Assembly (NCBI GenBank): GCA_033065855.1
Contig: JAVXUO010002083.1
Coordinates: forward strand, 434,001 to 498,000
Length of the DNA stretch: 64,000 bases
From: Escallonia rubra
Taxonomy: Eukaryota > Streptophyta > Magnoliopsida > Escalloniales > Escalloniaceae
Reading direction: 5' to 3'
Positions 1 through 64,000 of the stretch are shown here, one piece after another. The translations under genes were made by a program, and so were the position numbers. Under the pieces are notes generated by a model that was given only the letters and a program-made list of their open reading frames with translations, ran no database searches and was not told the origin of the DNA. The stretch's first letter is position 1; each line of letters opens with the position of its first letter.

Positions 1-190
1 CTGCGTGTGCAGCAGCAGATGTGCGGCCGTGGCTGTAATGTCGCCGGCGGGGAGGAAGAGGGGGCGAGCTGGGGGAAGGGAGAGATAGGCAGCAGGGTTG
101 GGGGGAAGGGAAGGGGGTGGGCAGCGGGGTTGGGGGGAAGGGAAGGGGGTGGGCAGCGGGGTTGGGGGGAAGGGAAGGGGGAGATTCAAT
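1..190. repeat. G-rich 32-bp minisatellite
   Basis: A 32-bp unit beginning GCAGC and followed by G runs starts at 89, 121 and 153, and the last copy is cut short near 180. The plus strand has many GGG to GGGGGG runs, so G-quadruplex formation is plausible. The stretch stays open in one frame as a Gly-rich peptide, but that is a by-product of the repeat and I do not call it a gene. Confidence 0.85.
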
Positions 191-570
191 CAGTTTCCCT
201 AAAACCCTAAATTGAACAAATGTACCCTAATTTGAAAGATTATGGCTTTGAAATCCCTAATTTGTCAAATTAGGGTTTGGAAAACCTAATTTTGAAACTC
301 TAATTTTCCAAATTAGGGTTTCGAAACCTCTAATTTGTCAAATTAGGGTTTTGAAACCCTAATTTGGAAAATTTAAAACCCTAATTTGAAGAGATGGTTG
401 GCATTTGAAAATTTGAAGAGAGATCATGGGCAATATGGTCATTTCGACAATTCCATTATGTATTTGGGTATTCCGTTAGGTCAGAGGATATAAGTTCTAT
501 TTTCCAAACTTATGGACACGCGTGTAATTACACCTAAACCTCAGGGACATAAGTGTAATTAACCCAAAAA
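191..570. repeat. Degenerate telomere-box inverted repeats and a lone MULE-like terminus
   Basis: Plant telomere-box motifs (AAACCCTA and its complement TTAGGGTTT) recur from 195 to 390, separated by AATTTG spacers in both orientations, so the stretch can fold on itself. At 553-566 the sequence AGTGTAATTAACCC equals the outer 14 bp of the MULE terminus at 7018. No partner end is visible, so this may be one end of a decayed relative. No gene is seen. Confidence 0.5.
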
Positions 571-1556
571 ATAAAGTTGGCTCGACAAAATTACCCCCCG
601 ACGGTTTTGCTTAGAACGTTAGGAATTTGGACAGAAGTCCTTATATATTGCGTAATTGAAAATACACTCTTTTCTACAAAAATTGGACATTTAGACCCTC
701 AGGTGAGATTTTGGAGTAATTTTGGGTACTAAAGAATATTTAACCCTTAGTAATACTTCGATAATGCTTATATTATGCTTGAGATGATGAAACTAAGGGT
801 CTGTTTGAAATCTATTTCAGTCTTTTGTTTTTATTTTTCAAAAAACCAAAATCAAAATCGCTTTGAGTTTTCTTTATTTACAAAACTGATGGGTTGTTTA
901 ATAGTAGTTTTGTATAATTGATTTTTACTTTTGTTTTTCTTTTCTATGTTTTCTTTCTTCTCTTTTCTTTCATTTTCTAGTACTTGAGAGCTTCTTCTAA
1001 GCTCTTATGTTCAACAAGTAGAAGCGCCCCTACCCCGACCAGCATATCTACTTCGCGACCGTCCAACTACTGCTATGGTAGTAACACACAAGCTTGCGAA
1101 TTAGGGCTTCACTGGGTATGATTGGGGTTTGATTTGGTGAACGGATTTGATTAGCTTGGAATTTATATGTGCATGTCGAAGATACTAAGGCTAATCATCT
1201 TGTGGTGTGTTGGTATGATGGTGGATTTGAATTTAGAGGAGCGGTGGTGCCGTGGTGGTAACCGGTGTTAGAGGGTTTGGTTTTTCTGACGATGTTGGTC
1301 ATTGGTGGTGGTGGTGATGGTTGTGGTTATCGATGGCTATGGTGGTTGATGGTGTTCATGGGTGTTGGTCACTGGTGGTGGTGGCGTCGGTCAGTGGCTA
1401 TGGTGGTAAGAGGTGTTGGCAAGTTTGGTGTTTGGGTGTGTTGATCAGTGGTGGTGGCGGTCAATAGGTGTGGTGGTTGGCAATGTTGGTGGTTTGGTGT
1501 TCTTGGGTGATAGGAGTTGGTGATAAAGATTGAAGGAAATAATACGTGATAGGAGC
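571..1556. other. Non-genic flank with a GGT-rich degenerate stretch
   Basis: No gene is recognised. From about 1200 to 1510 the plus strand is made of degenerate GGTGGT, GGTGTT and GGTCA units, a decayed minisatellite with many near-repeats of TTGGTCACTGGTGG type. The left edge of duplicated copy A follows at about 1557, at the shared word TTAATTTGAT. Confidence 0.6.
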
Positions 1557-2505
1557 TTAATTTGATATTTGCTAGAAGGCTTAGCCTAACAATTTGTTGA
1601 AGGTCCTAAGCTGGATACATAGCAATCTAGTAAATCACTGGATCTGGTTTGGCTTACCGATTGGTATTACTATTCAAGATCTTCCGTGGCTGCTTGGGAG
1701 CTGATTTCTTACGGCGTTGGTTGGCCAAGCCTTTACTTGAACAAGCTACACTGATTCAAGCTTTTCTTTGGAAAGCAGTGACGTTGTGGTGCTCTGGAGA
1801 GGTCGTAATGATTTTGGGTTCTAGAGCATTTGCTTTTTGCCATTTTCAATCTTGTGGTGCTCAGAACATTTATCATACTCGGCGCTTCAGTAGGTGTTTT
1901 GCTAGGCTTATAGCTCCCTCACATGGTGGGGCGGCTCAGTCTACTGTATTTACATTTCACTCGAGGAGAATCTGCTCTTACGCCTCATCTCCGGCACTTA
2001 TTCGATGCTATGTGGTGGGGCTACATCTCAATCTGGCTTTCAGCAATTGCTTATACATGAGATATACAAATGGGTTCCTTAACCCGCTATTTGTTTGCAG
2101 CTAGTATGGTTTCCGTGCATGCTTTTGCTTTTCTGAATTCCCTTACTTGGCTGCTATCTCATAATGTATGCCATGTTATTTTTAGTTATACTCAGACGAC
2201 AGGTGATCTCCATATTCCTCCACAGGTAGGCAGCTCGCGCCAATTTTTTTGTGCATCCCGAGTGGTCGAACATGGTTTCTGTAAGGCCTGATGCAAGTTC
2301 ATAAGCTTGGGTAGTGTCCTCCGGCTGTCTTCCTGTTTTGGCTATGGTATATAGGCTTTTTTTGGGCACGCTGCAGATTAGATTGGATTGTGGTGTTCCT
2401 ACTGAGCGGATGGGGGTGCCATCCTGTTTGTTTGGCATGTATAAGTTTTATTGTATCCTGAGGTTTCTCTGATATATATTGTTCTTATACTCTTCAAAAA
2501 AAAAA
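1557..2505 (+). mobile_element. Probable non-LTR retroelement 3' fragment (copy A)
   Basis: The stretch ends in GATATATATTGTTCTTATACTCTTC followed by ten A (2496-2505). A GATATATAT run followed by a short poly-A is typical of plant LINE 3' ends. Open reading is broken: a 151-codon stretch (1649-2104) and a 73-codon stretch (2070-2291) have no domain I recognise. I see no reverse transcriptase or RNase H motif, so the class rests on the tail alone. It could instead be a retroposed mRNA. Confidence 0.35.
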
Positions 2506-2729
2506 GTTAGCAGTCTAAAAGCTATGTTATGGTTAATACGTGTTTAGAGGATGTAATTAAGCTATGTTAACTTCAAAAGCCATTGTTACAGCAGTACTAT
2601 TACAATCATATTTCATTTCCTTCAAGTTTTGGCATAGGCCACGAAAATAGTCCAAAGAATCTTGAAAAGCTATGCCGCAAATACAGGAGTTTTAAACCTC
2701 CTGTGACAACACTACAACAAAACTGGGCT

Positions 2730-3150
2730 GTAAGGACGCTCAAAAGCGTCCTTACAGATATCATATTGGGACGCTTTTGACATAAGGACGCTTTGAAAGG
2801 CGTCGTAACCCCGCCCCATTAGAGGCCGTCACAATAAGTTATCGCAACACACATAAGCGCCTCAATAAGGGTCAGGCCTAACAAGACGCAAATAAGCGTC
2901 CTATAAAATGTTCAGTGACTCCAATATGCTCTATAGCGACGCTACAAAGCGTTGTAATAACTCTTTTAGGACGCCTCTAAGCGTTGTTATTTGTGTCGAC
3001 AAATGTAAGGCCTAATAAGGCGCAATTAAGCGTCCTATAAAGTGCTCAACTACAAGGCTTCAATATGCCTTATAACGACGCTAAAGAGCGTTCCAACAAC
3101 TCTTTTGGGACGCTTTTTAGCGTTCTTACATGTTCCCTGTTTTAATTGTA
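2730..3150. repeat. Left subterminal repeat array of the CACTA element
   Basis: GGACGCT, AGCGTCC and close variants (GACGCT, AGCGTT) occur about every 30-40 bp in both orientations, some forming small palindromes such as GGACGCTCAAAAGCGTCC at 2734-2751. In En/Spm elements the subterminal motif binds the small regulatory transposon protein and is required for excision. That role here is inferred from position and repetition. Confidence 0.8.
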
Positions 3151-3603
3151 CCAAATTACAAATATTTTGGTATTTGATGCCTACGTTTCCAATTGCAATT
3201 TGTACCACATCAATAGACCAATGTATCCCAATTTGGTCCATACCGCATTGCAACCATAAGAAACTAATTGAAAGATAACATCCAAAGTCTTTGTATTAAC
3301 CAAATGTCTCAAGTGAATGATTACATTGACTCCAAAGTTAAAGATAACCACTAATTCTATGTGCCTAACACAAAAAGACTCGTGACTATCAAGCTATCCA
3401 ATGTCCATCCAAAAGTAACTTTGTCACCATCTAAGTCACTGATCACAGTCTCATAAAACCTTGAGAAACATATAGTCATCTAAGTCATCTAAGTCAGCAT
3501 TCCAGTCACTGATAATCTAAGCAAAATATAGTCATAAACCCTGGAGAAACATGTAGTCATCTAAGCAAAATATTGTCATCTAAGTCACCATTTAAGTCAC
3601 TGA

Positions 3604-6600
3604 TCACATGCCATCAACACTCTCTAGTTCCACCTGCAAATACAAACATGCACTCATTAGTTGATTGTGTATATGTATTAGATGCTTACACTTGTGATTT
3701 CTAATGGCAAAATTCAACATTTGTACATTGGCAACTTTAGAAGCACTCGACTCTACAACATATAAATGTATTGCTCCATAGTAGCAAGAGTGCAAGCATC
3801 TCAATTGATCATAAGAATATGCGTGAGAGAACCTATCCTTGAAATCACAGAAATGATGATATAGCAAAACCTTTTCAGTTTGGAAAACTCTAGATGTAAG
3901 GCTGAGACTAAAGTGTGCAAACACGATAAAGATCGACTTCAAGAAAAATGATATTTTCAAGGTTTTCTTAGAATAAGAATAAAGCAATCACAAAAAAAAG
4001 TGGGAACTTACATAAGGACATGGCCACGCAACAGTTGCTCCATATGCATCATAAATGGTTTTGTGAAACCCGTATGATCTTATCAAACGTTCATCCTTTT
4101 TCACAGCAACCTGAATAGATACTTCACACCAATTCGGCCCAAGTTCTTCCCCTCCAACTTGTGTAGATGGATCTATGCTCTGTATAATTCCCTTTGCTAC
4201 AGTTTCTGAGGGATTCATTAAGCTCTTAAGGCATACAACATCTCGAACCTGAAGAGTAAATTCAACATAAAACAACTTGAGAGTTGCTGTCATAAGAGTT
4301 GCCAATGACAAACAAAAATTGAGCATTTATGTGCTTAGAGAAGCCTACATGTTTCATTCTATTTTTAGGAGTTCTCTGGTTTGTATACTTTGTCTTAAGT
4401 GGAATTAAGGATTTCTGTTTATTCTTTATTCAAATAATTGTAAGCAAGGAAGAGGGGGACGGGGGCAAGAAAGAGAAAGGGAGGATGGAAACTCTAACAT
4501 TTACATGAACCCGAGTAACCTAATTATAAAACATTGACTAAGCAAAGAAGTAAACTAATTATCGTTCAAGTGATATGTTGTTATACGTACCCGAAAAGGA
4601 CGGAGCAACTGCGTAGACGTGATCTGAGGACGATGGTTAATAGATGTCGCAGGACTAGAGGTCTCAGATATGGATTCTTCACGTCCTCTATGCCGTAAGA
4701 ACATAGACTTTAGCTCATCGATTCGGTTGTTAAACCTTTCCTCCATTTGCTCGCAATTTGCCTTCCATTCCATTGCAATCCTGTGTGACTGTTTACGACT
4801 AGGTAGTCGACCCCATACATCAGATTGGGACACACCTAGCCCATACATGCGAACACGGCCATATTTGTCTTTTCCCATAACCTGAGCAAGTATATCATTT
4901 TCACTAGGTACATCTTGCGAACCCTCTGGAAGTTTTTCTCTCTTCTCGTTCATTTGTGCCTACAAGACAAAACAACTTTCAATCCTAATTGTTTCCAAAG
5001 GAATGTTATTGAACGGTAAGAGAAAGGTCCAAGTAAAGACTACAAAATAGACCATGTAATTTGATGGTGTTCTGTTTTCATCCTTCTTTGAGTGGCATTC
5101 GATAAACATCTCCACCCGCGATGGATCATGCCCCAATTCAACTTTCTATCCAAGAAAACGAACGAAAGCCTCACCATTTAGCATTATTTATGTTAAAAAA
5201 ATCTAACTTTTATTAAGGATGAGTACGTACCTTTCTTTCACGAACTAGGGCGTAACTCTCTTTGCACTTCTTCTCTTTCTGGTTATTCTTATTTTTCTCG
5301 CTAATGTCCTAAACAACAAATTCATGGACACTTGGTTAGTCTGATAAGGGTGAATTGAACATAGGATTCATGTGATAAGAACATTGCTTTAAATGCAAAG
5401 CCAAAGGAAGACCAATTCCAAAGCCTATGCTGACCCCTAAGGTATTTGAGCTTTTGATTAAGGACCACCAAAAGAGGGCCCGATTGAGGGACATCCCAAC
5501 ACTGCTGGACAAAATCATGAAATTCAAGATGATTAACCCATATTTTCCAGCTTAGGCAGGGGGTTGATCATCTTGAATTTCATGATTTTGTCCAGCAGCG
5601 TTGAGATGTCCCTCAATCAGGCCCTCCTTTGGTTCTTGAATTTCATGATTTTGTCCTGCTGCATTTCAGCTGTTTCATGGATCAGCAGAACTCCTCCACC
5701 TCTCAGTTGCGTTCTTTAAAGTCCCAGAAGGAAGCTGGATCCCCCTCCTACTATAATTGGATCCCCTCATACTGTAATTGATCTTTATGGTCATAATTTT
5801 TCGTGGAACTAAGGAAAACTAAACAAACAGCAATTCAACTTGGAGAACAAGATACTGGCTTTGGGTCCAAGCCTTATAATGGTTCGAGTCCCTGAAATTG
5901 GACTTATTAAAACTAAGAGGTCGTGTTCGTAGTTTTTACATTCAACATGCAGCTATAAATACTACTTAGGCTCGTGCCAAATTGCATGTCAAACATGTAG
6001 CATACCCCAATATTCAAAAGAAGTGATTACATAACATATAAAGGTACATACCGTGGCCTTTTGAGTACCCCAATGCGCAACAAGATTCTTCCACTGAACT
6101 AGCTTGACTCGAGTTGGTTTCCTCTTAATTTGATCATCATATGACAATGTCGGATCGAAGTGATCCTTCTTTACCTTGGCCTTCCAATTCCTGAATTTCT
6201 TTCCAAATGATTGTAAGAGCCACTCCTCGGAACCACAAGGGCAATCAAATTTTTCCTGGAACAAATTCTAAGTAAATAGGGTTAATTACACTAGGCACCC
6301 TCAAGTTATCACTTTGTAGCGCTCTGCACCACAAAGTTTTTTTTCGCTATCTGTCACCCCAAATTTTCATAAGTGTGGCACCCAACACCCTCCGTCCAAA
6401 TTCCGGCAAAAAAAATTAATAAGCTGAACTTTGGAGGGCATTTTTGGAACATCACAGAAACCCTAATTGCGCCGCCAACCCCCTTGCGCTGGCATCTCAC
6501 GCCGGTGTCCCCCCTCCTTCGGCAGCGCCCCTCCCTCCCGTCGGCGATGCCGACCTCGTCCCCTGCCTTCCTTTCTCTTCTCTCCCCCTCGCCCCGCGCC

Positions 6601-7723
6601 CCTCCTTCGGCATCTCACGCCGGTAAAGTCTCTTCCCACCCCACGGCCGCAATAGCCCTGCGCCGCTGTCCCTTGCCCCTCTTTCGCATCTTAGGCCGGT
6701 GCCGCACTCTCCGTCGGCAACGTCCCTGAACCCTATCGGCGATGCCGAGCCCCTCTCTTCCTTCCTCTTCTCTCCCCCGCCCTCCACAGCGGCAACAGCC
6801 TCGCGCCGCCGCCTGACAAACCCATTGCAATCTTTTTGACCAAAATGCCCCCTTGTTTAAGTTAAATTACTTATCCAGTGAGGCTATTGGCCGGAATTTG
6901 GACGGAGGGTGTTGGGTGCCACACTTATGAAAATTTGGGGTGACAGATAGCGAAAAAAAACTTTGTGGTGCAGAGCGCTACAAAGTGATAACTTGAGGGT
7001 GCCTAGTGTAATTAACCCAAGTAAATAACTAATTGAAACACAAGTCCATGAGCCACTTCTCAGTTTAAAGTGTACGCAGATTGGTAACAAAGTCTAAGTA
7101 AGATTGGTTTTAAATGATTGACATACATGCATACTCTAGATGACTATTTAATTTAATTAGATCATTATATGCAACTAATCATTTCTAGAGAACAACTTCT
7201 TTCTCGTAAAAAATCAATTTTGTCACTAACCTTGATCAGATCTAACATATCGGTTTTACAAAATTCCGGCTGGTCATGCCAATTCTTGTCGAGTTCGGTA
7301 TACCTTCCGCATCTTATTATGCTGCCTTGAAAATGCGTCAACTTCTTTGTATTCATCTTGTCAATAGGCTGTCCCAAATCATTAAATATAACCTTAATCC
7401 GCTCCCCTTCAGGCTGGCCCCAAATACTTTTCATAGTTGTGACCCCTCGTACTCTTTATCTTATGTTACTGGCTTCTTTTGAAAATGTAATAGCAAAATA
7501 AAACGTAAAAGTATTAGATCAAAGCTAAATGGAAGAAAGTACTTGCGGTCAAGGATAAAGAACTGAATTCTTTAAGGCATTTCCAAGGCATGATTTTGTT
7601 TTTCTACTTACCTGTGGTAGGATTAGACTGGCCAGAAGTTGACCCATCAAACTGAGGCATATCACTTTGTACATTGCTTTGCTCAATCGTGTTTTGTCCA
7701 TTATTTCGAGCTCTAGATCCCAT
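3604..7723 (-). CDS. TNP1-like CACTA protein (plant transposase Ptta/En/Spm, Transposase_24 type), eight exons
   Basis: This is the second CACTA gene, probably the DNA-binding partner of the transposase. Exons on the minus strand are 7723-7612, 7451-7231, 6255-6052, 5308-5231, 5145-5053, 4959-4591, 4248-4012 and 3633-3604. All junctions are GT-AG and all phases agree, giving 447 residues. The start follows from MGSRARNN at 7723, and the stop TGA is at 3606-3604. Family signatures seen are RGVTTM before a core ending in DLIK, the WKAKVKKDHF and QWKNLVAHW blocks, ISEKNK, a D-P-S-R-V-E-M-F-I block, and a C-terminal ETVAKG...VGGEELGPNWCEV...ATVAWP domain. A 740-bp MULE sits in the intron between exons 2 and 3 without touching coding sequence. 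Exon 4 lacks 15 bp (five codons) present in copy B, removing a QTTG-type motif. Exon borders are inferred from reading frame and motifs. Confidence 0.85.
5467..5634. repeat. Inverted repeat (hairpin) inside the CACTA element
   Basis: Two arms of about 70 bp (about 5467-5536 and 5563-5634) are near-perfect reverse complements around a spacer of about 26 bp. A third, partial direct copy of the arm (CTTGAATTTCATGATTTTG) follows at 5635. It lies in an intron of the TNP1-like gene, so the pre-mRNA could fold into a long hairpin. Copy B keeps the same structure near 36049-36216. Confidence 0.85.
6279..7018. mobile_element. Mutator-like element with identical 129-bp TIRs, nested in CACTA
   Basis: The left TIR (6279-6407) and right TIR (6890-7018) are 129 bp each, start GGGTTAATTACACTAGGCACC, and are identical as read. 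They are flanked by a perfect 9-bp target duplication AAGTAAATA (6270-6278 and 7019-7027), the size typical of Mutator elements. The interior (about 6460-6830) is strikingly GC-rich and unlike the AT-rich host, with (G)CATCTCACGCCGG repeated at 6492, 6610 and similar sites. It encodes no transposase, so it is non-autonomous and could be a Pack-MULE carrying a captured GC-rich gene piece. Long open stretches in several frames here reflect composition and are not called as genes. Confidence 0.93.
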
Positions 7724-8596
7724 TTCTGCACATGTAATGAAAAAAATCCAATAAGCAATAAAATGTTTCACTTAAAGTAAGAGTTAAACCAATCATCCGA
7801 TAGGATCCACAAAAGAAACGTCAAAAGGAATCTGCGTGGACTATCATTTGTTTCACTCTCATTAGTACTGTAATTGCTGTGTGTATGATAAGGGAAGCAT
7901 CTCTTATTGATTGTTTATGGACTGAGTTCAACAGATTGCAAGGGGTCCAAATGCAATCTCTTCTTGTTTGTAACACTAGGGTAGTAACCAGTTGTCCACA
8001 TGGCATAAGGACACCATTGGAAAGACTCCTAAATGCGCTTTCAGGTGACGTTTGCACTATTCTAAAGAATGCGATTGTCACTTCTAATGACATCAATCAA
8101 AAAAGTTGTTTGATACCTAAAAAGCAAATTAAACTGAATCTAATCAGGTTAAAATGCTGTGAATGTAACAGCAACTTGAACGGCTAGAATACATACTTTA
8201 CCTCACTCAGATCCCAAGCCTTGTATGCCCTGTAAGCTGTCACTTAAGATAAATAAAAGATGTCAAATTTATATCGATTAAACAGTTTATCTAATCCAAG
8301 AGCAGATCTGAAAACCACAAAGTAATGACTTTATTTAGAGGCAAGAAATAGTCAATAAAGAAGTACAGTTTATCCAAGTCTACTAGAATCATAACATTGT
8401 ATCCAAGCTTGTCCCATTCATATAAAACATGGAGCCCTACACACCCTTTCTAACCCAACTAACATCCTCATCTTGATCACGTGTTTGGGAATTACATGGT
8501 TCAGTTTGCAAAAATGCCTCGACATCATTTTCAGATGCAACTGCATTCATATCAATTGCATCTCTAGCAATTGTCTTGATCACGACATGACATCCT

Positions 8597-11500
8597 CTAA
8601 CTTCCTCTGTGTATTACTTGTTGAACCTGAGAAGATAGAACAAACGGTTCTTTATGACGAGTTAGCCTTTTGAAATTCAGTAAAGTGAATCCATTTTCAT
8701 CCTCCTCCTTTCTACTGCCTTTTGACACCCAATTGCTTTTGAATAAGACAACTCTTTTAGATCCTGAGTATTGTAGCTCAATGATTTCTTCCAAAACTCC
8801 ATAATACGTTAAATCCCCTAAAACAGGATTGTCATCTCTAGCACTAGAAAAGCTCGGTGTCATGGCATTAACTACAAGACCACTGTTCTGAGTTTTTCTA
8901 TTCCGCTCAAGTTCTTTGATATGGAACCTGAAACCATTGATAATAAACCCCTTATATCTGGCCACAACTTCATTTGGACCTCTAGCTAATACCCTTAGCT
9001 CTTCAGAGATCCGCTCATCTCCGGCATGATACAACTCTAAAACCTGCTTTAACAAAGAAAGGTAAGAAGCGCAAAAGGTGCATTGTAAATCTATGTCACT
9101 ACTGTGCTCTTTACTTGCATGATTTTCGAACCAAGACGCAAAAGTTGCATTGTGGATCTGTTTTAGTTGACGAATATGTCGTCGTGGATTTTCGCTTCGA
9201 ATAATATCATAGTGTTGGCTGCACGCAAGTTTGATTAAGAAGATTATCCATTCTAGACATCATAATAAACCATAAAAGATAGTAGTATTCTTACTTTATA
9301 TATGGTGCAACATCATCACAGTTGAACAACACATATAAATGTGCCTTCGCTAATGTTTCATCGTCCAATGATCCCATCTCTGCCTTTCCGAGTGGTCGCC
9401 CCGGGTTAAAGAAAATAGGCAGTCCAGAATTATTACCTTCGGAACTATCATTTCGAGTCTTCCAATTAAACTTCATCTCGACGTTATCTCCCAAGTACAA
9501 AGAGCAGAACGTCAAGCACTCTTCAGCTAGATACCCTTCTGCAATAGATCCTTCAGGTCGACTTCGATTTCGCACATAGGATTTAAGCGTAGCCAAATAC
9601 CTATGGTCTCAAAAATGTATTAATGATCCAAGCTTAAACTGAAAACTGAATAACAAAAACAAATTCATAAGAATTTGCTATAAATTACCTCTCAATCGGA
9701 TACATCCATCGAAAATGTACAGGGCCAGCAATTTTTGCCTCAGTAGCCAAGTGTACCGTAAGATGTACCATAACATCAAAGAAAGATGGTGGAAATATCC
9801 TCTCTAGCTGGCAAAGGATTTCCGCGATCTCGCTCTCTAATCGAATCAAGTCACGAGGATGAAGAACTTTCAAGCATAATTGTCGAAAGAACCGACTCAA
9901 TTTAATTAACGGGAACCGCACATGCTTAGGTAAGACTTTCCGCAATGCTAACGGAAGCAATTGTTGCATTAAGATGTGATTGTCATGACTCTTCAGCCCT
10001 AAGATCTTGGGTGGCTTTAGTTGCACACATCGTGAAATATTAGCCGCATAACCATCTGGAACTTTGACATTTTTCAAGACTTGGCAAAATTTATCCTTCT
10101 CCTCCTTATTTAATGCAAAACACGAAGGACTCAGATATACTCTATTGGACTCATCATATGTAGGATGGAGTTCTGGTCTTATACCCATATCTTGTAAATC
10201 AAGTCGTGCCTTTAAGTGATCTTTTGATTTTCCATCAACATTCAACAATGTCCCAAGCACACTGTCACAAACGTTTTTCTCAATGTGCATCATGTCAAGA
10301 TTGTGCCTCAATAAGTTATCCTCCCAATACGGCAATTCAAAGAATATACTTTTCTTCTTCCAATTCAATGGTAAATCTGGGTTATTTTTAACTAATCTAC
10401 CAAATATAATCTGAATGTCTTTCAAATCATCTAAGACCATCGTCCCAGTCAAGTAGCGAGGTGGATTTCTACATTCTTCATTACCATCAAAGGAGTGTTT
10501 ATCTTTTCGAAATGGATGATTAACATCCAAAAATCTACGATGGCACATATAACAAAACTTTCCACTGTATTTTAACCATTGAGAACAAGCATCTTCATGG
10601 CATAAAGGGCAAGCAAACTCTCCTTTAGTACTCCACCCAGACAAGTTAGCGTAAGCTGGAAAATCATTTATCGTCCACATTAACGCAGCATGCATTAGAA
10701 AGTTCTCCTTCATTGATGCATCATAAGTTTCTACCCCATCCTTCCATAATTCCTTAAGCTCCTCAATTAATGGTTGTAAATATATATCAATATTGTTCCC
10801 TGGAGCAGTAGGACCTGGTATAAGCAATGATAACATGAAGTAAGGTTGTTTCATACACATCCATGGTGGCAAATTATACGGCATCAAAACAACTGGCCAT
10901 GTACTATGAGCAACACTCATAGTCCTAAATGGATTAAATCCATCACATGCTAACCCTAGCCTTACATTGCGAGGGTCTTTAGCAAAATCAGGATTATGGT
11001 GGTCAAAGGTTTTCCAAGCTGGGGAATCTGCTGGATGTCGCATGCAACCATCTTTGGTGCGACATTCATGATGCCACCTCATAAAAGGAGCTATTTTTGA
11101 TGACATGAACAGCCGTTGTAACCTTGGTTTTAATGGGAAATAACGCAAAACTTTTGCTGCTACTTTTTTACCCTTGCTAGATGAACTTGACCCCTCCTCT
11201 GATACATTCTCATTTGTTGTCCACCTAGATGCATGGCATACGTCGCATTCCATCTTTGTTGCATTTTCCTTCCAATACAACATACAATCATTTGGGCATG
11301 CATCAATTTTTTCATAACCAAGGCCTAGGTCCTTTATCACCTTCTTTGCTTCGTAAAAGGACTTTGGTAGAGATACACCATCTGGGAATGCTTCATTTAG
11401 TAACTCAAGAAGATATGTAAATGCCTTGTTGTTCATTTTACCGAGAGATTTGATGTGAAGCAATCGAACAAGGAAAGAAAGTCTGGAGAATTTTTTGCAA

Positions 11501-11934
11501 TCCTTATATAGCATTTCTTGAGAATCTTGCAATAACTTATAAAATTTCTCCGCCCCTATGTTAGGCCCTTCCATTGGAACATCAGTTTCACCATCTCTGA
11601 CTTCATCACTAGACATATGAAATCTGTCATGTAAAAGTCCTTGCATATCATCACTCACGTCTAATGCAACATGTGCACGAGAAAAGGGCGGAGCAGCTGA
11701 TGATGTAACTTCCCCATGAGCAACCCATTTAGTGTAACCCTTTATAAACCCATTACAGATTAGATGCCCACGTGCGTCTATTCGTGACACCCAAATGGAA
11801 TTCCCACACACATTACAGGGGCAAATAATCTCTCCATCAACACTTGCATTAGCAAACGCAAAATCGAGAAACTCATCCAATCCTTTTAAATATGCACTGC
11901 TGGTCCTACGTTGGTTCATCCAACTCTTATCCAT
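8597..11934 (-). CDS. CACTA transposase tnp2 (TNPD-type), C-terminal tail frameshifted
   Basis: This is the catalytic transposase of the element. The first coding exon is 11934-9689 (748 codons). It has an N-terminal transposase-associated domain with Cys and His residues (about residues 3-75), then the tnp2 core with the MRWHHE, HPADSPAWKTFD and LACDGFNPF blocks (about 285-336; D331 is a candidate catalytic Asp) and WTINDFPAYANLSGW. Exon 2 is 9600-9295 and carries a DUF4218-type block (GYLAEECLTFCSLYL). Exon 3 begins at 9218 (QHYDIIRS) and runs into a DUF4216-type domain (TQNSGLVVNA, YYGVLEEIIEL). Within it, a stretch near 9056-9116 probably is a GC-AG intron, but it is open if retained. The frame stops at 8597. 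Shifting by one frame from about 8612 restores a coherent tail down to 8438, so I infer a 2-bp loss near 8612. Start at 11934 is the MDKSWMN Met. Confidence 0.88.
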
Positions 11935-14440
11935 TTGTCTACCTTAAGCAAATAAAACAATCTATATCAGTCTACTTTCTCAATTCAGAAGTCCATTTAA
12001 TAAGTACTTAAGCTCAGATGATCTTTGTGAAGACTCCGGAGCACATAATATAAATAGTTACTGGTCCTACGTTTTGTCACTTTTAAATAGTTAAATACAT
12101 ACTTTGATATTATCGTATGCACATAATTTAGACAACACACAATCATGCAAACAGTGCAGTAAATATCAATGACCATTTATGACGTGCCAATCAGATTATC
12201 GTATAATCATGCAAACCACATGTAAGTTCTTATCCGTACTTCAAATCAAGCTTGTGCTTAAACTTCTTATCCATGCTCCAACCCTTGGTTCGAGCATCTA
12301 TTTTAACGACTCCCAGCAGTGACAAACTTTGTCATTAAAGGGCTGTAGTGACTTTTTTGTCACACTTCAATGGTAATTATTAAAATTAATGCCAGCATTT
12401 GTCTCTATGTTATGAAATCCTGCATTTGCTAACAGCAGGGAGTTGCATAAAGGAAATTGCATTAGCGTCTATTAGCCAGCACATAAACAGAATACGAAGT
12501 CTCTCGTATGATAACTTCCTCTAGAACTTGTGCTATAACTAAGAATCCTACCAATTCTCTTCTAGAGAATATTACAGGTTATTAGTAATCAAAAGTAGGT
12601 AGGCTTTCTTTTCCTGGCAAAACTTAGAACTGATACAACACTAATGCAACATGCCAGCACTAAGCTACCCACATGTGCGCATGGACCAAAACAAATACAC
12701 AGATCAGAACACCAAGTGTTCAGTCTACTTAGCTATTCAGCCCAGTTCTTCATACAATCAGTCATCACCAAGTCACACACCTAACAGTCCCAGTATAAAC
12801 CTTCTACAATTTCAATTTTCTTTCTCCATCTGCTTGGTTTCAGGATTCGTTCCATCAGATATATAAACGTACATGGTAGTTTCAAATTTTGCCAATCAAT
12901 AATCATGTTTATATGCAAACCTATTGCGCTAGATCTCAAATATATATGTTGCACCCATCAATATACCATGTAATTGCACATCCATATTTACTAATCAATC
13001 AAGTTGAAGAATTACCTGACGTTAGAAATCAAAATATCTTCTTTCGAACGAACTCTAACTTTTCCGTTCTTTCCTTTCCTCTCCCAATCTTGTTATAGTA
13101 GTGCGAGCACCCTTCTCCCTTAGCTTATAAACATCCAGGTGACGTACCCTTGGATTCCACCATGCCTTTGCAATTCCCTAAGGGCCTGCTTTGTTGTCCC
13201 CTGAAATTACACAACGTATTATCTAAGATGAAAACTTCCAAAAGAAGCGCAACCATCACAATTTTGAAATCTTAAATCTGTGCACTTTATAAAAATCACA
13301 ACACATGCTGAAAATGCCAAAAATACTCAGATTTCCTCAATAATCCATCATGTTTGTAGACAAAGAAAACTAGTAAGAAAATGGCAACCAAATGGGCTTC
13401 AGGTAAATCAAAACTGTAACTAGCACTTATTGTCCCTTCGAAATCAGGGATTCTTAAGAAATACTCCTATGTAAAGGAGACATGCTTAGAGATTCAACGT
13501 ATAATACCCATTGGAAATAGCACTTAAATTATGTAGAAAAGGCATCCAGAGGACAGCGAAACTGTGTCCCCAGGAAGAATACAAACACCAGGATATCATT
13601 TTCCTGTGTCATCACAGGAAAATGAAGATAAAGAAAAAAAGACAGCAAGGTTCTAAAGAACATAAAGCCCAATTATGTGTTTTAGCAAGATGCCTGGCTA
13701 GAGCTTGAATGCAATAAACAACATCTCCTGGCAAGAGCTTGAATGCAATAATCCCTGCAGTAGCTTATTCGACTCCTATTTTAATAATCTTTTTTCAATT
13801 CTATTTCCCCCTAAATTACAGGATACCTAAGTAGGTGAGAAAGAAGCTGGGAATCTATAAATGTAATGGCAAAAACTGGGAATCAATTGTACAGTTATCT
13901 TCATCTAGAGAATTAAGGAGACAACCACCCAAGAGGTTTCTACCACTTCGATTGCACAGTCAACTGAGAATCAATTGCACAGTCAACTGGGAATCAATTA
14001 CACAGTCCTGAATCTAATGAAGAAAACAACACCCAAGAGGTTTCTACCACTTCAACCCCTCTTTTGATGCAAAGCACTCAAAAAATAAAGAAACCTCACC
14101 CTCAAATCACCCATACAGGCCCTTTGGCATTAACGAGTAAACAATCAAAGGTATGAAAGAGAAAGGAAGGGGTGACTTACCTTTAGGTCTTTAATTTCCT
14201 TGAATCAATCATCTTGGCCATGGATGTTGTTAATTGATGTAAGATGAGTGGAGAGAGAGAGAGAGACTGAAACAGCAATGGAAAAGGAGGAGCTCACCGT
14301 GAAGGAAATGCCGAAAAGAAAATAAAGAGCCCATAAGCTGAAACGGTGTAGTATTGAGAATCAATTGGCGCTTTTCCCGTGTTCTCTCCTTTTTGTTGCG
14401 CGCCAATAAAAATTTCGGACTCAATCACACGTTGAAACGC
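11935..14440. other. CACTA 5'-side non-coding DNA
   Basis: This lies upstream of the tnp2 start and inside the element. No open frame with a recognisable domain is seen on either strand. It probably holds the tnp2 promoter and leader. Two near-identical runs (AACACCCAAGAGGTTTCTACCACTTC-type) at about 13925 and 14030 form a local repeat. The part from 14339 to 14581 survives in copy B. Confidence 0.6.
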
Positions 14441-14581
14441 CGTCGTTTTGGACTAAAGCGTCCTTACAGCTAACTAGAAAAAGGGACGTTTTTTTCCTAG
14501 CGCCCTATATTCCACTTTATAGGACGCTTTTCATAAAGCGTCCCATTATTAGCGTCCTAACATCCCAATTTTGTTGTAGTG
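14441..14581. repeat. Right subterminal repeats and terminal inverted repeat of CACTA
   Basis: AAGCGTCC, GGGACG, TAGGACGC and AAAGCGTCCC occur in dense array up to the terminal TTTTGTTGTAGTG. The motif is the same as at the left end, in opposite prevailing orientation, as expected of TNPA-type binding sites. Confidence 0.8.
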
Positions 14582-14584
14582 CAA

Positions 14585-16478
14585 GTTAAAGTGAGCCATT
14601 TATGTCCTTCCATGTCACCCAGACTACCCTCACAAATTGGTCACTTTCACGGAACCAATCCCACCCGCCCATGCAATTGTCGCAAGACAATTTGAGGATA
14701 CTGAGTGCGGAGTTTCTATTAATCAGAAAATATTACAAGCACATCATAAAGAAGTACTCTAACAAGTTCTAATGCAAATAACAATCCACTTGCAGTTCCT
14801 GAAATTATTTTGACGCGACACAGCTCTTGCTGCTGAGTCATCCAGCAGCTATTGAAGCCTCTGAAAAGCATTGTGTATTGAGGTGTTATTCTACTTGCGT
14901 GGCAGCTAAAATCTACAGGGTTTTTGCTATACTCTTTTTTACTGTCATTTGCTATAGATCAAAGGAATTTTTATTCACAAGATATGTTTTAGAAAATACT
15001 CTATAACCTTTTTCTTTCATAAGAACTTAAAGGAATCATAAACGTTTAAGGCCGCATAGAATTTGTGAAGAAGTTCCACACAAAAGGAACATAAAGATAG
15101 TTTCTTAAGTGGAAAAGCCAAGAGGTAAAATATTAGCTACCATGCACATGGAATAACACCTTGCTTCCTCAGCCGGGGGGGGGGGGGCGTTGTTCAGTTC
15201 AACAAAATCTAAAAAAAAAAAAGAAATTGCATTGACAAATGTGATTTAATCTGCTTGCAGTTAACTAGATGTATAATCTGGGGTCTATTCTCAGAATTAG
15301 GAACCTTTACATATGTGGTTACATTGCCATTAGAATTCAAGAAGATGCAGCCTCTTCGAATCTTCGTTAACAAACAGAAAATGATTAATAATCATGTTTC
15401 CAAGCAACTAAAAGAAAAAGGGATTAAGGCCAATAACCAAGTAGTTTTTTCAAACCATGCTCTTTCATCGCCCATATCAAAACCAAATGGTTTAAGATGG
15501 CCCCAAGGCGTTCCATACTAGCAACATTTGTTGCAAGAGACTTACCTATGTGAAGGAAATGATCAATCTAAATATCCGTCTAATCAAAATCTATTGGAGG
15601 GCATCACTCACGACATAACTGAGCCTTCTACAGGGTTAAGTTTTTGTTTCTTGTACATGTCAATCACAACACTCTGCTGTTACTATTCTGAAAATTATAG
15701 TATTGGAATGCAAACCGAACCTGAGTAAGGCCATGCAGGTTTTAATCCTGGCCATCTCATATTCTCTTACTATGATTCACGAAACCTTCCATTGTCTGGG
15801 GCCCAGCGTATGCAATTCTAATACTGAGAATACTTGGGCAGAACATAAAAATATACCACAAAAGCTAAATTTATAAAACTTAAAGCACATAGGTCCAAAT
15901 AAACTAAGCATGTTCTCTTAAAGCAAGGCTGAAAGAGACATAACTTAAAGCAAACCCGGATACTTAGGCTCCCAAGGTTATATGATACATTTTTTTATCA
16001 AGTAAATGGATAATAAACACTAAATCCGCCTCCCACGTGAAAGCTATGTACAAGGAACTAAAATGAAATGCCAAAAAAACCCACTAGAAATAAAAAGCTG
16101 GAGACTCAAAACATAACTACTACTTAGCTCCCACTGAAAATCGTCAAGGAACTCCACAAAAGAGAGAGAGGAAATTCGGTTCTAGGTTATACAATATACC
16201 CTTACCTTAAGGCTAATTTAATGTACGAGTTATGAAGAAAACAAATCTTTTTTTTGCGGGTCACAATGAAGAACATCAGCCTAATATTCATAGAGATGCC
16301 TTAACTTGTACAGTATGACTTTACATCCTCAATCCCCTGTAGCTTGGCCACTCGATGATTGGAAATTTAATCATCCAATGTAAAGGAAGGAGCTCACTCG
16401 AAAACCATAAGAGTGGATAAGAGAAAACAGAAATAAATGAGATAACATTAAGCAGCAACTAATGGTCATAGGTGGTAC
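14585..16478. other. Non-coding stretch of copy A downstream of CACTA
   Basis: No convincing gene is seen. A poly-G run (13 G at 15175-15187; 16 G in copy B) followed closely by a poly-A run lies at 15175-15222. Two short open stretches (15255-15521 and 15528-15728) have no recognised domain. The last exon of the minus-strand gene that starts at 18597 should lie in this stretch, but I could not place it. Confidence 0.5.
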
Positions 16479-18597
16479 CTGGTCTTGATATTAGGTGAAT
16501 ACGAGATCGAGGTCCTTCAAACATCCAGTTATCTTCATCCAAGGATTTAACCTCCTTGGCAAGTGCAGCCATCAGATCTGATTTCAAAACTGTGATCCAA
16601 AAAGTTAGCCGGTTGAGGATATTGTTATAAATTCAACGAGAGAAAAGTCAAAACATGAGCGACTAGTACAATGTATTGTATCATGGATTAATGCTTTGCT
16701 CTTAAAAGACGAAGATCTGAACCAAGGTTGTTAAGTAGTTACATGAAACTCATAGAGTAGAATGTATGCTTCATTTTGTAATGACAAAGTCCTGATTTAA
16801 AATCTCCTCATAACTGTTAACCTACGACACTCCGTCAGCAACTGAAAGTTTACCCTGCGACAACTCTATCAACAATTGAATGGAGCTTGGCAATACAAAT
16901 GCTTTAAACTCCTCAAAGAATATAAGGTCTAGTACACAAAGGCAATACTTTTTTTGAAAAAACAAGATATGTAAAACTTGCATCATGACATTAAAAAGGA
17001 TAGTCCAATAATAACCAGAATAATTAGGGGCATTCTCGTCCCTTACAATAGAAGATCCTTTTTTGGGTGGTATTTAGTACAACTAGAAGCTATTACTTGA
17101 AATCCAATTATTTGACAGAATGGACGCCAAATAAGATATGATCAAAAGACTTCTCCATTTTTGTCATTTCAAGAGTGTCTTATGATGAGCACTAAGGTGC
17201 TAATTCGGTCCGGTCACCTGAATATCCAATCTTCCTTGGTTATGATGTTTCAATGGTTATCCTCATGGTTTCATCAAGTTTCACTTGCTGCAAAAGAATT
17301 TCAAGCTTATGCCTCTTAAGTCTACGCAAACTACCGTAGGAGATAGCTGTCATTGTCCTATTATTCTTGTGCTTTGTTGGATTGTTGTTTCGACTTTGTT
17401 TTAATACATTTTTGTGCATGGAAGTACATCTTAAGGACTATTTGGCTTTCTTGCTCTCAAAATCTTACCTGTTGATTTGGTCCTATAAACGAGGAATCGA
17501 GCAACATGGCTAGTAAATAGAGTTGGGGAACGTCTCCACATCCATTTCATCACTACAAGCAATAAAACGTAGCAATATGGTGTGGAAAGCATGGCAGTCG
17601 GATCCCCCATTGCACCAAAGCTCTTTAAAAACTGGTCCTATAATCTGAGGGGGCTATAATATTGCGAGGATTTCTTGCATGAGATTGCAACTTAGGCAAT
17701 GGCATCAGTGCAAAAATTGTATGCCCAGCAATGTTTGCATGCAGTCCCACCTTTTGCTTGGGAGGCGATCCCCGTTGGTTAGCCATCCATAGGAGTTAAA
17801 TTTGTCAAGTAGGCGATCCCCGTTACTTATTGTGGAACTCCAAAAGACCATTATAAGTTCCAGCTTGTGTAATGAGTAGTTCATTTTTGCTTTCATTAGT
17901 AGTTCAAAATTCAAATTTCATAGGAATGCAGACGACTATAGAAATTCAAGAGACATACTAAAGATAAATATTAGAAGTAACAAACTTTGAAGTTACACCA
18001 CTAAAACGCTTAAAAGACCGAGCGTGAAGGTTGAGCAAGACACGGCCGACTTGCCCCCCTAAACATCACATTTTTACATTTACTAAGGATAAATTTTATT
18101 ACATGTAATCATTGCATCGAACTTAAGGTATCATTTGACATATTAAACTCGAATAAAAACGGGAGTAAAAAGCCAATATTTATATATACCATCTCTATCG
18201 TAGTAGTCTCTCCCCGTTCAGTATAAAAAGAAAACGGGTCAGAAGAGAAAATGTGAAAAGAAAAATAAAATAAAAAGGTAAGAAGGTGGGTCAGACAGGA
18301 AGGAGAGGGGAAGGAGAATTTACGAAAAGTTAAATATGAAAAGAAAAATATAATAAATAAGTAAAAATAGATAAGAATATTAATAAAAAAAGAAAATTGA
18401 TCAAAAGGGAGTAATCTGCAGATACGGAGGGAATAATACAGCTTACCGAGAAGTGCCTCGTCCCTTCGATCCTGTACCGAAACCAGATCGGGCGGAAACT
18501 GCAACTCGTCGGCGGCCAGAGATGCGGCGACATTCCCTCCGGCGATTGCCGTCGACGACGACCTAGCCGGCGACAATGACAGTGAACTATTACTCAT
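16479..18597 (-). CDS. Uncharacterised small plant protein, first two coding exons (copy A)
   Basis: Exon 1 is 18597-18447 (start MSNSSLSLSP; an upstream in-frame Met at 18633 would add 12 residues). It ends at a G|GTAAGC donor. Exon 2 is 16589-16479 (CACAG acceptor, G|GTACC donor) and joins in frame. The 87 residues read have a Ser/Ala-rich start, then ADELQFPPDLVSVQDRRDEA and a conserved-looking block LMAALAKEVKSLDEDNWMFE followed by GPRSRIHLISRP. No signal peptide or membrane segment is seen. I do not recognise the family and assign no function. The last exon, beyond 16479, was not resolved. The gene is divergent from PIG-X, and copy B keeps both exons. Confidence 0.65.
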
Positions 18598-18841
18598 TCT
18601 CTCTCTAATTTGTTCTCTCCTCTTTCTTTCCAAAAGAATCCATTTTTATCAGCAGCAGGTCACAAAAACGACATCGTTGGCCTCATAAATGGTTCCTCTA
18701 ATTCTGTCCGTTGGTCAATTAAGCGACTGACGTGTCAGACATCTCCACCGTCGATCCTCCACGCGGAAGCAAATCAACGGAATCTCAAAATTCTCTTAGC
18801 TTCAGTTACCATCTCCGGCGAAACGACGACTTTAATTAACA
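18598..18841. promoter_or_regulatory. Compact divergent promoter and PIG-X 5' leader exon (copy A)
   Basis: The small minus-strand gene starts at 18597 or 18633, and the PIG-X leader exon ends at 18841 (TTAACAG|GTAAAG). The two transcripts therefore share at most about 200 bp of promoter. A near-palindrome AACGACATCGTT (18667-18678) resembles the AACGACGTCGTT-type core element common in plant promoters. No clear TATA box is visible. The role is inferred from layout. Confidence 0.55.
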
Positions 18842-20756
18842 GGTAAAGTTCAAATCTCTTTCTTCTCTGCGCGTCAATTTTAACATCTTTTTCAGTTATT
18901 TTATGTGTTTATTGGGCTCGGTCAATTAGTCAGATAGCTGTTATCTCATTATTGTTGGATCGGGGTTCATGTTTAGAAGTAGAAAATTATTGATCTTTGT
19001 TGAAACTTGCGAGAATTTGATTGTCAAATGTACTTTGGTTGTTCTATCAGCTCGATTGATATGAGTTGGAGGTGTGAGATTATTTGAGATGTTGTAGAAT
19101 TATGGCTGTGGTATCTTTTGAGAACAATGTTTGAACTAATGGACGTGTAAATTACGGGCAAATTTTCTATTTTGGAATCTCAAGCATGGAAGAGAAGGCT
19201 TGAAGATAATTGCACTGCAAATGCTAATGCGCTGAATTTTTTGTATAATGTGATCAAGGGTTGCCAAAGATAATCGAGAAACGACTTTAGTGTCTCAGAA
19301 GTTGGTCTAGGAAAACAATCATCATATGAAACCATGTGATAAATTAAAAAGGTTCACTCTTTCCAAATCACTTCTTTTGATATGCTCTTAAGTCTGTGGG
19401 CTGTGGCTCAGCTTATGCCTTTCAATTGTTTGCCATGCCAATTTCATTGGTGGTGTGCAACACAACTGAGGAGTAAATTTTTAATGGATGCAAATTCTTG
19501 GTCCTCTATAGGATGGAACATTCAGGATTCTATAGCAGTACCCACAGGAATGCTTTAAGGTGCAGGACGATTTGTCGTTTGCTTGATAATACTTGGGGCA
19601 GCACTCTTACCATATTTTGGAATCGAAATGATAATCTGCTGGGATTTACGGATGTTGCATTATTCGTTGAACTGCCTCAACTGATCCAAAGACACTGTTT
19701 TGCCATCTGTGGTCATTTACCTGCTAATAGCTACTAGTTTTACGCCAAGACAATATGAGAAGGAATCACTTAGGTAGGCTGCGTTTTGCCTTGAATTTTG
19801 TGATTGATCCAGGCAGGAGCATATCTAGTCGTAGATGCATTAGGAATAAAATTGAGAAACGTGTAGGCCTGAATGCTCACATGCTGCTTGCCAAACTTCT
19901 AGCTTTCGAGGGTAAGGGAATGGTATAATTCATCCTCCACGGTTACTTGTTCGGTTTGCTCAATTGGGAGATTCCTTTGGAAGAGACATTCATGTAAATG
20001 AGTAGGGGAGAATGGTAGTTTCTCTGTAGTAAAATGGGAATATGCAAGTCTTTGTACTTTATCCTAGTCAGAAGTCCTCTATTAGGTTAAAAGAAAGATT
20101 ATATCGCTCGGTTTGGCGTAACGTAACAGAAGAAGGCTCGATATGTTCAGCTAGAGCACTGTAACGGATATCGAATGAATCAATCCTGATTTCTTTTTCT
20201 TTAGAAGTTTTTCAATAACAGATATCTTTCCTTGATCACACATTTATTTGCTTTGTTTTTCGAGATTCCGCAATTAGGTTCTCCCACAAAATACTATGAG
20301 GGAATAAACTTTGCAGGACGATCCTCTTTCTTTTTGGGGTGAGAGCAATGAGTTTCAACTGAACTGAATATCCTACGCCTCTAGTTTTACATTTACTCTG
20401 ATAATGTTCTTGAACTGGAACTCAGTTTATTATAAAGCTTTAGTACTAATTATTAAGTCTTGACATAATACAGTACTGTAATTTGCCATTTTTTAGCATT
20501 TTAATTTTTGCATTGGTCTATGAAGGCTTTGTGTAACACTTTACCTTCAAGATTGTGAACAAACATGATTTATTACCTAGACGCGGAGAAATGAAATTCA
20601 TTCAAGAGAAAAATAACAATTATTTTGAATGATAAGCATCACGTATTTGGTGGAGGTCTGAGACTAAAGTTGGGTATATAAAGTAATTGAATTTTTCTAT
20701 AAGCTGGGTATGTAAAGTAATTGACTCTTGCATTTTGCTGCCTTCCGCTCTTTCAG
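18842..20756 (+). other. Probable 1.9-kb 5'-UTR intron of PIG-X (copy A)
   Basis: The donor CAG|GTAAAG at 18842 and acceptor CTTTCAG at 20756 would join the leader exon to the exon holding the PIG-X start codon. No other gene is seen inside. The leader reads open in the same frame as PIG-X after splicing, which I treat as chance. Confidence 0.6.
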
Positions 20757-20763
20757 CCATTTC

Positions 20764-22583
20764 ATGGGAATTCAACAATTTAAACTGCAAGTTTCTTTGA
20801 GACTTGGAATCGCACTGTACTTCTTTGCTAGCATAAGCTGTTGCAAACATGCTTCAACAATTAATGAGGTGAGTTGACTAAGGTGCTTGTTTCCTGCTGC
20901 TTACGATTATAATTGTAATCTCATCAGGTTTTGGTTTTAAATCCTTGCGTATAGTTTTTCCGTACTGTCCTATCATTTAAGTTACTTCTTTAGGGAGAGT
21001 CATCCTTTCTCACATTCTTCAACCGGCTTTTGTCACCTTGTTTTTTACCTAAGTTTTATCTTCATAACTACTGAACTTTAGTTTATCCCCCTTTGCAATT
21101 TGCAGGTGGGCAGTTGTACTTCCAATTTGGATGATAGCAATCCAAGCAGCAGCGCCTTGCATGGCGTCAATGAATTTATTACTGAAGCGTACTTTGAGAA
21201 ACATGCCAGCTTGATTGATTCAGATTTTCAGCGATTTCTCTCAAAGGAAATACCCCTTGAATTCTGCGAGGTCCTGCAAGATAAACTCGAGCCTGTGCCG
21301 AAGTTATCAATTTCTCATCGACACCTGATTGGTGAAGGTTCTCATCGTCGTCTTTCTTCATCCATTAGATTAGAAATCCAACCAGGGTCCAAATTTACAC
21401 TGCCTGCACACTTTTGTGATGCCATAGTGGTTGAGATATTGCCCTCCGGGGTCTTTGCAGATCCGTTTGAGCTACAACATCTTCTCCAGCGTGGTGGTAA
21501 ATTTCTACCTTACTTGTGAACCAACATTGTGATCCTGTTCTATTATTTTTCTCGAGGATTATGAGTTCAACAACTCTGGCGCAGTGTTTACCGGCGCAGC
21601 TGTTTTCGGGGACACAAATTTGGAGTTGCCTTCAGTTCGATCAAATCGGTCTATAGTCGAGATCCACATGGATATTGGCCCTAATGTACTGTCAGGAAAC
21701 AATAATGGACTGGAGATCAACATTGAGGTTCCATTACATGCACGTTATGCGGTAGGTGAATAAATATGTTACAAGAAAGTACTAGTTTTCCAGAGAAGGA
21801 TATCAGATATGCAAATGGGTGCCCTCCTCCTAGAAAACTAAGTTTGATTTTAAATGGACTCGGTATGAGTGTCCGAGTTGGATGCGTGTCCAAGTGTCGA
21901 ATTCGTCTAATTTTCAAAACTTTTCGTCTAATTTTCAAAACTTAAGACACGGGGACACAACATAATATGCCTATCTATTGTTATTTTTCAGTTAGTCCTT
22001 AGGTGACATGGCATTTTATGTGACGCATAATTTGAAACTTATCTCAAAGCACTTATGAAAACGAAACACCACGAGATAGTGTTTTTTATGGCAATGTCCT
22101 ATGACATGTGTTGGACACATATTTCATACCCATGTCCAAGTGTCGAGTGGCCGACATGGGTATTTCACGCATTTTAAATAGTCGATGTGACATAGCAGAT
22201 GATTATACAGTGATATGGAACTTGCATGTGCTTAATTACGTACAACCATGTGATCATAAAACTGCCTTTAAACTTTCTCCTCTTTGCAGCCCCTAGGAGA
22301 ACATGAATTTTCAAGAGTCGAATTTAGCCCTCCTGACTTATTTACGCGCTGCAGCTTTGAAGGGAAGTCACATAAACAGAGCTGTATATTTTTGTCAACT
22401 AATAAGAGTTTAGAACTCAAAGCTGGTGCGGTTGTGTGGGATGTACCTTGTGGAATCAAGGAGCACACTGGAATTGTATCTGTTGTTACTTTTTTCTCTG
22501 CAATTGTATCAGCTCTTTTAATAGTCTTTACAGCCTTTCATTATTCAGATACTACTGGCTGCAACAATTTGAAACAAATGTAG
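20764..22583 (+). CDS. PIG-X-like subunit of GPI mannosyltransferase I, copy A
   Basis: PIG-X is the ER partner that stabilises PIG-M, the enzyme adding the first mannose to GPI anchors. Coding exons are 20764-20868, 21106-21496, 21585-21751 and 22290-22583. All are GT-AG with matching phases, giving 318 residues. Residues about 10-28 form a signal peptide (LRLGIALYFFASISCC). The luminal domain has HRHLIGEGSHRRLSSSIRLE and the family-type PLHARYA-PLGEHEFSRVEFSPPDLFTRC block, ending in one C-terminal membrane helix (GIVSVVTFFSAIVSALLIVF) and a short tail. This is a type I topology with family-typical layout. The start at 20764 is chosen because it gives the signal peptide. Copy A has a 21-bp tandem duplication in the last intron (21902-21942) that copy B lacks. 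Confidence 0.88.
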
Positions 22584-22660
22584 TAACGTAGAATTAACAT
22601 TTTATGCGTTATATCATCTTGCTGTTTTGAATAATTACTGAACCAACTGAAGTCAGATTT

Positions 22661-25549
22661 TATGCGTTATATCATTTTATGCGTTGGAGGAGGAGGAGGA
22701 GGAGGAGGAAGGTGAGTGAGGTCTTGTGAGATCTTACACTTCCTGTGTGCTAGGGTGGATGCCTGGATGGAGATCCCACTCCGGTTGTGTACTAGGAGAG
22801 GTCTTGGGCTATGTGTAATATAAGGTTAAGTCGGATCTTGTCCTACATAGGAAGTAGGAGAGAGTATTTGGCCTTATATGACATTGTCAATGAACTTTTA
22901 TGCACCTATTACCCTTTTGAGGCACCACCCTGTGGTGGGGCTGTGGACCAGGTGAGATTCCACACCTGCTGCATACTAGGGTGGATGGAGATCCCACAAC
23001 GGCTGTGTAGTAGGGGAGGTCCTGGGTTCATGTCATTTAAGGTTAAGTTGGATTTTGCCCCACATTTGTTGTGGGAGAGAGAATTTGGTCTTATAAGACC
23101 TTGTCATTGAACTCTTAAGCACCTATTGGCTAACCCTTTCTAGGTAGGCAATGCCCTGTGGTGGGGTTGTGAACTTGGTCGTTACAGGTCTGATGCTTGA
23201 TTGTGGCTGTGAATCATGGCGATGGGGTTTGTAATTAGATAAGTTAACTCCGTACGTGAGGCTGATTGTTTTGGAAGCCCGTCTACTCAAAAAAGCCATT
23301 CTTATTTCTTTAAGGCCTATGTCAGGCAGACACATTTGTTTTTTGGTAGCTCTTTAGAAATAAAGATCAGGTAGATTTGCAAATGACCAGTAACGTAAGA
23401 GTTTATAGGGACATAAGGAGCTCTGGCATCCTAGAGGGTGCTTGTCTCCCTTCTATGAGGAGTTATGTTATAGCAATGTATCCCCCTTTTTGTGCTCAAG
23501 ATAACGTTTCTAATTTGTAGAAGAGAACCCCTCACCTCTAAAAAAAAAAGAATCAATGGAAACGAAGAAAACCCAAAAAAAGAGAAAGAAGTTTGCAGGG
23601 CAGCATCTATAGGGTTGTACAATCTATGTTCTTTTGGCTAGTTGTATTTATTACTTCTCCCAGAGGAAAAAGCAGAAGCGTGACTTTCATGATACAAGGT
23701 CCATGCGCATCTAAAGTACATGATATGTTCCTTATTTATCCATGATTGGGGTTTGAAATGCTTAATCTGCCAATAAATCGTTTCTAGTTTCTTCCCTCTT
23801 GGCACACTGAATAGGTACTAGGATCTTGGCACGCTAAAAGCGTACTAGGAATGAAATGTCTTATTTGTTGCCATTGGGAGCTAGTGAAAGGTATATATCT
23901 TACTGGAGATTTTGAGGTAACTATCTGACAGGAGCCAAAAGTGTGGAAGTATAACCAAAAGCAAAAAGAAGCATGTACTAGGATCTATCCCTGACGTGTG
24001 CGTGCTATAATGATGGGTCACTCGAGTCTAGTTGTTTTCTCAAGTCCCGAAGCCATTTCAATGTAGTCACTGCTCATTTGAAACCTAAGTTTGGTATCTT
24101 GTGCGCTTGAGAAAGGCGTAACTGTATGAGGAAATCTGGCTATTTATTAGGTGAAAAGAGGGAAAGGTGTTGGTTACTGTAAATAAAAACTGGGAAGCAT
24201 CCATTTTAAATAAAAGACTAACAGGGATATGACAATCTGAACTTACTTTCAGGAAAACGGTTATGTACTAGTGCGGCTCTCCTGCATATGTTTTGCTCTG
24301 GCATTCTGTTCTTTAGGTTGTGGACAGGAATTTGCTACAATTTATGCTACTATTTTGTGCCAATCTTTGCAGTCTAGTTTGCACTACTTACGATTATACT
24401 TACCGAGAGTAATTCACCAATTTGACTGCGCAAATTTTATTTTATTTTTGTAGTCTTTTATTCTCTAGTGATCATTCTAGCTGGTTTGATCAATTGTTGA
24501 ATGGCAGAATAATTTTCTTGCACGTGAGCCTGATAATTGGGGCTAGCTTTTGTTGACTCGAGTCCTGTTGTTTTTGATGGACGAGTGTTGAGTTGATGCT
24601 GATTGTTCTGAGTTATCAGTTCTTCTTTCTGTTTCTGTATTATCCGCAGTCCGCAGATGGTGTCCTGCCAGTGTTTAATCAGGATGCATATACTTTCATT
24701 GTTTTTGAAATACATCAATGATTGCACTCATGTTTGATGTTAGCAGTAGGGATCTTTATTAAGGTGCATACGTGTTTAATGATGATTTTTCACTTTTTTC
24801 TGCAAAAGATAGTGTTTTTAAAAGCGTGCTATTTAAGTATGCTAGTGGACAGATGTGAAGCTTACATGCCCAACGACCTGATGGACAGAGCTGTTTTTTG
24901 AACAAAACTTTCCCAGAAAGCTAGGTAATCTTAATTGGTTTGCATAAATTTATGAAGGGTGAGTTTCGATTGTAAGAATAACATGTTGCATGGACCAATT
25001 TTGCGCCGTGGGCTCAATGCCGAGTATTTGTAGTATATAACCAATTATTGAATATAATCCCTTCCCCCCCAAGACACTTTCTTAATTCAAACACTCATGT
25101 AATTGCCTTCTTCTGAGAACCTTTTTCCTGTCAATGATTGTTCAGCTGGTTGTGAGGCCTGGGGTACATGAGTTACTTCATTTTGTGCTTTTACTTGTGA
25201 TGTTGTCATTTGAGTTTAGCTGCTAACATGCAAAAAGAGAGTGTTTGGCGGGGCTCTAAAAAAGGAATGCTCAAAAGCACACAATAGTGAAACAATTGAA
25301 CACTTTATAGACATGCTAATTAATCAGTATATTTCTTTGTATGGGTTTCAGGTAAAAAACCAGAAATATTCTCTGGTGAGACTAGGCTGTTGCTATTAAT
25401 GAAGTCTTAGTTTCAGAAACCAGTACCATTCTTCATTCATTACACAGTTGGTTAAAGCTGTTCTGTTTTTTATACTGTAATCCATTAAGGTTGTACTGTT
25501 ATTAGCCCACTTATTTTCCCTGTTTGTTTGGCAAAATGGAGATGAACAG
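22661..25549. other. Region between copy A and the HSF exon, with a diverged tandem repeat
   Basis: A GGA microsatellite lies at about 22684-22710. From about 22739 to 23170 a unit of about 220 bp occurs twice with divergence: TAGGGTGGAT...GGAGATCCCAC, then AAGGTTAAGT, then TGCACCTATT and CCCTGTGGTGGGG. The remainder shows no domain. I looked here for the missing HSF exon 1 (FSSFVRQLNTY block) and did not find it. Confidence 0.6.
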
Positions 25550-26806
25550 GGATTCAGGAAGGTTGATCCAGACCGCTGGGAATTTGCGAATGAGTTGTTT
25601 CTAAGAGGTCAAAAACATCTGCTTAACAAGATTATTCGGAAAAAAACTGCCCATGGACATAATCCTCAACCGCAGCAATCACATCCACAGAGTTCGTCAG
25701 TAGCGGCGTGTGTCGAGGTGGGGAAGTTTGGCCTTGAGGAAGAGGTTGAGAGGCTGAAAAGAGACAAAAATGTACTCATGCAGGAGCTTGTCAGGTTGAG
25801 GCAGCAGCAACAGACTACTGATAATCAGTTGCAAGCAATGGTGCAGCGGCTTCAGGGGATGGAGCAGCGTCAACAACAGATGATGTCGTTCCTTGCAAAG
25901 GCAGTGAACAGCCCTGGCTTTTTGGCCCAGTTTGTACAGCAGCAGAATGAAAACACCAGGCGCATCACCGAGGGCAACAAAAAGCGGAGGCTTAAGCAGG
26001 ATGGAGTTGTCTCAGATGATCATCATTCTGTTGGTGCTGCGGATGGACAGATTGTCAAGTACCAGCCTTTGATGAATGAGGCTGCAAAAGCGATGCTCAG
26101 GCAGATCATGAAATTGGAGACGACTTCTCGGCTTGAAAACTTCGACAACAATGATGCTGATAGTTTTATCCTTAGCAACTTGTCATCTCCGACCAATGCA
26201 GGTACCTCAGGAGTGACTCTTCAGGAGGTGCCACCCACTTCAGTGCAGTCTTATTTGCCTCCTTTACCTTCCATGTCTGAGATTGGGTCTTCGCCACTAG
26301 ATGCGAATTCTGAAGTGGTTTCAACGACTCGATATACAAACCCACTAGCTGGAGTGGCCCCAGAGTTGCCTTCTGTCAGTCTTCCGGCGACCGATGTCGG
26401 TATGCCTGAGCTCTCTCAATTGGGGGAAATGGTGCTAGAAAGTAATGTTAGTATCGCAAGCGAAGGCCATATGGCACCTCAAACTGAGAATAATGCATTC
26501 TTGGACCCTACGGTCTTAGGTATTGACGGTTTTTCTCCTGGAATTGAGATGGAATGGGACAATAATATGCTGGATGAGATGCAAAAGCTATTTGGTACGG
26601 GTGATCCCTCATGGGAACAGTTTCTTGAACTGAGCCCAATGAGTCAGCACGAGGACACGGAGGAGATGTATTCAACGCCCCTGGAAGATCATTCTCCCCA
26701 GGGAAATGAAGGGAAGCCATTGGAAAATGGGTGGTCTAACAATACTCAACTGCAACAGCTTACAGAACAGATGGGGCTTCTTACCTCGGAAAACAAGAAG
26801 GTTTGA
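25550..26806 (+). CDS. HSFA1-type heat-shock transcription factor, exon 2 only (5' exon not found)
   Basis: This exon opens at an ACAG|GGATTC acceptor, exactly where plant HSF genes have the intron inside the DNA-binding domain. It reads GFRKVDPDRWEFANELFLRG, then 418 residues in all. Visible parts: the end of the DNA-binding domain (1-35), the HR-A/B coiled-coil oligomerisation region (about 61-119, heptads of L, V and M with Q-rich linker), a basic NLS KKRRLK (about 144-149), an AHA-type activator motif DPSWEQFLELSP (about 352-363) and a C-terminal NES LTEQMGLLTSE. Length and motif order fit class A1. The usual ANEGFLRG reads ANELFLRG here. No exon encoding the first two-thirds of the DNA-binding domain occurs upstream in the window, so this is a distant-exon gene or, more likely, a 5'-truncated copy. 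Confidence 0.85.
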   Translation, partial: GFRKVDPDRWEFANELFLRGQKHLLNKIIRKKTAHGHNPQPQQSHPQSSSVAACVEVGKFGLEEEVERLKRDKNVLMQELVRLRQQQQTTDNQLQAMVQRLQGMEQRQQQMMSFLAKAVNSPGFLAQFVQQQNENTRRITEGNKKRRLKQDGVVSDDHHSVGAADGQIVKYQPLMNEAAKAMLRQIMKLETTSRLENFDNNDADSFILSNLSSPTNAGTSGVTLQEVPPTSVQSYLPPLPSMSEIGSSPLDANSEVVSTTRYTNPLAGVAPELPSVSLPATDVGMPELSQLGEMVLESNVSIASEGHMAPQTENNAFLDPTVLGIDGFSPGIEMEWDNNMLDEMQKLFGTGDPSWEQFLELSPMSQHEDTEEMYSTPLEDHSPQGNEGKPLENGWSNNTQLQQLTEQMGLLTSENKKV

Positions 26807-29800
26807 TCTTATTATAGCAAATGTACATTTGTGTGATATCATTTGAGGTAAATCCCTGATATGATAGTATATCTTAGTCTTTGTAGACTAGGTCCTCTTA
26901 TCCTAGCCATGACTGTGCTGCTAGTACCTATTTGTACATTTGATGTGGCTTTTATTTTGCACATACCGAGGACCTTTCTCTGTTCAACTTCTACAAGCGG
27001 CTTTTGATAGTTATCCGACTATTTCCAGAGAAAATTTTGTTGGCCATATTTCAAGAGCTTTGTAGTTACAATCCATGTTATTATCGTCACTATTTTCAAA
27101 TGTTGTTTTCGATAACACCTAGTTCAAACACTAATGGCCAAAACTCCATGGAAATACTCTTGTAATCATAAGAAAAGGCACGGAACCTGAAGTATCTTAA
27201 GAATGAGATCGAAGTGACAGTCCTCATATATAGTTGAGGGGTTAGATGAACAGCGAGGGCATCTGGTTTGGATTGATGGCGCTTCAGGTAGAGAGAACTA
27301 TGGGCTGCCTGTTGTAATTTGTGTGGGGAGGTTTTTGTTTGGCAAGTAACAGCCAAATGCAAAAGCATATTTGGGTAAAGGCTTTTTTGGTCTAATAAGA
27401 GAACATACATATGGAAAGACTGCAAATCACCTCAAGTCCATAAAAGGGTAGAAAAAAGACACATACACGGAGGACATTTCTATAAAGTGTAGAGGCGATA
27501 GAGGCATTTACCTCAGAGGCTTTCTCCGGCACCGAGTTATTTATTTGGGATTTGACCACCAATTTGGATGTTTTGTTGAGTCTTGGATTGAGATTTGGCT
27601 TACATCTTTAAGTTTTGAATCTGAAATTTACTGTTATCATATTTTTAGAGGCTTGGTTTACATGTTTGGGTTTAATTTTCATGATTTTTTTTTTTGTTTC
27701 GGTTGAATTCGTTGTGTTATTTATGGTATGCTTTTTGGAGATAAGGGATTAGATGATGCACAGCTAGCAGCGTTGCAGAATGGTAATTGATGAGTTTACA
27801 GCTTCAGTAAGACAGAGAAGGGAAGCGCGATCAGGGGAGAGTAGTAGTTTACAGTTGAGGAGAGAGTTGTGGATTATGCAATTAAGGGTGGGAATAACCC
27901 TTCCTTTATTCAAACGAGCTGCCATGCACACGTGATGCGTTTGCGATTTTGTCATTCACTTTTTAACACGGTATTTGATAAAAAAAATAAAAAAATATTC
28001 AAAATATTATGGTATCAAAGGAAGTCTATCTAAATTTACAATTCAGTCAACATGCATTACTCTACCTAAATTAGATAGTGGACAGGCCCGTAGTTCAATT
28101 ACTCTACCTCCAAATAGTAATTCTAGGAATGCTTTATTAGGGACGAAAATATGTTAGAGACATTTTAGCGACAAAGTGACACTAATAATATTTGAAATGC
28201 ATAAGAAGAAAGAGTATCTAAAGATGAATATGGATAAACATAGAATTTAAAAAGAGAATCATAAAATGGATAACCTTTCATTTTTTTTCCCTCTCATTTT
28301 GATTCTGTGAACTCTTCTCCAATTGGTCAATTTTCATTCTTCATCTCTTCCTCCTCATTTCTTAATGTTTAACCATTGTTAACGGGAAGAGTAAATGATT
28401 GTACAAAATGCCACTAAAATCCTACCAAAGCAAAATCAACATTTGTTGTCATAAATTGCCATTAAAAACCAACCAAAGCAAAAAGTGCAGAAACTAAAAG
28501 CAAAAAAGTGAAAGCATCACCCCCAACGCCAACAGTCAGACTTGTGGGTATTACACCAAATGGAAGCATCACTCACACAGTCACCGCCGGCAACACCCAC
28601 TGCCCTCCACCTAGTGACGGGCCACCACCGCAAGCACCTCTTTCCCACCACCGCCGGCCACAAAGACAACCGATCACCCATTGCAGACGCACACAACTAG
28701 CAAACACGCAAACAAACACACCCACACACACACACACAACCACTTCCAGTCGCACGACGAACTCCCAGTCGCACGCCGAGGGCCTCCAATTGCACACGCA
28801 CCGCCGTCGGTCATCCAAGCCCACTGCCGCATGACACGGCCTCCATCCACCCACGAGCGCCGTCGGTCATCCACGGCCACCCACGACCCCAGAGTCCCGC
28901 AGCAGACCACCTCCTCCGTCAGTCGCAAACCAAAGGCCTCCCCAAGGCCACCAACTTCCCCTACTCAAAAAGCTAAAGGGATTGAGCATAGATTCAGGCA
29001 TGTGCAAAGTCTTGGATTCAGGTATGCTCACAGGTTGGAGGGGAAATGCAACAGTGAAAAAATGAGGAGACGCAATAAATGCAAAAAAAAAAAATTGCAC
29101 ATCACTGTCGCTAGGTCAAAGAGAGCATTGCCGATTGTGTTGAAAAAAAAAAAAACTGGAGCTCGTAGTTGCCGATTTCAATCTGGAGATGGAGGGAGGA
29201 TGGGAGAAAAATAGTTTGATAAAGAAGAAATGTAATTACGTTAGTGCATAGATAACTAGAGTTGCGGAGATTCGACAATGATATTTTACAAATTTGTCTT
29301 CAAAATGGACAAGCAGCCGAATGAGTTTCAGTATTACATCAAAAATACTGTTCTTATTATAAGTAGTATATATGGTACTTTACTAAATCACTGTTTTCAT
29401 CTATGGAAGGAAATTGTTTATTTTTGTACCTTATTATGATGTTTCTACCATCTTTTGTTGCTAAAAAGTGCGTATGAGATAACCTACTAAGCTTTTTAGA
29501 AAAATATGATGTGCGGACAAGCATCTGAAGGTTTGAACGAAAAAATGAAAACAAATCAAACGCTACTGAAGTATATATTTTCTTGTTTACCCATGCAAGC
29601 TGGACCAGAACTGTCTCCCAAAAACTAAATAAAAACTTCCAGGTTTTATTGCTACTTTAAGCATGTGATCATTCTCTAAAATCAGTCTTTCTTTCTTGCA
29701 CACAGAGAGGAGATTGTCTTAAACAGGATAGAGGAATCAATACGTCCCAAAATTTATCTTTTCTACTTTAGTAAAAAAAACTCTTTAACTATAATAAATT

Positions 29801-30345
29801 GGAAAATTTGTCCTAGCAAATTTTGTAGCACCTTTTCCTTTTTCTGTTAAAAATCTGATCCGATTAATCAGGAAGGGCAAAGAAATTTGGACAAGCGACG
29901 CTCAAGATCATTTTTTGCGAGGAAAGACATTGAGCGTCGAACAATATTCGTCACCAAGTTTGTCAACAATGAAACGTCTTGCTTAATCCTATCTTGTATT
30001 CAATTATGTAACCTTTTTTGTTTGCTTTTGGTTAATCTTTGCACTAATGCTCCTTTGCACGGGGAAGGAAAAGACAGATGTACTGAAGAAATCATATGAG
30101 AATCATATTAATTGCAAATAGGCACATGTTTAACGATAAACATGGAAATGATGAGATTCTGGGCTGCTGAAACAAACTGAAAGATACACTTGGCTGCTTG
30201 ACACCCAGCTGTAAATCCTACCTTAACTCGCAGCCAGAAACAGGAGCTGGTGGCTTCTCAAAAGGCTCACCTGTCCCTTTAAGTGTGCAGTCCTTATCGC
30301 CATGTCTTAGCTCTCATGGTTCCCACACTCTCCTCATGCAACGCA
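26807..30345. other. Intergenic stretch with GC-rich low-complexity block
   Basis: This holds the HSF 3' flank. From 28395 to 28500 a phrase of about 50 bp (GCCACTAAAATCCTACCAAAGC type) occurs twice. From 28510 to 29000 there is a C-rich block with CACACA runs and repeated CGCCGTCGGTCATCCA (28802 and 28860). It reads open in several frames as His/Pro/Thr-rich peptide, which I judge to be composition and not a gene. Nothing else is recognised. Confidence 0.55.
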
Positions 30346-30352
30346 TATATAA
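30346..30352 (+). promoter_or_regulatory. TATA box of the MKK-like gene
   Basis: TATATAA lies 68-74 bp upstream of the MKK-like start codon. A (TG)n run follows at 30396-30415, directly before the ATG at 30420. Confidence 0.5.
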
Positions 30353-30419
30353 GATCTTGGGTGTGTATATTTAGGTAGAAGGAGAGAGTCAGTCAGTGTG
30401 TGTGTGTGTGTGTGTATAG

Positions 30420-31451
30420 ATGACATTGATAAGGGAGAGAAGGCAACAAAGAGCCTTAAGGCTATCAGTTCCGGAGCCAGTAGCTCCTCTACGGCATTAC
30501 ACTTATTCCTCGTCCTCCTCGTCATTATCATCATCGTCATCCCCATCATCGTCGGGAAGTATGAACTCCCCGGTCATTGAGAATCTCTCTGATCTCGAGA
30601 AACTGGCCGTTCTAGGCCATGAAAATGGTGGGACGGTGTACAAAGTCCGGCACAAGCTAACCATGGAAGTTTATGCCTTAAAAATTATCCGGTTTGGCGA
30701 AGATGCAGGCTGTGCAGCCAAGGTCCAACAGCAGGCCACACACGAGGGCGAGATCCTCAAGCTAGTGGACTCTCGGTTCGTGGTGAGGTGTTATGGGGTT
30801 CTTGATAGCGCCTTGGACGACGGGGGTGATATGTACTTTGTCATGGAGTACATGGCGGGAGGATGGCTGCAGGACGTCTTGCGCTCACGTCGGAGATAAC
30901 CGGAGACCACAATCTCCCGCGTGGCGAGAAGCGTGCTGGAAGGATTGCGCTATCTGCATGGGATGCAGATTGTGCATAGAGATATCAAACCATCAAATTT
31001 GTTGATTAACGGCAGAGGAGAGGTTAAAATTGCAGACTTTGGTGTCAGCCGAGTCGTGGCGGCGGACACAATCGAAGAGTGCGACTCGTGTGTGGGCACA
31101 TGTGCGTACATGAGTCCCGAAAGAGTTGATCCAGAGAGATGGGATGGTGATTACTCTGACGGGTTTGCGGGAGACGTGTGGTCACTTGGCGTGGTGGTTC
31201 TCGAATGCCACGTTGGTTGTTTTCCTTTGATCCCTCCGGGGCAAAAGGCGGACTGGGCGACGCTGGTGTTTGCAATTTGCCTTGGGGAGAAGATGGCGAT
31301 GCCAGAGTCGGCATCGCCAGAGTTTCATGATTTTGTGTGTAGGTGTCTGGAAAAGGATTGGAGGAAGAGGGGGACTGTGGAGGAGCTTCTTCATCACCCT
31401 TTTGTGACTAGATGTAGTAGTGGTCGTTTGGCAGTCGATAATGCCTTTTAG
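30420..31451 (+). pseudogene. MKK9-like (group D) MAP kinase kinase with in-frame stop
   Basis: The gene is intronless, 343 codons, as in plant group-D MAPKKs, which phosphorylate MAPKs in stress and ethylene signalling. Seen in order: an N-terminal docking site MTLIRERRQQRALRL, a Ser-rich linker (29-50), the glycine loop GHENGG (66-71), the ATP-binding Lys in VYALKII (K88), HRDIKPSN (catalytic D188), DFG (206-208), the plant activation-loop pattern T217-x5-S223, and GTCAYMSPER. Two faults are visible. Codon 160 (30897-30899) is TAA, in the same frame as both halves, between the hinge and the catalytic loop. The second glycine of the loop is Glu (E68). The rest is well preserved, so loss is recent, or the TAA is a sequencing error. 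A TATA box lies at 30346. Confidence 0.88.
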
Positions 31452-31952
31452 TAATACGTTATGGCTGTTTGATCTTGTATTTTAGCAAATCCTGATGCAG
31501 TTCTCATGATAACAAAAGTGAATAACTTCTTCTATTCAATTAAAAGCTGGCATGATTCCAATTAAATTACACTTGCAAGTCTCATTCAAGCATCAGCTTT
31601 CGATGGGGAACACTAATAAGCTTATCTTCTCAAATAATGGCAATTACAACTTTGATGAATTTCCAGCCCATCTTGCATGAGAGCAGTAGCTTCTCCAGAA
31701 CTTCTCATATGTCGATGCAACTCAACGGAACAGCCAAAATCAATTCGTAGAAGGTAAGCGAAGCACAAGATCCTATTACTTGGTTCAAGAGTTCTCTGCA
31801 TCATTTCTGTGAGGCTACCTTATGGTTGATCGTTTCTGAATGTTTGTTGAGATGGCCACCTGCAATGGCAAAACCGTTAGCCTCACAACATAACAAGATA
31901 ACTTGGCAAGGAAAAAACGACTTTTAAGCAGAAAACAAGCCCAACCATCCAA
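31452..31952. other. Flank between the MKK-like gene and the 135-bp repeat
   Basis: This holds the 3' flank of the kinase gene. No gene or repeat is recognised in it. Confidence 0.5.
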
Positions 31953-32087
31953 TCTTTTTTACTTTTGGCAAATTAAATTTTCTGGAAAAGAAAGTAAACT
32001 ACAGAAATGCGTATGTGTTGATATTCTCAATACGAATCTTAAGAAATGATACTTGAGGAACAAAGATTGCTGCTGCTAATCACGTCT
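31953..32087 (+). repeat. 135-bp direct repeat, left copy
   Basis: This is identical, as read, to 47216-47350 (TCTTTTTTACTTTTGGCAAA ... AATCACGTCT). The two copies bracket a 15,128-bp interval that contains the whole of duplicated copy B and about 1.3 kb beyond it. It looks like an oversized target-site duplication made when that interval was inserted. Confidence 0.9.
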
Positions 32088-32121
32088 CAAGGCAGCAGTG
32101 CATAACCTTTAACTTAACCAT

Positions 32122-33072
32122 TTAATTTGATTTTTGCTAGAAGGCTTAGCCTAACAATTCGTTGAAGGTCCTAAGCTGGATACATAGCAATCTAGTAATT
32201 CACTGTGGATCTGGTTTGGCTTACCGATTGGTATTACTATTCAAGATCTTCCGTGGCTGCTTGGGAGCTGATTTCTTACGGCGTTGGTTGGCCAAGCCTT
32301 TACTTGAACAAGCTACACTGATTCAAGCTTCTCTTTGGAAAGCAGTGACGTTGTGGTGCTCTGGAGAGGTCGTAATGATTTTGGGTTCTAGAGCATTTGC
32401 TTTTTGCCATTTTCAATCTTGTGGTGCTCAGAACATTTATCATACTCGGCGCTTCAGTAGGTGTTTTGCTTGGCTTATAGCTCCCTCACATGGTGGGGCG
32501 GCTCAGTCTACTGTATTTACATTTCACTCGAGGAGAATCTGCTCTTACGCCTCATCTCCGGCACTTATTCGATGCTATGTGGTGGGGCTACATCTCAATC
32601 TGGCTTTCAGCAATTGCTTATACATGAGATATACAAATGGGTTCCTTAACCCGCTATTTGTTTGCAGCTAGTATGGTTTCCGTGCATGCTTTTGCTTTTC
32701 TGAATTCCCTTACTTGGCTGCTATCTCATAATGTATGCCATGTTATTTTTAGTTATACTCAGACGACAGGTGATCTCCATATTCCTCCACAGGTAGGCAG
32801 CTCGCGCCAATTTTTTTGTGCATCCCGAGTGGTCGAACATGGTTTCTGTAAGGCCTGATGCAAGTTCATAAGCTTGGGTAGTGTCCTCCGGCTGTCTTCC
32901 TGTTTTGGCTATGGTATATAGGCTTTTTTTGGGCACGCTGCAGATTAGATTGGATTGTGGTGTTCCTACTGAGCGGATGGGGGTGCCATCCTGTTTGTTT
33001 GTCATGTATAAGTTTTATTGTATCCTGAGGTTTCTCTGATATATATTGTTCTTATACTCTTCAAAAAAAAAA
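32122..33072 (+). mobile_element. Probable non-LTR retroelement 3' fragment (copy B)
   Basis: This is the duplicate of 1557-2505, ending in ten A (33063-33072). One extra base relative to copy A (CACTGTGGATC versus CACTGGATC) joins a longer open frame here (32162-32671). That shows the frame is not under constraint. Class is inferred only from the GATATATAT tail plus poly-A. Confidence 0.35.
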
Positions 33073-34170
33073 GTTAGCAGTCTAAAAGCTATGTTATGGT
33101 TAATACGTGTTTAGAGGATGTAATTAAGCTATGTTAACTTCAAAAGCCATTGTTACAGCAGTACTATTACAATCATCTTTCATTTCCTTCAAGTTTTGGC
33201 ATAGGCCACGAAAATAGTCCAAAGAATCTTGAAAAGCTATGCCGCAAATACAGGAGTTTTAAACCTCCTGTGACAACACTACAACAAAACTGGGCTGTTA
33301 GGACGCTCAAAAGCGTCCTTACAGATATCATATTGGGACGCTTTTGACATAAGGACGCTTTGAAAGGCGTCGTAACTCCGCCCCATTAGAGGCCGTCACA
33401 ATAAGTTATCGCAACGCACATAAGCGCCTCAATAAGGGTCAGGCCTAACAAGACGCAAATAAGCGTCCTATAAAGTGTTCAGTGACTCCAATATGCCCTA
33501 TAGCGACGCTACAAAGCGTTGTAATAACTCTTTTAGGACGCCTCTAAGCGTTGTTATTTGTGTCGACAAATGTAAGGCCTAAGAAGGCGCAATTAAGCGT
33601 CCTATAAAGTGCTCAACTACAAGGCTCCAATATGCCCTATAACGACGCTAAAGAGCGTTCCAACAACTCTTTTGGGACGCTTTTTAGCGTTCTTACATGT
33701 TCCCTGTTTTAATTGTACCAAATTACAAATATTTTGGTATTTGATGCCTACGTTTCCAATTGCAATTTGTACCACATCAATAGACCAATGTATCCCAATT
33801 TGGTCCATACCGCATTGCAACCATAAGAAACTAATTGAAAGATAACATCCAAAGTCTTTGTATTAACCAAATGTCTCAAGTGAATGATTACATTGACTCC
33901 AAAGTTAAAGATAACCACTAATTCTATGTGCCTAACACAAAAAGACTCGTGACTATCAAGCTATCCAATGTCCATCCAAAAGTAACTTTGTCACCATCTA
34001 AGTCACTGATCACAGTGTCATAAAACCTTGAGAAACATATAGTCATCTAAGTCATCTAAGTCAGCATTCCAGTCACTGATAATCTAAGCAAAATATAGTC
34101 ATAAACCCTGGAGAAACATGTAGTCATCTAAGCAAAATATTGTCATCTAAGTCACCATTTAAGTCACTGA

Positions 34171-36827
34171 TCACATGCCATCAACACTCTCTAGTTCCAC
34201 CTGCAAATACAAACATGCACTCATTAGTTGATTGTGTATATGTATTAGATGCTTACACTTGTGATTTCTAATGGCAAAATTCAACATTTGTACATTGGCA
34301 ACTTTAGAAGCACTCGACTCTACAACATATAAATGTATTGCTCCATAGTAGCAAGAGTGCAAGCATCTCAATTGATCATAAGAATATGCGTGAGAGAACC
34401 TATCCTTGAAATCACAGAAATGATGATATAGCAAAACCTTTTCAGTTTGGAAAACTCTAGATGTAAGGCTGAGACTAAAGTGTGCAAACACGATAAAGAT
34501 CGACTTCAAGAAAAATGATATTTTCAAGGTTTTCTTAGAATAAGAATAAAGCAATCACAAAAAAAAGTGGGAACTTACATAAGGACATGGCCACGCAACA
34601 GTTGCTCCATATGCATCATAAATGGTTTTGTGAAACCCGTATGATCTTATCAAACGTTCATCCTTTTTCACAGCAACCTGAATAGATACTTCACACCAAT
34701 TCGGCCCAAGTTCTTCCCCTCCAACTTGTGTAGATGGATCTATGCTCTGTATAATTCCCTTTGCTACAGTTTCTGAGGGATTCATTAAGCTCTTAAGGCA
34801 TACAACATCTCGAACCTGAAGAGTAAATTCAACATAAAACAACTTGAGAGTTGCTGTCATAAGAGTTGCCAATGACAAACAAAAATTGAGCATTTATGTG
34901 CTTAGAGATGCCTACATGTTTCATTCTATTTTTAGGAGTTCTCTGGTTTGTATACTTTCTCTTAAGTGGAATTAAGGATTTCTGTTTATTCTTTATTCAA
35001 ATAATTGTAAGCAAGGAAGAGGGGGACGGGGGCAAGAAAGAGAAAGGGAGGATGGAAACTCTAACATTTGCATGAACCCGAGTAACCTAATTATAAAACA
35101 TTGACTAAGCAAAGAAGTAAACTAATTATCGTTCAAGTGATATGTTGTTATACGTACCCGAAAAGGACGGAGCAACTGCGTAGACGTGATCTGAGGACGA
35201 TGGTTAATAGATGTCGCAGGACTAGAGGTCTCAGATATGGATTCTTCACGTCCTCTATGCCGTAAGAACATAGACTTTAGCTCATCGATTCGGTTGTTAA
35301 ACCTTTCCTCCATTTGCTCGCAATTTGCCTTCCATTCCATTGCAATCCTGTGTGACTGTTTACGACTAGGTAGTCGACCCCATACATCAGATTGGGACAC
35401 ACCTAGCCCATACATGCGAACACGACCATATTTGTCTTTTCCCATAACCTGAGCAAGTATATCATTTTCACTAGGTACATCTTGCGAACCCTCTGGAAGT
35501 TTTTCTCTCTTCTCGTTCATTTGTGCCTACAAGACAAAACAACTTTCAATCCTAATTGTTTCCAAAGGAATGTTATTGAACGGTAAGAGAAAGGTCCAAG
35601 TAAAGACTACAAAATAGACCATGTAATTTGATGGTGTTCTGTTTTCATCCTTCTTTGAGTGGCATTCGATAAACATCTCCACCCGCGATGGATCATGCCC
35701 CAATTCAACTTTCTATCCAAGAAAACGAACGAAAGCCTCACCATTTAGCATTATTTATGTTAAAAAAATCTAACTTTTATTAAGGATGAGTACGTACCTT
35801 TCTTTCACGGACTAGGGCGTAACTCTCTTTGCCGGTAGTCTGCACCAACTTCTTCTCTTTCTGGTTATTCTTATTTTTCTCGCTAATGTCCTGAACAACA
35901 AATTCATGGACACTTGGTTAGTCTGATAAGGGTGAATTGATCATAGGATTCATGTGATAAGAACATTGCTTTAAATGCAAAGCCAAAGGAAGACCAATTC
36001 CAAAGCCTATGCTGACCCCTAAGGTATTTGAGCTTTTGATTAAGGACCACCAAAAGAGGGCCTGATTGAGGGACATCCTAACACTGCTGGACAAAATCAT
36101 GAAATTCAAGATGATTAACCCATATTTTCCAGCTTAGGCAGGGGGTTGATCATCTTGAATTTCATTATTTTGTCCAGCAGCGTTGAGATGTCCCTCAATC
36201 AGGCCCTCCTTTGGTTCTTGAATTTCATGATTTTGTCCTGCTGCATTTAAGCTGTTTCATGGATCAGCAGAACTCCTCCACCTCTCAGTTGCGTTCTTTA
36301 AAGTCCCAGAAGGAAGCTGGATCCCCCTCCTACTATAATTGGATCCCCTCATACTGTAATTGATCTTTATGGTCGTAATTTTTCATGGAACTAAGGAAAA
36401 CTAAACAAACAGCAATTCAACTTGGAGAACAAGATACTGGCTTTGGGTCCAAGCCTTATAATGGTTCGAGTCCCTGAAATTGGATTTATTAAAACTAAGA
36501 GGTCGTGTTCGTAGTTTTTACATTCAACATGCAGCTATAAATACTACTTAGGCTCGTGCCTCAAACATGTAGCATACCCCAATATTCAAAAGAAGTGATT
36601 ACATAACATATAAAGGTACATACCGTGGCCTTTTGAGTACCCCAATGCGCAACAAGATTCTTCCACTGAACTAGCTTGACTCGAGTTGGTTTCCTCTTAA
36701 TTTGATCATCATATGACAATGTCGGATCGAAGTGATCCTTCTTTACCTTGGCCTTCCAATTCCTGAATTTCTTTCCAAATGATTGTAAGAGCCACTCCTC
36801 GGAACCACAAGGGCAATCAAATTTTTC
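34171..36827 (-). pseudogene. TNP1-like gene remnant, exons 3-8 (copy B)
   Basis: Exons 36827-36624, 35890-35798, 35712-35620, 35526-35158, 34815-34579 and 34200-34171 are retained, all open. The two 5' exons, with the start codon, fell in the deletion. Exon 4 here has 15 bp more than copy A (35833-35847), reading KLVQTTGKESYALV. The QTTG stretch matches the usual family motif, so copy B keeps the older state. Confidence 0.8.
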
Positions 36828-36850
36828 CTGGAACAAATTCTAAGTAAATA

Positions 36851-37436
36851 GGGTTAATTACACTAGGCACCCTCAAGTTATCACTTTGTAGCGCTCTGCA
36901 CCACAAAGTTTTTTTTCGCTATCTGTCACCCCAAATTTTCATAAGTGTGGCACCCAACACCCTCCGTCCAAATTCCGGCAAAAAAAATTAATAAGCTGAA
37001 CTTTGGAGGGCATTTTTGGAACATCACAGAAACCCTAATTGCGCCGCCAACCCCCTTGCGCTGGCATCTCACGCCGGTGTCCCCCCTCCTTCGGCAGCGC
37101 CCCTCCCCCCGTCGGCGACGCCGACCTCGTCCCCTGCCTTCCTTTCTCTTCTCTCCCCCTCGCCCCGCGCCCCTCCTTCGGCATCTCACGCCGGTAAAGT
37201 CTCTTCCCACCCCACGGCCGCAATAGCCCTGCGCCGCTGTCCCTTGCCCCTCTTTCGCATCTTAGGCCGGTGCCGCACTCTCCGTCGGCAACGTCCCTGA
37301 ACCCTATCGGCGATGCCGAGCCCCTCTCTTCCTTCCTCTTCTCTCCCCCGCCCTCCACAGCGGCAACAGCCTCGCGCCGCCGCCTGACAAACCCATTGCA
37401 ATCTTTTTGACCAAAATGCCCCCTTGTTTAAGTTAA
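36851..37436. mobile_element. MULE remnant lacking its right TIR (copy B)
   Basis: The left TIR (36851-36979) and GC-rich interior match 6279-6866. The CACTA deletion starts 23 bp before the right TIR would begin, so this element has only one end and cannot move. Confidence 0.85.
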
Positions 37437-37684
37437 AGTGAAACGGTGTAGTATTGAGAATCAATTGGCGCTTTTCCCGTGTTCTCTCCTTTTTGTTGCG
37501 CGCCAATAAAAATTTCGGACTCAATCACACGTTGAAACGCCGTCGTTTTGGACTAAAGCGTCCTTACAGCTAACTAGAAAAAGGGACGTTTTTTTCCTAG
37601 CGCCCTATATTCCACTTTATAGGACGCTTTTCATAAAGCGTCCCATTATTAGCGTCCTAACATCCCAATTTTGTTGTAGTGCAA

Positions 37685-39580
37685 GTTAAAGTGAGCCATT
37701 TATGTCCTTCCATGTCACCCAGACTACCCTCACAAATTGGTCACTTTCACGGAACCAATCCCACCCGCCCATGCAATTGTCGCAAGACAATTTGAGGATA
37801 CTGAGTGCGGAGTTTCTATTAATCAGAAAATATTACAAGCACATCATAAAGAAGTACTCTAACAAGTTCTAATGCAAATAACAATCCACTTGCAGTTCCT
37901 GAAATTATTTTGACGCGACACAGCTCTTGCTGCTGAGTCATCCAGCAGCTATTGAAGCCTCTGAAAAGCATTGTGTATTGAGGTGTTATTCTACTTGCGT
38001 GGCAGCTAAAATCTACAGGGTTTTTGCTATACTCTTTTTTACTGTCATTTGCTATAGATCAAAGGAATTTTTATTCACAAGATATGTTTTAGAAAATACT
38101 CTATAACCTTTTTCTTTCATAAGAACTTAAAGGAATCATAAACGTTTAAGGCCGCATAGAATTTGTGAAGAAGTTCCACACAAAAGGAACATAAAGATAG
38201 TTTCTTAAGTGGAAAAGCCAAGAGGTAAAATATTAGCTACCATGCACATGGAATAACACCTTGCTTCCTCAGCCGGGGGGGGGGGGGGGGTGTTCAGTTC
38301 AACAAAATCTAAAAAAAAAAAAGAAATTGCATTGACAAATGTGATTTAATCTGCTTGCAGTTAACTAGATGTATAATCTGGGGTCTATTCTCAGAATTAG
38401 GAACCTTTACATATGTGGTTACATTGCCATTAGAATTCAAGAAGATGCAGCCTCTTCGAATCTTCGTTAACAAACAGAAAATGATTAATAATCATGTTTC
38501 CAAGCAACTAAAAGAAAAAGGGATTAAGGCCAATAACCAAGTAGTTTTTTCAAACCATGCTCTTTCATCGCCCATATCAAAACCAAATGGTTTAAGATGG
38601 CCCCAAGGCGTTCCATACTAGCAACATTTGTTGCAAGAGACTTACCTATGTGAAGGAAATGATCAATCTAAATATCCGTCTAATCAAAATCTATTGGAGG
38701 GCATCACTCACGACATAACTGAGCCTTCTACAGGGTTAAGTTTTTGTTTCTTGTACATGTCAATCACAACACTCTGCTGTTACTATTCTGAAAATTATAG
38801 TATTGGAATGCAAACCGAACCTGAGTAAGGCCATGCAGGTTTTAATCCTGGCCATCTCATATTCTCTTACTATGATTCACGAAACCTTCCATTGTCTGGG
38901 GCCCAGCGTATGCAATTCTAATACTGAGAATACTTGGGCAGAACATAAAAATATACCACAAAAGCTAAATTTATAAAACTTAAAGCACATAGGTCCAAAT
39001 AAACTAAGCATGTTCTCTTAAAGCAAGGCTGAAAGAGACATAACTTAAAGCAAACCCGGATACTTAGGCTCCCAAGGTTATATGATACATTTTTTTATCA
39101 AGTAAATGGATAATAAACACTAAATCCGCCTCCCACGTGAAAGCTATGTACAAGGAACTAAAATGAAATGCCAAAAAAACCCACTAGAAATAAAAAGCTG
39201 GAGACTCAAAACATAACTACTACTTAGCTCCCACTGAAAATCGTCAAGGAACTCCACAAGAGAGAGAGAGAGAAAATTCGGTTCTAGGTTATACAATATA
39301 CCGTTACCTTAAGGCTAATTTAATGTACGAGTTATGAAGAAAACAAATCTTTTTTTTGCGGGTCACAATGAAGAACATCAGCCTAATATTCATAGAGATG
39401 CCTTAACTTGTACAGTATGACTTTACATCCTCAATCCCCTGTAGCTTGGCCACTCGATGATTGGAAATTTAATCATCCAATGTAAAGGAAGGAGCTCACT
39501 CGAAAACCATAAGAGTGGATAAGAGAAAACAGAAATAAATGAGATAACATTAAGCAGCAACTAATGGTCATAGGTGGTAC
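37685..39580. other. Non-coding stretch of copy B downstream of CACTA
   Basis: This is the duplicate of 14585-16478 and nearly identical to it over about 1.6 kb, apart from the poly-G run (16 G at 38275-38290) and an AG run near 39260. No gene is recognised. The unplaced last exon of the minus-strand small gene is expected here. Confidence 0.5.
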
Positions 39581-41866
39581 CTGGTCTTGATATTAGGTGA
39601 ATACGAGATCGAGGTCCTTCAAACATCCAGTTATCTTCATCCAAGGATTTAACCTCCTTGGCAAGTGCAGCCATCAGATCTGATTTCAAAACTGTGATCC
39701 AAAAAGTTAGCCGGTTGAGGATATTGTTATAAATTCAACGAGAGAAAAGTCAAAACATGAGCGACTAGTACAATGTATTGTATCATGGATTAATGCTTTG
39801 CTCTTAAAAGACGAAGATCTGAACCAAGGTTGTTAAGTAGTTACATGAAACTCATAGAGTAGAATGTATGCTTCATTTTGTAATGACAAAGTCCTGATTT
39901 AAAATCTCCTCATAACTGTTAACCTACGACACTCCGTCAGCAACTGAAAGTTTACCCTGCGACAACTCTATCAACAATTGAATGGAGCTTGGCAATACAA
40001 ATGCTTTAAACTCCTCAAAGAATATAAGGTCTAGTACACAAAGGCAATACTTTTTTTGAAAAAACAAGATATGTAAAACTTGCATCATGACATTAAAAAG
40101 GATAGTCCAATAATAACCAGAATAATTAGGGGCATTCTCGTCCCTTACAATAGAAGATCCCTTTTTGGGTGGTATTTAGTACAACTAGAAGCTATTACTT
40201 GAAATCCAATTATTTGACAGAATGGACGCCAAATAAGATATGATCAAAAGACTTCTCCATTTTTGTCATTTCAAGAGTGTCTTATGATGAGCACTAAGGT
40301 GCTAATTCGGTCCGGTCACCTGAATATCCAATCTTCCTTGGTTATGATGTTTCAATGGTTATCCTCATGGTTTCATCAAGTTTCACTTGCTGCAAAAGAA
40401 TTTCAAGCTTATGCCTCTTAAGTCTACGCAAACTACCGTAGGAGATAGCTGTCATTGTCCTATTATTCTTGTGCTTCGTTGGATTGTTGTTTCGACTTTG
40501 TTTTAATACATTTTTGTGCATGGAAGTACATCTTAAGGACTATTTGGCTTTCTTGCTCTCAAAATCTTACCTGTTGATTTGGTCCTATAAACGAGGAATC
40601 GAGCAACATGGCTAGTAAACAGAGTTGGGGAACGTCTCCGCACCCATTTCATCACTACAAGCAATAAAACGTAGCAATATGGTGTGGAAAGCGTGGCAGT
40701 CGGATCCCCCATTGCACCAAAGCTCAAAACTGGTCCTATAATTTGAGGGGGCTATAATATTGCGAGGAATTCTTGCATGAGATGGCAACTTAGGCAATGG
40801 TATCAGTGCAAAAATTGTATGCCCAGCAATGTTTGCATGCAGTCCCACCTTTTGCTTGGGAGGCCCATCCCCCGTTGGTTAGCCATCCATAGGAGTTAAG
40901 TAGGCCTGACTTGAAATCAAAGATATACACCCCCCCCCTACTTATTGTGGAACTCCAAAAGACCATTATAAGTTCCACCTTGCGTAATGAGTAGTTCATT
41001 TTTGCTTTCATTAGTAGTTCAAAATTCAAATTTCATAGGAATGCAGACGACTATAGAAATTCAAGAGACATACTAAGGATAAATATTAGAAGTAACAAAC
41101 TTTGAAGTTAAAAGTTACAGTTTTTACCACTAAAACGCTTAAAAGACCGAGCTTGAAGGTTGAGCAAGACACGGCCGACTTGCCCCCTGAACATCACATT
41201 TTTACATTTACTAAGGATAAATTTTATTACATGTAATCACTGCATCGAACTTAACCAAAAGTCATATATAGGTATCATTTGACATATTAAACTCGAATAA
41301 AAACGGGAGTAAAAAGCCAATATTTATATATACCATCTCTATCGTAGTACTCTCTCCCCGTTCCACATAATTCGAGAAAACGGGTCACGAGAAAATGTGA
41401 GGAGAAAAATAGAATTAAAAAGGTAAGACAGGAAGGATAATTGACGAGTTAAATATGAAAAGAAAAATATAACAAATACGTAAAAATAGATAAGAATCTT
41501 AATAAAAAAAGAAAATATGATCAAAAGGGAGTAATCAGCAGATACGGATTACGGAGGGAATAATACAGCTTAGGAAGGATAATTGACGAGTTAAATATGA
41601 AAAGAAAAATATAACAAATACGTAAAAATAGATAAGAATCTTAATAAAAAAAGAAAATATGATCAAAAGGGAGTAATCAGCAGATACGGATTACGGAGGG
41701 AATAATACAGCTTACCGAGAAGTGCCTCGTCCCTTCGATCCTGTACCGAAACCAGATCGGGCGGAAACTGCAACTCGTCGGCGGCCAGAGAAGCGGCGAT
41801 GTTCCCTCCGGCGATTGCCGTCGACGAAGACCTAGCCGGCGACAATGACAGTGAACTATTACTCAT
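39581..41866 (-). CDS. Uncharacterised small plant protein, first two coding exons (copy B)
   Basis: Exon 1 is 41866-41716 and exon 2 is 39691-39581. Splice sites and phases equal those of copy A (16479-18597). The protein differs in at least one residue (GGNIAAS versus GGNVAAS). The intron donor lies at the edge of a 142-bp tandem duplication (41431-41714). The donor GTAAG is kept only next to the exon, so splicing should be unaffected. Function is unknown, and the last exon is not resolved. Confidence 0.62.
41431..41714. repeat. 142-bp tandem duplication at an intron donor, copy B only
   Basis: The unit 41431-41572 is repeated at 41573-41714, ending in AGCTTA next to the exon 1 donor of the minus-strand gene. 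Copy A has one unit at the matching place (about 18300-18444). The units look identical, so the event postdates the segmental duplication. Confidence 0.9.
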
Positions 41867-42110
41867 TCTCTCTCTAATTTGTTCTCTCCTCTTTCTTTCC
41901 AAAAGAAACCCTTTTTATCAGCAGCAGGTCACAAAAACGACATCGTTGGCCTCATAAATGGTACCTCTAATTCTGGCCGTTGGTCAATTAAGCGACCGAC
42001 GTGTCAGACATCTCCACCGTCGATCCTCCACGCGGAAGCAAATCAACGGAATCTCAAAATTCTCTTAGCTTCAGTTACCATCTCCGGCGAAACGACGACT
42101 TTAATTAACA
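41867..42110. promoter_or_regulatory. Compact divergent promoter and PIG-X 5' leader exon (copy B)
   Basis: This is the same arrangement as 18598-18841, with the AACGACATCGTT near-palindrome kept (about 41936-41947) and the leader donor CAG|GTAAAG at 42111. It shows several substitutions relative to copy A. Confidence 0.5.
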
Positions 42111-44017
42111 GGTAAAGTTCAAATCTCTTTCTTCTCTGCGCGTCAATTTTAACATCTTTTTCAGTTATTTTATGTGTTTATTGGGCTCGGTCAATTAGTC
42201 AGATAGCTGTTATCTCATTATTGTTGGATCGGGGTTCATGTTCAGAAGTAGAAAATTAGTGATCTTTGTTGAAACTTGCGAGAATTTGATTGTCAAATGT
42301 ACTTTGGTTGTTCTATCAGCTCGATTGATATGAGTTGGAGGTGTGAGATTATTTGAGATGTCGTAGAATTATGGCTGTGGTATCTTTTGAGAACAATGTT
42401 TGAACTAATGGACGCGTAAATTACGGGCAAAATTTCTATTTTCGAATCTCAAGCATGGAAGAGAAGGCTTGAAGATAATTGCACTGCAAATGCTAATGCG
42501 CTGAAAATTTTGTATAATGTGATCAAGGGTTGCCAAAGATAATCGAGAAACGACTTTAGTGTCTCAGAAGTTGGTCTAGGAAAACAATCATCATATGAAA
42601 CTATGTGATAAATTAAAAAGGTTCACTCCTTCCAAATCACTTCTTTTGATATGCTCTTAAGTTTGTGGGCTGTGGCTCAGCTTATGCCTTTCAATTGTTT
42701 GCCATGCCAATTTCATTGGTGGTGTGCAACACAACTGAGGAGTAAATATTTAATGGATGCAAATTCTTGGTCCTCTATAGGATGGAACATTCAGGATTCT
42801 ATAGCAGTACCCACACCCACAGGAATGCTTTAAGGTGCAGGACGATTTGTCGTTTGCTTGATAATACTTGGGGCAGCACTCTTACCAGATTTTGGAATCG
42901 AAATGATAATCTGCTGGGATTTACGGATGTTGCTTTATTCGTTGAACTGCCTCAACTGATCCAAAGACACTGTTTTGCCATATGTGGTCATTTACCTGCT
43001 AATAGCTACTAGCTTTACGCCAAGACAATATGAGAAGGAATCACTTAGGTAGGCTGCGTTTTGCCTTGAGTTTTGTGATTGATCCAGGCGGGAGCATATC
43101 TAGTCGTAGATGCATTAGGAATAAAATTGAGAAACGTGTAGACCTGAATGCTCACATGCTGCTTGCCAAACTTCTAACCCTCGAGGATAAGGGAATGTTA
43201 TAATTCATCCTCCACTGTTACTTGTTCGGTTTGCTCAATTGGGAGATTCCTTTGGAAGAGACATTCATGTAAATGAGTAGGGGAGAATGGTAGTTTCTCT
43301 GTAGTAAAATGGGGATATGCTAGTCTTTGTACTTTATCCTAGTCGGAAGTCCTCTATTAGGTTAAAAGAAGGATTATATTGCTCGGTTTGGCGTAACGTA
43401 ACAGAAGAAGGCTCGATATGTTCAGCTAGAGCACTGTAACGGATATCGAATGAATCAATCTTGATTTCTTTTTCTTCAGAAGTTTTTCAATAACAGATAT
43501 CTTTCCTTGATCACACATTTATTTGCTCTGTTTTTCGAGATTCCGCAATTAGGTTCTCCCACAAAATACTATGAGGGAATAAACTTTGCAGGACGATCCT
43601 CTTTCTTTTTGGGGTGAGAGCAATGAGTTTCAACTGAACTGAATATCCTATGCCTCTAGTTTTACATTTACTCTGATAATGTTCTTGAACTGGAACTCAG
43701 TTTATTATAAAGCTTTAGTACTAATTATTAAGTCTTGACATAATACAGTACTGTAATTTGCCATTTTTTAGCATTTTAATTTTTGCATTGGTCTATGAAT
43801 TCAAGATTGTGAACAAACATGATTTATTACCTACACGCGGAGAAATGAAATTCATTCAAGAGAAAAATAACAATTATTTTGAATGATAAGCATCACGTAT
43901 TTGGTGGAGGTCTGAGACTAAAGTTGGGTATGCAAAGTAATTGACTTTTTCTATAAGCTGGGTATGTAAAGTAATTGACTCTTGCATTTTGCTGCCTTCC
44001 GCTCTTTCAGCCATTTC

Positions 44018-45816
44018 ATGGGAATTCAACAATTTAAACTGCAAGTTTCTTTGAGACTTGGAATCGCACTGTACTTCTTTGCTAGCATTAGCCGTTGCAA
44101 ACATGCTTCAACGATTAATGAGGTGAGTTGACTAAGGTGCTTGTTTCCTGCTGCTTACGATTATAATTGTAATCGCATCAGGTTTTGGTGTTAAATCCTT
44201 GCGTATAGTTTTTCCATACTATCCTATCATTTAAGTTACTTCTTTAGGGAGAGTCATCCTTTCTCACATTCTTCAACCGGCTTTTGTTACCTTGTTTTTG
44301 ACCTAAGTTTTATCTTCATAACTACTGAACTTTAGTTTATCCCCCTTTGCAATTTGCAGGTGGGCAGTTGTACTTCCAATTTGGATGATAGCAATCCAAG
44401 CAGCAGCGCCTTGCATGGCGTCAATGAATTTATTACTGAAGCATACTTTGAGAAACATGCCAGCTTGATTGATTCAGATTTTCAGGGATTTCTCTCAAAG
44501 GAAATACCCCTTGAATTCTGCGAGGTCCTGCAAGATAAACTCGAGCCTGTGCCGAAGTTATCAATTTCTCATCGACACCTGATTGGTGAAGGTTCTCATC
44601 GTCGTCTTTCTTCATCCATTAGATTAGAAATCCAACCAGGGTCCAAATTTACACTGCCTGCACACTTTTGTGATGCCATACTGGTTGAGATACTGCCCTC
44701 CGGGGTCTTTGCAGATCCGTTTGAGCTACAACATCTTCTCCAGCGTGGTGGTAAATTTCTACCTTACTTGTGAACCAACATTGTGATCCTGTTCTATTAT
44801 TTTTCTCGAGGGTTATGAGTTCAACAACTCTGGCGCAGTGTTTACCGGCGCAGCTGTTTTCGGGGACACAAATTTGGAGTTGCCTTCAGTTCGATCAAAT
44901 CGGTCTATAGTCGAGATCCACATGGATATTGGCTCTAATGTACTGTCAGGAAACAATAATGGACTGGAGATCAACATTGAGGTTCCATTACATGCACGTT
45001 ATGCGGTAGGTGAATAAATATGTTATAAGAAAGTACTAGTTTTCCAGAGAAGGATATCAGATATGCAAATGGGTGCCCGCCTCCTAGAAAACTAAGTTTG
45101 ATTTTAAATGGACTCGGGATGAGTGTCCGAGTTGGATGCGTGTCCAAGCGTCGGATTCGTCTAATTTTCAAAACTTAAGACACGGGGACACAGCATAATA
45201 TACATTATCTATTGTTCTTTTTCAGTTAGTCCTTAGGTGACATGGCATTTTATGTGACGCATAATTTGAATTATCTCAAAGCACTTATGAAAACGAAACA
45301 CCACGAGATAGTGTTTTTTTATGGCAATGTCCTATGACATGTGTTGTAGACATATTTCATACCCATGTCCAAGTGTCGAGTGGCCGACATGGGTATTTCG
45401 CGCATTTTAAGTAGTCGATGTGACATAGCAGATGATTATACAGTGATATGGAACTTGCATGTGCTTAATTACGTACAACCATGTGATCATAAAACTGCCT
45501 TTAAACTTTCTCCTCTTTGCAGCCCCTAGGAGAACATGAATTTTCAAGAGTCGAATTTAGCCCTCCTGACTTATTTACGCGCTGCAGCTTTGAAGGGAAG
45601 TCACATAAACAGAGCTGTATATTTTTGTCAACTAATAAGAGTTTAGAACTCAAAGCTGGTGCGGTTGTGTGGGATGTACCTTGTGGAATCAAGGAGCACA
45701 CTGGAATTGTATCTGTTGTTACTTTTTTCTCTGCAATTGTATCAGCTCTTTTAATAGTCTTTACAGCCTTTCATTATTCAGATACTACTGGCTGCAACAA
45801 TTTGAAACAAATGTAG
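44018..45816 (+). CDS. PIG-X-like subunit of GPI mannosyltransferase I, copy B
   Basis: Exons are 44018-44122, 44360-44750, 44839-45005 and 45523-45816, with exon lengths identical to copy A (105, 391, 167 and 294 nt), giving 318 residues with no break. I count eight coding substitutions against copy A, of which four change the protein: C to R near the end of the signal peptide, R to G, V to L and P to S. The last exon, including the membrane helix, is identical. Both copies are therefore potentially functional. The function and start choice follow copy A. A 5' intron (42111 to about 44010) is inferred as in copy A. Confidence 0.87.
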
Positions 45817-45893
45817 TAACGTAGAATTAACATTTTATGCGTTATACCATCTTGCTGTTTTGAATAATTACTGAACCAACTGAAGTCAGATTT

Positions 45894-47215
45894 ATGGACT
45901 TGTTGAATGACCGAAGAACAACGAAAGTACTGATCTGGAGCCAAGTTTGCAGTATTCGGCATGGTTCAGAGTAATCTGGAAATGGTTCAGATTATTGGAG
46001 ATGTGCTGGGGAAAGAAGCCGGGTAAGGACATATATGTGAGGTTGGTCTGTAAAAGGTTCCATGAAATGTAATTACCTCTTTGCCCAGCTGCCATCGACT
46101 GCCTTGACTAGGGCCGTGGCTTGGGCGGGCTGGACGGGTTCAACGGTCAGACCATGCACAGCCCACTGTCAAAAGTTGTGCCCGTGTCCAGCCTATCCCA
46201 TCTACGGGTTAAATAATATATGTTCATGCCTGGCCATGAAAGTTTTGGTGGGCACGGGCGGGACATGTGTTGCCCACAGTTGTTTATATTTTCATATTTT
46301 GTTTACTTAATTTTAACGTGTATTAATTATATTAGTCATGAATTTTTGTTTATCTGATTTTTAAGCATATCATTTGACATTGAAGTCTACTAATTAGTGA
46401 TGATAATAAAGTAGAGTATAGTGAAGTCTCAAAATGGATTTAGTAATAAGTAGGGATGGCAATTCAACCCGCACCCGCCGGATATCCGCTCCGCCCCGCT
46501 CCTATAGGAGCAGATCTTTTTAACTATAACCGTGTCATGGGGCGGGTTTGATATTTGTTTTCAAAACCCGCAGCGGATACGGGGCGGGTATGATTTTAAG
46601 TGTAATTGCCCCCGACCCGTTTTAAGTGTAATTGCCCCGCGACCCGACCCGACCCGCTCCTATTTATACTATAATCAAGCTTGAATCTCAGCCGTTGAAA
46701 GCTATTGAAAACCCTAGCCCCTTTCATCTTTTTCCCCATTCCCTTATTCTCCTACAGCCGCCGCACCACCAAGCACGTCACCCTTCGGTTGCCTCCCGCC
46801 GTCGACCTGTGACTCCACGCACGTCACCAACTTTGGTCGCAATCTGCCGTCGCCATTCACCGGTCGCCTTCTGCCGTCGTCGTTCACCATTCTCCGTTCA
46901 GTCCACCCGCCTTCCGTCGTTCGCCGCTCTGTCCATTAGGCTTCCGCGCGCCGTCGCCTTCCCCGGCACCTCTTAACCATGTCTTGGAAGATAATCTAAA
47001 AACAGATCCGTCTCTAGAAGACTGGACAACCACTGTCCGCCAACGCCGGTTGTCCATCCACCGGAGAATCCCCACTCCGCCACTATCACAGATTCGTCCC
47101 CGGATGATTTTTCTGAATTTGCACTTACAATCTTTAAAATGGCAGTACGGATCGGGTCGGGTCGGTTTACCAAGAAGGCCATCGAATCGGGGATGGTATC
47201 ATCCAGTTTTAAGTG
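45894..47215. other. Copy-B flank inside the 135-bp bracket, GC-rich repeats
   Basis: This is not shared with copy A. At 46450 a word TAGGGATGGCAAT, hAT-terminus-like, opens a run of CCCGC/GCGGG words (46465-46660) with a 28-bp spaced repeat TTTTAAGTGTAATTGCCCC at 46591 and 46619. The C-rich part to 46980 reads open as a Pro/Arg/Ser-rich peptide (46632-46976), which I judge to be composition. No right-hand hAT terminus was found. Confidence 0.45.
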
Positions 47216-47350
47216 TCTTTTTTACTTTTGGCAAATTAAATTTTCTGGAAAAGAAAGTAAACTACAGAAATGCGTATGTGTTGATATTCTCAATACGAAT
47301 CTTAAGAAATGATACTTGAGGAACAAAGATTGCTGCTGCTAATCACGTCT
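47216..47350 (+). repeat. 135-bp direct repeat, right copy
   Basis: This is identical as read to 31953-32087. It marks the right border of the interval that contains copy B. Confidence 0.9.
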
Positions 47351-47658
47351 GAAATTTAACACATTCTGTATGTTAATTTTATTGCAAATCTTATGTTTCT
47401 GTAATTACAACTGAGCAAAATTTTAGCCCAGTATAAATAAGGATCTTCGAAAAATCAAGTTCCTCTGGCAATTTTGTAGCTCAAAGCGACCTCAATTTTT
47501 TTTGTGTGCTTAACAAGTAATCGATGATCCGACGGGGTGAACCAGACATGAAAACAAACGTGATTTGTAGAAACAAGTAATGAACTATGTAGCCTTTAGA
47601 AATAATTCCACATTTGTTCACTACTAAGTACTTTTAAAATGCACTTCTGAGTATATCT

Positions 47659-50600
47659 TTTTTTTTTCAACCGATATGAAAAGGTTTTTATTAAGCTTGA
47701 TAAACTAACAGAAGCCAACATCTCTTTGGAGAGAGCTAATCAACCACTTCGGTGGTACATTCAACCGGGTGGTTCTTTACGAGCGTGCTCAGTCGACATA
47801 TGAGCTACCTCGTTCTCCCCTACTTCCACTATACGAAAAGTGGCGCTGACTAAAAGATCTAGCTAGAGAATGACATTCGTATATGATCACTTCGATCTCG
47901 GGTCTTGGTCCATATTGCCTTTGTAACAGGTTAACAATGCATTTATTGTCCCACTCCAGGATGACTGATCTAAATCCCAATTTGTGCCAGTTTCAACCCT
48001 CCTTTCGTTGCTATTGCTTCGGATGTGATAGTGCTCACGTTTTTTCAATGGTCTAATTTGACCTACAACAAATGTTCCAAAATTGTCCCAAATAACCACG
48101 CCAACTCCTTCTTTACCTGTATTTGTCACCCAAGACCCGTCGACGTTGATTTTCAAAAAATCAGTGTCAAGACATGTCTAATCTTGTCGTCAAATCAATG
48201 AAGTTCCTAAAGTCATTAGTGTCAGAGAGTCGTTATCTGTCCTCTGAACATTTTTACATTTCGACATTTTTCAGATGCGCCACAATCCAAGTAGCAAGTT
48301 CTTTCAATTGATTCGCCTAATCTATTGCATGTAATTAGTACATCAAGTTGTTTCACCATTCACAGAAACAAATACCTGAAATTCGTCACATGAGTCCATC
48401 TAAAGGGAAGATAAACCAACAAGCACAACTGAAATGACAATCTCAAAATAAATGAATGATTGTTTCCTGAACATAATTGCACAAAAGGCATAAACCATCC
48501 ACCTCTAGCTTCCTCTTTTGCAAATTATCTTTCGTCGCTAATAAGTCGTGAGAACATCTCCACAAAACCATATTCACTTTTCCAGGTATAGTTATGTTCC
48601 ATAATTTGTTCCAGTAGGTTCTTCCTTCCATCCTCTTGAATGATTCACCTCTACTCAAGCCTTTACTTGTAAGCTTTCATTCTCGAAGAAGAGCACATGC
48701 TGACTGGTAGCCTGAGCGCACCGAGTATGTGCCGTTGTTTGTAAAATGCCATACCATACGATTATGATATTCCCCTAGAAATAAGAACTTTAAGAATTTC
48801 GCTCGCGTCCATCTCATAAAAGGCAGCATAAACTATTTGCTCGTTCCAACTTCTGTTTAGTTTGTTAATTAAGTCCGCCACTTTGTTAATACCATGACGA
48901 CTTACCTGGATTATTGGCTTGAAAGTGCTCGGTCTAGGAATCCAAGGATCATTCCAAATAAAGATCTTCTCTCTGTTACCAACTCTCCATCGACATCGTG
49001 CTTGCAATATCTCTCTTCCCTCTATAAAACTCTTCCAGCCTCATGAGGGCTTGGAACCCACTTTTGCCTTCACAAAAGGTACTTTTTGGGGAATACTTCG
49101 CTTTATGAACCTATTTCAATAAAGGATTTCCGCCCACCAACAAATGATATCCTTGTTTAGCTAGTAAAGTAAGGTTGAACAACTCTATATTCTTAAAACA
49201 CAGGCCACCATTGCTCATTTTTTCGGTTTGTTTATCCCAAGAAGCCCAGTGAATTTTTTTATTCGTCGTTTCATCCCCCCAACCAGAATATGGCCAAAGT
49301 TTGATTGATTTCATGGCATATATTCGACAGTAATCGAAAATAGGTCATATCAAAAGTTGGCATGGCCGAAACTACTGATTTAATTAGAACCTCTTCACCT
49401 GCCGGTGACAATAATTTCTCCGTCCAATTCTCGGTTTTCTACTTGACACAAACAATCATATAACGGAACAGCTCGGTATTGCTTTTCCCTATCTCTGTTG
49501 ATAAGCCTAGATACTTCCATGTACGTTCCTCCACCGCGATACGTTTTTCGACATAGATTCCGACGTGTAAAAGATTGTGTATTCTTGAAAAATATGGAGG
49601 ACTTGTCAGGATTGATCAATTGCCAGCATTCCCATTACGAGGTCAACAAATGGAGGAGTTGTTCGCAATTTTGCTCAGATGCATTGTAATAAACTAAAGT
49701 ATCATCGACAAATAATAAGGGACTAATCTCCGGTGATTGTCGGCAAATTTTAATACCTTTAAGTAAACCTCTTTCAATCATATTGGATATTAAAGCTGAG
49801 AGACCTTCTGCAATAATTAAGAATAACGCTGGTGACAAAATATCACCTGTCATAAGCCCCTTGGTGGCTACACATGCCTCTTACTATCCCCATTGATACT
49901 CACTGCATAAGTTACGTCGAACACACGCCATCACTCATCTGGACCCATATCCCGTCAAACCGAAATTGTCTCATCATAGCTTCCAAGAAACTCCTTTTTC
50001 ACTTAGTTATATGCTTTACTCATGTCTAATTTGATCGACATGGAACAATGTTTGACCCTTCGTCTATTCTTCAAATGATGGAAGATTTCTTGAGCTAATA
50101 ATGTATTTTATGTGATTTGTCTCCCCGTCACAAATGCGCTTTATGCTTCACCAACAATTTTCAGGAAGGATGTGTGCCAATCTATTGGATAAAACTTTGA
50201 CTCAATCTTATATGTGATGTTACACAGACTAATAAGATGTAGCTGGCTCATCTTCGTAGGGCAAGACACTTTTGGAATCAAGGTAATGCTCGTATGGTTA
50301 ATGCTTCGTAAGAGTCGGCCAGAATGAAAAAAATGAGCGTAATGTTGAGCATATATCGTGACCAATTATATGCCAAAATGTCTGGTAGAAACAAGCAGTC
50401 ATCATATCCGGTGCAGAAGCCTTCCATGGTTCCATTTGAGACAAGGCAATGAGTATTTCAGCATCCGTAACAAAAGACGTCAACCTCTGGTTCATGCTTC
50501 AAGTAACTTGGCATCCAACACTGGGAAGAATGTTTAACATGTCACTTCGTTTTCGAGGCTTGGAATGTATTTTTGAAGTAGTTCACAGCAATCTCCGCTA

Positions 50601-50840
50601 CACTCTCAGTCTCTTCTCGTGCAAAAACCCACGACAATCTTCAAACCCAACCAATCTATTTTGGTTTCGTCTTTGCGCAACACTAGCATGAAAAAACTTT
50701 GTATTTTTATCCCCTACTTTACCGAAAGCTTTCTAGATTTGTCACGGAAATACAGTTCTTCGTCTAACAGGCTCTTTTCAGCGTATCCAAGAATTGCAGA
50801 ACGAGTTAAAAAAATACCTTGGAAACAACGTTATTGCTAG
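47659..50840 (-). mobile_element. Decayed, 5'-truncated LINE retrotransposon
   Basis: A minus-strand poly-A (T run near 47660) marks the 3' end. Going upstream are RNase H pieces (47789-48156; KINVDGSW and DNKCIVNLL), a zf-RVT block (48443-48658; WNITIPGKVNMVLWRC...LCLLC), the reverse transcriptase end (49111-49314), its fingers/palm (49635-49853; GDILSPALFLIIAEGLSALI and LLFVDDTL, where the usual ADD is VDD), further RT (50141-50495), and the region before RT (about 50680-50840; FFxARxxQR type). Frames shift many times and stops are frequent. The endonuclease domain is missing. It was probably inserted long ago. Confidence 0.85.
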
Positions 50841-53800
50841 AGATGAGTTCAATGAGACTGAAGCTGACTTGTGAGTATGAAAGTACAAATTAACCACACA
50901 AAAAAAAAGTTGATCGAGTTGAGCAAGGAATAAATAAGAGTCTATGGTCGTCCAAGCAATAAAATAAGATCAGCTAGATATTCTATATATTACTTATTAA
51001 CTCATCTTTGAACCTTTCAAAATATAGCATGCTAATAAAAAGAGACGACAATCATCGTTGAACTTTCCAAACCACAGTCAAGTTTGTAATAAAGTGCAAG
51101 TTGGGTTAAAACCCAACTGATTTAGATCAAACACCACCAAGTCTTAACCCAACCCAAGAAACAACTAGGTAGATTGGCCAAGTTTGGTTAGGGTTTGATC
51201 GAATTGAGCTGTGACAGAAGTTGATTATTTGTAACTATAAATCATTTTAAATGAACGCGTGTAATCCAATGGCCTTAAGGATTCACAATATATTCAAATA
51301 TTCACTCCCTTATGAGTCAATATGAGATTGATTTTAAAATTATCACACTTAATTTATTCGAACTAAAGCAAGGTGACAGATGGTTGGCAAATATATAAAA
51401 TTGACTTTTAGAAACTAAAAAATTAAATAAATTGTACTTTAAAAAGAAAAGAGATAATATCCATTGATTATAAAAGCATTTAGTTTATTTTATTTAAACA
51501 CAAATTTGTAACATTTCACCGTATTTAAACTGAGCATCATCTAAGCTAATTTTGATGGGCCGATCAGATTCCATCAAGGTGGTCGTTGCAGACGTTGCCG
51601 GTCAATCTTTTACCGGCATGTGTTGGCTGCCGCCGGCCAAATGCGGCGGACCGTTACATCCCGCTTCCTTTTTTCTGTTTTTTTTTTTTTTTTTTCTAGC
51701 CCCAAAAATAGCACAACTTGCCCAAGCCCATCTATGCCTTAGTCCAACTCAGGTCCAAACGGTTGGACTGGATTGCTCCAAACCAATAACCAGATCTAGG
51801 TTTTTTGGACAGAATATTGAGGCCCACATGTCTCAGTCCAGCTAAAAAGAACTGGCGGCCATTCCTCGAAAGCCCTAACCGATCGATGATCATGCTGGGC
51901 TCGCTAAGCCCAAGCAGGTTCCCAGAGTTTGTCGAGATCGTGATGTACTAGACCCAAATGAAAATACTTGTTGCATCGGTTGTCGTAACTAAAGTTATTA
52001 CAACAGGGATGTTGTACAGTAAATCATCCTTATCCGGTCGTCACCATGTTATAAATGCTAATGGGGATATAATATCTAGCGTAAAAGTATTTTGAATTTA
52101 ATAGACCCGATGAAAAATGAAGAAAAAGAATTAGCACAAATAAAGTTTATAGCGACCAACGGGGCGTAAAAGGTTTACAAAGTCTACAATTTTGCCAGCG
52201 AATGCAATTTTTACCTCATTTTGATTCACACATCTAGTTGATTACCATTTTCTTGGCAACTGTTTGACCCTGGGATGGCTCCTCAATGAAGAGGAAAGAA
52301 AATGCACCAAAAACAAAAGATAGACGGCTCTCTCCTCTGTGCCAATGTTGGGGTGCTGGGTAGGCCAGAAGTGTCTCCTGATGCAATCAAAAGGAGTACT
52401 CATTGCCACTCAAGACCTGTTTCAGCTATGGCTCTAATATGTGGCTTTGGTTTAGCCTTGGGAGCAGCACTTGCCAAAAGATATTTTTTCCTTGGAGAGC
52501 ACTGGAGGGTGAAACCCAGAACCCTAGCTCCAATTCAGTCTATATAAAGGATATGCAGAGTTTGGTACTGACTATATCGATCATTACCAATTGAAATGGG
52601 TAGACTGAAGGTTCAATGTATCCTGCATGAAGGAAATTGACTTGATTTAGCCAAATCTGCAGGAAGCCAATTTCGTAGAAACCATTTTGACAGACACTCC
52701 ATTGGCAACTCATTAAGTGCAATACCTCAAAACCAACGTTACTGCAAATAAAAAGCACAGAGAAACCTTTTAATGACCCTCGCAGAATATGTATGACAAG
52801 TCGTATCCGGTCCCTTTTTTTGAATAATTGCACTCTATAAGAACTTCCCATGACACTTTATATGTCACTAGCTGAAGAATTTGTATTTCTATGATAACAA
52901 TTGCCCTAGTTAAGCCTGGTTTTACTGAGTCATGCACCAAATATAGCAAGTGGTCGTCCCACATGCATAAATTCAATCATGAACCAATCAATGTATGTAG
53001 CCTTAATCCTAAGGCTTGTCTAGATCTCATAAAGAACCAACGTTTCCTGAACTTACCCTTTTTTCTTCTTCCAGTAAATCTGAAGAATGGGCAACAAAAA
53101 GAAAACATTTTGTCGGTGGTTAAGTGCTGAATTTTTCCTTAAGTGCATAAAGTTCACCCTTATCAGCAACCGAAAAGAGAACGACAACTCGCGTTAAAGT
53201 CTAAATGCGCAATCCTCATGTATAATCAACGTACGAAGAAAAAAAAAAGTGTTGTAATATCAAATGCGCAAATAAGATCACGCATCTATATATGAAGGGG
53301 CTTACTAATATGTATTTCTAATTTGGATTGACTACCACAATATCGATTTTTAAAACTTTATAGCTAAGGCCTAAGGCAACGACTGTTTTGGATGATTTTC
53401 ATTGTTAAAGTTTAAAGTTCAACACGAAGTATAGTGGTCGGAAAGACAAGTTTACCAGGGATAAAAACCGGCCTCAATCCCCATGTATAATCAACGTACG
53501 TGTAACTTTAACATTGTGGTTCAAGTTACACATACTATCCCAACAAGCCTAACCTCGTACCATGGTCTGGAACAGTTTTCCTCCTAATTCTTCTAGGTAG
53601 AATAATCAGTTCACGAGGCTGCTAAACTCTTCTAGGTGTTTGTACGTCAAAGTTAATCAGTCGCGTGCTGCCATGAAGTTGCTAATGGAGACACCAAAAA
53701 GCTCTGAAGTGGACATGTCTAAGGCGTCTAAGCCACCTTTTTTAATTTGGGGTTAGCTTCGAAGATGAAGAAGAGCAAAGGCATTAAGCTCTTCCATATA

Positions 53801-54092
53801 TGATGTCGGCTTCGGAGTATGTGGCTGATATAGGTAGCTGAATTGGCTACTCTAGATGGGTTGAAGAAGCTTGTGGCTCTGAGAAGTTGGAGAATCAATT
53901 GTCTCAGGGTCTCACTCATTTGCTCTCAGAATTTGCAGATTATTCTAAGAAGATTATTACCTCAGACGGATCATCTTCTTGAACTCTATTATTTGGTTTC
54001 TTTAAAAAGAAAGCAATGAGTTCACGAAAGAGATCTTGCTTTAGTTGGTGGTGGTTATTGCAGATTAGTCTACCAAGTAAATGTGTCTGTGT
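50841..54092. other. Gene-poor stretch
   Basis: No domain-bearing frame is seen on either strand. There is a T run at 51680-51696 and scattered AT-rich DNA. A phrase CCATGTATAATCAACGTACG occurs twice (about 53216 and 53482). Confidence 0.5.
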
Positions 54093-54307
54093 AACATTGG
54101 TGAGTAATAAAAAAATAGCACCATTGCCAGTGACACTCGCGAGCGCTTGAGGCCGTAAGGATGAAAAGACAACCTAAATTATAAGGCACGAGTTAAAAGT
54201 GTGGGTAGAATGTAGTCCCGGGAAAAACCAAAATCACAATAGTTGGAAAATGCAATTTTTTTCAAGAGGGAGCCAGTGGCAATAAAGATATCTTGCGCAC
54301 TTAACAT

Positions 54308-54514
54308 TGATAGAAAATGTGAAAGGAAATATAGTTATATTAGAGAGCGTTATGAAACTAAGTACAATGAAACATTTATATAGGCAAGAGAAAATTATCT
54401 TATCAGAAATAGAAAAGAGAATCATATAGAAGTTATGAGAACTATAAAATGTTCTAGACATAGGACAATATCGATAAGGTAATTTCTACATTAATATATA
54501 TCATCTAACCCCCC

Positions 54515-54545
<31 letters not shown>

Positions 54546-55705
54546 AAACTCAACTTGGTAGAGAACGAACAAGCTTGAGTTTGAATGTTAAGTCTGAGAT
54601 CCATGTTAAGATGAATTCCATGTGTAGAGTTCGGCGACGTAAGAACAGAACAGGAGTTCTGGGGAGAAGTCCAACAACCATCAAGGTCTTGGGGCGAGGT
54701 CCAGGGACTAAGAACATATCAGGAGTCCCGGGGTGAAGTCCGACGACCATAAAGTCTCGGGGTGAGAACTGGCGATTAAAAACAAGGCAGAAGTCCCAGA
54801 ACGAGGTCCCAAACTAAGAACATAGCAGGAGTCCCGGGGGAAGGTCCGACGACCATAATGGTCTCAGGGTGAGATTCGGCGACTAAGAACAAGTCAAAAG
54901 TCCCAGGACAAGGTCTGCAGACCAAGAATAAAGAACAAGGCATGAGTCCCAGAACGAGATCTGCAAACTAAGAATAGAGCAGGAGTCCCAAGGCGAGGTT
55001 CGACGACCATAAAGGCCTCGGGTTAGGGTCCGACGACTAAGTACAAGGTAGGAGTCAAAACAAGACAAGAGTAGGATCAATTGCAGGAATCGAACGAGAG
55101 GCATGGCAGCATGGTCGGCAGCATTGTGATCGGTGGAGGGAACATAATCTTATGTGGGTGTAGGATTATGATTTGGGCTAAAGGAAATTGACGGAGGGAA
55201 TTGAAGAAGGAAACTTTTTTTTTTGCACGAAAAGCTAGAGTTGATGAATAGTAGGAGTGGGCGGTGGCTAGGGTTTTAGCATAAGTGAAGATCACTGTTT
55301 AGAAAGAGCAGGAAAGAAAGACCAATATTCTGAACTCGAGAAGCAAAGAAAAAGCACAAAAATAAACAAAAGCACATGAATTGGCCGGGCGAACGACAGA
55401 AGGCCGTCTGCCGGAGTTTGCGAAAATAGTTGAAAGACTCTCAAATCGATGAATCGTTTGGCTCTGATACCATAATTGAAAAGGTGAAAGGAAAGATAAT
55501 TATATTAGAGAGTATTATGAAACTGAGTAATTATATTAGAGAGTATTATGAAACTGAGTATAATGAGACCTTTATATAGACAAGAGAAATTATCCTATCA
55601 GAAAAAGAAAAGAAAATCATATATAAGTTATGAGAACTATAGAATGTTCTAAACATATGACAATATCGATAAAGTAATTTCCATATTAATATATATCATC
55701 TAACA
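54308..55705 (-). mobile_element. Small non-autonomous LTR retrotransposon (TRIM-like), minus strand
   Basis: Direct terminal repeats lie at 54308-54510 and 55477-55705 and start (minus strand) TGTTAGATGATATATATTAA. Next to the 55477 end is a primer-binding site TGGTATCAGAGCC (minus; 55460-55472), complementary to the initiator-Met tRNA end as in many copia and TRIM elements. Next to the other LTR is a homopolymer tract (27 C then 13 A on plus, 54509-54548) in the polypurine-tract position. Flanking AACAT/AGCAT is a near-perfect 5-bp target duplication. The right-hand LTR has a 31-bp internal tandem duplication. No gag-pol is present. Confidence 0.85.
54620..55075. repeat. Tandem repeat filling the LTR element interior
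   Basis: Units of roughly 75-90 bp combine AGGAGTCCCGGGG, GAGGTCCGACGACCATAA and CTCGGGGTGAG and repeat with variation about five times. This makes up nearly the whole interior, so the element has no coding capacity. Confidence 0.75.
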
Positions 55706-55805
55706 AGCATGTTTTCAGAGCTCTTGAATAAATAATTAAATTGATACTTTTATAATTGGCACGTGTGCTTCAATATATGTTCTTGGGATGCAATATGCTT
55801 AACCT

Positions 55806-57209
55806 CTCCGAAACCAATAAAATAACCCTAGAGGGGGTGAATAGAGTTTTTGAAAAATTAATGGAGAATTTAAACTAAGCACAATCATAAATCTCAATCA
55901 AACCCAGTAATACTTTAATGAATATGCTAACTAAACAATCTCAAACAATTAAAGATCAATAAGTAAAGAGATTGAGTTAGAGATACTTGACAAAGAGATT
56001 TAAATGGTTCGGCTTGAACTACCCTCAAGTCTACGTCCACCTCTTCAAGGAAGTCCTTTTGCAAGAGCACTAGAATCCACTAACAACAATCTTCTTCCGG
56101 GTCAAGATCAAAACCCTTACAACACTTGGTGATATCCCCACACCTAGCACAAACCTTGAATCCACAAAGCTCACCCAAAACTTGACAAACCCAAGCCTTG
56201 ATCACAATCCTTTTATAAAGATCAATTGTGTACAAAGAAACCCTCTTGAAAGGAAATGAGTACAAATGAAGCTCTAGTACAATAGAGAGATGAGAGAATT
56301 GATGGCTTGAAGAATACTCACTCTCAATGAAAGAATTGCTCACAAAGATGCTCTTTTTAATGATGTAAAATCATGAAGATGAAGAGAGAAAAATTTAATC
56401 TATGAGCCTTGATGTTTCTCTAATGAATGAAGGCTTAGAATGTGATTTCTATGGTGTATAATGAAGCCCCAAATCATTTATATAGAGAAAAGATCAAATA
56501 TAGCCGTTAGGAGAAGATTTGGCATGATTCTGGGCAAAACTAGCCGTTATTTCTCTCCCAACGGTCAATAGAGTCGATTGCATTGGGAATGGAGTCGACT
56601 GCATTCCCTTGCTGCCATTTCTTGATTGTCTCACGAAACCCCATTTCTTATTTTGGGTATAATTTTCTCTAGAAAAATCGGATTGATGTGCCATTTTTTG
56701 CGTTGAAAAGCTAATGAAAAGTTTTATCAATATATAAAAAGATTTGCTCCAAAAACATTCTTCAGAAAATATGAGTGAGCTCCAAAGTTCAATCATTTTT
56801 AAGAAACACACTTGTGTGAAAGGTTGTAAACTCACATGCAATGCACAAGGTGTACTAAGGTCTTTTTAGATCATAGTCATTGATCCAAACATCAAATCAA
56901 GACTAGTTACATAATAATAAAGATTGATTATAATCGATAGTAACTTAGCTAATGCATTCTTTCTTGCTCTTTGACATTGGACTTCACGAAGCTTCCATAG
57001 CATGTTCACTATAGCTTTAAGCTTTTTTGCTTCAATCCATCTATCCAACTTCTCAAATGTGTCTTCATGAGTGTGCATTTATATACCTACTAAGAATACA
57101 CTCAAAGCACACATTAGAACATAATCAATGTGTAGTTATCATCAAAACAAGATGTAAGCTTAGGTTATCCAACCATAGGACTAACACTCTCGAAACACAC
57201 TCCTTCCCC

Positions 57210-57277
<68 letters not shown>

Positions 57278-57278
57278 C
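55806..57278. other. Stretch between the duplication arms with retroelement-like words and microsatellites
   Basis: AACCCTAGAGGGGGTGAATAG (about 55824) and the GGTTCGGCTTGAACTACC...CTACGTCCACCTC words (about 56007) resemble sequences widespread in plant LTR-retroelement remnants. There are no domains. The stretch ends in (CT)n at 57211-57244 followed by (AC)n at 57246-57270. Confidence 0.45.
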
Positions 57279-57594
57279 AACATTGGTGAGTAATAAAAAA
57301 TAGCACCATTGCCAGTGACACCCGTAAATGCTTGAGGCCGTAAGGATGAAAAGACAACCTAAATTCTAAGGCACGAGTTAAAAGTGTGGGCAGAGTGTAG
57401 TTGAGGAATAACCAAAATCTAAGACTAACCTCACAATAGTTGGCCAACTCAATTTTTGTCAAGAGGGAGCCAATGACAGTAAAGATATCTTGTACACTTA
57501 CATGTTTTCAGAGCTCTTGAAGAAATAGTTACATTGATACTTTTATAATTGGTATGCATGTGTGCTTCAGTACCGCTCTTGGGATGCAATACGC

Positions 57595-57600
<6 letters not shown>
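57279..57600 (+). repeat. Local duplication, right arm (empty site)
   Basis: This matches the flanks of the LTR element but reads straight through, CACTTACATGTTTTCAG at about 57496. It thus shows the site before insertion. A (CT)n run follows at 57600-57636, then GTGCGCGCGAGCACGCG. Confidence 0.85.
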
Positions 57601-57636
<36 letters not shown>

Positions 57637-57639
<3 letters not shown>

Positions 57640-60600
57640 CGCGCGAGCACGCGTATTAGAACTTCGGTCGTAGTCCACGGCCATTGCGACAGTTAAGACC
57701 TCGAGCCATGTTTAACCATTTTATAATCAGTTAATTTTATTAATAGATATTTGAACTTCATTTAGCTATTTTAACCCCATTTTCTAGTATAGGAGAGGCC
57801 TTTGCCACTTAGATTATCACCTTGATTTAAATGACAAAAAAAAATTGGACTAATGCAACTATAAGATTTAAGACCTCATCCAGAAGTTTCAAGCTTTAGT
57901 AAATCTAGAACTTTTGGATGTACTAGGAAGAGTATGCCCACATCTAGTGGCGGAGGCAACAGGTGGCAGCAGTTGGTACTAGCCCACCGACTGCTCACGT
58001 TTTTCGTTCCTATATGTTAGGCATTTTAGATCATATGGGCAAAAATGTTCACCTAAAATTTTGAGATTGATTAAAAGTAAGGGTGATTTTATAGTCATTT
58101 TTGCGTTAAACTTGTGAAAATAGAACGAAGTGATATTTGAGCTATATTTTCAATGCTAAAGACCTTAAAAGTGTTATTATAAAGGTACTTTAACGACCTT
58201 AAAAGTGTTATTGTAAAGTCACTTCAGTGACAAGAGTATAATTCAAAATAAGGATATTTGAACTGCACTTTTAACGTTAAAGCCCGTTAAAGTGTTGCTA
58301 TACAACCACCGTAACATCAAAAGTAGAGCTTAAACATCCGCTCCAAGTTTTATTCAACTGATATCTGGTGTCCACTTTGACAACACTTCCTGCTTCAGCC
58401 GCTGATTAATCCCACCATGGGGTGCTCATAGCTGCCACTTTCACAAAATTCAGATCATGACCATGACCATGCTTAGTTAAAAAATAACTGATGATGACGA
58501 GCATGGTTAGACAGAGAGTACAAATCCCATTACTTTAAAATAAATTGAGTGGATTAATAAGAACTCATTGAAATTACGTAAGAGGGTTGGCAAGAATTAT
58601 TCTAAAACGCACCATCCACCTTTATTACCATCCAGACAAAGTACACGCCATAAGCTACAATTTGGCCACTATGGGATTCAAGTATCCTTATCATAAACAA
58701 GAAACAAATGTAATTATTAAGTTATCGGTTACATTTAAAGCTTAAACTGTTAGAGAATATGTTTAACTGTACAAGCTCCTGATGATATGTGAAGAGGCAA
58801 ATTATGGTGCATCAAATTAACAGATTATAATATCTTATAGAACAAAAGTTCTGATACCACGTTTAGATACTAGCTATTCTAAAGAATGAGCTCGAGAATA
58901 TAATCAAGCTTAAAGCAAGTCGAAGCAGATGCGGAAAGGTGACGAAGAGAGGATGTTAAAAGAGAGATGATGAGCTTATCCTGATTGAACCAATCACAAT
59001 TGGTGTGGCTCAGGAGAGAAATTAAAGGAAGGGAGGCTTGTGGCTTGGGTGTTTGAGTGGGGGGAAGTGGAGACATAAAGCACAAAAATGGTACAGGTGA
59101 TGGTACCAAAAACTTGCTAGTCAATGATGGGAGCTCAAAATGCATGAAAATTGACTTTTTGAAATTTTCTTGACAGCAATTTTTTGCTATTACACATTAC
59201 ATTTTGAGACTAAAAGCACTCTTTATTGCCCTGTAAAAAACACTTTTTATGAGATTTGGTGACTAAAAATGGCATGATATATGTATCTTAGCTGTACTCT
59301 AGTTAAACTGATAGAACGAAGATAATAATGTGCCACAAAAGAAGTTAAGACGGAGATTGGAATAAAACTATATGCATAAATTGTGGAAGAATACAAAAAC
59401 GTGGCCGAACAAAGTTCTACAACAAAGTTGTTGAACGGGGAGAGTACGTAGTCAGTTAATTCTGATGATAAAAGTTTATTAATAACGCCGTGTTAAGAGA
59501 CCTAGAATTAATGACAATCCGCTTTCTCATCAGAAATTGGAAGGGTTAGGATTCAGGTCCAAGTCCAAGTGGCATCTAATAGAACGACCAAAGAAAAAAA
59601 AATATGAAAAGAGGGACATTAGTTGGTGGCCTTGCACATAATCATATGAGATTGCTAAATAAAGACATACAAGGGTGACTTGCGCATGGGAAGAAAAGAA
59701 AAAAAACGCTCGCGAGCAATTTCTACGGAATAGTATCTATCATAAAAAGGATATGTATACAATTGTCTGTAGTAGATAATAACTTCGAAATCTTCATTGC
59801 ACTTCTGAGCTAGCTCGCCAAACAAGAACCATGTCTAATAAGAGGCTCGTTCCATTCAGAAACTTTGAATTTTGTTTTATTCTTTATCGTACGCAAACAA
59901 ATTTTAGCTGCTACAATAATATAACCGATAAATCGTATCTTGAGAGACACTAAACAACCTGAATAAGGATCATCTGTTGTATAGTATCTCTGCTGTAAGA
60001 GCTTAAGTGATGAAAAATTGTCATTAAAAATAATTGTCACCCTTGTTAAAATTTACAGTGACAATCTTTTACTGCTAAAATGTATTTTAGCAACATTTTC
60101 CTATTCCAACATTGGCAACATATGATCGTAATCCAAACAACATAAATGAAGCACACTCCAAAGAGATAAGATGACCATTTCATAAAGTCAACACATACAA
60201 AGTAACCATGTATTCTCCATGGAGTAGCAATGATTGCTCGTGGAGAGCATGGTGAACCAAGAAAGACACTTTGTGCTGTGGGTGTCTCTGTGTTTGTCTG
60301 TGACTGTGAGGGAGGGAGGGCTAGGGTGGGAGGCTTGAGTTGACGGGCTGTGCAATTGGGTGGAGCGGTGGTGCACCAGGCACCAACGCCTGCCTGTAAC
60401 CTTGGGCCCATGTCTTCGTATAACACGATGATAGGAGCTAGAGGGACTGATGGAAATACAAACACCATGTCTCATTTTAATTTGCTGCCCACTCCATTTT
60501 CATGTTTGGTGCATAAGCGTGAAGCCGTTCCATCAAGTTCCCTTCCGCGCATAAAACTTACATCATCTTTTGTGGTTTTTGGCTGTAGCGAGATCGATGA

Positions 60601-63352
60601 CTTGATATATAACGCATGTATAGAAAGCCCATAGTGTATGAATGATCTGGATGGTTTCTTGTGACGTCCCACTCATGTCCCATAACTGTTAAATGTTTTC
60701 TCCTCTTATCCTCTTTTCCCACTTCCCGTCATGAAAAAAAAAAAATCTATAAGGGAGGAAAGACTAGTGTAGTCATGAATGGTCACACTCAATCTTGCAT
60801 CAGCTTGTCCGACAATCTTTTTTTTCAGCTTACCCTCTTTTTTCTCTTCCCTCCACCACAAAAATAAACAAAAGGAAATCTAAGAATATATAGTTAAAGG
60901 AGGAAAAAAATGAGTGTAGTCATGAGTGGTCTCACTGTCCAGCTATCGTTCTCTCTTCACCTCTGTTGCTTTCTTTGATGAGTATTAACTGTAGGATCCT
61001 AGAAGACATTGTTGTTCAGCACATGTGTGGCCAATCTAGGCACAACCAAGAGGTATGAAACATTTTGGGTTGTATGACACATTTTTGGCGCACTCTTGGC
61101 ACATCAGTGGTACCAAATTCGAACACGACTGCCACTGATGGATCAATGTCCTAATCACAGGTACACAATTTTTTTTTTTGAAATAAATTGAGTGTCGACG
61201 CATTGTATGTACACATATACGCGTATGTAACAGGGAAAAATGAAATCTTAGTTCGTTCATTTCACGAAAATGCAACACAACCGCACCGACGCCATTCCGG
61301 ATTGAAATTCTGCACAAGAAAAAAATGCTACTAGACATTTCCCATTGCAACTAGCTAGCTAGCTATAGAGGTCATCACGCAATTTCTAGAGAAATGATGT
61401 ATGAATTTTGCTCTTGGATTCTCTCTTGCGGTAGTTCTGTAAGGCCATAAGGCCATATTTCTTTTGGAAACTTTTACCTTATCAATGCAATTTTTTTATT
61501 ATCAAAAAATAATAATAAAATGAGGTGATTATCTTTATTGTAGTGGGAATGAGCTTGAACACTTGATCCAAACACACATGGTTTTGCCTCTAAATCCACA
61601 TAGTGGAACCTTCTATTCTAGTACTAGTTCCTAATTCTTATATACTCTCCTTTAAAGTTGAGCCAAAGGCATGTTTGGATAGTGGGGAATCACCAAAATT
61701 CCTATTAAAAAAAACACATCGAGGGTAGTGGTAGAATATTGAACCCTGTAAATATTTAGCAGATCAAAAGCATCTTCGGCTGCAAGTTGCTGCCTCTTAA
61801 ACTTTGATCAAATTCCGTACTTTCTATCACTATTAGCTCACCATAATGAGGTAGGTTCAGGGAGGGACAAATGGAATAGGACCTTGCTTTCCTAAAATAA
61901 TAATTAGCAAATGATAATCGCCCACGATCTTGGTGATTCGCGTATAATATTAGGTGCTTAGAGTGGTTCAGAATACTTTAATCCAGAGATTGACAGAGAC
62001 GGCGACGGCTAGTTTGCCCATGCTTCCATGATCAAGGAGAGACGTGAAGGTGAGAACCAAGACATTATCACCAAAAAGACTCTTTACAACTTTCCAAGCA
62101 TCAACTATACGGACCTGTAGTCTTGAGAGAAAGTGAGACCACTTTGCACAAGATCGAAAATGAAAGGCAATAGTGATTGAAAAATGACAGTGGTTGTACT
62201 CCAACAACTTGTAAAGTCACGAAAATGGTCCTAATGATGCGCTAAGTGCAAGCATTCAAAGCGATTGCACATACAAGTCCTTCGTGCAGTTTCTCGATCA
62301 GGCTTGTTTTTCCCCAGCAGAAATGTCTCCGAAACTACGTAAGGCAAACCTCTGTCTCTAATTTCTGACAAACTTCATTGAACCTTTCATGTCCCCATAG
62401 AGGATCATATACACCATACAGTAGCTAGTACATCAGCTTGAATTGCCATGCAATGGGAGGAAGATGTAATTTACGAAGCTGGCAGGGGATGCTTATTAGG
62501 CAGCATAATCTTACCACTCTTTTCATCAAAGATTCTGCTCCTGCAATCACATGCTCTTTAATCTTCATGAAACCTACAAATAACAAAACAAGCATGCTAA
62601 TGAACAGAGAAAGCTGGTTTAGTGTATGGCCTAATTCAGCTTAATGGTAACTTTAAAAAAAAATGAGATGCCAAAATTTAGGTACCTGATGGTAACTGCT
62701 TGGATAATAACACTTTCATGGGTCCCTTTTACATCCACGGTGAAGTGCCCTTTGAGTCATCCAAAATATTATTAAAAAGTGTCACCAATTTGTTTCCATT
62801 TTCCGATTTGACCCACATATCGTCACTAATCACAAGGTGTTGTTGGTTGAAAAAAGTTTGATATGGGTATGGAGTTGGCTAACCTTTTTCTCAGATAACT
62901 CTTTCTGAGATTGACTTTAAGACTAATTTTTCTCATTAGCTTTGCCTTTTCCTCTTCTTCCACAACATTCCCCATCCAAATAATTATATCCCCACGTCAT
63001 AAACTATCTCCCCTCTGTACACTACATCAGATATTCAATGATTATCCATATCCAAATTATCCAACAATGTAAGCACATCCATGATCAGAACTGTACCCAT
63101 ACATGAATAGATGTTATTCTCATGATCACAACTTCTCAACACAACATCTATTGGCTGTTTAGGCGTATCAATAGCCGATAAATACATGTTATTCTCATAA
63201 CTTGCATAGTAACACCTCAAATCATTTACATGCATACATCACACACATCTTCAAGTGCAGTTCCTATAGATGTTTAAGACCTGCTTCCGTAAGCCCTTGA
63301 TACTGTTGCACTTTATGGCTTAATCTGGTCCACTTCTCTAGCCTTCTCCTCC
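57637..63352. other. Gene-poor stretch upstream of the bZIP gene
   Basis: There is a short repeat of about 40 bp (GACCTTAAAAGTGTTATT) at about 58151 and 58197. Similar phrases AGTGTAGTCATGAATGGTC/AGTGTAGTCATGAGTGGTC occur at 60767 and 60913. Several short open frames (for example 60046-60468 on minus) have no recognisable domain and no splice context, so I do not call them. No tRNA or rRNA is seen. Confidence 0.5.
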
Positions 63353-63358
63353 TATAAA
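63353..63358 (+). promoter_or_regulatory. TATA box of the bZIP gene
   Basis: TATAAA (context CTCCTATAAAACCCC) lies about 90 bp before the start codon at 63447. This places the transcript start near 63385, downstream of the ATG at 63374. Confidence 0.65.
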
Positions 63359-63446
63359 ACCCCTCAACTCCTCATGCTGTCCTCTCCTATCCTATCAACA
63401 CTATCTGCAAAAAAGACCTTCGTTTGTCACCTTGATATAGTTAGCC

Positions 63447-64000
63447 ATGCTTCTTCCATCTGAGTTTGCGGGAATCCACTCCCTAGCTCCTGACAGCCCC
63501 TCCACTTTTTCGACTAATTTTGGCTTGATTCAGAACAACGTCTCAGCACTCCACTTCAGCAACTTCATAAACAACATACAAAACTTCCAGTCTTCTATTC
63601 CGGTTCATGAGTTCACTCCACAGTCGTCAAGTTTCAGCAATAACTCGACCTCTGACGAAGCAGAGGAGCATCAACTTAGCATTATCGACGAGAGGAAGCA
63701 AAGGAGAATGATTTCTAACAGAGAATCAGCTCGCAGGTCACGTATGCGGAAACAGAAGCACCTTGATGAGCTCTGGTCACAAGTGGTTCGTCTCAGAACT
63801 GAGAATCATAGCCTGATAAACAAGTTGAATCATGTATCCGAGACTCACGACAGGGTTCTTGAGGAAAATGCACGGCTTAAGGAAGAAGCTTCCAACCTTC
63901 GTCAAATGCTCACTGACGTTCAGCTTGCTAGTACTTACACTGCTTTAAGAGATTTGGAGGATGTTCCTTGCACAACAGCCTATCTCAGGGCTGAAGCTTC
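63447..64000 (+). CDS. bZIP43-like group S transcription factor, runs to the window edge
   Basis: The protein is intronless and starts MLLPSEFAGIHSLAP. The 184 codons seen contain a Ser/Asn-rich N-terminus with SNNSTSDEAEEHQ, then the basic region with N-x7-R as NRESARRSR (about residues 92-100) and RMRKQKHLDELW, followed by a leucine-zipper heptad series (L, V, L, L, L, V, V, L positions, about 107-150) and MLTDVQLAST. The STSDEAEE stretch before the basic region is typical of the bZIP42/43 branch of group S. It should bind ACGT-core DNA as a dimer in the nucleus. No stop codon is reached, so the last residues are outside the window. Confidence 0.9.
   Translation, partial: MLLPSEFAGIHSLAPDSPSTFSTNFGLIQNNVSALHFSNFINNIQNFQSSIPVHEFTPQSSSFSNNSTSDEAEEHQLSIIDERKQRRMISNRESARRSRMRKQKHLDELWSQVVRLRTENHSLINKLNHVSETHDRVLEENARLKEEASNLRQMLTDVQLASTYTALRDLEDVPCTTAYLRAEA

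Follow-up and report, generated by a model that had tools for sequence, protein, structure and literature searches.

Local duplicate genes in plants are usually ascribed to unequal crossing-over or to transposons. In replication of the FoSTeS/MMBIR type, templates are used in series, synthesis returns near its point of departure, and the switches lie at short microhomologies. Among repair-made duplications, the vertebrate cases cited from Pace et al. (2009, PMC2671141) arose by proximal DNA capture and measured at most 619 bp; their target duplications were 4–21 nt and their fillers 1–68 nt long. For plants, gene movement by gap patching (Wicker et al. 2010, as described in PMC3445842 and PMC3503983) has been reported, with gene-bearing filler in the repair of breaks. 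Tandem duplications were assigned to breaks with staggered ends or to nicks close to each other (Vaughn and Bennetzen 2014 and Schiml et al. 2016, via PMC7407515 and PMC7464560), and induced nearby nicks in plants led to tandem duplication (as described in PMC7464560). The fill-in of overhang breaks as a route to tandem duplication has also gained experimental support in mammalian cells (Schimmel et al. 2021, PMC8355091). For rice, the fillers cited at transposon excisions had a mean length of 13 bp and ranged from 1 to 123 bp (PMC4423477). Template-switch replication is covered by PMC7407515 and PMC3706897.

The locus described here lies in a window of 64 kb, which is the whole stretch of Escallonia rubra DNA that was analysed. 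Two genes and a transposon are present there in two neighbouring copies, A and B, and copy B is located between identical 135-bp direct repeats (Table 1). As in the vertebrate cases cited, a nearby donor would have been copied into a break, with filler, microhomology and sometimes a target duplication at the ends. However, those cases reach 619 bp, whereas 13.8 kb plus 1.3 kb and a duplication of 135 bp are involved here, and the locus also far exceeds the rice filler counts cited. With plant gap patching as described it shares a gene-bearing fragment as filler in break repair, and it differs in that the donor is the neighbouring locus, that two genes and a CACTA element occur together, and that a long direct target duplication is present. 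The duplications described for nicks and staggered breaks likewise double a target stretch, which is ascribed to overhang fill-in, and a 142-bp tandem repeat within copy B is of this form; the rice insertions cited there measure 10–1,000 bp, in contrast to the 15-kb insert that separates the units at this locus. Common to FoSTeS/MMBIR would be the serial use of several templates and the return close to the departure point. Its switches lie at short microhomologies, whereas a 34-bp filler is found here at the left join and a short patch at the right. The locus probably belongs to a known class, duplications made by repair or template switching, in which its size would be unusual.

Table 1. Positions of the features at the duplicated locus, counted from the first base of the window.
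Feature	Positions	Strand	Basis and remarks
Copy A (presumed donor, or a sister of the allele that served as donor)	1557..22660	+	blastn
CACTA (En/Spm) element in A	2710..14581	-	11,872 bp; target site duplication CAA/CAA
SAMBA-like gene in A	about 16462-18597	-	exons seen
PIG-X gene in A	20764-22583	+	Pfam PF08320, 5.6e-22 (A copy scanned)
Protein-kinase ORF left of the insertion	30420..31451	+	Pfam 4.2e-39 for the larger piece
Left 135-bp unit	31953..32087	+	kinase ORF ends about 500 bp upstream; identical to 47216-47350
Filler of 34 bp joining the left unit to copy B	32088..32121	+	no source in the window
Copy B proper	32122..45893	+	blastn and alignments; homologous to A 1557-22660, apart from a missing portion of the CACTA interior
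CACTA element in B, internal-deletion form	33277..37681	-	4,405 bp; matching ends; target site duplication CAA/CAA
SAMBA-like gene in B	39564..41866	-	two coding exons seen
PIG-X gene in B	44018..45816	+	open reading frame over 4 exons assigned by eye
Non-A sequence, 1,322 bp	45894..47215	+	no other window match >14 bp (BLAST)
Right 135-bp unit	47216..47350	+	identical to 31953-32087

The 135-bp repeats and the interval between them

The first-pass annotation had reported identical direct repeats around an interval of 15,128 bp, and this was borne out, including the limits. All 135 of 135 bases agree between the two units, the flanking bases differ on both sides, and the identity cannot be extended by a single base at either end. 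In 20 sequences simulated from the window by a first-order Markov model, exact direct repeats reached at most 15–19 bp, and the 135-bp repeat is thus not a product of chance. When the diagonals of copies A and B were set aside, three exact direct repeats of at least 40 bp were present in the window: the 135-bp pair, the tandem repeat of 142 bp in copy B, and, around 95–181, a short array of tandem units. A sensitive BLAST search (E up to 1) of the 64-kb window returned two full-length copies of the unit and one match of 12 bp, and a third copy was found neither at copy A nor elsewhere in the window.

It had further been claimed that the repeats enclose exactly copy B. This was nearly right at the left, where 34 bp are extra, and wrong by 1.3 kb at the right, as homology to copy A accounts for 13,772 of the 15,128 bp (91%). 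The remainder consists of 34 bp without a source in the window and of 1,322 bp that are not related to A. Copy B is in direct orientation, and the presumed donor is still present at a distance of 9.3 kb.

Copies A and B

Each copy harbours a CACTA element with CACTACAACAAAA at both termini and the 3-bp target duplication CAA/CAA. Because the ends and the target duplication are identical at one insertion site in A and B, the insertion of the element predates the duplication of the locus. On the minus strand, the element in A contains TNP2-type and TNP1-type coding pieces, with Pfam matches to PF02992 (Transposase_21, TNP2; 7.7e-103), PF03017 (1.3e-13), PF13960, PF13963, and PF13952. The element in B is devoid of the part corresponding to 6867–14338 of A, which holds the TNP2 piece, and the TNP2 transposase is therefore found in A alone; a 1-bp filler is located at the deletion joint. 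Insertion of 6867–14338 into A was considered and rejected, since the outer ends and the target duplication are common to both copies, which points to an internal deletion in B. This deleted element is one of two derived-looking states in B. The other is a perfect 142-bp tandem duplication (41430..41713, plus strand), which is single copy in A, lies where the first intron of the SAMBA-like gene starts, and has the form that fill-in at nearby nicks would leave.

Two genes are shared by the copies. For PIG-X, a product of 318 aa is predicted from four exons assigned by eye, without a stop in either copy, and the two versions differ in eight codons, of which four changes are silent and four are not. 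The minus-strand gene, which we take to be SAMBA-like, gave no Pfam match up to E 1 and no PDB match better than E 0.57. Between A and B, an HSF-like gene was recognised by the end of its DNA-binding domain (E 0.028, below the Pfam cut-off), followed by the protein-kinase ORF. The latter appears to be a single exon and contains an in-frame TAA at 30897–30899, indicating either a pseudogene or a sequence error. The window is plant-like in content, with the CACTA element and its TNP2 domains, PIG-X, and the HSF-like and protein-kinase genes. Among the frames examined there was no sign of a coding gene split by the insertion; a 65-aa frame at 31625–31819 had no credible match, and neither Rfam (at the gathering threshold) nor a tRNA scan gave a hit in the window.

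Other observations concern the sequence to the right of the duplicated locus. Decayed LINE pieces lie on the minus strand of the right flank at 48443–49880 (zf-RVT 1.2e-14; RVT_1 1.7e-05, below the Pfam cut-off), a cluster of 70–89% direct repeats with CT and AC microsatellites at 54093–57604, and a bZIP transcription-factor frame at 63441–63998 (Pfam bZIP_1 3.1e-13), which is cut by the window end.

Divergence between the copies is not uniform. The raw counts were 31 substitutions in 5,299 and 145 in 8,268 aligned sites. Columns within 10 positions of a gap and dense clusters were removed, which retained 123 of 176 substitutions and 13,046 of 13,567 aligned sites. The cleaned divergence is 0.43% for 1557–17374 of A (35/8,225) and 1.83% for 17375–22660 (88/4,821), a step with a binomial P of 1e-14, and at the far end a tail (22179–22660) is nearly identical, with one difference in 482. 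A two-segment fit placed the step at 17478. Among fits of one to eight segments the lowest BIC was obtained with seven, several of these being short clusters, and the two-segment description was chosen for reporting on grounds of simplicity. The mosaic could reflect either another allele as the template, with recombination since then, or later conversion, as one copying event that started from the A haplotype of today, with neutral drift afterwards, would not yield both 0.43% and 1.83%. The probability of finding no difference in 135 bp is 0.56 at the lower and 0.083 at the higher divergence, and the 135-bp duplication consequently agrees better with the younger (0.43%) estimate, with the older one still being possible.

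Junctions and the course of the duplication

At the left junction, the target ending in CACGTCT is followed by the 34-bp filler and then by A from 1557. The best BLAST matches of the filler in the window are 11–12 bp long, with E 0.075 or weaker. Where copy B ends on the right, the two copies are still alike through GAAGTCAGATTT and diverge thereafter, and the adjoining 1,322-bp piece matches neither the flank of copy A nor, over more than 14 bp, anything else in the window. Its last bases read CATCCA GTTTTAAGTG and are followed directly by the right 135-bp unit. The window has two occurrences of GTTTTAAGTGT, one at 46619 and one at 47206, so that a patch of 10–11 bp at the right junction matches 46619 and nothing else there. 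CATCCA occurs just before the left unit (31946–31951) and again at 47200. The terminal CATCCA and GTTTTAAGTG may thus represent a microhomology plus a templated patch, and the right join, as far as a single junction can suggest, might be such a short patch, perhaps with microhomology; since CATCCA is a common 6-mer with 42 occurrences on the plus strand of the window, the microhomology may be due to chance.

The right edge of copy A shows local TTTTATGCGTTATATCA repeats (22601–22710, at 22601 and 22659), which are followed by a GGA run and are absent from the continuation of B. From their arrangement they look like a repair scar of A itself. Copy A may therefore be rearranged at this edge, and its present flank is maybe not the original one.

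We lean, with some reserve, towards a single event of break repair or template switching beside the kinase gene that made both the insert and the 135-bp duplication. Some 0.5 kb downstream of the kinase gene, the DNA would have broken or its synthesis stalled, and repair would have proceeded by DNA copying. The growing strand would have left the target at 32087, passed through the 34-bp filler, entered the neighbouring locus at 1557, and copied about 13.8 kb in direct orientation up to 22660, including the CACTA element and the SAMBA-like and PIG-X genes. For the next 1.3 kb an unrelated donor would have served as template, after which the strand would have returned to the target at 31953. As this point lies 135 bp upstream of the departure, the 135 bp would have been made twice. 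Fill-in of a widely staggered break with synthesis-dependent copying, as well as template switching of the replication type, would give the observed sequence equally well.

A single event is favoured by the 135-bp identity, which stops exactly at both junctions, and by the non-donor pieces at both ends. The two derived-looking states in B also speak for this reading, in which B would be the copy. The distance of 34 bp between the end of the left unit and the start of the homology to A is hard to see as a coincidence. The earlier proposal that repair or a template switch captured a 15-kb piece of the neighbouring locus is the best fit for the part of the interval with homology to A. It does not hold for a plain piece of the neighbour, as the neighbour offers no source for the 34 bp and the 1,322 bp, and at least three junctions are required. 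Fill-in of a staggered break, which had been suggested for the 135 bp, is one option next to a stretch copied twice or the remnant of a larger tandem duplication.

The non-uniform divergence (35/8,225 versus 88/4,821) counts against one event from the present A locus. A single break repair that took about 13.8 kb, with two complete genes and a transposon, from the allele on the homologous chromosome and left the 135-bp target duplication is a tentative possibility.

The main alternative, a rather unlikely course, is a 30.5-kb tandem duplication of 1557–32087, followed by a deletion of about 9.3 kb (22661–31952) in the second unit with 1,322 bp as filler. The junction of 32087, 34-bp filler and 1557 would then be that of the tandem, and the right 135 bp would be the surviving end of the second unit, so that the trace equals that of a direct target duplication at a break. 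Both the junctions and the direct orientation are as expected from this course, which also accounts for the start of B beside the end of the left unit. Non-homologous filler is also on record for plant insertions and deletions, with 38 cases (12.7%) cited from a barley comparison (PMC3706897). However, two events are needed, the deletion must stop 135 bp short of the end of the unit, which is a mild coincidence, and by BLAST within the window 45894–47215 retains no trace of another HSF or kinase gene. Simple unequal exchange is insufficient, because 22661–31952, with the HSF-like and kinase genes, has no second copy in the window by blastn. A tandem made by unequal crossing-over was rejected on this basis and for the missing homology, judged by eye, between the edges at 32087 and 1557.

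An assembly artefact, in which an allelic or misplaced contig with B was set between contigs with an unmerged 135-bp overlap, is unlikely. The 0.43%/1.83% mosaic together with the transposon and indel differences resembles two haplotypes, and an unmerged overlap would presumably leave an exact repeat flanking a foreign contig. On the other hand, the window contains no N, the non-A sequence on both sides of B (34 and 1,322 bp) is unlike a plain allele of A, and the 10–11-bp patch at the right junction looks biological.

It is very unlikely that the position of B is the older one and A the derived copy. The templated-looking local repeat at the right edge of A (22601, 22659), lacking in the continuation of B, would agree with such an order. 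So would the gene order in Arabidopsis, where SAMBA, MKK10 and HSFA1D are, as we presume, neighbours, with SAMBA adjoining the kinase as with B; a literature search found no paper naming two of these three loci. However, the exact 135-bp repeat, 34 bp from the homology edge of B, would be left unexplained, a duplicated target beside A was not found in the window, and it is B in which the deleted CACTA form sits.

Hardly credible are carriage by a mobile element, integration of circular DNA through 135-bp homology, or exchange between pre-existing 135-bp repeats: a circle with one unit would presumably integrate as unit, insert and unit, and a CACTA element is present inside B, but no further copy of the unit was found, be it at A or elsewhere in the window, the sequence of A is not a permutation of that of B, and the ends of the CACTA element lie internally in B with their own CAA target duplication, by which it was also rejected as carrier of the whole interval. 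The earlier view that the 135-bp duplication is too long for a transposon target site accords with the missing inverted repeat at the outer ends and with contents that read as unspliced genomic DNA. Comparison of 32088 and 47215 gave 6 matches in the first 20 positions and a longest inverted match of 9 bp within the outer 300-bp ends. Transposon-borne insertion (TIR, LTR, LINE) was rejected, as terminal motifs are missing, the interval reads CA...TG, and introns and intergenic DNA lie inside; Helitron ends at the limits were assessed by eye only.

Significance for gene duplication in plants

The meaning of the locus depends on which course is true. If a tandem duplication was followed by a deletion, the locus would be an ordinary local duplication and the 135 bp a leftover. 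If copying repair made it, it would show cleanly, in a natural setting, how repair synthesis duplicates genes, and the length that such copying can reach could be stated as a number. Its value as a case lies in the readable junctions, the nearby donor, the long target duplication, and the two intact-looking genes. If the template was the allele on the homologous chromosome, the copying would be far longer than in the repair duplications cited, and plants would be able to gain intact gene pairs in one repair step without unequal crossing-over.
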